Shown here in pieces: positions 1 through 64,000 of a stretch of DNA of 64,000 bases. Source of the stretch: Marivirga aurantiaca. GTDB lineage: Bacteria; Bacteroidota; Bacteroidia; Cytophagales; Cyclobacteriaceae. How positions within the stretch are numbered: the stretch's first letter is position 1; the number at the start of each line of letters is the position of its first letter. The translations under genes and the position numbers were made by a program. Location: contig NZ_JAEQBW010000004.1 in assembly GCF_016679925.1 (NCBI RefSeq), positions 248,001 to 312,000 of the forward strand, given 5' to 3'. The notes under the pieces were generated by a model. The model made no database searches and was not told the origin of the DNA. It was given only the letters and a program-made list of their open reading frames with translations.

Positions 1-831
1 CAATAGTGTATTATTTAAAAAGCTGTTGTTCCATTTAAGTAAATCCGTAGCGGAGGAATACATATCACCAGCTCCTTTTAATAAAGAATAGTTACGATAA
101 GGGGCATGCACTAAACTGTCATCTGAGATTAAATGATAGCCTGAAACCATATGAGGAATGATTTTTAAGGAATTAACAGAGCCTGTTTCTTCCATTTGCA
201 AAGGCCTTAGTATTTTATCAGTCACAATATTTTCAAATGAATCCTGATACAGTACTTCAAGAATTGTAGACAGAAGATAATAGCCTAAGCTTGAATAATG
301 CATCTTGCTCCCAGGTGTAAAAAGTAAATCCAGTTCATTAATTTCTGCAATGGCTTGTTCCTTGTTGAGTTGTAATTTGGATTTTATTGGCCAGTAATCA
401 GTAATTCCTTCATTATGGGGCAAGCCTGAAGTATGCGTTAAAAGCTGATGAATAGTTACCTCTTTAAATTTCTCAGATAAATCTTCTATGAATTTACAGG
501 CTTTGTCTTCAAAGTTTAATTGACCTTCCTCTTGAGCCATCGCAACTAATGCTCCTGTAAATGTTTTAGTGATAGAAGCAATTTTATATTTGCTGCCATT
601 TGTTATTTTAAGTTCATGCTCTAAAGAAGCCATGCCCACTGATGACCGGAAAAGGACATCATTTGCTTTAGCCACCAGAATTTCCCCACTAAAACCTTTT
701 TTGGCATGGATCACATTGAGATAAGTTTGAAAGTCATCTTGTAAAGAAGCATTCTCTATTGTTTGTGCATTAATGCTATGGGTGAATAATGCTAAAACAA
801 AGCCGGACAAGATTATTTTTATCATTTTCAT
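1..831 (-). CDS. Serine hydrolase, beta-lactamase fold (3' end outside window)
   Basis: A 277-codon reading frame is open from an ATG at 831 to the window edge, so the C-terminus is missing. It starts with a signal peptide (hydrophobic stretch ending near HSINA-Q), so the protein is exported. The class C beta-lactamase/DD-peptidase family nucleophile motif SxxK is seen as SITK, and a YSS tripeptide stands where the family has YxN. The family hydrolyses D-Ala peptides, esters or beta-lactams, and the substrate cannot be told here. A second ATG at 825 is possible. It is followed on the same strand by another member of the same family, separated by about 200 bp, so they are tandem relatives rather than one gene. 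Confidence 0.85.
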   Translation of the reverse strand, partial: MKMIKIILSGFVLALFTHSINAQTIENASLQDDFQTYLNVIHAKKGFSGEILVAKANDVLFRSSVGMASLEHELKITNGSKYKIASITKTFTGALVAMAQEEGQLNFEDKACKFIEDLSEKFKEVTIHQLLTHTSGLPHNEGITDYWPIKSKLQLNKEQAIAEINELDLLFTPGSKMHYSSLGYYLLSTILEVLYQDSFENIVTDKILRPLQMEETGSVNSLKIIPHMVSGYHLISDDSLVHAPYRNYSLLKGAGDMYSSATDLLKWNNSFLNNTLL

Positions 832-906
832 AAGACAAAGGGTTTGATTTCCCTATTAGTTGTCTTTCAAAGATGAAATCTTACAGTTACTATTTTTTTG
901 CCTTAA

Positions 907-935
907 TTATAAAAGGAGGAGCCGATAACTCCTCC
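907..935 (-). terminator. Probable intrinsic terminator of the downstream serine hydrolase gene
   Basis: On the minus strand GGAGGAG, a 7-nt loop and CTCCTCC form a perfect 7-bp GC-rich stem, followed by TTTTATAATT. It lies about 95 bp past the stop codon of the gene at 1030-2280. Confidence 0.6.
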
Positions 936-1029
936 CCAACTATGACTTGCTGAAAATGATTGAGGAACACTTGATTTATTCCTGATTACCTCAATATTAC
1001 ATCCAAATTCTCTGCTAATTGGTTAAGTG

Positions 1030-2280
1030 CTATTTAACTTCTTCAAAGGATCGGTAAGCACCTACAATTTCTGCAAGAATCTCTGCAGTTGCACCATCAT
1101 CTTCAATTTCTTCTACATTTGAATTCAACATTAGAATAGAGCCGGTTTGAGTATCAGGATTGATACCAAAAAAGCATGTAGTTCCTAAATCCCCACCTGA
1201 ATGACCTATTCTGCCTGAAGTTGACCAAACCCAAAAAACACCGTAGTTATCTTCTTTTGGTGACATTTCAGTTGGCTTTTTGTTGGCCTCAAACTTCTTT
1301 TCGAAAAGTACCTGATAGGAATCACTTGAAAGCAGCAAATTAGATTGATTAGCTTTTCCTTTCATCATTTCCAACATGAAAAGGGTGAGATCCTCTATAG
1401 AAGTGATCAGAGACCCATCGGGATAAGTAGCCATTGTATAGAAGGGGAGCGGATTATTTCTGTCCCAGTATTGAAGCGAAACTTCTTCTCTGTTTAAATC
1501 CGTAAGCTTCCAGGCTGTATTCTCCATATGAAGAGGAGTGAAAATTTCATTCTTTGTATATTCCTCAAATGACATTCCTGTTTTAATTTCAACCAGATAA
1601 GCGGCCAATGCGGAAGCAATATTGCAATAGCGGTAATTTTCTCCTGCAGCAGAATTACTGAAATTTGTGACTTTATAAAGAGCTCCATCTTTCGCAAAAT
1701 AATCATACATAAAATCAGCCAGAGATAAAACCTCCCCATTTGATTTTACATTCAATTCATTCAGCATTCTTTCAGCCATTGGAGTGGTTAAGTCTTCACC
1801 TTGCAGGATGCTGTAATTACTCAGATAAGTATTTTCGTCATCCAAAATCCCGGAAGTATGAGTGACTAAATGCTTCACTCTGATAAGTGTTTCTTTAGCA
1901 TTGGGATTGATCACCTGAAATGGCAGGATCTCATTAATAGGTGTTTCAAGGGTGAAATGGCCTTGTTCAATTGCTTTCATTACTGCCACCCCCACAAAAA
2001 GCTTGCTTACTGAAGCGATGTTCATGGCGGTCTGATTAGTGAGTAAAATACTCTCCGCTACATTAGCATCCCCAAAACTTTCCTGAAAAACAATATTGCC
2101 TTTTTTGACTACAGCCACTGAAAAACCAGCAAATTTTGATTTAGAATAGCTGTTTTGCAAAGAAATTTCAAGCTCTTCAGCAGTATTAATTATTGGTTGT
2201 TCCTCTTTACAACTATACAAACACATAAGGAATAAAGAAATAACAAGTAGAACTGAAGTAGAGATAATTGATTTAGTCAT
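1030..2280 (-). CDS. Serine hydrolase lipoprotein, beta-lactamase fold
   Basis: This 416-aa protein has an N-terminal hydrophobic segment and a lipobox ending in LYSC at about residue 24, so it is predicted to be a periplasm-facing or outer-membrane lipoprotein. All three motifs of the class C beta-lactamase/DD-peptidase family are visible: SVSK (SxxK nucleophile and general base), YCN (YxN) and HSGG (HxG, third motif). Length and motif order fit a single complete domain. The natural substrate is unknown; members are usually D-amino-acid peptidases or esterases and the fold alone does not mean drug resistance. It stands next to another member of the family at 1-831. Confidence 0.88.
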   Translation of the reverse strand: MTKSIISTSVLLVISLFLMCLYSCKEEQPIINTAEELEISLQNSYSKSKFAGFSVAVVKKGNIVFQESFGDANVAESILLTNQTAMNIASVSKLFVGVAVMKAIEQGHFTLETPINEILPFQVINPNAKETLIRVKHLVTHTSGILDDENTYLSNYSILQGEDLTTPMAERMLNELNVKSNGEVLSLADFMYDYFAKDGALYKVTNFSNSAAGENYRYCNIASALAAYLVEIKTGMSFEEYTKNEIFTPLHMENTAWKLTDLNREEVSLQYWDRNNPLPFYTMATYPDGSLITSIEDLTLFMLEMMKGKANQSNLLLSSDSYQVLFEKKFEANKKPTEMSPKEDNYGVFWVWSTSGRIGHSGGDLGTTCFFGINPDTQTGSILMLNSNVEEIEDDGATAEILAEIVGAYRSFEEVK

Positions 2281-2404
2281 TTTTAAATTTGTTTATAATT
2301 CTGATATTTTTATTTAGCAGAGATGTTAATGTTTTATCAAGCACCTCAGGTGTTTTGCTGAAAGAAAGTGTGAGGGGAAATGCTTTGAGCATTAATCCCG
2401 TTGT

Positions 2405-4408
2405 TTACTCTCCATTATAGCCACTTTTACTCAAGAAATCATTAAAGTTTTTAATGTTGAGGATATCATGAATTGCTTGCATTTTATCTTCTGATTGATC
2501 GTAATAAGCTTTACAGATTTTATAACCCATCCAGTAACCCAGGTCTTTAGGGCGTGATTTATCTTTTGAATAATACAGCCAATTGCTCCAGTCATTACTG
2601 TCTTTTCTTACCAAAAATTCATTCCACAATTCTGACTCATGAGCATTTCCATACTCATGAATAGCTTTGTATGGGTGATCTCCTGAAATAAGCTCTCCTA
2701 TAAAATCGCCCGCACCTTCTCTTATGCTTTGTGCCAATAGCGAATTGTCTCTAACATAATTTTGTTGGAAATGGACTAACTCATGTGCTATTGTATTATC
2801 TAACAAATCAATATCAATATCAGGTTGGAAATTGTCAGATGGTTTACCAAAACGTTCTGCACCAATAATTAATCCTTCTTTGAAAATGGTGCCTCCTGAA
2901 TTTCTTCGCCCGATCACAAAATAAACATCCGGAAAAACTGCCTCAGGATAAATTCTTTGTAGATTTTCATAGATTTCATAGAACTCTTCTTTTTGTTCAT
3001 TTAATGATACAGAGCTTTCACGAATGGCTAAATAATAGGCCAGGTTCTTTTTAACTGTTTTTGCCAGTAATCTCCCATTTCCAATTCTGTTGTTGATAAA
3101 ATTCAAGAGACCAATGCTTCCTTTATTAATGTATTCTTCCTGGAATATTTTTCCTTTGAATTTTGGATTTTGCTTGTCAAAAACTTCCCAGAATCGGTTT
3201 ACATCTTCTAAATGGAATTGGGCTTCTTTAGGATCTGTAGGGAAAGGGGAATTCTCAGTAGCAGGGATAGATTTTGTTGAATTTTTTTCTATTTCTCCAA
3301 AGGCCCTCAATACTGCTTCCTCATAAGTATATGATTTTTCTTTACGGTATTTCCTTAGCTCCCCAATAATGATAGGTATATAAATAAACTTCCTCTTATC
3401 CACATAGTCGGAGTAAAGCCTTCTTGCTTCCTTCAAATAACCAGCTTCTTCAGCAATAACTATCTCTCCGGCTCTTACAAAATGCTCGTAAATACTGGCT
3501 TTCCATGTATTGTAACCCTGTTCATTCATAGCCTCACGGATAGGCTCAAACAGAGACGAAATGGCAGAAATTCGTTCATTGGATAGCACCTTATAAACTG
3601 TTGGGTTCACGAAAGAATGCCCGAATTCATGAATGCTCAGTTCTCTTATTTTTTGAGAATCATTAAAGCCCATAGTGAGGCTTTCCGTATTGAGAAAGAT
3701 TTGCTTGCCGAAAGCACCAAACACATTATAAATGTGATCTTCATTGTGAATAAGCCCAAATGCCATTGATTTGGGAATAGTCAGGCTTGGGATGAGTGAA
3801 TATTTATTAAATGAGCTTCCATAAAATTGTTCCAGATCCTCAATAAAATTGGCATTGGGTAAATTATTTTCTATTTCTTTTATCGCGGCTGAATAATAGG
3901 GTGCAGATGTATTCAAATACTCCTCAAAATTCACTTCTTCATAAAATTTATTGAGGCCCTCTAAGAATATGGTGGCCTTTTCTTTTGCCTCTTCTATGTT
4001 ATTGGAAGTTGAAAACCGAATAAAACTGCTTTCAATTACTTTATCTGTAAGCTTTGCTGAAGGGAAGTCTTCTACTTGTAGTAAGAAATTAATTAAATAA
4101 TCAAGCCATAGATGATCAGCAACAGCAAGTGCTTCTGTAAAGGTTGAGGAGCTACTATATCTATTATATTTTTTATAGAAATGATACCCATAGTTGTGCC
4201 ATTCCATTTTAGGAATTACTTCCCCATCAACTTCTACTGTTTTATTCTCAATGTCTTTGCCCTCAAATGCCAGAAAGTAGCCAAAGCCTAACAACTCTAC
4301 ATTTTTATGAAAAGAGATGTTGAGTTTTTCCTGATTTGAAGCCTGTGCTTTATTCAGTAGTCCAATAAAGATTAAGCAGAAAAAAAGAAGTGTGTTCGTC
4401 TGTCTCAT
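2405..4408 (-). CDS. Secreted protein with two HExxH metallopeptidase-like domains (DUF4932 + DUF2268-like)
   Basis: The 667-aa product has a signal peptide (cleavage near QASN). The N-terminal half resembles DUF4932 and carries HEFGH; the C-terminal half carries a second zinc-site motif, HELVH, in a stretch resembling the predicted protease family DUF2268. Each HExxH is typical of a zinc metallopeptidase, with the Glu acting as general base. Two such domains in one chain suggest a fusion of two distinct predicted proteases. Domain names are from recall of the families and are less certain than the motifs. No partner gene is obvious; neighbours are a serine hydrolase and an AraC-type regulator. 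Confidence 0.75.
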   Translation of the reverse strand: MRQTNTLLFFCLIFIGLLNKAQASNQEKLNISFHKNVELLGFGYFLAFEGKDIENKTVEVDGEVIPKMEWHNYGYHFYKKYNRYSSSSTFTEALAVADHLWLDYLINFLLQVEDFPSAKLTDKVIESSFIRFSTSNNIEEAKEKATIFLEGLNKFYEEVNFEEYLNTSAPYYSAAIKEIENNLPNANFIEDLEQFYGSSFNKYSLIPSLTIPKSMAFGLIHNEDHIYNVFGAFGKQIFLNTESLTMGFNDSQKIRELSIHEFGHSFVNPTVYKVLSNERISAISSLFEPIREAMNEQGYNTWKASIYEHFVRAGEIVIAEEAGYLKEARRLYSDYVDKRKFIYIPIIIGELRKYRKEKSYTYEEAVLRAFGEIEKNSTKSIPATENSPFPTDPKEAQFHLEDVNRFWEVFDKQNPKFKGKIFQEEYINKGSIGLLNFINNRIGNGRLLAKTVKKNLAYYLAIRESSVSLNEQKEEFYEIYENLQRIYPEAVFPDVYFVIGRRNSGGTIFKEGLIIGAERFGKPSDNFQPDIDIDLLDNTIAHELVHFQQNYVRDNSLLAQSIREGAGDFIGELISGDHPYKAIHEYGNAHESELWNEFLVRKDSNDWSNWLYYSKDKSRPKDLGYWMGYKICKAYYDQSEDKMQAIHDILNIKNFNDFLSKSGYNGE

Positions 4409-4500
4409 TTTTATTTTTTTTTACAAATGAGACAAATTTTTTTTAAAAAATGCTTTCAAAAAGTCTTGTAAGCGTCCAGAAACATGTTTCCGGCTCTTTT

Positions 4501-5577
4501 TTAGGGTTCTTTTAAGTAGTCAGAGGGATTTTTTCCTGTAAGATTTTTAAAGGTTTCGTTAAAAGAGGATTTTGAATTGAAACCAGAATCCATTGCAATG
4601 GCAAGTAAAGTCTTGTTATCTGCTTGTCCTTCTTTTATTTGTGCGATCACTTCATTGACTCTATAAGAGTTTACAAATTTTCGGAAATCAGAACCATGGT
4701 ATGTTTTGATCAGGCCGGAAAGATACCTGGGTGGAAGCTCTAATTCATTAGCCAATTCCTCCAACGTTAATTTTGATCGGGTAAATATTTTCTTGTGGCT
4801 GAATATGTCCGCTAATTTCTTTAACTCTTTTTCATCATCATAGTGACTAAACTCCTCCTTAAATGTCTTTTTGCTTAAAGTGGCAGGTATAGTAAAAAAA
4901 GAAGGGTTGAAATATCCTATATATGCCAATGCAAAAAGCAGTAATGAAAGAATAATCTGAATGGCGGGGTATACCGGATAGTTCAGGACACTATCAAAAA
5001 ACCATAAAATGGTTAATAAAATAAAGGGAATGAAAATAAACCAGAGTTTTATGATGTGCGCAGAAGAATCTTTAGGAGGGAGTTCTTTTAATTTATTAAT
5101 GACGGATTTTAAATCTTTACCATAAATGATGAGTACCATTGCCATTCCCATGAGAGGCAGGATTTCGGTAAAGAGATACCATATTTCAGATGTTAAAAGT
5201 CGGTAATTTGTGTTTGCAAATCTATTGAAATAAAACACCACCAATTCCGTCATTACTTCAATAATGGCAGGAAGAAAAATTAAAAAATGCCAGGCTTTTA
5301 AGTAGAATTTTGTTTGGGTATTTGCTTTAGAGAAGAGAAAGGTAGCAGGAGGTAAAATTAAATAGGATCCAAGAGTCCAGTAGGGAAAAAACACATCTGA
5401 AGTATGATGCCCACCCTGAATTGCCCATGCGGTTAGAATTTCAAGTGAAATAACCAGGGTAATCAAACCTAAAAATAGATTAGAGTAATTATTCTTTATT
5501 ATAGATGAAATGAGTGCCAGGCTTAAAAGAATACCTTGTCCGGCTATTATTAGAAAAATAATCTGTTCAAAATCCAT
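4501..5577 (-). CDS. Membrane-anchored AraC-family transcriptional regulator
   Basis: The 358-aa protein has about seven hydrophobic segments in residues 1-235 and a C-terminal AraC-type double helix-turn-helix (roughly 255-355), recognisable from LAIAMDSGFNSKSSFNETFK and the closing GKNPSDYLK. This layout, a multi-pass sensor fused to an AraC DNA-binding domain, is common in Bacteroidota. The signal sensed is unknown. It lies upstream of an esterase gene on the same strand, about 100 bp away, which makes regulation of its neighbours plausible but unproven. Confidence 0.88.
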   Translation of the reverse strand: MDFEQIIFLIIAGQGILLSLALISSIIKNNYSNLFLGLITLVISLEILTAWAIQGGHHTSDVFFPYWTLGSYLILPPATFLFSKANTQTKFYLKAWHFLIFLPAIIEVMTELVVFYFNRFANTNYRLLTSEIWYLFTEILPLMGMAMVLIIYGKDLKSVINKLKELPPKDSSAHIIKLWFIFIPFILLTILWFFDSVLNYPVYPAIQIILSLLLFALAYIGYFNPSFFTIPATLSKKTFKEEFSHYDDEKELKKLADIFSHKKIFTRSKLTLEELANELELPPRYLSGLIKTYHGSDFRKFVNSYRVNEVIAQIKEGQADNKTLLAIAMDSGFNSKSSFNETFKNLTGKNPSDYLKEP

Positions 5578-5686
5578 CGGAATCAGTGGAAAAAGGCTTT
5601 ATGTTAAAATTGAGTTGCAAAGTAAGAAAAATCAGCTTTTCGTTTACAGGTTTAGCTAAAACTAATGAGCTAATTATCAGAAGCAA

Positions 5687-6508
5687 TCATTTATAAAGCC
5701 ACTGAATTCCTTCCAGAAAACTGATCATAAATAGTGAATTGTGCGTTTCGTTTTTGCGTTCAATATGATTTAATTTGAAGTTATTGTGAGTTTCAATCTC
5801 GCTTATAAACTCTTTAATTTTATCGCCATGGAATACAGGATCTATTTGGTAGGAGATATAAATATTCACCTTTTTGTTGGGAGTGGATTTCTTCTTTAGA
5901 TTATTAGTAACTTCTCCATTTCCGTACCAAATACTTGGATCATAAATTTGTAAGGCAGTAAAAGGATGATCCATTGTTAATAAATAAGCAGCAAAATAAC
6001 CTCCATAGGAGTGGCCGACAAGGATTCTATCTGTATTGGTAGAATAGTTTTTATCCACATCAGTGATCAATTCTTCTTTTAAATATTGATAAAATTTATG
6101 TGCACCCCCTGAATTACTGGCGTTAAACCATGTGGAATCTACCGGGTCGCCATCATATTCCATTCTGGAATGACCGAAAGTGAGATCTATTGCTCTTTTA
6201 ACTTCCATTTCTACATGAGGGATGCCCACTATAATATGAGCTGGAATTTTCCTGTTTCCTGCCAGATCATACTCAATATTTCTTACTAAATCGAACCTCC
6301 ACTCTGCATCAAAAACATAAATCACTGGGTACTGAGCAGTATCAGAATAATTCATGGGCAGGCTTACCCAATATTCCCTACTCTCATCTAATGCTTCAGA
6401 ATTAATTATATGCTTTCTGAAATTAAAGATGCTGCTATCGACCTGGGCCAATACATCAAAAGAGAAAAGAAAACAAAGTGAAATAAGGGGTATAAATTTT
6501 TTCATCAA
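5687..6508 (-). CDS. Secreted alpha/beta hydrolase, esterase D-like
   Basis: The 273-aa protein begins with a signal peptide ending near LAQVDS. The nucleophile elbow GHSYGGY (GxSxG) lies at about residue 165, and YPVIYVFDAEWRFD is typical of the putative-esterase/enterochelin-esterase-like family. A late His (ETHNS near residue 255) is a likely catalytic histidine. The family hydrolyses esters, in some members siderophore or S-formylglutathione esters; the substrate here is unknown. The start with two Met residues is ambiguous by one codon. Confidence 0.8.
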   Translation of the reverse strand: MMKKFIPLISLCFLFSFDVLAQVDSSIFNFRKHIINSEALDESREYWVSLPMNYSDTAQYPVIYVFDAEWRFDLVRNIEYDLAGNRKIPAHIIVGIPHVEMEVKRAIDLTFGHSRMEYDGDPVDSTWFNASNSGGAHKFYQYLKEELITDVDKNYSTNTDRILVGHSYGGYFAAYLLTMDHPFTALQIYDPSIWYGNGEVTNNLKKKSTPNKKVNIYISYQIDPVFHGDKIKEFISEIETHNNFKLNHIERKNETHNSLFMISFLEGIQWLYK

Positions 6509-6604
6509 TTTATCATAAGAGTTAATTGCTTCAAAAATAGGGCTGAAAAAGGAAATAGCAACTACGATAAATATAATTTCGCTATAATTTATTGAATCAG
6601 CTCA

Positions 6605-7111
6605 TCATTGATGATCAAAGCTTAACACCCTGCTTATTTTCCATTCTCCATTTTTAAGTAGCCAAAGGTGCATGAATTGCGCAGCACTATTATTCTCAGA
6701 AGTATGACTATCCGCCTGGGGAAAGCGGTGGCTACCTGTTTGAATAGCACCATATAAAACGCCATTGTCGTATAGGGGAAATACCTTCAAACTACCTTGC
6801 ACCAATTCTCTTCTGATAGCATTTTCACCATTCGGACATAGATTTCTTCTCATTGTATTGATGAAATCTTCACGAGAACTATCAATACCACCTATATCAT
6901 GATAGAATTCAAAGTCTTCATTGATAAGGCTCTTTACCATAGTCAAATCGCATTGATCAAATCCTATTTTAAACATCAGGCTATCTTTAATCGCCAATTC
7001 ATCATATATGGATTGTGAGTCTTTAGAATTGGTTTGAGCATTTACCGAAATAGTATTCAGGAAAAAAAGTAGGATAACTAAAAGGGGCTGGAAATTAACA
7101 TAAGTTTTCAT
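6605..7111 (-). CDS. Secreted NTF2-like protein, DUF4440 type
   Basis: The 168-aa protein has a signal peptide (cleavage near VNAQTNS). The remainder has the alternating pattern of an NTF2-like domain: DFEFYHDIGGIDSSREDF in the middle and HLWLLKNGEWKISRVLSFD at the end, which is the characteristic closing strand of DUF4440/SnoaL-like proteins. Such domains bind small ligands or act as accessory domains; no catalytic role can be assigned. It lies between an esterase gene and a LytTR regulator on the same strand, 145 bp from the latter. Confidence 0.7.
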   Translation of the reverse strand: MKTYVNFQPLLVILLFFLNTISVNAQTNSKDSQSIYDELAIKDSLMFKIGFDQCDLTMVKSLINEDFEFYHDIGGIDSSREDFINTMRRNLCPNGENAIRRELVQGSLKVFPLYDNGVLYGAIQTGSHRFPQADSHTSENNSAAQFMHLWLLKNGEWKISRVLSFDHQ

Positions 7112-7256
7112 ATCTATATTTTTTTGTGTGATACAGGATACGAGCCAATAACAATACCATTCTTACAAAATAGCAGTCCCTTGCTTCTAAAGCATACTCA
7201 TTAATTGAGTACTGTTCAGGCTTGTACAAAGCATGTCCGATATCGAAGGGTTATAT

Positions 7257-7973
7257 TTAGTTCCTTTCAAGTCTTTCCAGAACAAATGATTTATGTGTTC
7301 TGCCAATGGGTATGGTACTGCCTTTTACTTCTACATATTCATTGGTATAGGAAATGATATGAGGTATGGAGATAATGAATGATCTGTGGACCCGGATGAA
7401 ATTCTCAGTTGGCAGCTTAGCTTCTATATTGCTGATAGTCTCCCGTGTTATGACTGTGTTCGATTTTGTATGAATTTTCAAATAATCACTAAAGCTTTCA
7501 ATATAAATTATATCCGAGTGATCAATTTTAACCATTTTCCTATCAGCTTTTACAAACATAAAATCATTGGAAGATAGCATTGTATTTTCTTTTACAGGAG
7601 CTTCTTTAGAATGATAAACATCAAAATATAAGTTAACAGATTTGAAAAGGCGCTCAAAGGAAATTGGTTTTAAAAGGTAATCCACCGCCTGTAAATCAAA
7701 CCCTTCAATAGCGTACTCCCGGTAGGCTGTGGTGAAAATGATTTTGAGGTCTTTATTGATGGATTTCGCAAAGGATAAGCCCGAAATTTCAGGCATATTG
7801 ATGTCAAGAAAAATCAAATCTACCTGATGTGTGCTGATGAGATTGAAGGCCTCCACAGCACTAGAACATGATCCCACTACTTTAACCTGCTCTATTTTCG
7901 AAAGATGATTAAGAAGAATTTCTCTGGCGGTGGGTTCATCGTCCACTATTATACATGAAACTTTTCTATCCAT
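7257..7973 (-). CDS. LytTR-family response regulator
   Basis: The 238-aa protein has an N-terminal receiver domain (acidic pocket VDDEPT, phosphoacceptor Asp in IFLDINMP, conserved Lys in LLKPI) and a C-terminal LytTR DNA-binding domain (about 140-238, with FIRVHRSFIIS). Its start overlaps the end of the sensor kinase gene by 8 bp, so the two are translationally coupled and form a two-component system. LytTR regulators bind direct repeats upstream of target promoters; the targets here are unknown. Confidence 0.93.
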   Translation of the reverse strand: MDRKVSCIIVDDEPTAREILLNHLSKIEQVKVVGSCSSAVEAFNLISTHQVDLIFLDINMPEISGLSFAKSINKDLKIIFTTAYREYAIEGFDLQAVDYLLKPISFERLFKSVNLYFDVYHSKEAPVKENTMLSSNDFMFVKADRKMVKIDHSDIIYIESFSDYLKIHTKSNTVITRETISNIEAKLPTENFIRVHRSFIISIPHIISYTNEYVEVKGSTIPIGRTHKSFVLERLERN

Positions 7974-9042
7974 TGCTTTTAAGTTTTTGATGGTTTAAAA
8001 TAAGATTGATTTCAAACCATTCTTCATCCTTGTTAACCCCAAAAGTATAATTATCAGGATACAATAAATCCAGCCTTTTTTGAAGATTTGCCAATCCTAT
8101 GCCACCTTTTTCGGTAATGGAATCCTTGCTGTTATAGGAATTTTTCACTTTAAAATGTATTTGGTCAGTCTCTGTTTTTAGGCTAATATAAATTCGTAAT
8201 TTATTACCTGCCCTGTTTCCATGTTTAAAGCTGTTTTCTACAAAAGGTATTAGCAGCATAGGTGCGATATAAATGCATGGCTCCATATCAGGAATATCTA
8301 ACTCAACATATAAACTATCATGAAAGCGCATTTTTTCAAGGTCTATATAATCTTTGATATGAGCTATTTCATTTGTTAAACTAACCATTGGCTTATCAAC
8401 CTGATAAAGTAGGTAATCCAGCAGGTTCGATAGCTTTAAAATCATTTCAGGTGTTTCTTCTGACTTTTTCAAAGCATATCCATAAAGGGTGTTAAGGGTG
8501 TTGAACAAAAAATGGGGATGGATCTGCATTTTCAGGTACTGTAATTCCTGCTCCTTCAATTTTAGCTGAGCCAGCAGTATCTTATTCTCCAGTTCTTTAT
8601 TTTTTGCGGCAGAGGAATAGTTATGCTTAAGCAACTTAAAAGCACTTATTAAAAGCACCACCAGGTAAACGGCTACCATAGTAAAAATCAGACTTTTACT
8701 CAGTGGCACCATTTGATCATACTGTAGTGCATTCATAAAAATCAATCCATAAAATATGGAAATGACTATAGCGAAAGCCGATAGTATAAGGGTATAAATA
8801 CTATACAGGCTAAACATCGTATACTTTTTCTTTAACAGGTATTTGGGGATCAGAAAATAATTGACTGTATAAGTGGTTCCTATAGTTACAGGCATCAAAA
8901 ATGCAGAAAATGAATGCGGATTGGGTATAATCCCTTTACTCTCTTCAAAAAAATAGCTGTAAAACACGAAAACACCCAACCAAAATAGAGAGTGAGGCAG
9001 AATTTTGTTGAATAGGAGATATAAAAAAGGATGAAGTCTCAT
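7966..9042 (-). CDS. LytS/YehU-type sensor histidine kinase
   Basis: The 358-aa protein has about four transmembrane helices in residues 1-140, a short coiled coil (ENKILLAQLKLKEQELQYL), then the His_kinase domain with the phosphoacceptor motif QIHPHFLFNTLN and a HATPase region (LIPFVENSFKHG as N box, GGIGLANLQKR as G box). It is the cognate kinase of the overlapping LytTR regulator. No extracellular sensor domain is visible, so the signal may be perceived in the membrane. Confidence 0.93.
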   Translation of the reverse strand: MRLHPFLYLLFNKILPHSLFWLGVFVFYSYFFEESKGIIPNPHSFSAFLMPVTIGTTYTVNYFLIPKYLLKKKYTMFSLYSIYTLILSAFAIVISIFYGLIFMNALQYDQMVPLSKSLIFTMVAVYLVVLLISAFKLLKHNYSSAAKNKELENKILLAQLKLKEQELQYLKMQIHPHFLFNTLNTLYGYALKKSEETPEMILKLSNLLDYLLYQVDKPMVSLTNEIAHIKDYIDLEKMRFHDSLYVELDIPDMEPCIYIAPMLLIPFVENSFKHGNRAGNKLRIYISLKTETDQIHFKVKNSYNSKDSITEKGGIGLANLQKRLDLLYPDNYTFGVNKDEEWFEINLILNHQKLKSNG

Positions 9043-9252
9043 ATTTGATACTACAATATCTGCATATTTTCAGAATTAACTATCTTCCTGCGATGAACAA
9101 CAGGTTTTACACTCTTTTTGACATTAAAAAGCAACTTATTGCCTTCAAAGTCTCAAAGCAGTTTAAAGCAGTACAAAGTCAGCAGTTAATCTCATTTTTT
9201 TAAATGGTGGCAAAAAGGATGATAGATTTGATCCATCATCAAAAATATAAGT

Positions 9253-9675
9253 ATGGTATTCGCAACTAATCAAAATGAAGTACAGATAAATTTTTTCTCC
9301 TGGCTCTTCTCAAGAATGCAAGAGGGAGGAATAGTGATTATGTCTATTGTCCTCATTTGTGGGTTTATAGTTTTGCTCCTGACAGGCAGAAGTTTGCTTT
9401 ATGTGAAAAACATAAATCCAAAGCTCACTAAGATGATTATTTTAATCAATTCTATCGGATTGTTTGCTTTAGTAGCTGGAGTATTTGGTCAACTGCTGCA
9501 ATTGATCAATACATTGGATTATTTAGAATTCAGAGGCCAGGTTAAAGCGGAGGAATTGGCAGCAGGTTTAAAATTCACTATTCTCCCCACCCTCTTTGGC
9601 TGCTTTATTTTCCTGATAAGCAGGTTTTTTACCATAATGCTCAATTGGTTAAAGCCTCATCACAAGGTTGATTGA
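9253..9675 (+). CDS. MotA/TolQ/ExbB-like membrane protein, lone
   Basis: The 140-aa protein has three hydrophobic segments. The stretch from LFALVAGVFGQLLQL to AGLKFTILPTLFGCFIF resembles the pore-lining region of MotA/TolQ/ExbB proton channel subunits, which use the proton motive force to power partner proteins. No ExbD/TolR or TonB gene lies beside it, which is odd for a functional channel. It overlaps the long form of the next frame by 4 bp, but the better start of that gene is 54 bp downstream. Its promoter region is the 210-bp gap shared with the divergent kinase gene. Confidence 0.65.
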   Translation: MVFATNQNEVQINFFSWLFSRMQEGGIVIMSIVLICGFIVLLLTGRSLLYVKNINPKLTKMIILINSIGLFALVAGVFGQLLQLINTLDYLEFRGQVKAEELAAGLKFTILPTLFGCFIFLISRFFTIMLNWLKPHHKVD

Positions 9676-9728
9676 AAACTATTTTCACCTATACCTTTTC
9701 ATTTTATCATCATTTAAATCATTTCCTC

Positions 9729-11042
9729 ATGCAAAATATATTATTAATTTGTTCATTCCTGCTGTGCGCTTTTTCACTGACGGCCCAATCTATCAATAAG
9801 CAAAAACTAGATAGTCTATTTGTCCTTTTGGAGAATAACGAACAGACAATGGGCTCTATTCATATCTCCAGAGAAGGTAAATCTATTTATTCTCGCTCAA
9901 TAGGCTATAGCTCTGTGGAAGATAATTCAGAGGCTGATCAAAACACAAGGTATAGAATAGGTTCCATCACCAAAATTTATACTGCGACCTTAATTTTTCA
10001 ATTAATAGAGGAGGGTAAAATGGATCTGGACACTCCTCTGGAAAACTTTTTCCCTGAAATACCTAATGCCAATAAAATAAGTATTGGCAGTTTGTTAAAC
10101 CATAGCAGCGGTATTTATAATATCACCAAAAGTGAAGGATTTGATCCGCAAGCTGTTAAAACACATGAGGAACTAGTCAAAACAATTGCGGCTTTCGAGC
10201 CAGTTTTTGAGCCTGATACCAAATCAGAATATAGCAATTCTAATTATATATTATTGGGTTATATCATTGAGGAAATTGAGCAAAAACCTTATGCGGAAGT
10301 TTTAAAAGAGCGGATTACCGATAAGCTTGAGCTAAAAAGTACTTATTATGGCGGATCAATTGACACAACCAAAAATGAAGCTTATTCTTACCATTTTAAT
10401 GAGGGATGGGAAAAATCAAGTGAAACAAATATGGATCTTCCTCATGGAGCCGGGGCAATTGTATCAACACCTGCAGAACTTACAACTTTTATTACGGCTT
10501 TGTTCAACAAGCAGTTGATTTCAGAAGAGAGCCTTAGCAAAATGACAAAACAGAGACATGGTATGGGCTTTGGAATTGGCGGAACTAACCAGGGAGGCAA
10601 GCAAATGTATGGCCATGATGGTGGTATAGACGGCTTCAGTTCTCTCCTTATTTATGTGCCGGAAGATCAGCTGGCAATTGCTTTTATGGCAAATGGTAAT
10701 CAATATCCTTTAATGGCAATTGTAAGAAGTGCTTTAATGGCTTCCAATGATATGCCGTTTGATTTACCCTCTTTTGAAGTGTTTGAGTTAAATGAAGATG
10801 ATTTAGAAAAATACACCGGAATTTACGCGTGTTCCGAAATACCTCTTAAACTAACATTTACACAGGAAGACGGTCAATTATTGGGTGCTCCAACGGGTCA
10901 GGAGCCGGCAATATTAAAGCCAATAAAGGAGCATCAGTTTCAACTGGTTCAGGCGGGAGTTACCATAAGTTTTAATCTTGTAGATAATAGTCTGCAATTT
11001 ACACAAGGAGGTAAAGAGCTACTATTTAAAAAGGAAGAGTAG
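9729..11042 (+). CDS. Secreted serine hydrolase, beta-lactamase fold
   Basis: I place the start at the ATG at 9729 because it opens directly on a good signal peptide (cleavage near LTAQS); the frame is open up to a TTG at 9672. Motifs are SITK (SxxK), YSN (YxN) and HDGG (HxG), so the acyl-enzyme machinery is complete. About 90 residues follow the catalytic domain and form a lipocalin-like beta extension often seen in this family. It follows the ExbB-like gene and precedes a membrane thioredoxin on the same strand, so the three may be one transcription unit. Confidence 0.88.
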   Translation: MQNILLICSFLLCAFSLTAQSINKQKLDSLFVLLENNEQTMGSIHISREGKSIYSRSIGYSSVEDNSEADQNTRYRIGSITKIYTATLIFQLIEEGKMDLDTPLENFFPEIPNANKISIGSLLNHSSGIYNITKSEGFDPQAVKTHEELVKTIAAFEPVFEPDTKSEYSNSNYILLGYIIEEIEQKPYAEVLKERITDKLELKSTYYGGSIDTTKNEAYSYHFNEGWEKSSETNMDLPHGAGAIVSTPAELTTFITALFNKQLISEESLSKMTKQRHGMGFGIGGTNQGGKQMYGHDGGIDGFSSLLIYVPEDQLAIAFMANGNQYPLMAIVRSALMASNDMPFDLPSFEVFELNEDDLEKYTGIYACSEIPLKLTFTQEDGQLLGAPTGQEPAILKPIKEHQFQLVQAGVTISFNLVDNSLQFTQGGKELLFKKEE

Positions 11043-11095
11043 GCTCCTTAATTAAAGGAAAAAAGCATATCATTTTCACAACTAATTAAAACATC

Positions 11096-11989
11096 ATGTT
11101 AAAAAATTTAGCTAGAATAATTGCGGGAATTGCTTCTTCCATTATTATAATGGGATTGCTATTTTACTTCTTTCTGTTTTCTAATCCTTTGGCAATTTAT
11201 GAAGTAAACATGCTTAAATGGGTTCCGATTTTTATCTGTATTATCGCTTTATTGGTCAGTGGCTGGATTAATAGAAAAACCCCTGCTAAATTATTGCCAC
11301 TCCTGTTTATACCATTTGTTATTTTTCATCTTTTTAATTTTGCTTATTTTCCTTTCATTCTGATATTAGTCCTTGTTGGGATTCTTACTCTGATCATCAC
11401 AAGAGATCATCTAAGTAAAAGATATAAGCGATTATCCATTGCTGGAGTAGCTGTTATCTTTGGATACTTTCTTTTTTCACAGGCACTGATACTTCAAAAA
11501 GAAAACTTTGGTTATGATGATTCCGGAGATCTGGTGAATGCCAATGTTATCTGGGACTTTACGGAGGAAGAAATTTTACAGATTGAAAGTCATATTTTTC
11601 TGGACAGCAACAATCAGGAAATTGATATGATTGAGTTCAGAGATAAAACTCATTTTGTCACTTTTTGGGCCACATGGTGCGCACCATGTATTAAAGAAAA
11701 ACCAGAACTGTATAAATTAAAGCAGTATTTCCGGAATAGTTCTGAAGTTGCTTTTGTTGATGTCTCCTTTGATCAGGATAAGCTTAAATGGCAGAAATTT
11801 TTGGACACAAATGAGGTTGCGGGAATGCAGTTGATCTCTCAGGATAGCAAAGAAACTAGCAGGGAATTAAATTTTGAAGGTATTCCCATGCACATAATCA
11901 TTAATCCTGACCGCAGCTATAAGAAATACAAATCTCTTGATGTGGCTCGAAAGGTTTTGACAAATTCATATGAAGAATCTAAAGAGTAA
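11096..11989 (+). CDS. TlpA-like membrane-anchored thioredoxin
   Basis: The 297-aa protein has about five hydrophobic segments in residues 1-130, then a thioredoxin-like domain of the TlpA/ResA type containing FWATWCAPCIKEKPEL with the CxxC redox pair (CAPC) and the cis-Pro loop in FEGIPMHIIINP. It probably acts as a thiol-disulfide reductase on the outer face of the cytoplasmic membrane. The multi-pass anchor is unusual for TlpA, which normally has one helix or a lipid anchor, so electrons may be passed through its own membrane domain, as in DsbD; that is inference. Confidence 0.85.
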   Translation: MLKNLARIIAGIASSIIIMGLLFYFFLFSNPLAIYEVNMLKWVPIFICIIALLVSGWINRKTPAKLLPLLFIPFVIFHLFNFAYFPFILILVLVGILTLIITRDHLSKRYKRLSIAGVAVIFGYFLFSQALILQKENFGYDDSGDLVNANVIWDFTEEEILQIESHIFLDSNNQEIDMIEFRDKTHFVTFWATWCAPCIKEKPELYKLKQYFRNSSEVAFVDVSFDQDKLKWQKFLDTNEVAGMQLISQDSKETSRELNFEGIPMHIIINPDRSYKKYKSLDVARKVLTNSYEESKE

Positions 11990-12008
11990 AGAGGCTTGCT
12001 CTATTCAA

Positions 12009-13277
12009 TCAATTTTGAAAACTTTTATAAGTGAGTTTCCTCCAAACATATTCAAGGGGGCCATATCTGAAATTTTTCATCCAGAGCCAGCTAAATACTA
12101 TCAGGAAAATCCAGATGAAAGGCACGATTAAAAGTAGTTCAGTTCTGGAATAATTATTGAATTGATTCGTGCCGTAACCATAAAATATCAATCCACAAAT
12201 GATGCTTTGGAAAATGTAATTTGTCAAAGCCATTTTACCTAAATTGGAGAAAGGCTTAAATTTTAAATTCTTTAAATATTTCTGATAAATCCCGTTAAAA
12301 AAGAGAATGTAAGCCAGCCCCAGCATTTCTTTTGGAAAAGTAAATAACCAGCCGGTCCAGATATTTCGGATGGGATCGAAATATTCGAAAGTCCAGTGAT
12401 AATATCTGTAATAATTAATTGCTAAACCTACAGTTAGAATGAGGAAAGTAAATAACCAATAAAAAGGAACAGATTGAAGATTTTGAAACACACCTAATCG
12501 ATATATAATAACTCCCAAAAGCATCATTATAAGTGTTCTGAAAAGTATTCCGTTATAGATTAGTGCCCCCTTATGAACATTGGTGTGCTTAAAGTTTTCT
12601 AAAATGCTTGCAGAATAAGTGTTTCGTAATGAATTTATCTCCGATTGATCAGGTACTCCGATTTGGGTTCTCTTTTCCCACTTTTCAATACTCTTTTGTT
12701 CTTCACTTGATCTTGCTTCTTCATCTGTTATTAACGCTTTAGTATAAGCTTCAAATTGGTTTTGGGTCGAGCTTGTATTTTGGTAGGAATTAAAAAGCAA
12801 AACACCAATTGGCACTAATAATACCATTAAAAGGGATTTAACTTTATATGACCTGAACGGGATGAGCAAGAAACCGCAAATGGCATAATGGTACAATACA
12901 TCTCCATCCCATAGAAAATATGCATGCACCACTCCAATGAGAAATAACCATAACAACCTTCTGGAATAAATATCCATGGCTTTTAGTCCTAAATTTTTCT
13001 TTTCAAGCCGCTCTAAAAATATGCAGAAGCCAACACCAAAGAGTAGAGTAAACATGCTGAAAAACTTTCCCTGAGCTAAAAAATAAACCCAAAATCGTGT
13101 GGATTGATCAGTAGCACTGCTAAAACCGTATTTATAAGGGCTCCATGGGTTTGGATAAGAAAAGGACTCAATATTAATCACTAGAATACCCAGTATGGCT
13201 ATTCCCCTTAAAAAATCTAAAGAACTAATTCTTTCAAGCGGCTGAGTGGGTGAGATAGATTGATTGATGGTTTTCAT
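12009..13277 (-). CDS. DUF418 family multi-pass membrane protein (YeiB-like)
   Basis: The 422-aa protein starts with RISSLDFLRGIAILGILVIN, the signature of the YeiB/DUF418 group of the acyltransferase-3-like clan, and ends with the DUF418 region (GKMALTNYIFQSIICGLIFY). About ten membrane segments are visible. Members are thought to move or transfer acyl groups across the membrane, but no substrate is established. Its start overlaps the deacetylase gene by 4 bp (ATGA), so the two are coupled, which points to envelope polysaccharide modification. Confidence 0.85.
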   Translation of the reverse strand: MKTINQSISPTQPLERISSLDFLRGIAILGILVINIESFSYPNPWSPYKYGFSSATDQSTRFWVYFLAQGKFFSMFTLLFGVGFCIFLERLEKKNLGLKAMDIYSRRLLWLFLIGVVHAYFLWDGDVLYHYAICGFLLIPFRSYKVKSLLMVLLVPIGVLLFNSYQNTSSTQNQFEAYTKALITDEEARSSEEQKSIEKWEKRTQIGVPDQSEINSLRNTYSASILENFKHTNVHKGALIYNGILFRTLIMMLLGVIIYRLGVFQNLQSVPFYWLFTFLILTVGLAINYYRYYHWTFEYFDPIRNIWTGWLFTFPKEMLGLAYILFFNGIYQKYLKNLKFKPFSNLGKMALTNYIFQSIICGLIFYGYGTNQFNNYSRTELLLIVPFIWIFLIVFSWLWMKNFRYGPLEYVWRKLTYKSFQN

Positions 13278-14233
13278 TCACTAATCAACTTTTCATATAA
13301 CTGATGAACTTCCATAATATCAGGTTCCTGCTTCATAGCCGTACTTCTTTCTTTGGGGTTTTGCATCCAACGGTAAAGCCAGGAAACGCCCCACTTTTTG
13401 TAATAGGTATCAGGCTGTTGATAAACAGGATCGCTCAGGGCTTCCTCCAAATTGATGAAACTATAGTTCTTCTTTTTGAGGATTTGGATAATTTCCGGCA
13501 GGTAATCAGCATTTAAAGAGTTATCATGGCATAGGTAAATCTGCTTTACTTTTCTACCATATTGTACTTCTGCCAATGAATCAAAAAAATCAAAGTATTC
13601 GATAGTCTTGGATACATAAGTTGCTGCTATCTTTTTAGCTTTCTCTTTTTCTCCTGTTTCGAGATAACGATCATAGAGGTAGCTGAACATCCAATCGGAG
13701 CTTTCGATAGTATGTGGGGTAATTGTATAATTGGCCGATTTCAGATATTCTTTGATTTGAGCATGCTGTACTGAATCTTTCCCCAAATCATTAAAGGGGA
13801 AGCGAAGATATTTTGTATGATTTATAGGTTCATCATCAAATTTCTCTCTAAATTTCTCACCCTTCTCAATATCTGCTTTGAAACTTTCAAAGCCAACTTC
13901 TGAATAGCGGAAATGGCTGTAAGTATGGTTAGCAACAGTTACATATTTTCTCTTTAACCATTCACTTAGCAGTTCCTTGTTTTTTTCAACATATTGATTC
14001 TTTTTAACTAATCCATAGTTAATAAAAATAGCAATGGGAATGTTTAACGAGTCCAGTTTGGTAAGTAGAACCGGACTGAAATTATCTTGTTCAAATTTTC
14101 TGGTATTGGGCACGTCATCAATAGTAATAGCTACTTCCAGCTGGCTGAATAATGGCTGGCTAAGAAGCATTATTAGTGCAAAAAAGGTGAAGGATTTTAT
14201 CATTTTATTGAGGCTACTGGAATGAGATTTCAA
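13274..14233 (-). CDS. Secreted polysaccharide deacetylase family protein (NodB-like)
   Basis: The 319-aa product has an N-terminal signal peptide; the Met at residue 11 (start 14203) gives the more compact signal. The NodB-fold motif 1 is seen as VAITIDDVPN, with the catalytic and metal Asp pair, and motif 2 as NHTYSH (HxxxH metal ligands). LRFPFNDLG fits motif 3. The family removes acetyl groups from N-acetylated sugars. The ATGA overlap with the DUF418 gene suggests one unit acting on cell-envelope glycans. Confidence 0.85.
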   Translation of the reverse strand: MKSHSSSLNKMIKSFTFFALIMLLSQPLFSQLEVAITIDDVPNTRKFEQDNFSPVLLTKLDSLNIPIAIFINYGLVKKNQYVEKNKELLSEWLKRKYVTVANHTYSHFRYSEVGFESFKADIEKGEKFREKFDDEPINHTKYLRFPFNDLGKDSVQHAQIKEYLKSANYTITPHTIESSDWMFSYLYDRYLETGEKEKAKKIAATYVSKTIEYFDFFDSLAEVQYGRKVKQIYLCHDNSLNADYLPEIIQILKKKNYSFINLEEALSDPVYQQPDTYYKKWGVSWLYRWMQNPKERSTAMKQEPDIMEVHQLYEKLISE

Positions 14234-14310
14234 AACAACCTTATCAATTTGTTGTATTTACTGGAAATATCAAAATCAAGGGTGTGTAATACGTTAACAA
14301 AGCGTTAACA

Positions 14311-15204
14311 TTATCTGAATTTTTTCAATATTTCGGCATCCACCCAGTAGATATCCTGATTACTTGTGAAGAAGAAAAATTTTCCATCCTTAGTTACAAA
14401 AGGACACAGCTCATGACCTTCCGTATTAATGTCTGTCCCCATATTTTTTGCTTCACTCCAGCTGTTATCCGTATTTTTGAAGCTTATATATAAATCCCCT
14501 TTTCCCATTCCATCTTTTCGTGCAGTAGAAAATATGATGTAAGATTCATCCGGGGCGACAAAAACATCTGCTTCATAGCGTTTTGTGTTAATGGAATCAC
14601 TCAATTTTACAGGCTTTTGAAAGTGGCCGGATTTTAATGTTGATTTATAAATGTCAAAATCATGGCTCCTGCCTTCTTCCGCTTGTGTATTGGATGAAAA
14701 ATACATACTTCCGTCATCAGTGAAGGAGATGTAATATTCATTACTTTCTGTATTGATTGTGTTACCTGCATTGAAGGGCTCCGACCATCCGTTTTCTTCA
14801 CGAGTGGAATACCAGATGTCATAATCTTTCTTTTCGTCCTCTCCAGTCATTGACCTGTCAGAGATGTAATAAAGCTTTTGCTCGTCCGGAGAGAGGAAAG
14901 GATCATTAAAGCTGTAAATTGGATGCGAAATAATGGCCTTCGGCTTAGTCCAAACACCTTTTTGAAGTTTTGTACACCAAATTTCTGCTTTGCCATCTTC
15001 ATCAATTGCATAGAAAAATTCTTTACCATCGGCAGAAAATACAGAGCCAAATTCACTTTGATTTTCTTTTGTGATTATACCAGGAGCAAATATTTCCGGT
15101 GTATCTCCTGGGGCTTTTTGCCCTAAATATTCAGTACTACCCACTTGAGAAAATAAGGAGGGGACAGTAAAGAGGAAAAGTAAAACAGTGATTGATGTTC
15201 TCAT
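14311..15204 (-). CDS. Secreted PD40/TolB-like beta-propeller protein
   Basis: The 297-aa protein has a signal peptide (cleavage near FSQVGS) and repeated WD40-like beta-propeller (PD40) units, each with a pattern such as FSADGKEFFYA, LSPDEQKLYYIS, FTDDGSMYFSS, VAPDESYIIFS and VTKDGKFFFFTS. Such propellers are usually binding scaffolds in the periplasm or at the outer membrane. There is no OmpA domain, although related Bacteroidota proteins often have one. It is 18 bp downstream of the ATP-grasp gene and likely shares its transcript. Confidence 0.8.
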   Translation of the reverse strand: MRTSITVLLFLFTVPSLFSQVGSTEYLGQKAPGDTPEIFAPGIITKENQSEFGSVFSADGKEFFYAIDEDGKAEIWCTKLQKGVWTKPKAIISHPIYSFNDPFLSPDEQKLYYISDRSMTGEDEKKDYDIWYSTREENGWSEPFNAGNTINTESNEYYISFTDDGSMYFSSNTQAEEGRSHDFDIYKSTLKSGHFQKPVKLSDSINTKRYEADVFVAPDESYIIFSTARKDGMGKGDLYISFKNTDNSWSEAKNMGTDINTEGHELCPFVTKDGKFFFFTSNQDIYWVDAEILKKFR

Positions 15205-15221
15205 AATTGATGTTGATTCGG

Positions 15222-16031
15222 CTACTTCACCTGCAAAAGTGCGTGAGTAAAATTCTCTATAAATTCATTTCTTTTCGATTCTGTCAAAGTATCTATTGAT
15301 AAAAAAGGATTCAGATCTTCCAGTTCAACCAGTAGGAGGGAGCCATCTTGTTGGCGGCAAGCGTCTACTCTGGTGATGCCTCTTTCCATATTGTTCCATT
15401 CAATAAACTGTTTTGCAAAGGCTAAATCTTCTAAAGTGGTGTCGTATTCATGCAATTCCCAACGTTTATCCTTGTGAGGGGCATAAAGTGCATATTGAAA
15501 AATATTGTTCAGGAAATAGAAGGAGAGCTCGTATTGAAAGTTTATAAAAGGTTGAATCAGTTTGTCCTGAGGATTTTGCAGAAACAGTTCTTTATGTGTA
15601 AGCACATCCATTCCTATAGAATCAGCTCCGTTTTTTAACTTTACTACGTATTTCTCTGAATTCTGCAGACTGGCCAGTCCCGCAAAAGTCTCCACAGTAG
15701 GAATTACCGGATAACCTGATTCATATAAATCCAAGAGGTACTGCTTACCTTTCATATCCGCTTTTCCATCAAAGGAGTTAAAAGTAGGGATGTCATTTTC
15801 TTTCACCAATGCTACAAAATGATCGAAATATTCCTGATAAGCACCTACAGGGCCTGTATTTCTGAAAACAATTAAATCTGCATATCCTAAATGTGGAATG
15901 GCTTGTTGTGGATGTCCTATTAATATATTAAAATGCTCCTTCAGTTTTGAAGTGATGTATAAATCTTCTTCATAATAATTTCTTCCTTTGGCCTGGTAGT
16001 AAAGGTCTGTTAAGTACAGTAGGGTAAGCAT
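15222..16031 (-). CDS. ATP-grasp superfamily protein of unknown substrate
   Basis: The 269-aa protein has an N-terminal Rossmann-like half, a central segment KYVVKLKNGADSIGMDV matching the ATP-binding Lys and glycine loop of ATP-grasp ligases, and a C-terminal VDACRQQDGSLLLVELEDLNP in which the Glu and Asn match the magnesium ligands of that fold (glutathione synthetase/RimK-like). It should form a carboxylate-amine bond at ATP expense; the substrate cannot be inferred. No signal peptide is present, so it acts in the cytoplasm, unlike its secreted neighbour. Confidence 0.72.
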   Translation of the reverse strand: MLTLLYLTDLYYQAKGRNYYEEDLYITSKLKEHFNILIGHPQQAIPHLGYADLIVFRNTGPVGAYQEYFDHFVALVKENDIPTFNSFDGKADMKGKQYLLDLYESGYPVIPTVETFAGLASLQNSEKYVVKLKNGADSIGMDVLTHKELFLQNPQDKLIQPFINFQYELSFYFLNNIFQYALYAPHKDKRWELHEYDTTLEDLAFAKQFIEWNNMERGITRVDACRQQDGSLLLVELEDLNPFLSIDTLTESKRNEFIENFTHALLQVK

Positions 16032-16110
16032 ATATTATGTTTTTTGTAAAAACAGCTTTGAGATTATGCTGTAGACACTTCAATAGCATGTAAATAAAAC
16101 ATTTCTAACT

Positions 16111-18579
16111 TTAAATCCTATTTGGCTTTCCCATCTTCCTGTTTTTTTCAGGATTATCCGTGAATGCAAGGGAGTTAAACCCTTGCCTGATGCGATTATA
16201 ATCAAGAAAATAACTCAATCTGAAAGATAAACTATTAACCTGGGGGTGACTAAATAAGTAATTAAAGTTTTCATTGAAGGTTTGGCGAGATTGCTCAACA
16301 TAGCTATCCATTGCATTACGGTATAAAATAGTTATCTGGCTGCCTGGGGCAAACCACCATGAGAATCTTAAGTCAAGATTCCAGGTATTGTAAGTTACAT
16401 CATATATATTTTCCCGCTCTGGTTCCGCAGTTAAATCCCCATTTTCTTCCAAATGATAAAGCTGGGTATAAAAAGCTTCAGAAAAATAGTGCCTGAAAGC
16501 CAGATTTAAGGAGATTTTATTGTTGAAAATATAATTACCTCCTATCGAATTGATTACAGTAGTTCGTGTTCGTTGGCCAAAAATAATGTCTTCCTCATCA
16601 AAGTCAACAAACCCCTGTTCTTTAGAGGAAACTATATAACTGGCATTGTAATTCATATTGAATTTATCAGAGAAACGATAGCGTGGTTTTATTTCAGTTA
16701 CTACCAGACTTCTGTTTTTTTCATCGTATTTATACCAGTCTACAACCGTTTCTATGGCAAAAGGCTTGCGGTAATCTGTGGAAAACCAAAGCCATTGATC
16801 GTAATATCCTGGCACTTTTACATGCCTGCCATTTACTCTTGGTTCGTAAATATCGTTTTTACCTGTAAAAGTTGTTTCAAACCCTCCACCGAAATTGAAG
16901 AAATTTTTAGTTGTAAAACTGGAGTTAAAATTGAATAAATTCATGCTGAACAAATCTGGTTCGAGTCGTCTGTCATGCCTTAAGTTAAAGTTGAGAAACA
17001 TATTATTAAGAAAGCCTTTCGGTTGAAGATAGCGATAGCCATAATAGCCAAAATAACGCACATAATTGGTTGTTGTGGAGAACCCCAGATCATTGATGTC
17101 ATAGTCAAGCGTTCTTAAATCCAAACCGGCCTCCACCCGATTCTTTCCACTGATTTTGGAGATGCCAGCCTGTACTTCAGTTCCGAATTTAACATTTTCC
17201 TGTAACACCCAACTGCCTTCGGTACTTGCTCGGTAGTTCCAGGTATTGGCTTTGTTGGTGTGGCTTAGGTATAAGCCGGTAGCATTGGCATCTCTGAAAT
17301 TACCTGCACGAGTAGTATTTGTGTTCACCAGGGAAACGGAGGAGTTATCTCCATAGCGTTGATCCAACACCAACACATTATAATTGGCATAAGGCTCCAC
17401 TAATTCTGACCGGATTTCGCCTGTCTCTATATTCCTGATTTCGGTGTGGGCTTGTTCCGTAACAGCATTGAAAAAACCTATGCCCAAACCTTTATCTGTC
17501 CTCCCGGAAATTTTCATAGCATTGATCAAATCTACAGTAGGAGGATTCCACACAATTTCTTCGCTTTCTGAAACAGTGGCACGACTTGAGGGAGCTCCGC
17601 CCACCCTTCTGGAATAAAACATATCACCTTTACTGAATAACTCCGTTCCTTCATTAAAAAATTGACGTTGTTCGGCAAACTGCACTTCAAAAGCAGAGAG
17701 ATTTAGTACAGTTTCATCAAACCTTGCCTGCCCAAAATCCGGAATTAGTACCATATCAAGTGTGAAAGCATCATTGATCCCATATTTTAAGTCCATACCT
17801 CCGTTAATATTAAGATTTGTTTTTCCATCATAATTATTAATATAGGAGGAAACATACGGCTGAAAGGATAAGCGAGTAGGTGTTTTAATATTCTCTATAC
17901 CATGTAATTCACCATCATAAATAGAAAAGGAGCCTTTGGTATTGTCCACCCAACTCCAGCTATACCTGGATCTGGTGCGGTGGAATTCACGCTCCATGTT
18001 GAGGCCCCATTCCTGAATTTTTTTATTGGGAAACCGGAGGGCAAAATAGGGGATAAATATTTCTGCTACCCAGCTGTCATCATTAATTTTTACTTCACTA
18101 TACCAAACGGCATCCCAGGAATTATCTTCATCTCCGTTGGTCATTTTGGCATCATATTGCACCCCCGCTGCAGTTACTATAAACTGCATGCTTTGCTGGC
18201 GGTCGTTATAGCCATTCAATAGAATAAAAAAGAAGTCATCCGCACCAATATTATCTCGTTGCGTGAGTTCTTTCATAATTTTCTCAGGGTGAGGGTCTTT
18301 CATACTGGCTCCAAAATAAATTCCTAAATCATCATATAGGATTTTCACTTCTGTTTGTAAACTGTCGGGAGCTGGCACTCCATTGTTTGGCATCCTTTCT
18401 ACAAAATCCGTAGCTATGGGCGCATTTTTCCATACCTCATCATCTAATATGCCATCTATTTTAGGAGCATTTATAATTTTTTGTATAGTAATATTTTTTC
18501 GGGGAATGCTGTCAGCAGATTGCGCCTTTATTTCAAGACTCACAACAACTATTAATAAACTTAAGTAATACTTTTTCAT
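16111..18579 (-). CDS. DUF5916 outer-membrane protein with CBM9-like N-terminal domain
   Basis: The 822-aa protein has a signal peptide (cleavage near IKAQSA), then a CBM9-like domain starting at INAPKIDGILDDEVWKNAP, which is the hallmark of the DUF5916 family, followed by about 550 residues of alternating aromatic strands typical of an outer-membrane beta-barrel. Carbohydrate binding is implied by the CBM9-like fold but is not proven. A strong palindrome lies about 230 bp upstream and could be its operator. Confidence 0.88.
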   Translation of the reverse strand: MKKYYLSLLIVVVSLEIKAQSADSIPRKNITIQKIINAPKIDGILDDEVWKNAPIATDFVERMPNNGVPAPDSLQTEVKILYDDLGIYFGASMKDPHPEKIMKELTQRDNIGADDFFFILLNGYNDRQQSMQFIVTAAGVQYDAKMTNGDEDNSWDAVWYSEVKINDDSWVAEIFIPYFALRFPNKKIQEWGLNMEREFHRTRSRYSWSWVDNTKGSFSIYDGELHGIENIKTPTRLSFQPYVSSYINNYDGKTNLNINGGMDLKYGINDAFTLDMVLIPDFGQARFDETVLNLSAFEVQFAEQRQFFNEGTELFSKGDMFYSRRVGGAPSSRATVSESEEIVWNPPTVDLINAMKISGRTDKGLGIGFFNAVTEQAHTEIRNIETGEIRSELVEPYANYNVLVLDQRYGDNSSVSLVNTNTTRAGNFRDANATGLYLSHTNKANTWNYRASTEGSWVLQENVKFGTEVQAGISKISGKNRVEAGLDLRTLDYDINDLGFSTTTNYVRYFGYYGYRYLQPKGFLNNMFLNFNLRHDRRLEPDLFSMNLFNFNSSFTTKNFFNFGGGFETTFTGKNDIYEPRVNGRHVKVPGYYDQWLWFSTDYRKPFAIETVVDWYKYDEKNRSLVVTEIKPRYRFSDKFNMNYNASYIVSSKEQGFVDFDEEDIIFGQRTRTTVINSIGGNYIFNNKISLNLAFRHYFSEAFYTQLYHLEENGDLTAEPERENIYDVTYNTWNLDLRFSWWFAPGSQITILYRNAMDSYVEQSRQTFNENFNYLFSHPQVNSLSFRLSYFLDYNRIRQGFNSLAFTDNPEKNRKMGKPNRI

Positions 18580-18891
18580 TTTTCTAAGTATGTGCTAGAG
18601 GGATTTTATTGTCTTTTTGAAAATAAATTGAAATATCAATCCTGGAATGATTCCAATTTCCTTAAGGATGTTATCCGTTGTGTAAAAGTTGCATAAAATA
18701 AGCTATAAGTTTTTGAAGCCAAAAGGCATAATGAGTGGTGGGGTACAACTTAAATGCCAAAGGTTGAAAAAGGAGTTTAGTGGCAACAGACAAGGAATAG
18801 ATTCTTTTTTACTGTCCATTAACGGACAGTGTTTGTTGTAAATCGGACGGATTTCATGAAGGTATATAAATGAAAGGAGGAGCTGCTTTTT
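18580..18891. promoter_or_regulatory. 312-bp intergenic region with the 20-bp palindrome ACTGTCCATTAACGGACAGT
   Basis: The gap holds no convincing gene. At 18811-18830 is ACTGTCCATTAACGGACAGT, in which 18 of 20 positions are symmetrical around TTAA. A further CGGACGG half-site-like sequence lies about 20 bp on. No T-run follows on either strand, so an operator is more likely than a terminator. It is upstream of the DUF5916 gene and downstream of the MscS gene; which gene it controls is inference. Confidence 0.5.
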
Positions 18892-19977
18892 TTAATTTTC
18901 CGCTAATTCATGTTTTTCCTTCTCTTCATTTTCATTTACTACATAGAGGGTTCTTGTAGGGTAGGCAATGGTAACATCCATTTTTTCGAACTCTTCAAAT
19001 ATTCTGAAATTAATGGCTTCCTGGATGTCCATATATTTATTATAATCAGCTCCGGCTACGTAGTACACTACTTCAAAATCAAGGCTGGAGTCTCCGTATT
19101 TTTGAAAATGAGAGCGGTCAAATGTTATATCTTCTTGTTCTTCTACTATGCTTCTCAAAAGATCTGGTATTTTCTTAAGTTTTTGAAAAGGCGTTTCATA
19201 GGTTACTCCTATTCCAAAAACAACTCTTCTTTTGGCCATTTTCTTGTAATTATGAATTCTTGAATTAGTGAGATCGCTATTGGAAAACACCAATTGCTCT
19301 CCGGAAAGGCTTTTAATACGTGTGGTTTTTACACCAATATATTCAACTACCCCTAATTTGTCATCTATAATCAGGAAATCGCCTACCTCAAAAGGTCTGT
19401 CAAAAAATATCACAAAATAATTAAATAAATCGCCAAGGATATTCTGGGCGGCAAGGGCTATGGCAATACCTCCTACACCTAAGCCTGCAATTACCGCGGT
19501 AACATCATAGCCCATATTATCAAAAAAGAAGAGCAAACCAATAATCCAGATAATGATATTAATAATTAAAATTAAACCTCCTATCTGTTTAATTTTTTCT
19601 TCTCCTTTTTCTTGTTTATGAATATAAACTTTAAGCAAACTAATAATGGAAGTGGATACAAACTGTATAATCAGGTAGGTGATAACTACCGTTATGGCAA
19701 TGGAAATGATGTTCTCTGCTCTTTCGCTGAGAGTTAAAGAACTTATTATAACGTATACTATAATTGCATATAAGGCAGGGATCCCAAATCTTGCAATTAT
19801 GTTTACTATATAATCATCTATGTTAGTGGAGGTTTTATTCGCCCATTTTCTTAATTGCTTCAGGAAATATTTCTTAAAAAGTTTAACTATCAAAATACCT
19901 AAAATAATTGCTCCAAAAGCAATTAAGTATTCCTGAACAGTATTGTCATAATATACCCTTTCTAAAAAATCATCCAT
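18892..19977 (-). CDS. MscS-family mechanosensitive ion channel
   Basis: The 361-aa protein has about five membrane helices; the pore-lining helix is seen in VIAGLGVGGIAIALAAQNILGD, with the glycine-alanine packing characteristic of MscS TM3, followed by the beta domain (FDRPFEVGDFLIIDDKLGVVEYIG) and the alpha-beta C-terminal domain. Small-conductance channels of this kind release osmolytes on hypo-osmotic shock. It carries two or three extra N-terminal helices compared with E. coli MscS. Confidence 0.93.
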   Translation of the reverse strand: MDDFLERVYYDNTVQEYLIAFGAIILGILIVKLFKKYFLKQLRKWANKTSTNIDDYIVNIIARFGIPALYAIIVYVIISSLTLSERAENIISIAITVVITYLIIQFVSTSIISLLKVYIHKQEKGEEKIKQIGGLILIINIIIWIIGLLFFFDNMGYDVTAVIAGLGVGGIAIALAAQNILGDLFNYFVIFFDRPFEVGDFLIIDDKLGVVEYIGVKTTRIKSLSGEQLVFSNSDLTNSRIHNYKKMAKRRVVFGIGVTYETPFQKLKKIPDLLRSIVEEQEDITFDRSHFQKYGDSSLDFEVVYYVAGADYNKYMDIQEAINFRIFEEFEKMDVTIAYPTRTLYVVNENEEKEKHELAEN

Positions 19978-20112
19978 TTCCTCCTGTATTGAATAGCCGG
20001 AACATTAGTATTAATAGAGAAATGACTGTTTTATTCCATTGAAATCAGTCATTTTATAATTAACGGGACAGATTTTTTGGAGGTTTCCTGTTTAGCTTAA
20101 AACTATATAGCA

Positions 20113-20196
20113 TAATGCCTGATCCAAAGAAAAGGCATTATAAAGTGAAAGCCCCATAAAATGAAAACACATACAAGGGTTTTTGTTTTATGGGGC
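20113..20196. terminator. Two tandem hairpins, possible terminator of the serine hydrolase gene
   Basis: Between 20113 and 20140 TAATGCCT and AGGCATTA form an 8-bp stem with a 12-nt loop. Between 20151 and 20196 GCCCCATAAAA and TTTTATGGGGC form an 11-bp stem that extends through GAAAAC/GTTTTT. They lie within 130 bp past the stop of the minus-strand gene at 20243-21373. The stems lack a clean T-run, so transcription termination or RNA stability is possible but not certain. Confidence 0.4.
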
Positions 20197-20242
20197 ACAA
20201 ATGATATAGCGGTTCTCACTAAAGTGGAATTTGCAGTATGAT

Positions 20243-21373
20243 TTAGAACCTTTTTAATATTTCCATTCCCACCTCAGAACTTTTGGCAAGGATTTTCATA
20301 GCCAAACTTCGGCCATTATCTCCATTTGTCATTACAATTAATCCTCTTTTACTTTTTGGAAGAAGTAGTATGATTGCATTAACGCCTTCATCGCTCCCGG
20401 CATTGAATAGTGCGTACTCATCATTGGGGAGGTTGTTAAAAACAATCCAGCCAAGTCCAAAACCTACTTTATCCCGAACTTCTGAATGTTGGGTAATCAT
20501 TTGATCAAACACTTCAGATGTTAGCCCTTGCGCTTCCATAACACCCACACCAAATATGCCGAAATCTTCAATTGTTGTTAATAAATTATCAGCAGCATTA
20601 GCTTGAAGAGAAGGTTCATAATCATATGGTTGGTTAGATGCATCATGGCCTAGTGCTAACCTTGTGGAATCAATTTCCTTGTTCCATACCAGATGGCTGT
20701 CTTTCATTCCAAAAGGAGTAAAAACAAGAGAATCACATAAATTTTCTAATGAAGTGTCGAATTTTCTTTCCAGGGCCCGCCTTAAGTATTCAAAACCTTC
20801 ACCGGAATACTGAAATTTACTTCCTGGTTCAAAATCAAAAGTGAGCTTTTTTGAAGAATGCTGCCATCTCCAGTTTTTAAAACCCGTTTGATGGCTTAAG
20901 ACGTGGCGACTTGTCAACAGTTTGTGCCTGGGATCTGTAGAAACTTCCGGATCCACCCAGTAATTGGCCAGGGGTTCGTCCAAATCCCAATTACCATCAC
21001 TCACCAGCCTCAATGTAAGGTAGGTGGTAATGGATTTTGTTAACGAGGCTACATCATAAATGGCATTAAATGGAGCATCCTTATCAGGACTGAGTTTTCC
21101 TTGTACAATTATTTTATTCAATTTTCCATCTTCAATTGTTCCTATTCCAATAGAGGCAACATTATTATTTTTCAACCATACTTTAATAGAATCGGAATCG
21201 GGAATATGGAATGAGTGCTGATGTTGAGAAAATAAAGGTATAGACGAAGTCAATATCAGCAATAGTATGAGAAATTTTTTCAGGGAAAGTTCAGATATGC
21301 TTTTGATAAAACTAACGGAGTGTTGGGTGTTAATAGCAATTGATTGGTATGTAAAATTAGGTGTATCATTCAT
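20243..21373 (-). CDS. Secreted serine hydrolase, beta-lactamase fold
   Basis: The 376-aa reading frame has SLTK (SxxK) in the segment DVASLTKSITTYLTL and YSGEGFEYL in place of YxN, as in the EstB/class C-like esterases. A late GSDEG segment occupies the position of HxG, so the third motif is divergent. A hydrophobic signal (KKFLILLLILTSSIPLFSQ) starts only at about residue 31; the preceding extension suggests either a longer signal or a start further inside. Divergence of two motifs points to esterase or peptidase activity rather than beta-lactam hydrolysis. Confidence 0.85.
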   Translation of the reverse strand: MNDTPNFTYQSIAINTQHSVSFIKSISELSLKKFLILLLILTSSIPLFSQHQHSFHIPDSDSIKVWLKNNNVASIGIGTIEDGKLNKIIVQGKLSPDKDAPFNAIYDVASLTKSITTYLTLRLVSDGNWDLDEPLANYWVDPEVSTDPRHKLLTSRHVLSHQTGFKNWRWQHSSKKLTFDFEPGSKFQYSGEGFEYLRRALERKFDTSLENLCDSLVFTPFGMKDSHLVWNKEIDSTRLALGHDASNQPYDYEPSLQANAADNLLTTIEDFGIFGVGVMEAQGLTSEVFDQMITQHSEVRDKVGFGLGWIVFNNLPNDEYALFNAGSDEGVNAIILLLPKSKRGLIVMTNGDNGRSLAMKILAKSSEVGMEILKRF

Positions 21374-21568
21374 TTTTTAAATGGGTTAGTAGTTGTTAAG
21401 TTTTACAATTTGCCAAAGATTTTACTTAGACAGATTTGAAAAACCAACTACAATGCCAAAATGCAAATGTGTGTTTGATGGCTTTATTCGTTGATGCGAC
21501 CCAATAAGTTGTTCATTAATGAACTGGTTTCCTATTAATAATGAACACTTTCTGCTTTTTAACCACCA

Positions 21569-22075
21569 TTATTCATCTTTAAGTACAAAGCTGATATCCC
21601 CGTTCCTTTCAAATATTGCAGTTTTCACTTTACTTAACTGGTCAGTATTTGTATTAAGTCTTAATGATTGCAATAGGTCATGCTCGCTCAAGTCACTTTT
21701 TTTCATCTGCTTCCAATCTATTTCACCATTCTTGAGTAATATTCTCTCTTCTCCCTTGATTAATTTAGCATTTTTTGATGAGTAAGCTGATAGAAAAGAC
21801 ATAAGTCGGTGCAATACCACCAAGAGTAAAGAAGAGGCCAGAATTTCCAGAAAATATTTTTCTTTAGTAATTGATCTGCTCAGCAATGATCCAATGGTAA
21901 TGGCAAGAATAAAATCAAAGGCCGTCATTTTGCCCACAAATCTTTTTTTTCCTATTCTCACTAGAAAAATACCAATAAAGAAAGCCACGAAGGCCCTTGC
22001 CAGCATTTGAAATATTGATATATTTTCAGCGTCAATACCAAAAAGTTCAACCAAAAAAGAAAGGATATCCTCCAT
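21569..22075 (-). CDS. DUF421 family membrane protein (YetF/YcaP-like)
   Basis: I start at the ATG at 22075 (MEDILSFL), which gives a normal DUF421 N-terminus; the frame is open to 22135. Three membrane helices come first, with RIGKKRFVGKMTAFDFILAITIGSLLSRS as the family signature, then a small cytosolic domain (residues 90-168) with the conserved LIKGEERILLKNGEIDWKQM. The molecular role of the family is unknown; relatives have been linked to envelope or spore processes. The predicted product is about 168 aa, at the short end of the family. Confidence 0.88.
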   Translation of the reverse strand: MEDILSFLVELFGIDAENISIFQMLARAFVAFFIGIFLVRIGKKRFVGKMTAFDFILAITIGSLLSRSITKEKYFLEILASSLLLVVLHRLMSFLSAYSSKNAKLIKGEERILLKNGEIDWKQMKKSDLSEHDLLQSLRLNTNTDQLSKVKTAIFERNGDISFVLKDE

Positions 22076-22230
22076 AATCAGTTTCTTTTCACTTTCTTTT
22101 TTATTACGGATAGAATAAGGTAGGAGGGGAAACAATTTACTGTTCTTTTTTATAGAAACAGATAATATTCCGTATTAAGCTGACTTAGCCATAATTTTGG
22201 TAAATGATGAAATGGGAGTTCTAAAGAAAA

Positions 22231-22656
22231 CTATTCTTTCAGAAAATCAATAATATAAATTTTGTCCGTTCCGGAGAATTTTTTAGTGCGTATTAACACT
22301 CTAAAATTCCCGCCAGAATAGCTGTAGTTGCCAATCGCATATTGCAAACCCTCACTTGAACTGCCTTGGTGGGCATATTCAAAATCCACAGGTTCATATT
22401 TTTTAAAAAAGTCTTTCAAATATATTTCCGCATGGGCATTGCTATAATTATCAGACTCTCCATTGATGTTAAGCTCAACAGTTTCATGGAAGTATTTTGC
22501 CAGTTCTTTGGAGCTTCCTGCTTTTAAAGCTGAACGAACATTGCTAAATAAAGTGCTTTGTTGCGCATAACTTTGAGTAATTGAAAATCCTAAGAAAAAA
22601 AATAGGCATATAAGCTTGGTAAGATATTGCTTCATTGTTTTGTTGAAATTCATCAT
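22231..22656 (-). CDS. Secreted DUF4783-like protein
   Basis: The 141-aa protein has a signal peptide (cleavage near SYAQQST); a start at the Met of MKQYLTKL (22635) would be equally good. The mature part has an NTF2-like pattern, with IYIIDFLKE as a closing strand and YAHQGSSSEGLQYAIGNYSY in the middle, matching what I recall of DUF4783 in Bacteroidota. Function is unknown. It is divergent from gpmI with a 282-bp AT-rich gap between. Confidence 0.7.
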   Translation of the reverse strand: MMNFNKTMKQYLTKLICLFFFLGFSITQSYAQQSTLFSNVRSALKAGSSKELAKYFHETVELNINGESDNYSNAHAEIYLKDFFKKYEPVDFEYAHQGSSSEGLQYAIGNYSYSGGNFRVLIRTKKFSGTDKIYIIDFLKE

Positions 22657-22938
22657 TTTTCACTCAGTCGAGCTAAAATTGTGCCATTAATAATGATAAT
22701 ACCAAATTTGTAATCAAATTAACATAAAGCAAGTGGACTTACAAAGCCAATGGAAATTATTATCTTTATGTTTTGGTTACAATTGAGATTAATAATTGCG
22801 AGATATTGTCTGTATAGAACGAATATCAATCGCAAATAATCAATAAAAATCAACTCAATATGCATTTTTTCGGTTAAGAAAAAAATTTTTATTGAATCAA
22901 TCATAACACTTATTACATATTAATTAATATAATTCAAC

Positions 22939-24462
22939 ATGAGCAAAAAAGTAATTTTAATGATATTGGATGGTTGGGGTATAGCCACTAACAAGGATGT
23001 TTCAGCCGTTGATAAGGCTAATACACCTTTTATAGACAGTCTATATTCTCAATTCAAAAATAGTCGTTTGGATGCTTCAGGGCTGGCGGTCGGTCTTCCG
23101 GAGGGGCAAATGGGCAATTCAGAAGTAGGGCATATGAATATTGGTGCAGGAAGGGTGGTTTATCAGGATTTAGTGAAAATCAATAAAGCCATTCAGGAAA
23201 AAACGATCAAAGAAAACCCTGTGTTCATGGAGGCTATTCAATATGCAAAAACAGCTAGAAAGAAAGTCCATTTTATGGGTTTGGTGTCGGATGGAGGTGT
23301 TCATTCTCACATTGATCACCTGAAAGGCCTTTTAACCTTAGCTCATGAAGAAGGATTGAAAGACGTTTTTGTGCATGCTTTTACTGATGGAAGAGATACA
23401 GATCCGAATGGTGGTATAAATTACCTGGAAGAAGTGATGGATCATTGCAAAAAGACTACTGGCAAAATTGCCACCGTAATTGGAAGATACTATGCAATGG
23501 ATAGGGATAATCGTTGGGAACGCATTAAATTAGCCTACGATGCCATGACCAAATGTGAGGGAGAGGGCCGAAAGAATTTATTGAAATCTATTCAAAAATC
23601 TTATGACAGAGGTGTAACTGATGAGTTCATTTTACCTCTTATTCAATTAGATTATTCAGGCAAACCATTAGCCAAAATTGAGGCCGGGGATGTGGTGATT
23701 TCCTTTAATTTCCGCACTGATAGGGGACGAGAAATTACACAAGCACTTACTCAAAAAGCCTTTCCTGAGCAAAATATGCACCCACTTGATCTGCATTATA
23801 TCACAATGACCAAGTATGATGATAGCTTCAAAGGTGTGAAGGTGTTATTCGAAAAAGACAATTTGACTAACACATTGGGAGAAGTTTTAGAAAAAAATGG
23901 CAAAAAACAAATCCGAATCGCAGAAACAGAAAAATATCCGCATGTTACTTTCTTCTTTTCTGGCGGTCGCGAAACCAAATTTGAGGGAGAGAAAAGGATA
24001 ATGTGCCCGTCTCCCAAAGTGGCTACTTATGATTTACAACCTGAAATGAGTGCTGCAGATATCAGGGATGCTATTATACCGGAAATAAAAAAAGGGGATG
24101 CTGATTTTATTTGCCTTAATTTTGCCAACCCTGATATGGTAGGCCATACCGGGGTATTTGAAGCTGCAGTAAAAGCCTGCGAAACTGTTGATAGCTGTGC
24201 GAAATCGGTAGTGGAGGCAGCGCTTGAAAATGATTATGCTACTATCATCATAGCGGATCATGGCAATTCTGATTTTATGATCAACGAAGATGGCTCACCG
24301 AATACAGCACATACTACGAACCTTGTACCCTGTATTCTAGTTGATAAGACATTCAATGGTCAGTTGAAAGATGGGAAGTTGGGAGATTTAGCGCCTACCA
24401 TCTTAAAAATGATGGATTTGGAAATTCCCGATGAAATGACAGGAGATATATTAATAGATTAA
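22939..24462 (+). CDS. gpmI: 2,3-bisphosphoglycerate-independent phosphoglycerate mutase
   Basis: The 507-aa protein interconverts 3-phosphoglycerate and 2-phosphoglycerate in glycolysis, using two manganese ions and a phosphoserine intermediate. The N-terminal metal motif LMILDGWG is present, the catalytic Ser lies in GQMGNSEVGHMNIG, and the second metal site is in IIIADHGNSDFM with HTTNLVP near the end. Length matches the family. A small lipoprotein gene follows after 4 bp and is probably co-transcribed. Confidence 0.98.
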   Translation: MSKKVILMILDGWGIATNKDVSAVDKANTPFIDSLYSQFKNSRLDASGLAVGLPEGQMGNSEVGHMNIGAGRVVYQDLVKINKAIQEKTIKENPVFMEAIQYAKTARKKVHFMGLVSDGGVHSHIDHLKGLLTLAHEEGLKDVFVHAFTDGRDTDPNGGINYLEEVMDHCKKTTGKIATVIGRYYAMDRDNRWERIKLAYDAMTKCEGEGRKNLLKSIQKSYDRGVTDEFILPLIQLDYSGKPLAKIEAGDVVISFNFRTDRGREITQALTQKAFPEQNMHPLDLHYITMTKYDDSFKGVKVLFEKDNLTNTLGEVLEKNGKKQIRIAETEKYPHVTFFFSGGRETKFEGEKRIMCPSPKVATYDLQPEMSAADIRDAIIPEIKKGDADFICLNFANPDMVGHTGVFEAAVKACETVDSCAKSVVEAALENDYATIIIADHGNSDFMINEDGSPNTAHTTNLVPCILVDKTFNGQLKDGKLGDLAPTILKMMDLEIPDEMTGDILID

Positions 24463-24466
24463 ATTT

Positions 24467-25042
24467 ATGAGACACTATTCTTTGGTTTTTATAGCCGGTT
24501 TAATAATTGTTTTTTCATCCTGTACTCAGGCTGTCAAAGAAAAACCTATCAGTACCTATTATGATGTGGAGGGGTTGGTTGATGATCAGGTAAAAAAGCT
24601 CGTACAAGAAAATGCACTGTTGGCTAAAAAAATTTCCATCAATGGAAAAGCTGAGCAGGATACTGTCACATTTGATTCTTTAGGATGGATAAACGAATTG
24701 GGGGTTTTCAAACTGGCGGATATCAATAAACCTACTTTACGAGATTTATATAAAGCTAATGAGAAAAGTAAAGATGGTAACAAAATATGGAGCTATAAGG
24801 CGGAAAAACAATCCCTGGGTATTGAGTTTTTAAATGTGTACTTCGGGAGCGATAGCACAGTAAAGAAGCTGGAGGCACGCTATAATGAAGACAATTCCCT
24901 CTATTCTTCTGAAAGAAATATGGAAATGGCTTTCGAAAACGTAGGTGGTGAAACTATCCTGACCAACTATAAAATCTATGGCAAGCAAAAAATGATCATG
25001 AAAGATGAGGTAGAGTTTTCAATAGAATCTGAAATACTTTGA
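24467..25042 (+). CDS. Small putative lipoprotein
   Basis: The 191-aa protein has a signal with lipobox ending FSSC at about residue 19, so it should be lipid-anchored. The rest has no motif I recognise; it is rich in charged residues and predicted strands (GIEFLNVYFGSDSTVKKLEAR). The 4-bp gap to gpmI indicates co-transcription. Similar lipoproteins follow housekeeping genes in many Cytophagales, but I cannot give a function. Confidence 0.75.
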   Translation: MRHYSLVFIAGLIIVFSSCTQAVKEKPISTYYDVEGLVDDQVKKLVQENALLAKKISINGKAEQDTVTFDSLGWINELGVFKLADINKPTLRDLYKANEKSKDGNKIWSYKAEKQSLGIEFLNVYFGSDSTVKKLEARYNEDNSLYSSERNMEMAFENVGGETILTNYKIYGKQKMIMKDEVEFSIESEIL

Positions 25043-25127
25043 CTTTAATTTTCCTGGAGATCTGAGATAATCAACCAAATGGTTCTCATGTAGTTGCGTA
25101 TCAAGCTGTAATTAATAGGATTTACTT

Positions 25128-25349
25128 ATGTCACATTTAACATACTTAAAAAGGGTTTCTAAAACTATTGAAATGATAAAAGCTCAGGAGTTAGGTAGTT
25201 CTCTGGCTCTTTCACAATATTTTGGAGTAAGCGAAAGAACAATTGTAAGATTGATTAAGGATATATTCACCGAAACAAAAATTACATACGATAGTAAAAA
25301 AGAAAGCTATGTGTTTTTGGGAGCCTCTCCCGAAAACATTCTGAAATAA
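25128..25349 (+). CDS. Small HTH protein
   Basis: A 73-aa protein whose central part (ELGSSLALSQYFGVSERTIVRLIKDI) fits a winged helix-turn-helix of the HTH_11/DeoR-like type. It has no ligand-binding domain, so it may be a minimal DNA-binding protein or an adaptor. It has its own promoter region of 85 bp after the lipoprotein gene and ends 8 bp from the convergent dgt gene. Confidence 0.65.
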   Translation: MSHLTYLKRVSKTIEMIKAQELGSSLALSQYFGVSERTIVRLIKDIFTETKITYDSKKESYVFLGASPENILK

Positions 25350-25356
25350 TGAAACC

Positions 25357-26709
25357 CTAGCCTGGTAATGAAATCCCTTTCAACTTTCTATACAATGTAA
25401 TGGCGTACCTATCGGTCATGCCACTTACATAATCAATACAAATCATGCTGATCTCATATAAACTTGCTGTTTCAGTGATCAATTCCTGGTAGGTCTCCGG
25501 TAATAACCGGAAAACAGTCAGGTCTTTTTTACCCGAATCTTCACTACCTTTTTGCGCAATGGCAGCTTCCAGAAAGGAAGTTAATAATCCCTCTAATACT
25601 ACATGCCCTACAGCCTCAGTTTCTAAAACCAGCTTAGATCTGTAGATTTTCCGGATGGAAACTTCAATTATGTCACGCAATACTTTTTTGGAGGGCACTA
25701 AATCCATTAATGCTGTGTCAAACTCACCACTCAATATTTCGCTCTCATTTTCCTTAAATATATCAACGCATTGTTCAATCAATGTATTGATGGCCAAAGC
25801 ACGTAGATAACCTATTTTCTCATTTTTACCTTTCGTCTTTTCCAGCTTTTCAGGCATGTAGTTTTCTCCCAGGATTTCTGCTAATAAATCCCTCGCTTGC
25901 TCAAAAGACACCCAACCTAAGCGACAGCCATCTTCCAAATCAATTACATGATAGCAAATATCATCGGCAGCCTCTACTAAAAATGTAAGGGGATGGCGGG
26001 ACCAGATGGGTTCGCTTTCGGAAAGAGGGAGAAGCCCGACAGCCTCTGCCAATTCTTTAAATACGGCTTTTTCGCTTTGAAAAAAGCCGTATTTCTTTTG
26101 ACTTTTCCTGCTTTTGTCTCTTTGGTTGATCAACGAAGCCCTTGGGTATTTAGTAAAAGCAGCTAGGGTACTTAATGTTAATTTTATGCCTTGGTTGTCC
26201 GGTCTGTTAAGTAAGCGAAATCCTTGTGCGTTTCCTTCAAAAGTGGTTAAGTCTTTCCATTCCACATCACTTACCTGTGTTTTAATAAATTGACCGACAT
26301 TACTTTTTTCGAAAAATGCGGAAATAGCATCCTCCCCTGAGTGGCCAAATGGTGGATTCCCAATATCATGTGAAAGAGAAGCAGCAGCTACTATGGCGGC
26401 AAAATCAAAGGAAGAATAGCCCGCATCTTTCAGTTCAGGATATTTTTCAATAATAACCTCTCCAACCTTTTTTCCAAGAGAACGTCCAACACTGCTCACT
26501 TCAAGGCTATGGGTTAACCTTGTATGAACAAAATCTTCCTCTGGCAATGGCACTACCTGTGTTTTGTCTTGCAAGCGTCTGAATGGATGTGAAAAGATGA
26601 TCCTGTCATAATCTTGTTCAAAAAAAGAACGGGCACTTGATTGTCTGCTATTGCCCGTTTGCCCAAACCTGTTAGGATTCAAAAGCTTTATCCATTCCAT
26701 TTTTTCCAT
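25357..26709 (-). CDS. dgt: Deoxyguanosinetriphosphate triphosphohydrolase
   Basis: The 450-aa protein cleaves dGTP (and often other dNTPs) to the nucleoside and triphosphate. The HD-domain metal ligands are visible in THSLEVSSVGRSLG and LSHDIGNPPFGHSGE, followed by the Dgt-specific NAQGFRLL and VEAADDICYHVIDLEDG. The N-terminus with FEQDYDRIIFSHPFRRLQDKTQV is typical of the family. dGTPases adjust nucleotide pools and in some bacteria limit phage replication; this gene looks like a core copy, outside the mobile element. Confidence 0.96.
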   Translation of the reverse strand: MEKMEWIKLLNPNRFGQTGNSRQSSARSFFEQDYDRIIFSHPFRRLQDKTQVVPLPEEDFVHTRLTHSLEVSSVGRSLGKKVGEVIIEKYPELKDAGYSSFDFAAIVAAASLSHDIGNPPFGHSGEDAISAFFEKSNVGQFIKTQVSDVEWKDLTTFEGNAQGFRLLNRPDNQGIKLTLSTLAAFTKYPRASLINQRDKSRKSQKKYGFFQSEKAVFKELAEAVGLLPLSESEPIWSRHPLTFLVEAADDICYHVIDLEDGCRLGWVSFEQARDLLAEILGENYMPEKLEKTKGKNEKIGYLRALAINTLIEQCVDIFKENESEILSGEFDTALMDLVPSKKVLRDIIEVSIRKIYRSKLVLETEAVGHVVLEGLLTSFLEAAIAQKGSEDSGKKDLTVFRLLPETYQELITETASLYEISMICIDYVSGMTDRYAITLYRKLKGISLPG

Positions 26710-26864
26710 TGGGTAAAATTAGAACATTGTAGCGCAGCATAAAAGAGGAGGGTAAATTTTTCCTGTTATAATTGTGGACTTCAGCCAAATTATCTGAACG
26801 GTAATACATTTCTATCCCCAGTCACTTATATTTACATTTGAAAACCAGATTTAATAAGAAGAAA

Positions 26865-28661
26865 ATGTTAAAAAGAACTATTTTATTGATAAGCCTGCTG
26901 TGTACTATTCACAGTTTGAGTGCGCAAGATTTGAACTATACTGTCAACCTGAATGATCGTGAAGGCGATACATTTAAAGTAAGTTTGGAGATAGACCGGA
27001 AACTAAGTGAGGAGAATAATATTTACCAGTTTGCAGCCACTGCTCCCGGCACCTATCAAATTATGGACATGGGGCGTTTTGTTCAAAATTTTAAAGCTTT
27101 GGATAAAAAAGGCAGAGAAATTGAAACCAAACAATTATCCACTAATCAGTTCCAGATTGTGGAGACAAAGAAGGTGAAGAAGGTAAAAACTATAACATAC
27201 GAAATAGCGGAGACCTGGGACACCAAAGTAGAAGAGAACACCATTTACAAAATGTGTGGATCTTCCATTGAGGATGACCATGTGCTCATTAATGGACAAA
27301 CTGTATTTGGTTATTTCTCGGGCATGCAAGCCGAGCCAATGAGCATTCAATTGCAATATCCTGCCGAATGGAAAGTTGGTACAGCATTAGTGCCAAATGA
27401 GGAAGGCTTGTATATTGCCGATAATTACGACCACATTGTGGATTCCCCTATTTTGTTAGGGCGGTTAACAAAAGCAAACACGAGCCTGGGAGGTACTAAC
27501 ATTGATGTTTACACCTACTCTAAAACGGACATGATTGCCTCTGATGATTTATTGGGCGCAATGGAGGAAATGTTGAAGGCCGCAGATGATTTTGTAGTGG
27601 AGTTCCCCGTTGACAGGTACACTTTTCTTTTCCACTTTGAGGACGAAACCTGGGGAGCCTGGGAACATTCTTATAGCTCAGAGTACATTTATGCAGAGCA
27701 GCCATGGTCACCACAAATGGCCGCCAGTATTACAAGTACTGCTGCACATGAATTTTTCCATATCATCACTCCTTTAAATATTCACAGTGAAATTATTGAG
27801 CAATTCAACTTTATTGAGCCAACGGCATCAGAACATTTGTGGATGTATGAAGGAGTAACTGAGTGGGCTTCTGATTTAATGCAGTTGCGTGCCGGGATGA
27901 TTGATTTAGAGCAGTTTTTTAAGGAATTACAACAAAAGCTTTATGTTGACGCCAGATACGATTCGACTTATAGTTTAAGTAAATTAAGTTTAACCTCTTA
28001 CACTCCTGAAGGCCAAAAGCAATATGGGAATATTTATATGCGCGGAGCATTGGTGGCAGGATTGCTTGATATCCGTTTATTGGAGCTCTCTAATGGGGAG
28101 CGTGGACTGCGGGAAGTTGTGAACGAATTATCAAAAAAATATGGTCCTGACAATGCATTTCCGGAGGCAGATTTTTTTGATATTTTCGTTGAAATGACTT
28201 ATCCTGAAATAGCAGAATTCTTTGATAAGTATGTGAAGAATGCAAATCCCTTACCTATTAAAGAGTATTATAATAAATTAGGAATTAATTATGAGCGTCT
28301 TGAAAAAACTGGGGATATGGTGCCAAGTCTCGGATACGGGCTAACTGTAGCTGATGGCAACATTATTATCATAGAGCCATCTGATTCATTGGCTACTATA
28401 GGTGTGAAAGTAAATGACATTTTGCATAAAGTAAATGGCAATGAAGTAAGTCTTCAAAATGCAAGGATGGTATTGGGCACATTGTCTCAACAGCCTGTGG
28501 GTTATGAGTACGAACTAACAGTATTAAGAGGTGAGGAGGAGATCAATTTCGCAAGTAGAATAATTGCCAAGGAAGAAGTAAAAGAACATATTTTTACCGT
28601 TAATGAAAAATCAGCTTCTGAAGCTGCTAAATTGAGAGATGCCTGGATGAAGAATTTGTAG
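26865..28661 (+). CDS. M61 family (glycyl aminopeptidase-like) secreted peptidase with PDZ domain
   Basis: The ATG at 26865 is preferred because it opens on the signal peptide (cleavage near LSAQDL); the frame extends back to a TTG at 26838. The N-terminal beta domain is followed by the M61 catalytic segment AAHEFFHIITPLNI with the zinc site HEFFH, and EGVTEWASDLMQLR contains the downstream Glu. A PDZ domain lies at about residues 490-575. M61 enzymes are zinc aminopeptidases; the PDZ domain binds peptide C-termini. A strong terminator follows. Confidence 0.92.
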   Translation: MLKRTILLISLLCTIHSLSAQDLNYTVNLNDREGDTFKVSLEIDRKLSEENNIYQFAATAPGTYQIMDMGRFVQNFKALDKKGREIETKQLSTNQFQIVETKKVKKVKTITYEIAETWDTKVEENTIYKMCGSSIEDDHVLINGQTVFGYFSGMQAEPMSIQLQYPAEWKVGTALVPNEEGLYIADNYDHIVDSPILLGRLTKANTSLGGTNIDVYTYSKTDMIASDDLLGAMEEMLKAADDFVVEFPVDRYTFLFHFEDETWGAWEHSYSSEYIYAEQPWSPQMAASITSTAAHEFFHIITPLNIHSEIIEQFNFIEPTASEHLWMYEGVTEWASDLMQLRAGMIDLEQFFKELQQKLYVDARYDSTYSLSKLSLTSYTPEGQKQYGNIYMRGALVAGLLDIRLLELSNGERGLREVVNELSKKYGPDNAFPEADFFDIFVEMTYPEIAEFFDKYVKNANPLPIKEYYNKLGINYERLEKTGDMVPSLGYGLTVADGNIIIIEPSDSLATIGVKVNDILHKVNGNEVSLQNARMVLGTLSQQPVGYEYELTVLRGEEEINFASRIIAKEEVKEHIFTVNEKSASEAAKLRDAWMKNL

Positions 28662-28685
28662 TATTTCCAGACGCCTCCCGGTGTT

Positions 28686-28720
28686 AAAAAGCCATTAATC
28701 TCCGATTAATGGCTTTTTTT
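28686..28720 (+). terminator. Intrinsic terminator after the M61 peptidase gene
   Basis: AAAAAGCCATTAAT, a short loop and ATTAATGGCTTTTTTT form a long perfect stem ending in seven T residues, 25 bp past the stop codon. Confidence 0.92.
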
Positions 28721-28836
28721 ATGGGTCGAAACGATCATTTTCGCAGATATAGTTCATAAAATTTGCAAATATTTGAAAAGTTCCGTTATATTAAAATTAT
28801 GTTAACCATTTTAGTATAAAAACAAAATATATACCT

Positions 28837-31761
28837 ATGAAAAAACAGTATCTATTATTAATTATTCTATTCCTGATAGGAAGTTTTTCCTATGCACAAG
28901 ACAGGGTTATAGAAGGACAGGTGGTAAGTGCCATTGATGGATTACCATTGATTGGAGCAACAGTAGTTAAGAAAGGATCCACTTCTGGTGTAACAACAGA
29001 CTTAGATGGGAAATTCAAGCTGGATATCTCAAAACCGGAAATTTTAGTTGTGTCATTTATTGGCTTTGCTGAAAAGGAAGTAGCAGTAAACCCTGATACA
29101 TCAGGTGAAATAACAATCAGCTTGGAAGAAGATATCACCAGGCTTAATGAAGTAGTTGTTTCCGGATTGGCTACAAGTGTAAAACGTTCTAATTTGGGGA
29201 ATGCAGTAGCAACAGTTTCTTCTGAAGAGTTAACTGGTATTACAAATCAACCCACATTAGATAATGCACTTTACGGAAAAGTAACAGGGGTGAATATTAC
29301 TTCCAGTTCCGGAGCTCCCGGAGGAGGTATAGCTATGAGGTTAAGAGGTGTAACCTCCATTACCGGTAATAACCAACCTTTATTTATCATAGATGGTGTA
29401 TATGTAAGTAATGATGAAATCCCCAGCGGATTAAGAAATGCTTCCGGGGCTAACTCAGGAAATGAAGAAAATGCATCTAACAGGATAGCGGATTTAGCGC
29501 CAAGTGATATTGAAAACATTGAAATATTAAAAGGCCCTTCAGCGGCAGCTATTTATGGATCCAGAGCAAATGCTGGTGTGGTGATAATTACCACAAAACG
29601 TGGTAAAAGAGGAGAAACTCAAGTGAATCTTTCTCAGGATATTGGTTTCAGCACCATACAACGAAAAGTGGGTATTGGACAAAGGGATTGGACAGCCGCT
29701 TTGGTAGAAAGTGAATTTGGAGCAGGAGAAGTTGCCCGTTATACTGAAGCCTTAAATGGACGAGGTTTAGTAGATTATGAAGAAGAAATTTATGGGGAGA
29801 CCGGATTAATATCAGAAACCAGGATTAGTGCCAATGGAGGAAGTGAAAACACTAAATTCTATGTGGGTGCTTCCCTGAGGGATGAAGAAGGTATTATAAA
29901 ACATACCGGGTATAAAAGAGCCAGTATTCGTGCGAATATTGACCATCAATTGAATGATAGAATTAAATTCACGACCTCGAGTAACTTTATCAACTCTAAG
30001 ACGCAAAGAGGGTTTACAGGTAATGAAAATGAGGGAGGTTTGAGTATGGGTTATAATATGGCTTTTACAAGACCTTGGGCTAATTTATACCCGGATGAGT
30101 TTGGAAACTATCCTGATAATCCTAATGCAGCGGGTAACATGCTTTTGGTAAGGGATAAAGCTATTAATGATGAAGATATCAATCGTTATATTCAGGGTGC
30201 AAGCGTTGATGTTAATTTATGGGAAACTGACCAGTCGTTTCTTAAATTTAAATGGAATGGGGGATTTGACACTTATTCCTTAGAAACCTATGTGTATGTA
30301 CCGGAATATCATCAGGCGCAACGTGGATTGCAAAATGGATTTATTGCAGTAGGTAAGAATAATATCTTCAATACCAATAATCAAGGGTTTTTGGTTTGGG
30401 ATAACTACTTAGGTGGCGGATCATTGCAATTAACTTCTCAGGTAGGATATGCTTATATTACTTTCAGCAGGGATTTAGTATATAATCAGGCTACACAATT
30501 AATACCGGGTCAAACCACCTTAGGTCAATCTGGAACGCAGGAGCTTGACCAGACTTTACAAAACGTAAAAGAATTTGGGTATTTTGCACAACAGGAGTTT
30601 AATTATGAAGATAAATTGATTGGTACTTTAGGTATAAGAGCTGATAAATCTACTTTGAACGCTGACCAAAACCAGTTTTACTATTTTCCTAAAGCATCAT
30701 TAGCTTTAAATTTAGCAAATTTTGATTTCTGGAATTTTGAATTAATGAATCAATTAAAGCTAAGAGCTGCTTATGGAGAAACAGGTTCAAGTGCAGGTTT
30801 TGGTTCCTTGTTCACCAGCTTTCAGGCAGTTAATATTGGAGGTTCTCCGGGTATCTCTGTTGGTGGCTTAAGGGGGAGTGAAGATTTAATTCCTGAAACA
30901 GCTTCAGAATTTGAAACAGGTATCGATATGACTTTATTTGATAACAAGCTTTCATTAGAGGCTTCTTATTATAATAGAAATATCTACGACCTAATTCTGC
31001 AAAGAGCATTACAGCCATCTACTGGTTTTGGATTAGAAGTTACTAACTTAGCCGATCTGCAAAACCAAGGTTTGGAACTGGCATTAAATGCCTCTCCTGT
31101 TCAGAATGAGAATTTCATATGGAGTTCCACCACCAATTTTTGGTTTAACAGGTCGAAAATAACAAGAATGGATGTTCCTCCTTTTGCTCCGGCTGGTTCG
31201 GGTTTTGGCTTAGGTCTTGGAACAGCCTTTATTGAAGAAGGAGAACCTGTGACACAATTGAAAGGAACTAAAGATGGCGAAGTGATTACAGTTGGTGATG
31301 CAGAGCCTGATTTTCAAATGTCATTCTTCAATAGTATGAACTTCTTTAAGAATTTTGATTTCAGTTTCTTGATTCATGTGAAGCAGGGAGGTAATAACTT
31401 AAACCTGACAACCTTCTTAACAGATTTAGCAGGGTTAACTGGAGACTTAGATGATCAGTCAGGAATTGATAGAATTTCCAATCCTAATACAGAGCGATTT
31501 ATAGAAGATGCCTCGTATATGAGGTTGAGAGAAATAGCACTTTATTACAGATTGCCAAAATCAGCTGTCAATGTTTTTAATGGGACAATCAAAACTGTAA
31601 AAATTGGTGCTTCCGGCCGAAATCTTTGGACTGTCTCAGATTACACAGGATATGATCCTGAAGTATCTACAAAAGGTGGAGCAGGGCTATCTACAGGGTT
31701 AGATGTAAATCCATACCCATCTACGAAGCAAGTTTATTTTCACCTAGCTTTAGAATTTTAA
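28837..31761 (+). CDS. SusC/RagA-type TonB-linked outer-membrane transporter
   Basis: The 974-aa protein has a signal peptide (cleavage near SYAQDR), a carboxypeptidase-regulatory-like domain (about 23-105, QVVSAIDGLPLIGATVVKKG), a TonB-box-like segment EVVVSGLAT, a plug domain (about 120-235, with LRGVTSITGNNQPLFIIDGV), and a beta-barrel ending in a terminal Phe (FHLALEF). It imports large ligands together with the SusD-like lipoprotein encoded 14 bp downstream. No sigma/anti-sigma extension (STN domain) is visible, and no glycan hydrolase gene is nearby, so the substrate could be peptide or glycan. Confidence 0.95.
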   Translation: MKKQYLLLIILFLIGSFSYAQDRVIEGQVVSAIDGLPLIGATVVKKGSTSGVTTDLDGKFKLDISKPEILVVSFIGFAEKEVAVNPDTSGEITISLEEDITRLNEVVVSGLATSVKRSNLGNAVATVSSEELTGITNQPTLDNALYGKVTGVNITSSSGAPGGGIAMRLRGVTSITGNNQPLFIIDGVYVSNDEIPSGLRNASGANSGNEENASNRIADLAPSDIENIEILKGPSAAAIYGSRANAGVVIITTKRGKRGETQVNLSQDIGFSTIQRKVGIGQRDWTAALVESEFGAGEVARYTEALNGRGLVDYEEEIYGETGLISETRISANGGSENTKFYVGASLRDEEGIIKHTGYKRASIRANIDHQLNDRIKFTTSSNFINSKTQRGFTGNENEGGLSMGYNMAFTRPWANLYPDEFGNYPDNPNAAGNMLLVRDKAINDEDINRYIQGASVDVNLWETDQSFLKFKWNGGFDTYSLETYVYVPEYHQAQRGLQNGFIAVGKNNIFNTNNQGFLVWDNYLGGGSLQLTSQVGYAYITFSRDLVYNQATQLIPGQTTLGQSGTQELDQTLQNVKEFGYFAQQEFNYEDKLIGTLGIRADKSTLNADQNQFYYFPKASLALNLANFDFWNFELMNQLKLRAAYGETGSSAGFGSLFTSFQAVNIGGSPGISVGGLRGSEDLIPETASEFETGIDMTLFDNKLSLEASYYNRNIYDLILQRALQPSTGFGLEVTNLADLQNQGLELALNASPVQNENFIWSSTTNFWFNRSKITRMDVPPFAPAGSGFGLGLGTAFIEEGEPVTQLKGTKDGEVITVGDAEPDFQMSFFNSMNFFKNFDFSFLIHVKQGGNNLNLTTFLTDLAGLTGDLDDQSGIDRISNPNTERFIEDASYMRLREIALYYRLPKSAVNVFNGTIKTVKIGASGRNLWTVSDYTGYDPEVSTKGGAGLSTGLDVNPYPSTKQVYFHLALEF

Positions 31762-31774
31762 ATAGAAAAAAGTC

Positions 31775-33103
31775 ATGAAAAAATTTAATATAAAATCATT
31801 AACAAAAGGGTTATTGGCGTTTTCTGCTATTCTTTTCTTTTCTTGTGAATTTGAAGATCAAGTAGATCCTAACAACCCTAGTTTGCAACAATATAATTCA
31901 AATGCAACTGTCAACGAATTGAATAACCTAGTGGTTGGAATAGAGTCAGGAATGAGAAATGGTTATGTTTTGTATGTAACGTCCACAGGCACCATAGCAA
32001 GAGAGTTATATTTATTCAATGCAGATCCACGGAATACTGAGGATTTATTGGGTAAGAATGGGGGGCAATTAGATAATAATGTTTTCTATCTAAATGGCCC
32101 ATACAATGGTAGTTATTCAAATGTGAAGAATACCAACATTCTCTTGGGAGCTCTAGACAATACTGAGCTGGTTTCTGATCAGGAGAAAAGCGGTTACAGG
32201 GGTTTTGCCAATACCGTTCAGGCATTACAAAAACTTCGTGTTTTAAACATGTTGGATGAAAATGGGATAAGGATTGACGTGGCTGATCCAGATGATTTAG
32301 GCCCTTTTGTAAGCAAAGATGTGGCTTTGGAACATATTGCTGATTTATTGAATACTGCTTATACCCAACTTGGTGATGCAGGAAGTGCGTTTCCCTTTGA
32401 TCTTTCTTCAGGGTTTGATGACTTTAATACACCTGCTACTTTTGCCCAGTTCAATAGAGCCTTAGCGGCACGAGTTGCTATTTATAGAGAAGAGTGGAGT
32501 TCAGTTGCAGGGCTTTTGGATGATTCTTTCTTTGATCCAAATGGTGATTTAGGAGTTGGGCCAAAGCATAGTTTCTCTAATGCTTCTGGCGATCAACTGA
32601 ATGGATTATTTAAAATTCCTGGTAATAATGGAGACATGATTGTTGTACATGATTCCATCATAAATAATGCTGAAGAAGGCGACTTGAGAATAGAAAGAAA
32701 GATGGCGGAAAGAGAGAATGCTGCTTCTCAAGATGGTTTGAATGGGCAGTATGAGACAGCACTTTACCCTACACCAACTTCTCCTATTGATATTATTAGA
32801 AATGAAGAGTTAGTGTTGATTTCTGCTGAGGCAAAATTGCAGACAGAAAATATTCCTGGAGCAATTAATGATTTGGATATTATTAGGGAGGCTGCCGGTT
32901 TAGATCCTTATTCCGGAGCAGCCACTGAAGCAGCGGTTACTAACGAATTGCTCAGACAACGTTTATATTCCCTATGGGCGGAAGGTCACAGAATGGTAGA
33001 CTTGAGAAGGTATGGTTTATTAAATGCAGCCAATTTACCGATCGACAGAGCTGGTGATCAGGTATTTCAGCAATTTCCTGTTCCTTTAACTGAAGCGGAC
33101 TAA
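31775..33103 (+). CDS. SusD/RagB-type outer-membrane binding lipoprotein
   Basis: The 442-aa lipoprotein (lipobox FFSC at about residue 28) has the SusD pattern of TPR-like helices and the family's C-terminal signature RLYSLWAEGHRMVDLRRYG. It should form the lid over the SusC-like barrel encoded just upstream and capture the substrate at the cell surface. It is shorter than many SusD proteins (about 500 aa or more), fitting the RagB-like compact type. A terminator follows, so the unit is only two genes. Confidence 0.93.
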   Translation: MKKFNIKSLTKGLLAFSAILFFSCEFEDQVDPNNPSLQQYNSNATVNELNNLVVGIESGMRNGYVLYVTSTGTIARELYLFNADPRNTEDLLGKNGGQLDNNVFYLNGPYNGSYSNVKNTNILLGALDNTELVSDQEKSGYRGFANTVQALQKLRVLNMLDENGIRIDVADPDDLGPFVSKDVALEHIADLLNTAYTQLGDAGSAFPFDLSSGFDDFNTPATFAQFNRALAARVAIYREEWSSVAGLLDDSFFDPNGDLGVGPKHSFSNASGDQLNGLFKIPGNNGDMIVVHDSIINNAEEGDLRIERKMAERENAASQDGLNGQYETALYPTPTSPIDIIRNEELVLISAEAKLQTENIPGAINDLDIIREAAGLDPYSGAATEAAVTNELLRQRLYSLWAEGHRMVDLRRYGLLNAANLPIDRAGDQVFQQFPVPLTEAD

Positions 33104-33134
33104 TGTTTTAAGATCATATTCTTTAACTATTATT

Positions 33135-33162
33135 AAAGCTCCCACTCAAGGGAGCTTTTTTT
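33135..33162 (+). terminator. Intrinsic terminator after the SusC/SusD operon
   Basis: AAAGCTCCC, loop ACTCAA, GGGAGCTTT and a run of seven T residues, 32 bp past the SusD-like stop codon. Confidence 0.92.
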
Positions 33163-33244
33163 ATGTGCTTTTTCCTGTAATTATAAATTGTCCTAATGGT
33201 TTTATTTCTGTAGCTTTCAAAGCTTAAAGCTTATAAATGAGTAA

Positions 33245-35428
33245 ATGAAATACATCTTTAAATTAGGGTTTCTCTTTGGCTTATTATTCTACAGTAGTGC
33301 TTTCACCAAGGCTACTTCCTCACAAGAGCCAATAATACAATTGAATCAAGGTAAAGCTCATGAAAGAATTGGAGAAGATTTAATGATTTTAATAGATGAA
33401 ACCAACCAACTTACTTTTGATCAAATACAAAGTGCGAATTACCAGGAAAAATTTACACGAAGTAAAGATGAAGTGCCTAGCCTTGGGTTAAAAAATGTAA
33501 CTGTCTGGCTTAAAATTAACATTGAACTACTGGATAGCATTAATACTCCTTATGTATTGGAAATAGCTTTTCCTACACTTGATTCCATTTGTTTCTTTTC
33601 ACAAATTTTCGGAAGTAGTGAATGGATGCGTATGTTTTCAGGAGACAGAATTCCTTTTGCCGATAGAATAATTGACCATAAAAACTTTGTATTTCCCCTT
33701 CATCTCAATTATGGCAACAAAACTACTGTTTATTTTAAAATCAGAAATAAAGGATCCATCATTTTACCATTGAAGATTATGCCTAAGCAAGACCTGCTAG
33801 CCGCAGGTCTCAAGGAAGAAATTGTTTACGGTATTTTCTATGGCATAATGATCGTTATGTTTTTGTATAATTTATTCCTGGCATTTGCCGCCCGCAGCCT
33901 TAGTTATATTTTTTATGTAGGAATAATTGCAGGGAACCTGCTTACTCTTTCTGCATTGAATGGCCATGCTTTTCAATATGTATGGTACGATAACCCATGG
34001 TGGGCCAACCATGTGATTGTTTTTGGTATAGGGTTATGGATATTGTCAGGCAATCTCTTTGCAGTCAGGTTTTTGGAGTCAAAGAAATATTCAATAGCCT
34101 ACCACAGAATCTTTCAAGGCATGCAACTTCTGGGTTTGTTGATTATATTAAGTGCCTTTGTTGTGGATTACAAAATCAGTTTGCTAATAGCAAATTATAT
34201 ACTATCGGTTAATTGCGTACTATTATTTATCAGTGGCATATTCTTTTGGGTGAAGAACGTGAAGGTAGCAAGAATCTTCACCCTGGCTTGGGTCATGTAT
34301 TTAATGGGAGTGTTGCTCTATACACTGAGAAACCTGGGTTATTTACCTGTTAATTTTATTACTACCCATGTGTTGGAGCTTGGGGCGGTAAGCGAGGTCA
34401 TCCTTTTATCTATCTCTCTAGGCTATAAATACAGATTACTTGAGGTGGATAAAAAAAAGGCTCAAAAGAATGTGCTTGATATAATGACTAGAAGCCAGGA
34501 GCTGATTCAAAACCAGAATGAAGAGTTGGAGCTACGTATTGAAGAAAGAACTTTAGAACTTAAGCAAAAGCAGGATGAAGTGCTCCAGCAGAATGAGGAG
34601 CTCAATGCCAAGAATGATAAACTCATAGAGGCACAAAGCATTATTGAGCAACAAAATATCATGCTTAGAAAGTATAATGATGATTTAGAGCATCAAGTGA
34701 CCACTCGTACAGATGATTTACAGCAAAGCAATCAGGAACTGGCTCAAAATGTACAACAATTAGAGCAATATGCTTTTATGACAGCCCATAACCTAAGAGC
34801 CCCTGTGGCAAGACTTCTGGGCCTGACAAATTTGTTAGAATTAAATCCTGATACAGAAAAAGTAGAGTGGCTTATGATCCTTTCTAAAATAAAAGATGAA
34901 AGTTATAGCCTGGATGCGGTAATCAAAGATATGAATTCCATTATTGAATTAAGGAAAGGATCCGAAATTGAGATAGAATGGGTGAATATTGAAGAGAAGG
35001 TAAATCAGGTAAAAAGAATATTGAAAAACACTATTTTAGTCAATGGGGTGAAAATTCAATTGGACACAAGAGCGTTTTCAGAATTCAAATGTAATCCTAC
35101 CTATACGGAGAGTATATTTTATAATCTTATTTCCAATGCCATTAAATATAGGGCTCCAGGTGAGAATTCTTTTATACATATTATCACAGAAAAAACGGAG
35201 GATCAATTTATTATCCATATAAAGGATAATGGGGTGGGAATTAACTTACAGAAGCATGGAGCTCAATTATTTGGTATGTACAAACGTTTCCATACTCATG
35301 TGGAGGGGAAGGGACTGGGCTTGTTTCTGGTGAAAAGCCAAATGGATATTTTAAATGGCGAAATTAAAATAGAAAGTGAGCCTGGGTTGGGAACTACTTT
35401 TAGTTTATTTTTCCCCGCCAGGTTTTAA
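33245..35428 (+). CDS. 7TMR-DISM sensor histidine kinase
   Basis: The 727-aa protein has a signal peptide, a periplasmic 7TMR-DISMED2-like beta domain (about 40-175), seven membrane helices (about 190-395), a long coiled coil (about 405-500), and a kinase core with an H box (MTAHNLRAPVARLLG), an N box (YNLISNAIKYR) and G boxes DNGVGIN and GKGLGLFLVKSQ. The extracellular domain is of a type that often binds carbohydrate, and the gene follows a SusC/SusD unit, but a link is only suggested by position. It lacks a receiver domain and no response regulator is adjacent. Confidence 0.92.
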   Translation: MKYIFKLGFLFGLLFYSSAFTKATSSQEPIIQLNQGKAHERIGEDLMILIDETNQLTFDQIQSANYQEKFTRSKDEVPSLGLKNVTVWLKINIELLDSINTPYVLEIAFPTLDSICFFSQIFGSSEWMRMFSGDRIPFADRIIDHKNFVFPLHLNYGNKTTVYFKIRNKGSIILPLKIMPKQDLLAAGLKEEIVYGIFYGIMIVMFLYNLFLAFAARSLSYIFYVGIIAGNLLTLSALNGHAFQYVWYDNPWWANHVIVFGIGLWILSGNLFAVRFLESKKYSIAYHRIFQGMQLLGLLIILSAFVVDYKISLLIANYILSVNCVLLFISGIFFWVKNVKVARIFTLAWVMYLMGVLLYTLRNLGYLPVNFITTHVLELGAVSEVILLSISLGYKYRLLEVDKKKAQKNVLDIMTRSQELIQNQNEELELRIEERTLELKQKQDEVLQQNEELNAKNDKLIEAQSIIEQQNIMLRKYNDDLEHQVTTRTDDLQQSNQELAQNVQQLEQYAFMTAHNLRAPVARLLGLTNLLELNPDTEKVEWLMILSKIKDESYSLDAVIKDMNSIIELRKGSEIEIEWVNIEEKVNQVKRILKNTILVNGVKIQLDTRAFSEFKCNPTYTESIFYNLISNAIKYRAPGENSFIHIITEKTEDQFIIHIKDNGVGINLQKHGAQLFGMYKRFHTHVEGKGLGLFLVKSQMDILNGEIKIESEPGLGTTFSLFFPARF

Positions 35429-36016
35429 TATAATCTCCAATTTCAAAAAACTGGAACTTACCTTTATTTTAGTACAAATACCTTCGCTGTTATATTCATA
35501 TATGTTTTTATCTCCATTAGGAATTTCAAACATATATTTATTTTCATCTGGTAGTTTGGCAATTTTGATATATTCATGAAAGCGTTCAGAAAAAATGGAA
35601 TCTCTCGCATTGGGCGGGGTAAAGTACAATTGAACCATGCTCCTGTTGATCAATCCTTCCAATGTTTCGGATTGTTGATTTTTATTGGAGATGTATTTTT
35701 CAGAGTCATGTACCCTCTGTAACTTAGCTTCTTCTATTAACTCTCCGTTCTTTCTATGAACGAAATACGAGCTTTCCAATACATTATTTTGATAAATAGC
35801 TTCGTACAAGTAAACGAGTTGAGTGGTTTTAAATAGTGTATATTCCACATCTGTTACAGCAGAATAATAAACTTTTTCTTCGGATATTTCTTTTTGGGTC
35901 ACCAGTATACCTCCTACATGCTTATCGGATACAAAAATCTCATACTCCAACTCCTGGGAGAAGGAGTCAAGTGTGATTAACACCATTAAACATGCAGTAA
36001 AAATAGCTTTTAACAT
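35405..36016 (-). CDS. Secreted protein, possibly DUF6134 family
   Basis: The 203-aa protein has a signal peptide (cleavage near SFSQEL) and an all-beta pattern with many short strands (EYEIFVSDKHVGGILVTQKE), which resembles DUF6134 proteins found widely in Bacteroidota. Function is unknown. It runs convergent to the histidine kinase gene and the two 3' ends overlap by 24 bp. Confidence 0.7.
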   Translation of the reverse strand: MLKAIFTACLMVLITLDSFSQELEYEIFVSDKHVGGILVTQKEISEEKVYYSAVTDVEYTLFKTTQLVYLYEAIYQNNVLESSYFVHRKNGELIEEAKLQRVHDSEKYISNKNQQSETLEGLINRSMVQLYFTPPNARDSIFSERFHEYIKIAKLPDENKYMFEIPNGDKNIYEYNSEGICTKIKVSSSFLKLEIILKPGGEK

Positions 36017-36192
36017 AGTTTATGTTAGATAATTAGTAGTTTAGTTGGCTTTATTAGCAGCATTCTTCTGTAACAATAAGGACTAAACTCTATTATCATC
36101 TATTTATTATATAATAAACAGGTACTGTAACTTTAAATACTTGCTTTTGCTTCACAACATTGCCTGTAAATTATTAATAACCTGTTTTTCCT

Positions 36193-36879
36193 TTAGCCTG
36201 CCCAGCCTTCTCTATCCAAACTTCTATATTGGATAGCTTCCGCAAGGTGTTCTATTTTGATTTCCTCACTTTTAGCCAAATCTGCTATAGTGCGTGATAC
36301 TTTTAAAATGCGGTCATAGGCTCTGGCAGAAAGCCCCAGTTTTTCCATTGCATTTTTCAGAAGTGCTTTTCCGGCTGTACTAATCAGGCATAGTTCCTTT
36401 ACCATTTGAGAAGGCATCAGCGCATTGGAATGTACTTCAGGATGATTTTCGAAACGCTTGTCCTGAACAGCACGCGCTGCTATCACTCTTTCCCTGATAG
36501 TATCACTACTTTCGGCCTTTCTATCAGATGTCATTTGTTCAAATGAAACAGGAGTCACTTCCACATGTAAATCAATTCTGTCTAAAAGTGGGCCGCTCAC
36601 TTTATTGAGATAGCGTTGCACGGCACCCGGAGGGCAAACACATTCTTTTTCCGGATGGTTATAATAACCACATGGACAAGGATTCATGCTGGCCATTAGC
36701 ATGAAATTGGCCGGAAAATCCACGGATACTTTGGCCCTGGAGATAGTAACTCTCCTTTCTTCCAAAGGCTGGCGCATTACTTCTAAAACAGTTCTTTTAA
36801 ACTCCGGTAATTCATCTAAAAAGAGTACCCCATTATGTGCCAATGAAATTTCACCAGGTTGTGGCAGACCACCACCTCC
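36193..36879 (-). pseudogene. comM: comM (yifB), 3' part, cut off by the Tn7-like insertion
   Basis: The reading frame from the transposon junction encodes the C-terminal part of the Mg-chelatase-like AAA+ protein ComM/YifB: GGGGLPQPGEISLAHNGVLF, Walker B-type LFLDELPEF, the zinc-like cluster NPCPCGYYNHPEKECVCPP, and the arginine-finger and sensor region SGPLLDRIDLHVEV. ComM is a hexameric helicase that extends D-loops during natural transformation. The Walker A half lies 21 kb away at 58064-58920. The frame continues into transposon DNA to an ATG at 36912, so a short fusion protein without an ATP-binding loop could still be made. Confidence 0.95.
36875..36879. repeat. Left copy of target-site duplication CCTCC
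   Basis: CCTCC directly abuts the left TGCA terminus and is repeated at 58064-58068 directly outside the right terminus. Five-bp duplications are the rule for Tn7-family transposition. Confidence 0.9.
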
Positions 36880-36925
36880 TGCAAAAAACCAAAGATAGCG
36901 ATACTTTAACAAAAGTAAATGAGAC
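36880..36925 (+). repeat. Left terminal repeats (putative TnsB sites)
   Basis: Two related sites are seen: ACCAAAG at 36888-36894 and AACAAAAGTAAATGAGAC starting at 36908. The final G residues of the AAAG cores are 21 bp apart. The same spacing and core occur at the right end in inverted orientation. In Tn7 such repeats are bound by TnsB. Confidence 0.75.
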
Positions 36926-36926
36926 T

Positions 36927-37523
36927 TTAGGATTGAATCATATTCAGGTATTTTCCCAGTTTTAATAATAACTTGTTCCTAGGTAGATTAGAAACAACAT
37001 AACCACCAGCCAATATTATTGTCGAAAGAATAATTGAACGATTAAAATATTGTTTTTCCCATGACGCTGCAGCTACTAGCAACAGTAAAATAAGATAAAC
37101 AAAACAAATAAAAAATACTGTATTTATAACTTCAATGATCACTATATTCTTTATAGAAGATACTCGAAGGTTTATTTTTGTTTTATTAAGATAAAAATAA
37201 TCCTTTACCCGCTTAATTTGATTTATACTAAATTCTTCTCTGATTTGTGGGTACAGGGTTATCAGCTTATCTCTTACTTTTCTATCAAGATTTCTCAATT
37301 TGGATATTCTTTCAAATGCCTCATCTTTTAGACTATCCTTATATATTAAGTTTAAGTTGGGGTCATCAACATATTCTAAAATAGTGAGCGTGTTCTGATG
37401 GGAATTCATCTTTTCAAAACGATAAGATCTAGTGAATAAGAAATAGACCCCTTTGTAGTTTTTTAAAAGGAACATGCAAAGAGTTAGTAACGAAGAAATT
37501 AAAATAATCAAATAGTCAGTCAT
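36927..37523 (-). CDS. Membrane protein of unknown function, transposon cargo
   Basis: The 198-aa protein has one N-terminal hydrophobic helix, a charged middle part (about 35-118) and two further helices (about 122-180: IVIIEVINTVFFICFVYLIL and SIILSTIILAGGYVV). I do not recognise the family. Its stop codon is only 47 bp from the left transposon end. Defence-type effectors with a similar small membrane layout exist, but nothing here proves that role. Confidence 0.6.
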   Translation of the reverse strand: MTDYLIILISSLLTLCMFLLKNYKGVYFLFTRSYRFEKMNSHQNTLTILEYVDDPNLNLIYKDSLKDEAFERISKLRNLDRKVRDKLITLYPQIREEFSINQIKRVKDYFYLNKTKINLRVSSIKNIVIIEVINTVFFICFVYLILLLLVAAASWEKQYFNRSIILSTIILAGGYVVSNLPRNKLLLKLGKYLNMIQS

Positions 37524-37738
37524 TTTTAGAGGTAGGTTAAATTTTCATAAGAAGATTCGCGAAACTACTTTATTATTAATTAGGATATAAATAAAAGAAA
37601 TAACCAACAAAGAAGATAGAAAAATTTTAAAATAGTTCTATTTTTTGGTTTATTGTTGGGATTCTAATCGGTATTTGTATAATGCTTTTATTATCAGATC
37701 CTTTGTATTTTGTTTAAATAAAAAACATTACAGTAGTT

Positions 37739-37921
37739 ATGAAGAAGATTCAATGGGAAGAAAACATGACGCCAGAGCAGCAAGACCTTCATTGGGCAAG
37801 AGAGTTTATCCAGAAACCCTTTGATGAAAGGTTTTCATATTTGTGTAAACTTCAAATGATGGGCAGAAAACAACCCAAACCAAATGATAGGCAAAAGAAA
37901 CGTATTGAATGGAAACCATGA
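37739..37921 (+). CDS. Small protein of 60 aa, transposon cargo
   Basis: An ATG at 37739 opens a 60-codon frame with a well-formed pattern (WEENMTPEQQDLHWAREF, DERFSYLCKLQMMGRK). Similar short proteins are sometimes encoded just before AbiEii-like nucleotidyltransferase toxins; no such partner follows here. It ends 22 bp from the convergent NT5C-type gene. It may be a solitary remnant of a toxin-antitoxin pair, which is inference. Confidence 0.5.
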   Translation: MKKIQWEENMTPEQQDLHWAREFIQKPFDERFSYLCKLQMMGRKQPKPNDRQKKRIEWKP

Positions 37922-37943
37922 AATTTGTTTTATTAATAAACAC

Positions 37944-38399
37944 CTACTCGAAATATTTCCCTATAGACTCCCAATCTGGAAAATCTTTAGAACCAAAGTG
38001 AATCAGCTTTCCATCGAATAAATCTTGACCTCTGCCTTCAGCATAATCATCAATCAGATAATCACCTTTAAGCAAAGATTTATCATACGCAATGATTAGT
38101 CGCTCTACCCAATCAAACCCTAATTTCTCTTCTACCCAAATCCTTTTTTCTGTGTAGCAAGCAGGATTATAAATACTAGGAGCAGTTAATATGTAAACCT
38201 GATATCTCGAGTCCTTAAAAAGCTTTTGCACTACTTCTTCAGCACCCTTTGAAAATTCTAACTCTCTAAAGAATCCGTTAACTGATTGCGGAAATTCTAC
38301 TTCAGGATAAAGTTCTTTATAATTTTCATATTGTTTCCTGTAGATACAGATCGTATCATCCATATCTAAATAAATTATCTTTTTCTTATCCTTTTCCAT
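37944..38399 (-). CDS. NT5C-type 5'(3')-deoxyribonucleotidase-like HAD phosphatase
   Basis: The 151-aa protein has HAD motif I as YLDMDDTIC (DxDxT nucleophile), motif II as VYILTAPS, the Lys of motif III in IIAYDKSLLKGDYLIDD and motif IV Asp residues in LIDDYAEG. This is the layout of the NT5C-like family, which dephosphorylates nucleoside monophosphates. Phage and mobile elements often carry it. It lies within the transposon cargo; a role in nucleotide depletion or pool balance is possible but not shown. Confidence 0.82.
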   Translation of the reverse strand: MEKDKKKIIYLDMDDTICIYRKQYENYKELYPEVEFPQSVNGFFRELEFSKGAEEVVQKLFKDSRYQVYILTAPSIYNPACYTEKRIWVEEKLGFDWVERLIIAYDKSLLKGDYLIDDYAEGRGQDLFDGKLIHFGSKDFPDWESIGKYFE

Positions 38400-38438
38400 T
38401 TTTTCAAGATTAACGTGGCAAACTTTCTTTAATCAATT

Positions 38439-39884
38439 CTATTCCAGCTTTATAAGCTTTTGTGTATACAGTTTACCCTTCATTGAGATATGTAGATAAT
38501 ATACTCCCGGCTGTATTTTCTCAAGTGCTTTTTCAACTTTCCTACTTTTAGAAGTTTTGAAAATAACTGATCCATTTGCATTATACAAAGTGGTAAAATC
38601 AAAACCTTCAACTTGGAAAGTTGCCGAATTACGTATTGGATTAGGGTATACAAAAATTTTATCGCTAATAACATCTGCAGATCCTGTTACTGGAGGCTCT
38701 TCTGTTTTCTGAAACTGAACTTTTAACGGTTGATAAAAAATCGAATCACAGGTAGTTATATGCTGAATTGAGTCTACTACAACAGTATCTTTATGTTCAC
38801 CTTCATAACGTACAAATAGTTCCTTTTGGACATCGCCATTGACACTAGTGAGCTTTAAGGTATCATTTGATTCAATATAGGTTTCAAATGACTCTTCTAA
38901 AGAAATTGTGAAATTAGCTGGAGGGATAATAAATAACTGGTTAGTTAATCCGGAAACTTGAAAGGAATAATCAGCAACTATAGTAGTTAGGGATTCATCT
39001 ATGTTAAATAATAAGGAATCCGGATTAAACTGATAATGGAGAATTACTGTGTCGCAAGGGTTCACTGGAGCTTCTCCCCAAATCCTATCCACAAATTCTG
39101 GATGATCTATAAAAGGATTTCTGTTCTCCTGATAACTATATATAACATCATTTCTTCTACGCTCCCAATTATCAACAGGGTCTAATTGGTGCCATTCAAG
39201 TAATACAGATAGTCGAGCATGAACAGGAGAAGTGCTACTTTGGTCTTGTAGTTCCTCAACTAGCTCTAAATCTGGTTCGCCATTTTCTCCTTCATACCTG
39301 GTTGCCATATAGAAAATTGACCTGGCTACATCTCCCTTTACCTCATCCCTAGGTTCCCAGACATAGGCAGAGCTGCTGGTAAAGCTTCCTGTAGGACCAG
39401 AGTATTTACCACTTTGATCAATGTATTCTGTATCTCCGTAATCAAAATTTCTATTAGACCTGGCTGAATTGGTTGAAATATCCTCTGCATGCAAATTATG
39501 AGTATCTGTTCCCGGCCCTTTATTTGTACCTAATTCGCCTCTACTTTGCGCCCACACGTGTTCCCGGCTCCAACCAGTATTATTGTTATACTCTTCAGAT
39601 GCAAGCATTCTAAAGCCTGAGTAAATTCCTACAACAGAATCCTGGTAAATAGAGTCGGCATCAGCAACTTTTAAAATATCCCAAACATCAGTATTTGAAC
39701 TTGTGTAGGGGAATTCTGTATGATCCTTAATGATGTTATGCAAGGTCATTTTTAATTCATCCTTTAATTTTCCTTGAGTGCCATTATAATATCCTGAAGG
39801 TACTTGTGCCATACCTATTATGGGAGCTAAACAAATAAAAAGTAGAAGTCTAATTCTCATAGGTTTTGTTTTATGAATGTTCAA
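38439..39884 (-). CDS. Secreted endonuclease I family nuclease with T9SS sorting domain
   Basis: The 481-aa product has a signal peptide (cleavage near GMAQVP), an endonuclease I domain (about 30-265) with the active-site region SREHVWAQSRGE and HNLHAEDISTNSARSNR, a middle beta region, and a C-terminal type IX secretion sorting domain (about 408-481, starting VYPNPIRNSATFQV and ending YTQKLIKLE). The product should be exported and released or surface-attached, where it degrades DNA or RNA. It is a cargo gene, which is unusual for a secreted enzyme that depends on the host T9SS. Confidence 0.9.
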   Translation of the reverse strand: MNIHKTKPMRIRLLLFICLAPIIGMAQVPSGYYNGTQGKLKDELKMTLHNIIKDHTEFPYTSSNTDVWDILKVADADSIYQDSVVGIYSGFRMLASEEYNNNTGWSREHVWAQSRGELGTNKGPGTDTHNLHAEDISTNSARSNRNFDYGDTEYIDQSGKYSGPTGSFTSSSAYVWEPRDEVKGDVARSIFYMATRYEGENGEPDLELVEELQDQSSTSPVHARLSVLLEWHQLDPVDNWERRRNDVIYSYQENRNPFIDHPEFVDRIWGEAPVNPCDTVILHYQFNPDSLLFNIDESLTTIVADYSFQVSGLTNQLFIIPPANFTISLEESFETYIESNDTLKLTSVNGDVQKELFVRYEGEHKDTVVVDSIQHITTCDSIFYQPLKVQFQKTEEPPVTGSADVISDKIFVYPNPIRNSATFQVEGFDFTTLYNANGSVIFKTSKSRKVEKALEKIQPGVYYLHISMKGKLYTQKLIKLE

Positions 39885-40252
39885 TGCCTTGTAAAGTTAT
39901 TGATTACTTTAAATTTGTTTGAAAAAAAGGATAAGAAATTAGAGCTATAGTGGAAACCGTTTTACTTCATTTCCATTAGGCCTAGTGACAGGGTTCTTGT
40001 ATTTTGACGCCATCTAATTTAGACTAGTTTACTTTTTTATCTTTCAGATCAAAATGGGTTAATGAGAAAAATGGGACAAAATATTCTTTAGAGATATGGC
40101 TTCTTACAAATATTGGGAGAATTATTCAGTTGATTGTTTTCAGGGTGTTATTCTTTACAATATTGCCTTTATGGATAACTCGGTAGTAAAGTTCCATAAT
40201 GTCTCCGTATAAATCTACAACTATCATACTATTCATAACATTCTTAGGATCT
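39885..40252. other. 368-bp gene-free stretch in the transposon cargo
   Basis: No convincing reading frame is seen. It holds the upstream copy of an approximately 50-bp direct repeat (40057-40106) and the likely promoter of the endonuclease gene. Confidence 0.5.
40057..40106 (+). repeat. Imperfect direct repeat, copy 1
   Basis: GGTTAATGAGAAAAATGGGA begins a stretch of about 50 bp that recurs, with several substitutions, at 41910-41957. The two copies flank the HNH gene and its upstream partner. The core TAATGAGA also occurs in the transposon's right-end repeat. Confidence 0.65.
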
Positions 40253-41020
40253 TTAACCATAAGATTTGATACCGTAAATTTTGAGGTTAGAATAAATTAC
40301 TCTAAGCTGTTTTTTTTCTTCATGGTCAGTAGATGTTAATCCTTTCAAAGCTATGAACGCTAATTCTTTTACAATTTCCAGATCAGTGTTAGGAATATTC
40401 CAAATATCTTGAAAATCAAACCATCTTACACCTTTTTCTTTTAATAGAATCTGATATGAGTGGTTGTTTGTGCTACCATATATTCTTATTTGGTTGTGTG
40501 AGTGTGTAGAATAAGTAAATTTCTTTTTCTTTTTAGTAAAACCATCATACCATAAAGCTTGTGTTCTGAATTTACTTATATTCTTGAATAAATCGAGAAC
40601 ATGTTTACTCATAAATTGATCTTGAACTGTAAGGTATTCAATACATGTACTACCAACAGTTTTATAACCCCATTCAGGATGATATGTTAAATGTTCATAT
40701 CTTATTTCAGTACCACATCCCTTTCTCTCACATATACCACTAAGTTCTCCTAAATCTGTAATATCAATTAATGTCCAACCAAAAGAAGGTTCAATCTTAT
40801 TGTGTTCTCTTGCGTGACATCCCTTACAAAGAGTAACACAGTCAAAAAGATTATATTCCCATATGTTCTTGTAGGGGACATATTTTAAATGGTGAACCTG
40901 CAAAGATGTTTGTTTTGAGCTTCTTTCACATTTAACGCAACAGTAGTTATCTCTAGATTTAACTCTCATAGAAAACTCATGCCATTCCTTGCAATGATAT
41001 TGTCTTTTAATTATTCTCAA
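40253..41020 (-). CDS. HNH endonuclease-like protein
   Basis: The 255-aa protein has an N-terminal HNH fold with two zinc-knuckle pairs: CVKC (about 26-29), LQVHHLKYV with the HH pair, and LCKGCHAREH. This is a full CxxC..HH..CxxC..H layout of a nuclease. Residues 85-255 have another Cys-rich segment (CERKGCGTEIRYEHL) and no known domain. The start is TTG, placed immediately after the TAA stop of the upstream gene, so the two are coupled. As a pair between direct repeats they look like a swapped-in module. Confidence 0.75.
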   Translation of the reverse strand: MRIIKRQYHCKEWHEFSMRVKSRDNYCCVKCERSSKQTSLQVHHLKYVPYKNIWEYNLFDCVTLCKGCHAREHNKIEPSFGWTLIDITDLGELSGICERKGCGTEIRYEHLTYHPEWGYKTVGSTCIEYLTVQDQFMSKHVLDLFKNISKFRTQALWYDGFTKKKKKFTYSTHSHNQIRIYGSTNNHSYQILLKEKGVRWFDFQDIWNIPNTDLEIVKELAFIALKGLTSTDHEEKKQLRVIYSNLKIYGIKSYG

Positions 41021-41731
41021 TTAATAGACATTAATGAGCTTTTTATTTTTCACATCAGATACTTTCCATAATTGATAGTTTAATTTATAAAGTACCTTAA
41101 ACGCCCGACAGGCATTACCCACTAATACTTCCCAAGGGCAATCAATCTTCCATTTGATTTCATACCAACCTAAATCTAAATCATATTTTCTTTCATCATT
41201 TGGCAAATTGATATTATCAATTTCATATATCAAATAGTTACGAAGTAACTTGAACAGATTACTCTTTTTCCCATTGAAATACTTTTCCTCGGTAGATGAT
41301 ATACCTGCATTTTGTTTGAATTCAAAATCTCCAAACTGTTTGAGTGAAAGTAGGAGTTCCCAATAGTCATCATCTGCGTATTTTAAATTCTCGGGATGAT
41401 ATAGGTAACAATTCAAATAAATTGTGGCATCCATTAAATCTATTCCAAAATCAAATGTGTCATTAGTTTTAATAGATTTCAGCAACAAGTGCTGTCCAAA
41501 AGGATTCATTCTACAATAATTGTCATCCCAACTATCCTTAAAATTACCGTATTTATAAAAGCAATCTGCTATATCTTTAAATATATCATTCATACCTGTT
41601 ATGATTTTCATAAATTCTTCCTCGTCATATTCATCGGGTTTCCAATTAGCATGTATATAGAGATCGAGCTTTTCCTGCCAATCAGAGTGCTTTCCTTTGG
41701 TCTGATTAATAATTTTTTCGAGTTTATTCAT
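41021..41731 (-). CDS. Unknown protein coupled to the HNH gene
   Basis: The 236-aa protein is acidic, rich in aromatic residues and without signal or membrane segments. I recognise no domain. Its stop codon touches the TTG start of the HNH gene, so they form one operon and probably work together, perhaps as a nuclease with its immunity or specificity partner; that is inference. Confidence 0.6.
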   Translation of the reverse strand: MNKLEKIINQTKGKHSDWQEKLDLYIHANWKPDEYDEEEFMKIITGMNDIFKDIADCFYKYGNFKDSWDDNYCRMNPFGQHLLLKSIKTNDTFDFGIDLMDATIYLNCYLYHPENLKYADDDYWELLLSLKQFGDFEFKQNAGISSTEEKYFNGKKSNLFKLLRNYLIYEIDNINLPNDERKYDLDLGWYEIKWKIDCPWEVLVGNACRAFKVLYKLNYQLWKVSDVKNKKLINVY

Positions 41732-41909
41732 AGTATATTTGAATTAGGAAATGGATAGTAATTTAGTAAAATTTTACTTAACTATAATTGTGATCTACGA
41801 CTAGTTGGAATATAGCCAAGAGAGGGACGCAAGGCACAGTATGTCTGTATAGATATGACAAATTTTACATTTATTTGATAGTTACCTTTATAAGATTTAT
41901 CCTATAAAA

Positions 41910-41957
41910 GGTTATTGAGAAAAATGAGCCAAAAATATCTTTAAGAAATATACCTTA
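41910..41957 (+). repeat. Imperfect direct repeat, copy 2
   Basis: GGTTATTGAGAAAAATGAGC opens the stretch. It matches copy 1 (40057-40106) at most positions over about 48 bp, in the same orientation and about 1.85 kb away. Confidence 0.65.
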
Positions 41958-42080
41958 CTCCCTTACACCTATTTTTCTCAGCCATTCAATAACATTTTCC
42001 CGCACTTCTACCTTCTTGTCTCCTTCCATCAGAAAATAGATTCCATCTCTTTCTATCCCCCCCTTTGGTTGAAAATCCTT
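41955..42080 (-). pseudogene. C-terminal remnant of an unidentified gene
   Basis: A 41-codon frame bounded by stop codons reads like a protein C-terminus (GGIERDGIYFLMEGDKKVEV, ENVIEWLRKIGVRE) but has no start codon. It is probably the tail of a gene lost by rearrangement. I cannot name the family. Confidence 0.4.
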
Positions 42081-42101
42081 CTAAAATGGTACTTTTAGTA
42101 C

Positions 42102-42551
42102 ATAATTTATACAAGGGTTTCGACTAAGGATCAATCTACAGCAAGGCAGCTTAATGATATGAAAGGTGTAGAGAGATTTGAGATGATCAAGGTCTTCTCT
42201 GAAAAAGTATCTAATTTGATAGAGTACTTAAAAACTACTGGAGTAGCACTTTATATTCATAATATTGGAGCAACCATTAATACCAATAATGAAACTGGTG
42301 AGATTTTCACAAAACTGATAGTCACCATAATGGCAGATTTGGCCAGGCTTGAAAACGAGCAAATGAGTTACAGAATCAAGTCTGGAATTAGATCTAGGAA
42401 AGCAAAAGGTTTTACTACTGGAAGAAAGATAGGCTCAAAAGAAACTTACGAAAATTTTCTAGCTAAACATGAAGACATAATTAAATTTAAGAGAGAAAAT
42501 TTAGTATTTTCACCTTTTATGCTGATCAAATTTCAACCTTATGGCAATTAA
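42102..42551 (+). pseudogene. Truncated serine recombinase (resolvase/invertase) relic
   Basis: The frame encodes the catalytic core of a small serine recombinase: YTRVSTKDQSTARQLNDM with the active-site Ser, and later MADLARLENEQMSYRIKSG, a typical E helix, then GRKIGSKETYENF. The expected start codon is replaced by a TAG just before YIIYTRVS; an ATG exists only inside at 42159. The C-terminal helix-turn-helix is missing: after FKRENL the sequence turns into unrelated residues and stops within the next gene. It is therefore a relic whose 3' end was replaced by the KAP gene. Confidence 0.75.
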
Positions 42552-45462
42552 CTCTTCCAATGTTTATCCATTTAAAGTTATCCTTGAACAAGCAGAATTA
42601 GAGGATAAATTTCAAAATCAAGCCCATGAAAGGATTTCGGAAACATTGTTCAATACTATAAGAAATAATGAAACAGGTTTTACGATTGGACTTGAAGGGA
42701 AATATGGATCTGGTAAAAGCACAATTATAAATCTATTAAAGAAAAAAGTAGAGAGACAGTCAAATCTCCTGCTTTTTTATTTTGATGCATGGGCACATGA
42801 AGGAGATCCTTTGCGTAGAATTTTTTTAGAAAGCATGATTTCTCAATGCCTACCTAAAGAAAGTGTGAAGAATGATAATCTTAAGGAAATAGCTAAACTT
42901 GTTAAAAGAATAAAAGGACAGTTTTTTGAAAAAAATATTCAGAGTAAAAGAAGCACAACAAAATTGGGTTTCTGGATTGCTTTATCAGGGTTATTTATCC
43001 CCATTGGACTTGCTATACTTTCTTCAATAGGTAAAGGCGCATATTCATTGGATTTTAAAGGAGAAATACATTGGCAAGCATTTGCAGGCTTTATTGCAAT
43101 TTGTCTACCTATTATTGTTCTATTTTTTAATTTCTTAATACTTCATATCTATTCCTGGCCAACAAAGAAAATAAAAAAGTATTCTGATATATATGCGTCT
43201 TACAATTGGGCTTTCTTACAAAGTAATAGTTTAGAGAGTATTGAAGAGACTACTTATCAAGATGATGAACGCACTTCTATTGAGTTTGAAGAGTTTTTTA
43301 ATGAAATACTTGATTATATATTTAAAAATGAAAAGAAAGAAAAAGTTATAATAGTTTTAGATAATATTGACAGGGTTCTACCAGATGATACAGTAAAAAT
43401 AATCTCACTGATTCAAAATTTTGGACTTGCTAATGAAAATTTAAAGGTTAGAACTGATTCTAATTATCATAAAATTTTTACTGTTGTGCCATATGATGCA
43501 AAAGGTTTAAAATCAAGATTGGTATTAGAAAATAGTATTGAAGATATATTAGAAAGATTCCTGGAGAAAAATGTTCAGCTCAGAATGTTAGTGCCAAACC
43601 CTGTAGCTAAAGACTGGTTGAGTGTTTCAGAAAACGCAATTAAAAAGGCTTTCACTGGTTGGCCTCAAAGTGATATAGAAGATATTAAAATGGTATTCCA
43701 CCAAATTTATTCACAACCAGATTTTAGTCCCTCTCCAAGAGAATTGAAAATCTTTATTAATCAGGTTGGTATTCTTCGAACGCATTTTACGAATCAAATA
43801 TCTACTAAAGTGTTGGCTTACTATGTGATGAAAAGGTTCCTCTTTTCAGATTTGCTTTACTCTTATTCGCGAGATAGATTGCCTAAACAAACATTTATCC
43901 AAATGCTAGTGAATGGGGATATACCAACTCTGACAGATAACCGGGTCTTAAATCATTCAACAGTAAATGAAGAACTAGTAATGATTTTATTTGACGTCCA
44001 AGATGGAAATGACGGTTATGAAATATTGTTACAATCACCATTAAGGGTAGCTTTAGAGTCTCAGAGTATTGTAGAAATAAAGAAGTATGCCAAAACTCAT
44101 GGTCAAAACTTTTGGAGAGTAGCTAATAATCTTATCCAGACATGTGATACCGAACAGGCCTTCACATTTTTCGGAGCATTTAACCTGGCATTTGGATTGA
44201 AATGTTTTCGTCATCTTCCATTGTTTCAGAATAGGATTGATGAAGTCGTACTTAACATTAAAAATGATTTTGTTAAGCAGCAACATCATCATTTTAGAAT
44301 ATTTAAAAATAATCTAATCACAACTATCGATATGGCAACATTAGATAAGGGTAAGATTTACAAATATTGGTTGCGTGTGATGAAGGTTGTACTGCTTGAA
44401 CCTATTGAAAATCAACCAACAGAAGATATTCTGCAGGAAAAAATTATTAATTTTAATGATTTGTATAATTCAATCAGTCAATCAAGAAAACCAGAGCAAA
44501 TAGTAAGTGATTCCAAATCAATCCCTTGGATTAAATTGGCAAAGATAAATTTTATAAAAGGTATAAATTTTAATGACATTTTAATACCAGAGAAAGAAAT
44601 GGTTGAAAATTATATATCTGAATACAGTAGCAAGGAAAAGTATGATGATGATTTTCCATACCTTATCCAGTATTTGCTTTCTGCAGATAAGCTTTCCTAC
44701 CAAGAATGTCTCACATATGCTCTAACTATTCTTAAATCATCTAAAGACAATAATAAAAATTTACCTCCAGATACTATTCTTTCTGTAAGCGAAGCTTATT
44801 TCGATTATTTGCACTTTGTAATTGTGAAGTATAAAGATGAATATTCGCTTGATGATTTGAAGATAATCTTTTCTCAGACCTCCATAAGTAAAAATATACC
44901 CATCAGACCTTACTCTACCCTACTTTATAAGATAGGCCTGATTCGAGGTTATTTGTTAGGAGAAAATTTAGGAAATCAGGAGATTTTCGATGGCAAGGGA
45001 ATGCTTACTTTAACAAGAAAAAGAAGTGGGCTTACGGCGGAAGAGAGTCCTAATATTTACGAGATTTTTTATGTAGAAGACCTGTCATTTGTAAACTATG
45101 TTGTTGATGATATTGTGAAGCACTCAATGTGGAAACAGTTTTGGACGTTATGGAGAAATAAGGAAGCTGTCAATATATATTTAGCTTTAAAGAAAACGAT
45201 AGAAAATTCAAGCTTAGATGTTCATGGAGCTAAATTAATAGATTTGTTTAGTGGTATAGACTTGTTAAAAAGTAATGGAGAAAATGAATCTACTATTATT
45301 TTATTTATTAGGTATTTTATCAATAATTCATCTATAGAAATATTGAGTAAAAAGAAATTTTTAAAGGATTATAGGCTAATGGTGTCAAAGAATAAAATCA
45401 GTACAGAATATTACAATGAAGCTTATAATATGATAGTTTCTGAATTTTTTAAAGATTCGTAG
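42541..45462 (+). CDS. KAP-family P-loop NTPase, membrane-anchored
   Basis: The 973-aa protein has a Walker A at about 51-61 (LEGKYGSGKST), two transmembrane helices inserted within the NTPase domain (about 141-163 and 179-203), which is the hallmark of KAP NTPases, and a Walker B of the form VIIVLDNIDRVL (about 269-280). The remaining 600 residues are helical and unassigned. KAP NTPases such as PifA of plasmid F have been tied to phage exclusion. Here it is cargo of the Tn7-like element, overlaps the recombinase relic by 11 bp, and stands alone, so a single-gene defence role is plausible but inferred. Confidence 0.85.
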   Translation: MAINSSNVYPFKVILEQAELEDKFQNQAHERISETLFNTIRNNETGFTIGLEGKYGSGKSTIINLLKKKVERQSNLLLFYFDAWAHEGDPLRRIFLESMISQCLPKESVKNDNLKEIAKLVKRIKGQFFEKNIQSKRSTTKLGFWIALSGLFIPIGLAILSSIGKGAYSLDFKGEIHWQAFAGFIAICLPIIVLFFNFLILHIYSWPTKKIKKYSDIYASYNWAFLQSNSLESIEETTYQDDERTSIEFEEFFNEILDYIFKNEKKEKVIIVLDNIDRVLPDDTVKIISLIQNFGLANENLKVRTDSNYHKIFTVVPYDAKGLKSRLVLENSIEDILERFLEKNVQLRMLVPNPVAKDWLSVSENAIKKAFTGWPQSDIEDIKMVFHQIYSQPDFSPSPRELKIFINQVGILRTHFTNQISTKVLAYYVMKRFLFSDLLYSYSRDRLPKQTFIQMLVNGDIPTLTDNRVLNHSTVNEELVMILFDVQDGNDGYEILLQSPLRVALESQSIVEIKKYAKTHGQNFWRVANNLIQTCDTEQAFTFFGAFNLAFGLKCFRHLPLFQNRIDEVVLNIKNDFVKQQHHHFRIFKNNLITTIDMATLDKGKIYKYWLRVMKVVLLEPIENQPTEDILQEKIINFNDLYNSISQSRKPEQIVSDSKSIPWIKLAKINFIKGINFNDILIPEKEMVENYISEYSSKEKYDDDFPYLIQYLLSADKLSYQECLTYALTILKSSKDNNKNLPPDTILSVSEAYFDYLHFVIVKYKDEYSLDDLKIIFSQTSISKNIPIRPYSTLLYKIGLIRGYLLGENLGNQEIFDGKGMLTLTRKRSGLTAEESPNIYEIFYVEDLSFVNYVVDDIVKHSMWKQFWTLWRNKEAVNIYLALKKTIENSSLDVHGAKLIDLFSGIDLLKSNGENESTIILFIRYFINNSSIEILSKKKFLKDYRLMVSKNKISTEYYNEAYNMIVSEFFKDS

Positions 45463-45540
45463 GGGTACTGGTGAATCAAAATGTGTCAAATGCCATGAGT
45501 AAATTATCAAAAGTTAAAGTTCTATATGATCAGTATTATA

Positions 45541-47370
45541 CTATCTAACCTCATCTGCGCCTTTATTTTTTGTCTCTATTTGGTATATGTTTAACAAGCC
45601 AAAAGGATAAGGCAGAACAGGGCTGCCACTTGACCTGATAAAATCTACATTCATTAATTGGAAATATTCATTTTTAACGAAATGACCATTTAGTGGTATA
45701 ATTCTACGTATTGCGAAAGAGTTACTCTGCTTAATATTCATACTATACTCAAACCCACAAAAGTATTCTAGATTATCATCATCAAACCATATTCCCTGGT
45801 GAAGTTTTAGGTTAGATTTTTTGCCAGGCATTTTATATTTGTTTTGAAGCATAGTGCTTTTTGTAATCTTCAGTAAAGGGTAGATTTCCTTCTTGTATTT
45901 TAAAATATCTTCAAATGATGTCTCACCGGCAAAAGTTGTTTCCAGAAATTGATTATATTCAGGATAATCATCCAAATAAAAATCTTGAATTGGCTTTAAA
46001 TCCTCTCTTTGATTAAAGTCATCTGTTTTTGAAGCGTAAAGAAATTTCTTTTTTAAAGTAGTGATCATAACAATATTCCCTGTTTCCCGGTCCACCATGA
46101 AAGCAATATGATTAGGAATAGCTTTCTGAAATCCAGAGTATTCAATAAAGGCGGAGATGAGAATGTCAGAGATTTTACTATTTGCTAATGATTCTACAAT
46201 TATTTTATCATCCTCAAAATATAATACATCATTGGCGCAAACATATATATATTTTCTAGCTATTTCTAAATCGGGTAAATGTTGAATACTCTTGTGTCCG
46301 GCAAGTATGCCTTTTAGAAGAAGTTGATTTTCAATGATTTCAAGCTTCATATTCAGTTCTTCTGAGTTTATTTCATAATTGAAGTAATCTGAACTGTTGG
46401 AATCATTACTGTTTACATTTAGTATGTGACTTACAGCATATCTATTTTTTAAATATTTGTACTCATCTTCTATTCCACTCTTAATAGCGGCCTCTTTAGT
46501 GTAATCCAAAATAATTATTTTATTAAGTGATTCACTATTATTGAGGAAAGCAGGTAGCTCTATATCTTTATTATGCCGATAGTCTATAAAATGATATTCT
46601 TCAGAACTAGTATCCAGTGTTAATTTATGTTGTTTTACTTTTGAGAAATTACCGGACACTTGTTTGAGATTTAAGCCAAGTGTTTCAAAAAAATCAATTG
46701 TCTCTTTCAAATAGTTCCATAATATAGAATTTCTTGACTTTTCATATTTGTTTCTTGATTGAGTATCCATGAAGTCTACCTGGCTTCTATACTTTAGTGA
46801 GGAAAACTTTTGGTAAACATCCACGGATTTCCCTATTAGCGCCTCAGGCTTAATTTGTTCAAAATACTGTAGGTTATCTCTTTGTATTGGTATGTAAGCA
46901 AGCTCTCCTCTATAGATATCCATAGCAGATACTTTTCTGAATGTTATGGCATGGTCTTCTAATAAAATAAAAGACCCTTTTTTATAATCATGGGTAACAT
47001 CTAATTCAAGCGCTGAGAGAAAATTTTTACTAGATGCTTTTACTAATAAGATAGGTTTGTAGCTACTCTTAAACTGGACATTATTATGAGATTGATAAGA
47101 AGCATAACTAAATAAAGCTTTAATACAATCTGGAAATTCCTCTTCTAGTAATGCTTTTTCGTGGAGATTTGATTCTCCAACGATGAATGCGGTATTTTTA
47201 AAACTGTTAAAATAATATGCTAAATTAAATTTACCTTTCAACCAATTATGAGCCTCAATGTATTTTCTTTGACCAGTAAAAGCAGGAAGCTGAACTTTAA
47301 AAATATTGACATTTAATTTAGACTTAGCTAAATCAAAATATAATGCTGTTTGATTTACTATTTCTTTCAT
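45541..47370 (-). CDS. Unknown protein coupled to a helicase-nuclease; possible PIWI-like protein
   Basis: The start is the ATG at 47370 (MKEIVNQT), which overlaps the TGA stop of the helicase gene (ATGA), giving a 609-aa protein made by coupled translation; the frame continues upstream to 47448. No signal or membrane segment is present. I cannot assign a family from motifs. Layout hints at a MID/RNase H-like C-terminal half: hydrophobic strands KIIILDYTKEA, YIYVCANDVLYFEDDK and HIAFMVDRETGNIVMITTLK, and a C-terminus of LPYPFGLLNIYQIE reminiscent of Argonaute/PIWI tails. The partner helicase with a nuclease domain recalls pPIWI-RE systems. This is a hypothesis; a Cas8-like or entirely new fold is equally possible. 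Confidence 0.75.
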   Translation of the reverse strand: MKEIVNQTALYFDLAKSKLNVNIFKVQLPAFTGQRKYIEAHNWLKGKFNLAYYFNSFKNTAFIVGESNLHEKALLEEEFPDCIKALFSYASYQSHNNVQFKSSYKPILLVKASSKNFLSALELDVTHDYKKGSFILLEDHAITFRKVSAMDIYRGELAYIPIQRDNLQYFEQIKPEALIGKSVDVYQKFSSLKYRSQVDFMDTQSRNKYEKSRNSILWNYLKETIDFFETLGLNLKQVSGNFSKVKQHKLTLDTSSEEYHFIDYRHNKDIELPAFLNNSESLNKIIILDYTKEAAIKSGIEDEYKYLKNRYAVSHILNVNSNDSNSSDYFNYEINSEELNMKLEIIENQLLLKGILAGHKSIQHLPDLEIARKYIYVCANDVLYFEDDKIIVESLANSKISDILISAFIEYSGFQKAIPNHIAFMVDRETGNIVMITTLKKKFLYASKTDDFNQREDLKPIQDFYLDDYPEYNQFLETTFAGETSFEDILKYKKEIYPLLKITKSTMLQNKYKMPGKKSNLKLHQGIWFDDDNLEYFCGFEYSMNIKQSNSFAIRRIIPLNGHFVKNEYFQLMNVDFIRSSGSPVLPYPFGLLNIYQIETKNKGADEVR

Positions 47371-50300
47371 TTGGATAATTCGTAAAGAAGTGACTCTAAA
47401 ACAGCATTCCTTTCCTCTCCTGAATGCATGTTGGTTATTCCTGGGCATGTTATAATATCAGCCGACTCAATGGGGACTTGATTACCATACAAATCAAAGC
47501 CCTTGCTGATTAAAGTGTCGTTACTCGAAGCATAATTAACAATAAAGTACCTTGCTTCAGGATAATAAAATCTAATGGTTTTAAGTTTACTAATACTATC
47601 TTCTATTAAATCAGTCCCTTTGAACATTAATTGTAAAATGGTTTTTTCTCCATACAGCTTTGCATCAATAAAATTAGACCCTGTTTGAATATCGGCTAGT
47701 TCAACCAATTCTCGTTGAGTAACATTGGAATATTTTACGCCATAACTAAACAAGATTGCTTTAATTGCTTCTTCTCCTAAAGCACCATAGACAATTGCCT
47801 GAAAAAATAATGGATGCCATACACTGATGTTTTGAAATTGACTATGTCTGTATTCTAATTCATAACCATAATGTTCAAAATGGCGAATAACGTTCTTATT
47901 TTTTGAGACCAAAGTATAAGGATAGCTATAGTCAATAACTTGTCCAGAATTCGCGTTTGGTGGATAAACGTTAAGGCCATCTAACCAAAGCTTTTGGTTA
48001 TGAAAGTGAGGTGTTTTGATAAAGCAATTTTTAAGTTTGGGTGGTTTTTGAATAAGAACATCTTGCCGTATACTTAGCCAATTGACCCAGCCATCCTCAT
48101 CTCCGCCTTTTCTGTAACTATTCAGCCCTAGCAACAGAGAATTAATTTCTTCCTTTAATAAGAAGGTTTCCTCTTCAATTGAATGAGCTTTAATACTATC
48201 CTTAATTAGTTCAACTGAAGTGTTTTTAATTATTAAGCTATCAAGTTCGTTAAAATGTGCTGATTTGAAATTATTTCGTTCTTTCAATTCAAAATTTGAG
48301 GTATAAATAGGGTCTGTTAGAAATTTAGTATAAATTGATTCTACGTCTTTCCATAAGATAACTTCGCAGTGATCTGTTTTTTCCCATTTTCTATCTTGTC
48401 TACCCAATACCTGAATTATTAGAGCAGCCATATATACTGGATATTCTTGTGACTCAAGATAAATCTTATTTAGCCTTGTAAGGCCAGAAGCTAGCCCTTC
48501 ATGATATTGCTCGAATGAAATGTCTGTATTAAAGAGTAATTTGGCCCATAGAAAAAAATTCTCTTTTTTTTCTTTTCTCTTTTCTTCTCTATGGCTTATA
48601 TTATGGAGAGCATAATAACTCCTTTCAAGTATGGCAATCGCGTCAAAATCGACTAACGAATTATTTTTAAAACAAATTGGATTTAAGCCATTGGAGGCGC
48701 TGGCGAATTGAGTTATAACAATTGTAGCATAATTTCCATTATTGAAGATATTTTTATAATCCGGATCGTCTTCTTTCATGAAACGATAAGAGTTCTTGTT
48801 TAAGAAAAATAAGTTAAGAACCTTACCTTGAATGCATATTTCGAAATGAATTTTATGCTTTGTAATTTTCAGCTCCTTCCAAATTTTTGAAAATACTAAT
48901 TCATTTTCATCATTAAAAAGCCCCTTTAGTTGACTAAATGTAGTTGCATAAATCAAATGAGTTTTAGATTTTGATTTTGTGGCCACAAAATCAAAGTAAG
49001 TGAAGAACCTTAAAAGCCTGTTATGCCTAATGTCAATTACTTTATCAAACTCATCTTCTTTTAGTAAATACCCGTTATTCTTTAAAAGTTTAAATAGGTT
49101 TATATATGAAGGCTGATGGTTATCATCAAGTGAGTAGTAGGAAATAGTAGTCTCTCTTAAGTCTTTTTTCCTTTCAATCTCTGATTTTATTACTTGTTTA
49201 TACTCTTCTGTCCAGTCTATAAAGTAATGTTGTTTTCTCAATTCAGAAATATCAAAATTATTAATATTTCTAGGAATCTGAAGAGTAGCACTTATACCCA
49301 TGACCAGGTTTTTCCTCGAAATCTGATCTATGATTTTTTCGGGTGTAGAGATTAATTGAGAATAGCTTAAGTTTACCCTTTTGTTTATTAATAAGTCTTC
49401 TTTTGAAGCCTCAATGAAGTTAAAGCTCCCTCTGTAAAATTTACTAATATTTGAATTGTTCTTTTGAGGTTGAATCCGGAAGAAGTATGGTGTTGTGGAA
49501 GAGAGGAAATTATAAATCTTGCCAGGTGAATCATCGTTATGCTTACTCCAGATATCATTAATAATGAAGTTAAAATAGCTTTCCCCCTTTTTGTCATGGA
49601 TTTTCTTTAAGCAAGTAATTAAACTACTAATAGTTGATGTAAAAACCCTGAAAAAGACATTTGAATATATACCACTATTATGATTGGAGATCAAAAAGTT
49701 ATCTTGATCAGGTATTTGTTCTAAATAGTAACCTCTCTTCAAAAAATCTTTAGTTGAATGAAAAGCCGAGTTAAGGGTTTCAGGTCTATCTAAATTACTA
49801 ATAAAATAATGACGTTCCGGGAACTCAATATTATATTTCTTTAGCTTGGAGATAAACTTATCGCAAATTGAAGCTAACTCGTCATTAACTGCAGGGTTTC
49901 TTTGATTCCAGTCAATAAAGTCTTCTAAAAAAATAAAAATATTTCTTAACTCCTTTTCATCACTTATTTGATTAAGGATCCATCTATATGTAAAATCAAA
50001 TTCATCAATTATTATTATAAAATCCTTGAAACTCATTAGGCTGTGGACCCTATCTCCATCATAGGAGGGTTTCATAAGTTTCTGAATTGAAGCAACTAAA
50101 ATTTTCTCGTCTCCTTCTAAAAACCTTTTAATTGGAAATATTAGTCTTTTAGTATCTTCATCTAAAATGTAATTATTTTTTATGTGGTTGTAAATCCAGG
50201 ATGCATCGTCAGAGATAATAGAATAATCTTGTTCTTTATCATATTGTAAGAACCGTTGTACTTTTAAAAGGCGAGTTTTCAGGTTACGATGGATTTCTGG

Positions 50301-50597
50301 ATTATGATTAAATATTAGGGAATCCTTAATGGACCTTTGTAAGGTGTTATTTTTAATTAAATCTATAATATGATCTGGATTACTTTTTAAGTGAATACCT
50401 CTTTCACCTATATCGTTATAAAATTGCTTTGCTAACCCATTAAAATAGGTAGTGTAAATAATTTTTTGGTCAGGGGAATTATCCAATAGGTCGATTACAG
50501 CTTTTGTCTTGCCCATACCTGTAGGTGCGGGCACGAAAAATAATCCATTTTTATTCTTGCTAATAACATCAGCATAAACATCATATAATGTATTCAT
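47367..50597 (-). CDS. Superfamily 2 helicase with C-terminal PD-(D/E)XK-type nuclease motif
   Basis: The 1076-aa protein has Walker A PAPTGMGKT (about 23-31), a DEAD-type Walker B IIDEFD (196-201), a SATL motif III (436-439), a motif V-like segment TQFASASNGLN (629-639) and motif VI QVLGRQDR (729-736), so it is an ATP-driven nucleic acid translocase of the Cas3/DinG-like SF2 kind. Residues about 930-1076 have a helix with Glu (GALGEEA) followed by VELADIQTGSNFIDAKLY; the Asp at 969 and DAK at 978-980 match a PD-(D/E)XK nuclease core. No Fe-S cysteine cluster is evident. The downstream gene overlaps it by 4 bp. It is cargo of the Tn7-like element. Confidence 0.85.
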   Translation of the reverse strand: MNTLYDVYADVISKNKNGLFFVPAPTGMGKTKAVIDLLDNSPDQKIIYTTYFNGLAKQFYNDIGERGIHLKSNPDHIIDLIKNNTLQRSIKDSLIFNHNPEIHRNLKTRLLKVQRFLQYDKEQDYSIISDDASWIYNHIKNNYILDEDTKRLIFPIKRFLEGDEKILVASIQKLMKPSYDGDRVHSLMSFKDFIIIIDEFDFTYRWILNQISDEKELRNIFIFLEDFIDWNQRNPAVNDELASICDKFISKLKKYNIEFPERHYFISNLDRPETLNSAFHSTKDFLKRGYYLEQIPDQDNFLISNHNSGIYSNVFFRVFTSTISSLITCLKKIHDKKGESYFNFIINDIWSKHNDDSPGKIYNFLSSTTPYFFRIQPQKNNSNISKFYRGSFNFIEASKEDLLINKRVNLSYSQLISTPEKIIDQISRKNLVMGISATLQIPRNINNFDISELRKQHYFIDWTEEYKQVIKSEIERKKDLRETTISYYSLDDNHQPSYINLFKLLKNNGYLLKEDEFDKVIDIRHNRLLRFFTYFDFVATKSKSKTHLIYATTFSQLKGLFNDENELVFSKIWKELKITKHKIHFEICIQGKVLNLFFLNKNSYRFMKEDDPDYKNIFNNGNYATIVITQFASASNGLNPICFKNNSLVDFDAIAILERSYYALHNISHREEKRKEKKENFFLWAKLLFNTDISFEQYHEGLASGLTRLNKIYLESQEYPVYMAALIIQVLGRQDRKWEKTDHCEVILWKDVESIYTKFLTDPIYTSNFELKERNNFKSAHFNELDSLIIKNTSVELIKDSIKAHSIEEETFLLKEEINSLLLGLNSYRKGGDEDGWVNWLSIRQDVLIQKPPKLKNCFIKTPHFHNQKLWLDGLNVYPPNANSGQVIDYSYPYTLVSKNKNVIRHFEHYGYELEYRHSQFQNISVWHPLFFQAIVYGALGEEAIKAILFSYGVKYSNVTQRELVELADIQTGSNFIDAKLYGEKTILQLMFKGTDLIEDSISKLKTIRFYYPEARYFIVNYASSNDTLISKGFDLYGNQVPIESADIITCPGITNMHSGEERNAVLESLLYELSK

Positions 50598-50796
50598 CTA
50601 GGTTTGGTTAAAAATAAAGGAGAAGATGAGGTTTATTAATCGACGATCAATATATGAAAAATTACTAAAGGGAGTGAGATTTTTAGTAATTAATTGCTAT
50701 AGATATATTGGATGAATTCTCATCTGCTCCTTTTTTCCTATTGATATGCGAATACAATAAAGGGTATGAGCTTAATGAGACTTTAATCAATTGTAT

Positions 50797-50997
50797 CTAC
50801 TTCTCAGATGTAGTATCTAGCTTATCAACAAATTTAATGCTGATTAAGTCAATTAATTCTAAATCACCTGATTCTAATTCAATAAGGGCTTTAGTTTCGG
50901 TTACAAAATTACTTTGCAAATAAACAAAGCGATGAAAGTAACCTGTGTTATTGCTTTTATCACGAAATTTTATTTTAACCCTTCTTAGACTTTTCAT
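50797..50997 (-). CDS. Small 66-aa protein upstream of the helicase gene
   Basis: An ATG at 50997 opens a 66-codon frame with strand-rich, patterned sequence (KIKFRDKSNNTGYFHRFVYL, KALIELESGDLELIDLISIKF). The pattern resembles a small beta-barrel and the opposite-strand frame looks like a shadow. It precedes the helicase gene by 199 bp on the same strand and could be the first gene of that unit. No known family can be named. Confidence 0.5.
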   Translation of the reverse strand: MKSLRRVKIKFRDKSNNTGYFHRFVYLQSNFVTETKALIELESGDLELIDLISIKFVDKLDTTSEK

Positions 50998-51090
50998 CTT
51001 ATTTGTCTGCCTAATTTACTGCAAATATAAAATTAAAAATCATAATCCGCACAAATAGTCTGTGTCCTGGCTTTTTCTTCACAACTACTT
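50998..51090. promoter_or_regulatory. Divergent promoter region between the 66-aa ORF and the XRE gene
   Basis: This short AT-rich gap separates divergent genes. CACAA (51080-51084) and TTGTG (51095-51099) form a spaced dyad across the start of the regulator gene and may be its own operator; this is weak evidence. Confidence 0.35.
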
Positions 51091-51330
51091 TTGATTGTGG
51101 AAATACAAAAAAGGATCGGTATTCAAATAGCTAAAATACGAAGGCAAAAAGGTCTTACCCAAGAAGACTTAGCCGATCTTGCCGACATTCATCCTGACTA
51201 TATTGGAAAAATAGAAAGAGGAGAAAGATCTCCTTCTTTAATTCGATTTCTGAAGATACTTGACGCCCTTAAGTTTAGTTATAGTGAGTTTTTTAAAGAT
51301 TTCAAAGGAGGAATTGATAATCAGCCTTAA
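51091..51330 (+). CDS. XRE-family transcriptional regulator
   Basis: The 79-aa protein is a single lambda-repressor-like helix-turn-helix (IAKIRRQKGLTQEDLADL, IHPDYIGKIERGERSPSLI), of the size of controller proteins of restriction-modification and mobile elements. The start is TTG at 51091; a GTG at 51097 is an alternative. It lies 78 bp upstream of the TnsE-like gene and divergent from the helicase unit, so it may control either. Confidence 0.88.
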   Translation: MIVEIQKRIGIQIAKIRRQKGLTQEDLADLADIHPDYIGKIERGERSPSLIRFLKILDALKFSYSEFFKDFKGGIDNQP

Positions 51331-51408
51331 TAATTACATAGCGGGCCTTCAGTGATAAATAAAAAACTGTTTCTTTGCTTTTACAAAAGTTATTGAGATT
51401 TTAGCTGG

Positions 51409-53304
51409 ATGGATACCAAAAATACATTTAGTCCCCCCGAACTTGATAAAAAGAGTACTTACTGGATATCTGGAATAGGGCAGGTACAATTTAAAGGGGA
51501 GTCTATTTTAATTAAAATCATTCTCTACAAATTATCCGAGCTGATAAAACCTTCTGAATTTAAATTTGATATGAATCAGATTCCAGACTGGAAGCCGATT
51601 GTTCTTTGGATTGATGTTGGAATGATATCAGAAATAACCATCGGATGCTTTATTCACAAAACAAAAATTCTTCAACCTAAAAAGAATTTAAAGAAACTTA
51701 GAGTAACTAATCTAGGGTTAGAAGATGAAAAAGGTATCAGTGATTTTAAAGTAAAAAGCATTTATGATTTTCGAATAGAAGATATCAGAAAAGATAAAAA
51801 CGGTAAGATTATAACGCTTCCTTCTTATGGATTTCCATTTTCAAAATTGAAAAACCTACCTTGTTTGCACTATATCAATCGTGAGAAATGTAAACTGTAT
51901 GTCTTTCCATGTATTGAAGTCATTCGGTTCTATTTTTTCACTTCATCTGATTTAGCTTACTTACTTTGTGGACATTTTCTAAAAGAACATATATTGGTGA
52001 ATCAACGATTGACTACGACTTATAAAAATGCTAAATACGATGGTTCGGATTTCATTCAATTGTCAAGGAATGTACCCGGGGAAGATGTGCTGACTGTCGG
52101 AAGAATATACTTATACGAAAAAGCACTTAGGGCCGCTAATATGATAAGAAATTCTATTTTTAGTAGCTACTCTGAGGGAGACGGAGGTTATCCAAAAAGC
52201 TTTTTTCCATTTGATGATAGTAGTAACTTGGAGATCAATACTATTGAAATGGGTGTTATAAAAGTTGAAGGGCCTTACAAAGGCTATTCAGTAGAGTTTG
52301 TTTCTAAAATTGTTAATTGTGATTATAAATTTATTCAAGAAGGATTTGAATGGTATAGAGATAATGATAATTCAAAAGCAGATCAAACTAATGCCGATAA
52401 AAGAAAAGGGCCAAAGCATGAAATTCCTCCTGAAGACACTAATGAGCTAAACATTAGACGATCCCATCAACCATATAATCCATCTAAGAGAAAGAAGAAA
52501 CTTAATTTAACGAGTTCAAGATTTAAGGGTGCGCCAGATTTAAATAGCCTAAAATATAATTATAAAACTGAACAAAAAACTGTAACAGATAATGGAATTT
52601 TCCAGCAAGAAGACTCTAATGAAGAAACCCTTAATCCAGGAATCTCAGGAGACTCAAAAGCTGGTTCTGCTACTATAGCAGATTCACCGCCAACTAAAAA
52701 AGAGTCAGATAAAGAAAGAAAGCTAAGAGAAGATAGGCAAAGCTATATACTGTTTTTTAATCAGTTGGCTGAGAGGTTTACTGAAGATTCCAACCTTGAG
52801 ATAAGTACATATAGTTTGTTTTTTGATGAAAAGAAGTGGGGAAATGAGCCTATAACAGAAAAAATGCGAAAGTTTTCCACAGGCCATAAAAAATTAAATC
52901 AAAAAAAAAGACAGCCAAAATATGTGTGGGAAGGAAAAAGAGAAGTGAAATTTATAGAAATCCAGATAAAAAGCTCCACAAGATTTTATTATTTATTTGA
53001 TGTCATACAAAGACAAGGAACAGCAGATCCTCCCACTTTACTCTTTCTAATCAATAATTCAGATTACAAATTAATATCAAAAAGGTTATTTCAAGAAATA
53101 TTTCTTTTTTTTACTAATAAGAGAAAAATAGCTGTGCCAAAGGATGAATTGCGCCATCTAGAATGGAGTACCTTCAAAAGGGAGTTTGTAATAAGGAGAG
53201 TAGATAAAGATGCAAAAGAAGATAGTATGGAGGAGATTAAAACCTTTAAACCTGCTGAGCAGACCTATATGAAAATTTATGAAGTAATTAAGAATAAAAT
53301 ATGA
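51409..53304 (+). CDS. tnsE: TnsE-like transposition protein
   Basis: The 631-aa protein resembles Tn7 TnsE by comparison from memory: an N-terminal domain with CKLYVFPCIEVIRFYFF and DLAYLLC matching the TnsE segment around its PQLELARSLF, a central basic and polar linker (about 325-440, low complexity), and a C-terminal domain (about 440-631) where FIEIQIKSSTRFYYLFDVIQ corresponds to the TnsE strand ending in LLEVDASDG. TnsE directs Tn7 to replicating DNA, chiefly conjugating plasmids, by binding 3' recessed ends and the sliding clamp. It is about 90 residues longer than Tn7 TnsE and is divergent in orientation from tnsABC. The identification is distant-homology inference. Confidence 0.65.
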   Translation: MDTKNTFSPPELDKKSTYWISGIGQVQFKGESILIKIILYKLSELIKPSEFKFDMNQIPDWKPIVLWIDVGMISEITIGCFIHKTKILQPKKNLKKLRVTNLGLEDEKGISDFKVKSIYDFRIEDIRKDKNGKIITLPSYGFPFSKLKNLPCLHYINREKCKLYVFPCIEVIRFYFFTSSDLAYLLCGHFLKEHILVNQRLTTTYKNAKYDGSDFIQLSRNVPGEDVLTVGRIYLYEKALRAANMIRNSIFSSYSEGDGGYPKSFFPFDDSSNLEINTIEMGVIKVEGPYKGYSVEFVSKIVNCDYKFIQEGFEWYRDNDNSKADQTNADKRKGPKHEIPPEDTNELNIRRSHQPYNPSKRKKKLNLTSSRFKGAPDLNSLKYNYKTEQKTVTDNGIFQQEDSNEETLNPGISGDSKAGSATIADSPPTKKESDKERKLREDRQSYILFFNQLAERFTEDSNLEISTYSLFFDEKKWGNEPITEKMRKFSTGHKKLNQKKRQPKYVWEGKREVKFIEIQIKSSTRFYYLFDVIQRQGTADPPTLLFLINNSDYKLISKRLFQEIFLFFTNKRKIAVPKDELRHLEWSTFKREFVIRRVDKDAKEDSMEEIKTFKPAEQTYMKIYEVIKNKI

Positions 53305-53555
53305 GTAACGATCAAGTAAAAATTAAATTAAAAGGCTTTAATGTATCCAAGAATGACTTTGAGGAAAAATACAATGTACAACTTTCCGATATTGAATGGG
53401 GAATAATTGCAAAAAAAATCAATTCATCATGGGAAGAACATATTCAGGAAGTGAGGCTTCTTGCTTTTAAGCACATTAGAGCAGCAATGAATGATATAGG
53501 GTATACTCCTTCTTTGGAAGGGAAAGATATTAGCTTTAAATCTACAGATTCTTAA
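53301..53555 (+). CDS. Small protein coupled to the TnsE-like gene
   Basis: This 84-aa protein overlaps the preceding stop codon (ATGA), so it is translated with the TnsE-like gene. It is mostly helical with charged residues (FEEKYNVQLSDIEWGIIAKK, EEHIQEVRLLAFKHIRAAM) and I know no family. Its end overlaps the convergent tniQ gene by 14 bp. A role as TnsE partner is inferred from coupling. Confidence 0.7.
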   Translation: MSNDQVKIKLKGFNVSKNDFEEKYNVQLSDIEWGIIAKKINSSWEEHIQEVRLLAFKHIRAAMNDIGYTPSLEGKDISFKSTDS

Positions 53556-54612
53556 TGTGCGGACTTAAGCTCTTATAAGAAGGGAGGTACTTTAAGGTTG
53601 GGTATGCATGCTTCCAGTAGGTGTATTTTAACGTAAGGTTTTCATTTATCATTTTTGCAAACCAGTATGGTAGTTCCTTATTTTCAAAATAAAGGAAGTG
53701 ACTCATAATTTTAGATTCTTTACATGTTTCTACAAGCTCTTGTTGATCCAGGTTTAAAAGAAATATTGCTTTTTCCATTAAATTGGTTCTAACTTCAAGT
53801 GTTGTATTCCGCATCTCGAGTGTTCTGTTATTCCCTTTTTCTAATGGGACAAAGCCATATTTATCACTAATGAATTTATCGAAATTATAAATTCTTTGGA
53901 TGCGAGAGCTAAGAATCCTTAATAGCAAAAAAAGAACCTCAAAATGTAAATGAGAGTAATTTAAATTATTGGTATAGCCTTTATCTAAGTAGGACTCTAA
54001 TTGTTTTTGATTATCCAGTTCGATAGCAGAGCAATTGATCCTCTCGGAATCTCTAAGATCAAAGTCACAATTGTAGCAATAACAAAGCTCTTCTGTCACT
54101 ATTTTTTCTTTATTTCTAAAGTCTAATCTTAGAAAGGAAATAGGTAAATTACAGGAAGGGCAATTATCTCTTAATTTTATACCGCATTTGGTACAGACAG
54201 TAGAAATTATTAAACGCCATCTTTTCCTATAGTAAGGCTCCTTGTCATCAACAAAACAAGAACTACAGTACATTAAATGATTATTGTTCGTAAGTCTATG
54301 ATAGTGACCCCTGGTTAATATCCAGTTTTTTAAGGTCGGATCAGTCGTAAGTTTAGGGAAATAATCTGTGAGAACTAGGCTCTTTAAGGTTTCCTTACTT
54401 AAGAAAGTAATTTCTGTTAAACTATAAAGGAGATCGTCTTTTATGTAAAGATCAATGTCCCTTGTATCTATCTCTGTTCCTTTAAATAAAAACTTACAGA
54501 ATGTGTGATACTTTGTTTGAAATCGTTTAGAATACCTAAGCAGCCAACTGGTTAACAGTTCATCATTGAGTGGTTGTAAATGGACAGGCAACTTAGTGTT
54601 ATAAATACTCAC
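53542..54612 (-). CDS. tniQ: TniQ/TnsD-type target-site selector
   Basis: The 356-aa protein begins with LPVHLQPLNDELLTSWLLRY, the TniQ N-terminal signature, and carries zinc-knuckle cysteines at about 116/119 (CSSC), 140/143 (CTKC), 151/154 (CPSC) and 177-182 (CYCYNC). The C-terminal 150 residues probably read the target DNA. TniQ/TnsD proteins bind the attachment site and recruit TnsC; by position, this one is the best candidate for recognising comM. Its start overlaps tnsC by 4 bp. It is shorter than Tn7 TnsD (508 aa). Confidence 0.9.
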   Translation of the reverse strand: MSIYNTKLPVHLQPLNDELLTSWLLRYSKRFQTKYHTFCKFLFKGTEIDTRDIDLYIKDDLLYSLTEITFLSKETLKSLVLTDYFPKLTTDPTLKNWILTRGHYHRLTNNNHLMYCSSCFVDDKEPYYRKRWRLIISTVCTKCGIKLRDNCPSCNLPISFLRLDFRNKEKIVTEELCYCYNCDFDLRDSERINCSAIELDNQKQLESYLDKGYTNNLNYSHLHFEVLFLLLRILSSRIQRIYNFDKFISDKYGFVPLEKGNNRTLEMRNTTLEVRTNLMEKAIFLLNLDQQELVETCKESKIMSHFLYFENKELPYWFAKMINENLTLKYTYWKHAYPTLKYLPSYKSLSPHIKNL

Positions 54613-55493
54613 AGCAATGGCATTTTCTTTTTTTCATCTGGGTGTTGGATATTGCTATTTTCTATCACTTGAAGTGTAATTTTTTCGATTCCAAGATCAA
54701 TTGCTTTAATTGCTGACTTCTGGATTACATTACATATCTCTCCTATATTTCCATTTGTCAATGAGATTATTTTAGTGGCAATCTCTCTTTGGAACAAATC
54801 AGATTTTTCCCTCAACGGCAGAATTTTTTCGTAGCTATTAAGAAATTTTATATACTCCTTATCAAGTCTCCACCTTTCAAGTGGCACAGTTTCAAACCTG
54901 CTGGACATTTGAGGATCAGATTGAAAAACATGAAAAGCATCTTTTGTACCCACCGCAATGATAGAAATACTAAGTATGTTGGATAGCGATTTAATTGCAT
55001 TAAGAAAGATTTGCTTTTTAGTGCTATTGCCAGTTAATAAATGATGTATTTCATCTATTATTAAGATCTTGATATCAAGCATCTGAAATGCGTTTACAAC
55101 CTGATCAAACAGAACTTCCGGCTTATGATTAGATCTGAAAGGAACTAAGAGCTTACGAAGAATTTGCTGGTAGAATCTTTTTTCGTCAGGCAAAGGTGGG
55201 GATTCTACCATTAAAACTTTTTGTCTTACTTCTTCAGTCTTTTCATCAAAGTAGAGCAAATGGTTCTTAGCAAACCTATCAATAATAACAGTTTTCCCAT
55301 TGTTGCTTGAACCCACTAATAGAATGTCTGGCATTCGTGTAGTACGTGGCGTTAGGACAAGATCTTCAAATTGGTCCAGAACTTCTTGTGCTCGAGTGTA
55401 TCCTATCCACTTATAACCTTTAATGAATTGTTTCCTTTCTTCATTACTTTTTTGAGTAATATTGATACTACTGTTTTCTACTTGATCCATCAT
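54609..55493 (-). CDS. tnsC: TnsC/TniB-type AAA+ transposition ATPase
   Basis: The 294-aa protein has Walker A GSSNNGKT (61-68) and Walker B ILIIDEIHHL (143-152, Asp147-Glu148). Sensor residues lie in IIAVGTKDA. It lacks the long extensions of Tn7 TnsC (555 aa) and is closer to TniB/TnsC of Tn5053- and type V-K CAST-like systems. It links target-bound TniQ to the transposase and gives target immunity. Its start lies 26 bp inside the tnsB gene. Confidence 0.93.
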   Translation of the reverse strand: MMDQVENSSINITQKSNEERKQFIKGYKWIGYTRAQEVLDQFEDLVLTPRTTRMPDILLVGSSNNGKTVIIDRFAKNHLLYFDEKTEEVRQKVLMVESPPLPDEKRFYQQILRKLLVPFRSNHKPEVLFDQVVNAFQMLDIKILIIDEIHHLLTGNSTKKQIFLNAIKSLSNILSISIIAVGTKDAFHVFQSDPQMSSRFETVPLERWRLDKEYIKFLNSYEKILPLREKSDLFQREIATKIISLTNGNIGEICNVIQKSAIKAIDLGIEKITLQVIENSNIQHPDEKKKMPLL

Positions 55494-57321
55494 CTATGTC
55501 TTCAAAGGATTCATGTGCTTGAAAAATATCATCATCAACTTCTATCATTTTACTTGTGGGTGGATTAATGATCTTTTTGTGCCCTTTTTGTTTATTCTTG
55601 ACTTCATTTAATCTTCGAGCTTTCTTGGTTTGCTTTAAAGATCTGTCCTCTATTTCTCTTAATCTTTTATATGCATCGAAGATTGCATCCTCATTAATAA
55701 CCTGCATACCTCGCTTGGTCAGCTCATCTTTAATTGCCTTCAATTCCCATTTGGTCATAGGGGGATGTGATGTATTTCTATATGGCACTGGAAAATACTC
55801 CTTAAGCTCAGGGTCAAGAAAATATAAGACACTGATGTCCCGGGGATCTCTCTTGAACTTAAATTTCTTTTTAGCTCGCAACTTCCCGGATTTAACATCC
55901 AGGGCATTTATCCATTTGCGAAGTATATCGCTGTAGTAATAGATTCCATCAACCAGAACACCATAATCCTGAATCGTTCTGAATTCAAATGGCATAAAAT
56001 CAAGTAGAACTTTTCGTTTATCAGTTAATACTGGCTGGTAGCCAACTCCTACAACTTCATCAGTTCCAATAATTCCTTCCCTCCATTTGTTAATTGGAGA
56101 AGTATTAATACCAAGATGTAATTTTTGATGATATACTTCAACTATATATGTCAATATCCATTTTTCTATTTCTGAATAGGTAAATACAGCTCGTTTTTCA
56201 GAATCGTATTCTCTTCTATTTAAATATCTGTTAAAAGTAGTTCCTTCAAGCTGGTGCAATTCCTTCGAGAAGGTTCCTAGAAGCCTTTCAATCATGCCTC
56301 CATACTCTGGTACTTTAACTGGTCTCCAGTTGATATCTATTTGATATTCAAGGCATGCATGTTCTAGCATTTTTGAACGAAATTCCATGGCATTGTCCAT
56401 ATGTATGCACCTGATCTTCCCATGGCATGGCCATAATGTGTAAATCTCGTTTTGAGCTAAATACTCCTCTTTAGGTAAAATAGCCTGAGAAATACATAAA
56501 CCAACACTCATTGCATTTGGAGATTCAAATCCTATATAAAAACCAACAACCATACGACTATATGTATCAATGGCTAAGGTTAACCATGGCCTGCCGATTG
56601 GCTCCCTGTACTTTTCATCAACAACGATAATATCTAATGGGGTATGGTCTATTTGAACAGATGATAATGGAAATAAACTATCTGGAAATGAAGATATTTT
56701 TGGGGAAAACTTCTTTCTAGCCGCTGCTCTTCCAAGTCTATGTTTTACTGTTTCTAATTCAGACAATGCCAATACTCGTCTTCTTACAGTATTGTAGTGC
56801 GGAGGTCGTAAACCTTCATCTCTACACGCCAATTGAATTTCTAAGTGAACTTGTTTTATGGACTTTCTTTGTGATTTAAGATAGTGCTTTTGAATATTAC
56901 TGTCGATGATTTCATCTAGAGCAGAATTTAACCGACTTTTCCCTTTTCCACCAGATCTATCTTCAGGTACTAATGAGGTCATCAGTTCAGTTTCTTTATA
57001 TTTCTTGATCCATCTATAAAGTGTAGCAGTACTGATACCAGTTTTATTGGATAACTCTTCAACTTCCTTTCTAGAACCCTTCTTACCAATTAGAGGTCTT
57101 ATTATAGCTAATCTAGATTTTGCCTCCTTCAGTTTTTTTTCACTGTAAGATTCTATAATCTCAATGCCATTTATAATTTTTCCTGATGCTATTGATAATT
57201 TAATGGTTTTAGAATTTCCTGATGAATCAATCAATTTAACTTCATCACCGTCAAGGTCTATAACTTCATACTTTGTTTCCTCATAGAGAATAATATCTCC
57301 CTTATAGATTGCATCTTCCAT
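55468..57321 (-). CDS. tnsB: TnsB transposase (DDE)
   Basis: The 617-aa protein is a rve/Mu-type transposase: N-terminal helix-turn-helix (about 85-110, ISTATLYRWIKKYKE), a second HTH-like region (145-190), then the catalytic core with Asp225 (VQIDHTPLD), Asp309 (IHMDNAMEF) and Glu345 (GGMIERLLGTF), and a Mu-type C-terminal beta domain. It joins the 3' transposon ends to the target and binds the terminal repeats. It starts 1 bp past the tnsA stop codon. Confidence 0.96.
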   Translation of the reverse strand: MEDAIYKGDIILYEETKYEVIDLDGDEVKLIDSSGNSKTIKLSIASGKIINGIEIIESYSEKKLKEAKSRLAIIRPLIGKKGSRKEVEELSNKTGISTATLYRWIKKYKETELMTSLVPEDRSGGKGKSRLNSALDEIIDSNIQKHYLKSQRKSIKQVHLEIQLACRDEGLRPPHYNTVRRRVLALSELETVKHRLGRAAARKKFSPKISSFPDSLFPLSSVQIDHTPLDIIVVDEKYREPIGRPWLTLAIDTYSRMVVGFYIGFESPNAMSVGLCISQAILPKEEYLAQNEIYTLWPCHGKIRCIHMDNAMEFRSKMLEHACLEYQIDINWRPVKVPEYGGMIERLLGTFSKELHQLEGTTFNRYLNRREYDSEKRAVFTYSEIEKWILTYIVEVYHQKLHLGINTSPINKWREGIIGTDEVVGVGYQPVLTDKRKVLLDFMPFEFRTIQDYGVLVDGIYYYSDILRKWINALDVKSGKLRAKKKFKFKRDPRDISVLYFLDPELKEYFPVPYRNTSHPPMTKWELKAIKDELTKRGMQVINEDAIFDAYKRLREIEDRSLKQTKKARRLNEVKNKQKGHKKIINPPTSKMIEVDDDIFQAHESFEDIDDGSSRKQ

Positions 57322-57322
57322 A

Positions 57323-58000
57323 TTATATCCAGATTAAAGAGTTCATGGAAACTCTCAATGAAAGATCCATTTTAATCATATCAATTGAAACCATATGCCA
57401 AAGAGTGAACAGAAGAAATCCTCTTCTCTTTTCACTACTACAGGTAGCATTTAGTAAATCTTTAGGTGTTGTCTCCTTCATGAGTTCTAAATTATCTAAT
57501 AGGAAGGAAACATCCTCAATTCTTACATCTTCAGAATTCTTGTAGTTATTTAGAAACTTCACATTAAAAAGATAGTCACCCCTAATTTCTCGCTCTGTAA
57601 TAAATTTAAAATTCCAATCCTTCTCCTGGCAAAATTCAGAGGCAGCCTTAAATTTTGGTTTGTATTTATTCCAATTTTTCTTGAGCTCATCTCTGTACTT
57701 TACCTCTACAAGTAGTGGTTTCAATCTTTCGTGTCGAGGATTATCATTTTTGTAGAATATTAGAAAGTCCGGAGTATATGTCCGACCTGCACCAATTTCA
57801 TCAATATAACTTATAGTTAAAGGTTGTTCTATGAAGCGGTAAACATATGGGTTAAAGTCTGTAATTTGAATAAAGTCTCTCTCTAAAGAAGATTCAAATG
57901 AATAGAGCCTGTCTGAATTTTGACTTGAAATTCTTCCAGTTAAGGATGTGTGATTTTTCCCTATTTTACGAACAGGGCTGTAGTTTTCGAAGTTTTCCAT
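57323..58000 (-). CDS. tnsA: TnsA endonuclease
   Basis: The 225-aa protein matches TnsA: catalytic Glu40 (SSLERDF), Asp78 (TYTPDFL) and the Glu-Val-Lys motif at 99-101 (LLVEVKYR), equivalent to E63, D114 and K132 of Tn7 TnsA. TnsA cuts the 5' ends of the transposon, so with TnsB the element should move by cut-and-paste rather than by replicative cointegrates. Residues about 150-225 are the TnsA C-terminal winged-helix region. It starts 63 bp inside the right end. Confidence 0.95.
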   Translation of the reverse strand: MENFENYSPVRKIGKNHTSLTGRISSQNSDRLYSFESSLERDFIQITDFNPYVYRFIEQPLTISYIDEIGAGRTYTPDFLIFYKNDNPRHERLKPLLVEVKYRDELKKNWNKYKPKFKAASEFCQEKDWNFKFITEREIRGDYLFNVKFLNNYKNSEDVRIEDVSFLLDNLELMKETTPKDLLNATCSSEKRRGFLLFTLWHMVSIDMIKMDLSLRVSMNSLIWI

Positions 58001-58011
58001 ACCTAAGTTGT

Positions 58012-58024
58012 TGAGACTGTCTCA
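58012..58024. promoter_or_regulatory. Palindrome TGAGACTGTCTCA overlapping the inner right-end repeat
   Basis: TGAGAC and GTCTCA are perfect inverted arms around a single T, 11 bp upstream of the tnsA start. The right arm merges with the inner terminal repeat (CTCATTACTTTGGT read on the plus strand). This could let TnsB or another protein autoregulate the tns operon; the role is inferred. Confidence 0.5.
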
Positions 58025-58063
58025 TTACTTTGGTAAATATCTCAAAAACTTTGGTTAATTGCA
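58021..58063 (-). repeat. Right terminal repeats (putative TnsB sites)
   Basis: Reading inward from 58063 on the minus strand: TGCAATTAACCAAAG, then 21 bp later ACCAAAGTAATGAGAC. On the plus strand the cores are CTTTGGT at 58049-58055 and 58028-58034. Both match the left end in inverted orientation with the same 21-bp spacing. Confidence 0.78.
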
Positions 58064-58068
58064 CCTCC
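58064..58068. repeat. Right copy of target-site duplication CCTCC
   Basis: CCTCC lies immediately outside the right TGCA terminus and equals 36875-36879. On the coding strand it is GGAGG within two glycine codons of comM. Confidence 0.9.
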
Positions 58069-58920
58069 TACTAAAGCAACATCCGAAATAGTGTGGTGCG
58101 GGCTTCTATAAGGACGAGTGGCAATTAATGAAGCGTCAGGACCTAACCTTCCGGCAACAGAATGAATTTTAGTGGTTTCCAATGCTTCCGGTAAGCTCAG
58201 TGGAGGTAAAATGGAAGGCAGTCTTTTGGCCAGCATAGTTTTTCCCGCACCTGGTGGACCAATCATAATTACATTATGACCACCTGCAGCGGCAATCTCC
58301 AAAGCACGTTTAATGTTTTCCTGCCCTTGCACATCCGCAAAATCAGCATCATAGTCATTCAGGTTAGTAAAGAAAATGTCTCTTGTATCTATTGAAAGTG
58401 GCTTAATAGAAGAAGTACCTTCCAGTACCTCAATGGCTTCTGTTAGTGTTTCTACTCCAATAACATCTAACTTGTTCACAATGGCAGCCTCAGCGGAATT
58501 TTCTTTTGGAAGGATAAATCCTTTGAAACCTTGTTTTCTTGCTTCTATAGCAATGGGAAGTACTCCTTTAATTGGGCGTAATTTACCGTCAAGAGCCAGT
58601 TCTCCCATGATCATATATTGACCAAGTGTATCACTGAATATTTGTTTGGAACTGACAAGGATTCCTAAAGCAATTGGTAAATCGTAGGCAGACCCCTCCT
58701 TTTTAACATCGGCCGGAGCCAGATTCACTACGGTTTTCTGACGAGGCATGTTAAAACCACTGTACTTAATGGCAGCATCTATACGGTGTTCACTTTCCTT
58801 AATGGCATTATCAGGTAAGCCTACCATATGAAACTTGGTGCCCTGGCTCACATTTACTTCAATGGTAATCACACTGGCATCTACTCCAAATACTGAACTT
58901 CCATAAGTTTTAGCTAGCAT
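58064..58920 (-). pseudogene. comM: comM (yifB), 5' part, cut off by the Tn7-like insertion
   Basis: Residues 1-286 of ComM are intact: the N-terminal ChlI-like domain (VGLPDNAIKESEHRIDAA, VNLAPADVKKEGSAYDLP) and the Walker A GPPGAGKT at 221-228. The native frame ends at DVALVGG, after which six codons of transposon DNA (AINQSF) lead to a stop at 58042. The Walker B half is 21 kb away at 36193-36879, so the helicase should be inactive, with reduced chromosomal transformation as the expected effect. The start overlaps gmhA by 11 bp. Confidence 0.95.
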
Positions 58921-59491
58921 AAGCTAATTGTTTTTCTATTTGTAAAATGAGTATATGAATTATTTTAATATGTATTTCCTGAATTCTATCGGCATAGCCA
59001 AAATGTGGTACCCGTATTTCCACATCACAATTTTTGGCTAATTCTCCTCCGTCTTTTCCTGTTAGGGCAATCACTTGCATTCCTAATAACCTTGCAGCAT
59101 TAGTTGCTTCCAATATATTCTGTGAATTTCCGCTGGTACTGATGGCTAATAGAACATCATTAGGTTTGCCCAAGGCTTCTACACTTCTACTGAAAATATA
59201 CTGAAAACCATAATCATTCCCCACACAGCTAATATGGCTTACATCCGAAATAGCCATGGCTGCCAGGGCTGGCCTGTTATCCCTGAACCGTCCACTCAAC
59301 TCCTCGGCAAAATGCATGGCATCACAATGGGAGCCACCATTACCACAACTCATTATTTTTCCGCCATCTTTCAATGAATGAACCAATACTTTAGCCGCTT
59401 TTTCAATAGCTAACAAATTGGCATCATCGTTTAAGAACTGCGTCAATACTTTTTGTGCTTCTTCTAATTCTTGTTTGATGGTGGATATCAT
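58910..59491 (-). CDS. gmhA: D-sedoheptulose 7-phosphate isomerase
   Basis: From the ATG at 59491 the protein has 193 aa and aligns closely with E. coli Gmh[45 protein letters not shown] and [20 protein letters not shown]. It makes D-glycero-D-manno-heptose 7-phosphate, the first step towards ADP-heptose for lipopolysaccharide core. The frame extends to a GTG at 59527, but that adds residues not in the family. It overlaps comM by 11 bp and was probably in one operon with it before the insertion. Confidence 0.96.
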
Positions 59492-59498
59492 TCCCTCA

Positions 59499-59873
59499 CT
59501 ACGATTTATTATTTTTATTGTCCTCACTTTTACTAGTCTCCGAGGCTGGTAGGTTTTCGGCAGCAGCAGTGTTTTTTGGAGTTACAGAAGGTGTTTCTGT
59601 CTCCTTTTTATCATAAAGTTTGGCCTTTAACTGATTAATCTCTTTGGAATGGTTGTCATACACTTTCTTCAAATGTTTTTGCTGCTGCCATTCAAAAATC
59701 AGCAAAATCAAGAACAGGATTAAACCCAGGTACGCACTGTACATCATTAAATCCATATTTTTGAATAGGTTTAACAGGAAATTGAGATCATTTTTTCCTA
59801 CAGAAATGATAATAATGGCAGTTAGATGGAAAATTAGAAGTGCAGAATAAACAATAATTTTAAAAGTCTTCAT
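59499..59873 (-). CDS. Small membrane protein with coiled coil and disordered tail
   Basis: The 124-aa protein has two membrane helices (about 7-25 and 42-61), then a charged coiled-coil segment ([20 protein letters not shown]) and a Thr/Ser/Glu-rich low-complexity tail. I know no function. The gap to gmhA is 7 bp, which suggests co-transcription. Confidence 0.72.
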
Positions 59874-59934
59874 ATTACTGGAGTTGTTATGGTTATGGTT
59901 CTCGAATCAAACAAATATAGAAATTATTTCCTAA

Positions 59935-61782
59935 TCAGCTTACAGATTGAATTTCTATCAACTTATTGTAGACGCCACCTTTTTTAATCAATGATTGATG
60001 GGAACCTTTTTCTATGATTTCTCCATCCTGCATTACATAAATTCGATCGGCCTCCTGTATAGTGCTTAGGCGATGTGCTATTACTATAGATGTACGATTC
60101 TTCATTAGATTTGATAAAGCATCTTGCACTAATTTTTCCGATTCGGAATCCAAAGCGGAAGTAGCTTCATCCAGAATCAATATATCGGGATTCTTCAATA
60201 TAGCTCTCGCAATACTAATTCGCTGGCGCTGGCCACCCGAAAGTTTAGCGCCCCTATCTCCAATTATTGCATCATAACCGCCTTTTATTTGCATAATAAA
60301 ATCATGTGCATTAGCCACTTTTGCCGCTTGTTGCACCTCTTCCAAAGTGCTTTCAGGCTTTCCAAATGCAATATTGTTGAAAATAGTGTCATTAAATAAA
60401 ATGGATTCCTGGCTTACAATGCCCATTTTACTTCTTATGGTCTCAATTTTAAAATTCTGAATAGGTTTTCCATCTATCAGGATTTGGCCTGATTTTACGT
60501 CATAGAATCGTGGGATTAAATCTGCCAGGGTAGATTTTCCGCCACCGGAAGGACCCACCAAAGCAATCATTTCCCCTTTGTTTACTTTTAAATTAATATT
60601 TTTCAGCACAAGCTCATTGCCATAGCCAAACGATACATTCTCCAACTCAATGGACTCATTGAATTCGGTCAACGGAATAGCATCTTTGCTGTTCTTAATA
60701 CCGGGTTCTGTATCTAATATGGTGAAAATCCTATCGGCTGAGGCAAGTCCCCTTTGTACATTGCTGAAAGCTGCGGCAAGGGATTTGGCAGGGTTTAGCA
60801 CCTGGGAAAAAAGTGCGATAAAAGTGATAAAACTTCCTGCATCCAAACTGGAATCCCCATCCAATATCATGGAGCCCCCTACCAATACAATGCCCACTAT
60901 TACTCCTACTCCCAATATTTCAGAAATAGGACCTGCCAAAGCAAAGCGTTTTCGCATGCTTATATTGAAAGTGGCATAGTTCTTTACCTGCTTTCCAAAT
61001 CTGTTTTTGGAAAAATCCACTGCATTGAATGCTTTGATAATTCGCATGCCTCCGAGGGTTTCCTCTAATATGTCTGAAATCTTCCCAAGCGTTTCCTGGC
61101 TTTGCTTTGCTTTCTTTTTAAGTTTGATAGAGATATAGGAAATAATAAAGCCTGACAAGGGCAAAATAATGAGTGTTATCAGTGTTAATTTTACAGAGAT
61201 AAAGAAAAGAGCAGTAAAATAAACAATGATCATTATTGGTTCCTTTATCACAGCTTTTAAACTGTTGACCACAGTTCCTTCCACTTCCTGCACATCACTC
61301 ATTACTTTTGACATGATATTTCCTTTTCTTTCCTCGGTATAATAGCCAATGTGCAAGTTCATCAACCTATCAAACAGGGTATTTCTTAGTTTAGAAATCA
61401 CATTTGCTTTTACAATAGCCGAGATTACTTCTACCAAATACCGAAATATATTGGCCAGAATGATCGAGACGATTAGCACGAGACAAACAAATTGTAAAGC
61501 CTCATATTTGTCTTGCTGGGCATATTGTAAAAAATAATAATCAAAAACATCAGTGATATAATCTAATCTGAATTCAAATTCAGGTAGGTCTATCGGGGCA
61601 GGTGGGCTTGCCGCAGCAGATTCCACTTTTTCGGTTTTAAATAAGGTATTCAAAAGGGGAGCCAATATACCTAAGCTGACTACACTGAATACTGATTGTA
61701 AAATAACATAAATCAAGTATTGGGGAGCCAAAAGACCGAGTGGCCTGGCATAAGAAAGAACTCTAAAATAAGTTTTCATCAA
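59935..61782 (-). CDS. MsbA-like ABC exporter (subfamily B)
   Basis: The 615-aa half-transporter has a six-helix membrane domain (about 15-335) and a C-terminal ATPase with Walker A GPSGGGKST, signature LSGGQRQR, Walker B ILILDEATSALD and the H-loop IVIAHRLST. It should work as a homodimer. MsbA-type proteins flip lipid A-core; other members export drugs or lipids. Its place beside a heptose gene favours an envelope lipid or glycolipid, but this is not proven. Confidence 0.93.
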   Translation of the reverse strand: MMKTYFRVLSYARPLGLLAPQYLIYVILQSVFSVVSLGILAPLLNTLFKTEKVESAAASPPAPIDLPEFEFRLDYITDVFDYYFLQYAQQDKYEALQFVCLVLIVSIILANIFRYLVEVISAIVKANVISKLRNTLFDRLMNLHIGYYTEERKGNIMSKVMSDVQEVEGTVVNSLKAVIKEPIMIIVYFTALFFISVKLTLITLIILPLSGFIISYISIKLKKKAKQSQETLGKISDILEETLGGMRIIKAFNAVDFSKNRFGKQVKNYATFNISMRKRFALAGPISEILGVGVIVGIVLVGGSMILDGDSSLDAGSFITFIALFSQVLNPAKSLAAAFSNVQRGLASADRIFTILDTEPGIKNSKDAIPLTEFNESIELENVSFGYGNELVLKNINLKVNKGEMIALVGPSGGGKSTLADLIPRFYDVKSGQILIDGKPIQNFKIETIRSKMGIVSQESILFNDTIFNNIAFGKPESTLEEVQQAAKVANAHDFIMQIKGGYDAIIGDRGAKLSGGQRQRISIARAILKNPDILILDEATSALDSESEKLVQDALSNLMKNRTSIVIAHRLSTIQEADRIYVMQDGEIIEKGSHQSLIKKGGVYNKLIEIQSVS

Positions 61783-61916
61783 TAAAAAGCTGAATTTGAC
61801 TGCAAGTTAAGAGTATAATGACGCTTTTACTTAAAAATGGTTGAAATTTACGGATACAGCAAAGTTGAAACCGAATCTTCAGGTGCAGGAAATGGAAAAA
61901 TAAAAGGTGTTGACCC

Positions 61917-63611
61917 TTAAAATATATTTTCTCTTCTTGGAATATTCCATCTCAGGGAGGCAGTGTAAAAGCTGTTTTCGGAGGTATTGTTTCCAAATTC
62001 ACTTTCCTGCTTTCTGATAGTATAGCCCAATTCTCCAAAAAGATTATGTTTCATCATAACAGTCAATAAAAATTGATAGTAGGTAAGGTGATTGGATTCT
62101 CCCTGACCAATACTGTGGCCAAAGTCACCCTGTCCGGGATAGCGATAACGGCTGTTATTAGCTTTGAAGATATTTCCTCCGAAATTCACATCAGTAGTAT
62201 CTGTACCAAAATCAGCTAATACAGCTTTAGACTGGAAAGTAATTCTTGGAGTGATTTGATAACGCATAATAGCAATAAATTCCTGGAAATTGGCCCCTAA
62301 GGGATGGGCAAGTGATTGCTTATAATTGGCATAATTGGTGAAGTTGTTATCATGCGCATACATAAAGGGGCGGGCCATATTATATTCTCCCTGAAGATCC
62401 AAATTAGGAATTTCAAAAGCATTAAAATACTTTAATCCTGCCTGTACGGAGTATTTGTTGGCCCACCAACCACCCTGCCTAATGTTGTCAATCAAAAATT
62501 CATCCAGCACAAACTGTCCATATAGTGAAAATCTTTTAAGGAAAATCCAGCGAAAATCCATTCCTAAGAGGGCATTGCCAGAACTGCCATCCTGTTGCTC
62601 AAGAGAGCGATAAAATATGATAGGGTTCAGGTAATTGATGTCAATGGGATTTTGCGCACGGGAGGAGTCACCTGACATAACAGCTTCAAATACACCAATA
62701 TTAATATTTTTGGTGATGTTATAGCTTAAATGATGAAATGACATGAATTTCCGGGGGTACTGATTCTGACTACCGGTTGGTGTATTTCCTGAGAATTTTA
62801 TATCTGCTGTTTGTAATCCAAAAATGTTGGTGTAATTGAACTTCCATATTTTAGTTTCCGCTTTTAAAAATAGGTATCCCGGGGAAAAGTCGCTCAATAT
62901 CATAGAGCGATAACCATTGCCTACAAAAAACCGATCATGACCGAATTGCAGATTGATGTTTTTAGTGGCCTGGAAAGAAACATAACCTCTGGCTGTGAAA
63001 AAATCCTTTCCCACATTATCGTCTCCATAGTTTTTCCAAAAGCCTTCATTAGGTACCGCCTGATATTGAGTGATAAATTCGTTCACATGCTGAGGGAAAC
63101 GCAGCTGGTTTTCTCCTATAAAACTGTAAAAACCCACTTTTTTATTAATCAACCCACGTACTTCTATCCCCCTGGTATTGATAAAGAGAGTATTATCACT
63201 GATGGATTCCTTTCCATAGCTGAAATTAATGACGGGATTAATATGCAGGTCAAATTCCTCTTTGTGCACATTCAGAAAATCCGATTTGGTTTTATAGATA
63301 TGTTTTAAAAAAGGCTTTTCAGTCTGATAATGGGCACTATCAACCCATTCCCAATTGTCGTTTTTTAAATAGTTGTAATTAAATAAATCCCTACTGTTAT
63401 AGTCTTTAGTGTTTAGGCTATCTAGAAATTGGCCAATTTCCTTTCTGTTGAAAGGTTTCATGGAGGCGTGAAAGCTTTCAGCAAATGAGCCACTTCTTAC
63501 TTCCATACGCTCTATCAAATGATAGTAATCAGCATTCAACGGGGCATTAACAGCCTGGCCAAAAGTAATAGTAGCATACAACAGGAAACATAAGGCAAAT
63601 AAATATCTCAT
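61917..63611 (-). CDS. Outer-membrane beta-barrel protein, Wzi/RemB-like
   Basis: The 564-aa protein has a signal peptide (cleavage near TFGQAV) and a long run of amphipathic strands typical of an outer-membrane barrel. The segment FGHDRFFVGNGYRSMILSDF matches the Wzi-like capsule-assembly/RemB gliding-motility family, which I recall from Cytophaga and Flavobacterium. Wzi binds exported capsule polysaccharide at the surface. Assignment to RemB or Wzi cannot be settled here. Confidence 0.75.
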   Translation of the reverse strand: MRYLFALCFLLYATITFGQAVNAPLNADYYHLIERMEVRSGSFAESFHASMKPFNRKEIGQFLDSLNTKDYNSRDLFNYNYLKNDNWEWVDSAHYQTEKPFLKHIYKTKSDFLNVHKEEFDLHINPVINFSYGKESISDNTLFINTRGIEVRGLINKKVGFYSFIGENQLRFPQHVNEFITQYQAVPNEGFWKNYGDDNVGKDFFTARGYVSFQATKNINLQFGHDRFFVGNGYRSMILSDFSPGYLFLKAETKIWKFNYTNIFGLQTADIKFSGNTPTGSQNQYPRKFMSFHHLSYNITKNINIGVFEAVMSGDSSRAQNPIDINYLNPIIFYRSLEQQDGSSGNALLGMDFRWIFLKRFSLYGQFVLDEFLIDNIRQGGWWANKYSVQAGLKYFNAFEIPNLDLQGEYNMARPFMYAHDNNFTNYANYKQSLAHPLGANFQEFIAIMRYQITPRITFQSKAVLADFGTDTTDVNFGGNIFKANNSRYRYPGQGDFGHSIGQGESNHLTYYQFLLTVMMKHNLFGELGYTIRKQESEFGNNTSENSFYTASLRWNIPRRENIF

Positions 63612-63867
63612 AGTAGTTTAATCTTGAGGCAAGATAAAAACAATAATATAGATGCTAAGCAAAAAAGAATAGCTATTTAATAATTCTTCAGTTAAATACT
63701 TTAAAATTGAGATAAATTTGGTTCATTCCGATCATTAAGGTATTGTGCTTCTGATTCTTATTTACGCTACTATTTGGAAAGATAGATTTCATCTGTTATT
63801 TTTGCATTCCCTTTGAAATAATGGGGGCGAATTGGTTGGGAATCAAGAACTTTAATTTAACAATATT

Positions 63868-64000
63868 ATGAAAAAAGACATTCATCCTGAGTATAGAGAC
63901 ATCGTGTTCTGGGATACTCAAGCAGATACAAAATTCTTAACAAAGTCAACAATGACTTCTGATGAGACAGTGAAAATGGAAGATGGTAAAGAATACCCTG
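63868..64000 (+). CDS. rpmE2: Ribosomal protein L31 type B, N-terminal part (3' end outside window)
   Basis: The frame [20 protein letters not shown] continues with [14 protein letters not shown] and runs off the window, so only about 44 codons are seen. The lack of the CxxC zinc motif at the N-terminus marks the zinc-independent type B (YkgM-like) form of L31, a large-subunit ribosomal protein. In Bacteroidota this is often the main copy. Confidence 0.9.

What the first reader, a model, noticed from the sequence alone, without database searches (positions are those of the whole stretch)
45541..50997. Candidate undescribed nucleic-acid-targeting system: helicase-nuclease plus a coupled unknown protein
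The sequence shows an SF2 helicase (Walker A, DEFD, SATL, QVLGRQDR) joined to a C-terminal segment with D969 and DAK978-980 of PD-(D/E)XK type, and an ATGA-coupled 609-aa protein with no family I can name. A 66-aa ORF lies upstream. Such a pair carried as cargo of a Tn7-like element, next to a KAP NTPase and nucleases, fits a defence role. The closest architecture I know is the pPIWI-RE module (PIWI-like protein, DinG-type helicase, restriction-like nuclease); the partner's strand pattern and its LPYPF C-terminus are compatible, but weakly. It could also be a new class.
Basis: partly seen in the sequence, partly recalled or inferred. Interest (0 to 1): 0.85.

Follow-up and report, generated by a model that had tools for sequence, protein, structure and literature searches.

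The report
DdmDE-like plasmid defence on Tn7-like transposon
The two coupled genes are a distant, shortened relative of DdmDE, a known bacterial defence in which an Argonaute-like protein finds plasmid DNA and calls in a helicase-nuclease to destroy it, here carried as passenger on a Tn7-like jumping element.

Summary
In detail: a 1076-aa helicase-nuclease and an ATGA-coupled 609-aa protein lie at 45541-50597 (-). They are not an unknown class: the helicase is a DdmD homologue and the partner a DdmE homologue (inactive long Argonaute), i.e. the DdmDE anti-plasmid system. Profiles of the families hit V. cholerae and L. casei DdmD (2e-32, 5e-18) and L. casei DdmE (2.7e-9). AlphaFold models match DdmE (Foldseek 3e-21, Z 19) and DdmD (1e-41, Z 27) above every other listed fold. 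D969, D978 and K980 are nearly invariant in a 16-row alignment. Helicase and partner occur together in 35 of 39 relatives' loci. pPIWI-RE is not supported. The pair is cargo of a 21,184-bp Tn7-like element in comM, with inverted repeats, a 5-bp duplication and a natural empty site in a same-genus genome. That genome has a 48%-identical pair in a different, TnsABCDE element. The two pairs form a compact, very divergent clade. Plasmid destruction is inferred, not shown. Interest is moderate: a divergent member of a known kind, taken up by two distinct Tn7-family elements.

The parts
47367..50597 (-). ddmD-like gene: SF2 helicase with C-terminal PD-(D/E)XK nuclease, 1076 aa
   Evidence: family profile hit to DdmD 2e-32; model's best matches are DdmD chains
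50505..50528 (-). Walker A, residues 24-31 (APTGMGKT)
   Evidence: T26, G27, G29, K30, T31 invariant in 16 rows
47658..47774 (-). nuclease core, residues E942 to K980 (E942, E966, D969, D978-A-K980)
   Evidence: nearly invariant in 16 rows; same layout as published ApsA D1420..D1433-V-K1435 (passage of PMC11096173)
45541..47370 (-). ddmE-like gene: inactive long-Argonaute homologue, 609 aa, ATGA-coupled to ddmD
46426..46461 (-). putative MID guide-pocket motif Y304-x3-K308, then H315 where 15 of 18 rows have Q
   Evidence: by alignment column; Y-x3-K itself is in 3 of 18 rows
36880..58063 (.). whole Tn7-like element, 21,184 bp, inserted in comM
   Evidence: natural empty site in G678
36880..36894 (+). 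left terminal inverted repeat (TGCAAAAAACCAAAG)
58049..58063 (-). right terminal inverted repeat (TGCAATTAACCAAAG on the - strand)
36875..36879 (.). target-site duplication CCTCC, left copy
58064..58068 (.). target-site duplication CCTCC, right copy
57323..58000 (-). TnsA (225 aa) of the carrier element
   Evidence: Pfam Tn7_TnsA-like_N 4.4e-23
55468..57321 (-). TnsB-like transposase (617 aa)
   Evidence: Pfam Mu-transpos_C 4.2e-5 (above cut-off), rve 2.6e-4 (below cut-off); 22% identical to the TnsB-like protein of G678
54609..55493 (-). TnsC (294 aa)
   Evidence: Pfam TniB 2e-64
53542..54612 (-). TniQ (356 aa)
   Evidence: Pfam TniQ 8.4e-20
50797..50997 (-). 66-aa ORF: neighbour, judged NOT part of the DdmDE pair
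   Evidence: a similar frame recurs with the HTH gene away from DdmDE in G678
51091..51330 (+). divergent Cro/CI-type HTH regulator, neighbour; may act on the shared upstream region (inference)
   Evidence: Pfam HTH_3 1.6e-16

Best explanation
The pair is a compact, divergent DdmDE system. The 609-aa DdmE-like protein is an Argonaute without a conserved catalytic tetrad; it should bind a short DNA guide and find matching invading DNA, most likely small multicopy plasmids. It then recruits the DdmD-like protein, which loads on the displaced strand, translocates with its helicase and cuts with its PD-(D/E)XK domain. Shown here: homology and fold of both proteins, conserved helicase and nuclease motifs, gene coupling, recurrence of the pair, carriage on a Tn7-like element. 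Inferred from published DdmDE work: guide loading, recruitment, translocation, plasmid loss. Inferred too: the transposon gains by helping its host cell exclude competing plasmids.
For: Profile of 7 helicases vs solved structures: V. cholerae DdmD 2.1e-32, L. casei DdmD 4.8e-18; best other hit 0.068. Profile of 18 partners: L. casei DdmE 2.7e-9, V. cholerae DdmE 0.0017; all four hits at E up to 1 are DdmE. Partner model (pLDDT 80.8, pTM 0.78): Foldseek ranks 1-6 are DdmE, best 3.4e-21, then long Argonautes from 1.5e-7; Z 19.1 over 549 residues (rmsd 6.2) vs 11.3 for the next Argonaute. Helicase model (pLDDT 80.4, pTM 0.69): ranks 1-20 are DdmD chains, some from DdmDE complexes, best 1.1e-41, then DinG at 1.7e-10; Z 26.7 over 931 residues vs 13.5 for UvrB. 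Motif conservation. Helicase and partner together in 35 of 39 loci. Helicase and partner trees agree on most main groups (the partner tree is the quick one).
Against: PADLOC's DdmD and DdmE models do not report the window proteins at E 0.01 (the helicase gets Cas3 7e-4 and DinG 0.003 there); a whole-genome search with the DdmD model gives the window only 6.3e-4. phmmer of the helicase alone against solved structures finds nothing at E up to 10 and of the partner alone DdmE only at 0.11. The helicase model superposes on DdmD with rmsd 14 over 931 residues, so its domain arrangement is not well fixed. H315 replaces the usual Q of the putative MID motif. The profiles were built from relatives, so the sequence link for the window pair is transitive. 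One relative (L073, genome G802) has a DdmD-like gene with no partner in 19.5 kb, so pairing is not universal. No functional test.
Confidence: 0.87

Rival explanations
1. It is an ApsAB-type system (E. coli antiplasmid pair) rather than DdmDE-type; the mechanism would be similar, with a conserved MID guide pocket in the partner.
For: [quoted passage not shown] The helicase/nuclease motif order is the same. The partner keeps Y304-x3-K308; relatives L027, L028 and L032 have Q followed by G as in the ApsB motif, and L028 and L032 also have Y-x3-K.
Against: The ApsB motif needs Q; the window has H315. Best sequence-profile and fold matches are DdmE. No ApsA or ApsB sequence was at hand, so a direct comparison was not made.
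Confidence: 0.1
2. Same machinery, other target: mainly phage DNA or rival mobile elements, or an accessory of the transposon itself (for example excluding a second element or linking to its plasmid targeting).
For: Pairs of this compact type are cargo of two distinct Tn7-family elements, and a pair of another type lies beside tnsA, B, C and D-like genes in Colwellia (L054). Other likely defence genes share the window element (KAP NTPase with QatA- and PifA-type matches).
Against: Published DdmDE and ApsAB act on plasmids (PMC12409362, PMC11096173, passages). Most relatives show no tns genes nearby: with my queries and at most 10 kb of flank, only L054 of 39 loci had a tns set; L052 had one TnsD-like hit.
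Confidence: 0.12
3. A decayed or silent copy.
For: Some relatives are broken (L055/L018 helicase in three pieces, L029/L014 truncated); the usual MID Q is H in the window.
Against: Both window genes are full length with all helicase and nuclease motifs; a 48%-identical full-length pair exists in G678 with the same H.
Confidence: 0.05
4. A pPIWI-RE module.
For: Argonaute-like partner beside a helicase with some DinG/XPD likeness.
Against: No pPIWI-RE family hit (model present); the nuclease is fused to the helicase; best matches are DdmD and DdmE.
Confidence: 0.01

Closest known systems
DdmDE of Vibrio cholerae and Lactobacillus casei (PDB chains: DdmD about 1190 aa, DdmE 687-715 aa)
   Same: Helicase plus C-terminal PD-(D/E)XK nuclease; inactive long-Argonaute partner; best sequence-profile and fold matches.
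   Different: 12-15% identity to them in the structural alignments; DdmD about 115 aa and DdmE about 80-105 aa shorter; on a Tn7-like element, where V. cholerae has it on island VPI-2 (PMC12409362 passage).
ApsAB of Escherichia coli (PMC11096173, passages)
   Same: Same layout: Walker A, DE, SAT, QxxGRxxR, D..DxK; Argonaute-like partner; published as one broad family with DdmD.
   Different: ApsA is longer (active-site K at 1435) and ApsB carries Y-x3-K..Q..K; the window partner has H for Q. Sequences not compared directly.
Pair in genome G678, same genus (L068 6733-11792)
   Same: 48% identity in both proteins, same compact sizes 1083 + 603 aa, also on a Tn7-family element.
   Different: Carrier is a TnsABCDE element at another site; its TnsB-like protein is 22% identical to the window's.

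Membership tests
DdmDE | DdmD: SF2 helicase with C-terminal PD-(D/E)XK nuclease in one chain | tested here: met
   Motifs and conservation; model aligns with DdmD end to end, 1-1076 vs 19-1189, though at rmsd 14
DdmDE | DdmE: long Argonaute fold | tested here: met
   Foldseek ranks 1-6 DdmE, then long Argonautes; Z 19.1
DdmDE | DdmE catalytically inactive (no conserved acidic tetrad in PIWI) | tested here: met
   After residue 330 only five columns are acidic in at least 70% of 18 rows, and in three of them the window has M, T or K. Sequence columns only; the active site was not superposed
DdmDE | ddmD and ddmE adjacent, same strand, in that order | tested here: met
   ATGA overlap in the window; 35 of 39 loci have both in that order, 33 of 39 with a partner ORF of 675 aa or more; the 4 without (L029, L039, L063, L064) are truncated or run into a contig end; L073, outside that set, is a true exception
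DdmDE | Recognised by PADLOC DdmD/DdmE models | tested here: inconclusive
   Window proteins: no DdmD or DdmE hit at 0.01; DdmD model 6.3e-4 in the window's own genome; rows of the alignments: DdmD 6 of 16, DdmE 2 of 18
DdmDE | DNA-guided elimination of plasmids; DdmD dimer released by DdmE | not testable with these tools
   Needs experiment
ApsAB | ApsB MID motif Y[X]3K[X]nQG[X]nK | tested here: not met
   Y304-x3-K308 present, H315-I316 in place of Q-G (motif from PMC11096173 passage)
ApsAB | Sequence closer to ApsA/ApsB than to DdmD/DdmE | not tested
   No ApsAB sequence was obtained
pPIWI-RE | Match to pPIWI-RE protein families | tested here: not met
   No such family among Pfam hits at E up to 1 for either protein; PF13032 is in the library (whose own genome search rang nowhere, controls included, and shows nothing by itself)
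Tn7-like transposon (carrier) | TnsA, TnsB, TnsC, TniQ; inverted ends; 5-bp duplication; filled site | tested here: met
   uninterrupted comM in G678 joins the two flanks

The most novel reading that the evidence does not exclude
Tn7-family elements in these Bacteroidota recruit a compact, distinct class of DdmDE with an altered guide pocket (H for Q) as a weapon of transposon against plasmid, and its targeting is tuned to the carrier. In G678 the same element encodes TnsE, published as the plasmid-target selector, so the element would both ride on conjugative plasmids and destroy others, perhaps sparing its vehicle by guide choice or timing.
Probability: 0.1. Interest if true: 0.7.

Novelty: new member of a known kind. 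Interest (0 to 1): 0.4.

Why it matters
It extends DdmDE-type plasmid defence to a compact, deeply divergent pair that PADLOC's models miss at E 0.01, and shows such pairs as cargo of two distinct Tn7-family elements in one genus. That makes it directly testable whether transposons use Argonaute-guided DNA destruction against plasmids, and offers a small DdmDE for structure work.

Tried and rejected
pPIWI-RE: rejected. Cas3, type IV DinG, mad8, CyRepA1, DEAD and ResIII hits to the helicase: weak, read as the shared helicase core. Pattern scans with the window helicase alone: no relative in genome contigs or viral contigs. Partner alone: 1 of 395 phylum genomes, the window's own; none in plasmids or phages at E up to 1. 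Helicase in plasmids at E up to 0.1: 144 records, all under 60% identity, 140 of them Salmonella, most covering only 13% of the query among the 20 listed; I opened three. Profile A2 in 395 phylum genomes: 8 of 395, of which 7 are weak partial matches (1.7e-5 to 6.3e-4) that I did not follow. L019 (G543), the 6.5e-4 hit, has neither gene by profile and was dropped. The 66-aa ORF as a third component: rejected as unlikely. Canonical V. cholerae, L. casei or ApsAB sequences for the tree were not obtained; the three Vibrio genomes searched each gave only the 1293-aa type.

Papers: PMC12409362, PMC11096173, PMC10293859 and PMC8649781 were seen as passages found by term search only; two DdmDE papers were not held; the rest were seen as search listings. 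'DdmDE + plasmid + Argonaute' (9 papers), 'DdmDE' (24 listed of 25), two or more of 'DdmD/DdmE/homologs/Tn7' (20 of 709 listed), 'Tn7-like + Argonaute + helicase' (5) and 'ApsAB/DdmDE/ApsB' (30 of 24,074 listed) showed no title or start of abstract about DdmDE on Tn7-like elements; most papers were not opened, so this does not prove absence. In the Tn7 cargo survey PMC8649781 the words Argonaute and Ddm do not occur in the held main text.

The trees have 29 rows. Left out: of the 39 loci, the 15 with broken or missing genes or not chosen (L029, L039, L045-L047, L049-L051, L053, L055, L057-L059, L063, L064); also L013, L017 and the G802 helicase. The helicase tree is the careful one, the partner tree the quick one. 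They differ on the two Thiotrichaceae rows (L061, L065): with the gammaproteobacterial group in the helicase tree, with the other group in the partner tree. The partner profile was built from partners of 24 of the 39 loci that it then scored, so those recover by construction.
Full report
Observation. Libraries give little: for the helicase only weak DEAD/ResIII (2.2e-4, 5.5e-4), Cas3/DinG-like and CyRepA1 hits; for the 609-aa partner nothing in Pfam, PADLOC or NCBIfam at E up to 1. The only clue from single sequences was a 64-residue match of the partner C-terminus to DdmE chain 9iw3 at E 0.11.

Relatives. A whole-genome search with the helicase found matches in 7 of 291 genomes of the same order, own genome included and one of the seven a weak hit later dropped, and in 3 of 196 of the same family, own included. 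A profile search of their six-frame translations finds helicase and partner together in 35 of 39; the four without (L029, L039, L063, L064) are truncated or run into a contig end. The partner profile was built from partners of 24 of these 39 loci, so it is not independent, but BLAST links the partners on its own: the window partner to L027 at 3e-33 over 699 columns. One relative outside the set, L073 from genome G802, has a helicase and no partner, so pairing is usual but not universal. The system is rare in the phylum by these searches.

Identity. The 7-helicase profile hits V. cholerae DdmD at 2.1e-32 and L. casei DdmD at 4.8e-18, the next hit being 0.068. The 18-partner profile hits only DdmE: 2.7e-9 for L. 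casei, 0.0017 for V. cholerae. The AlphaFold models agree. Partner (pLDDT 80.8, pTM 0.78): Foldseek ranks 1-6 are DdmE, then Argonautes; VIA-align Z 19.1, 549 residues, 6.2 A, against 11.3 for the next Argonaute. Helicase (pLDDT 80.4, pTM 0.69): ranks 1-20 are DdmD chains, best 1.1e-41; Z 26.7 over 931 residues against 13.5 for UvrB. The 14 A rmsd there means that the arrangement of domains is not fixed.

Active sites. In 16 helicase rows the Walker A, DE, SAT and QxxGRxxR residues are invariant and E942, E966, D969, D978 and K980 nearly so, matching the layout published for ApsA (passage). In 18 partner rows no acidic tetrad is conserved after residue 330; the strongly conserved acids are D263, D289 and D302, before or at the edge of the MID motif. 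This fits a catalytically inactive Argonaute. Y304-x3-K308 is present in the window (and in 2 other rows), and H315 stands where 15 of 18 rows have Q; G678 has the same Y-x3-K and H by my reading of the alignment. Relatives L027, L028 and L032 have Q-G there, and L028 and L032 the Y-x3-K..Q-G start of the ApsB motif (motif from PMC11096173), so the partner family may bridge DdmE and ApsB; that is my inference.

Mechanism. From published DdmDE work (PMC12409362, passages): DdmE binds DNA guides and recognises plasmid DNA, recruits the autoinhibited DdmD dimer, DdmD loads on the non-target strand, translocates 5' to 3' and cuts with its nuclease domain. The parts needed for this are present here by homology; none of the steps was shown here.

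Carrier. TnsA, a TnsB-like transposase, TnsC and TniQ are at 53542-58000. The element runs 36880-58063 (21,184 bp) with 15-bp end repeats TGCAA(AA/TT)AACCAAAG and a CCTCC duplication; the host comM gene reads as one open frame of 513 residues when the flanks are joined. In same-genus genome G678 the comM gene is whole and the two window flanks align next to each other (36192-36879 and from 58062), a natural empty site.

Second carrier. G678 has a pair 48% identical to the window's in both proteins, 1083 + 603 aa, between end repeats near 306.9 kb and 335.1 kb, with TnsA, TniB-type TnsC, TnsD (3.5e-62) and TnsE (TnsE_C 8.1e-9) (the 712-aa TnsB-like protein had no Pfam hit at 0.01 and is named from its 22% identity to the window TnsB and its place), beside a gene that I read as glmS from its N-terminus (recalled, no call). 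So related pairs sit on two distinct elements. L054 (Colwellia) has tnsA, B, C and D-like genes just upstream of a pair of the gammaproteobacterial type; of the 39 loci it is the only one where my queries found a tns set, within at most 10 kb of flank. TnsE is called the plasmid-target selector in PMC10293859 (passage), which makes the joint carriage of TnsE and a presumed plasmid-destroying pair in G678 noteworthy.

Placement. In the helicase tree the window and G678 form a 100/100 clade on a long stem (2.54 changes per column); the partner tree (quick method) also gives that clade, stem 1.62, and most of the same groups, with the two Thiotrichaceae rows placed differently. The two pairs are compact: 1076/1083 and 609/603 aa. 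The window's order holds genomes whose contigs coincide in length with named Cytophagales records (G488 and L029, 35,968 bases; G479 and L038, 236,868 bases), so the host is probably a member of Cytophagales (Bacteroidota); it is unnamed.

Verdict. A divergent member of the known DdmDE/ApsAB kind, not a new class; the novelty lies in its compactness, its distance from detection models and its carriage by two distinct Tn7-family elements.

Noticed in passing
window 51409-53304 (+), 631 aa, with 53301-53555 (+), 84 aa: 631-aa protein without any family hit next to tniQ; could be a target selector of the element (TnsE-like?), as I noticed no TnsF-type recombinase although the element sits in comM. 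No BLAST similarity to the TnsE of G678.
   Followed up: partly
window 42541-45462 (+): KAP P-loop NTPase with partial QatA and PifA matches, probably a separate defence gene of the same element.
   Followed up: no
window 42159-42551 (+): Resolvase fragment lacking its start (Pfam 5.6e-7, profile positions 81-143), perhaps a relic of another element inside the cargo.
   Followed up: no
window 38439-39884 (-): Looks by eye like a secreted endonuclease-I-type protein with a C-terminal sorting domain inside the transposon cargo; not searched.
   Followed up: no
L073 6840-11239 (genome G802): DdmD-like helicase-nuclease whose start overlaps the end of a metallo-beta-lactamase-fold gene, with no DdmE-like gene in 19.5 kb; possibly a different partner for the same effector.
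   Followed up: partly
L027, L028, L032 partners: Q-G in the putative MID pocket as in ApsB, in proteins otherwise of the DdmE-like group; they may bridge ApsB and DdmE.
   Followed up: partly
L011, L044, L052: Partners 94-97% identical across Proteus, Marinomonas and Parashewanella; in L011 the pair lies among what look by eye like methylase and conjugation genes. Points to recent horizontal spread.
   Followed up: no
L068/L072 (G678 Tn7 element): The same stretch also carries a type IIG restriction enzyme, a DUF4297-HerA pair and a GmrSD-type gene: a dense defence cargo.
   Followed up: no
L055 9926-13063 (same contig as L018): Helicase broken into three frames while the partner gene is intact: a decaying copy.
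   Followed up: no
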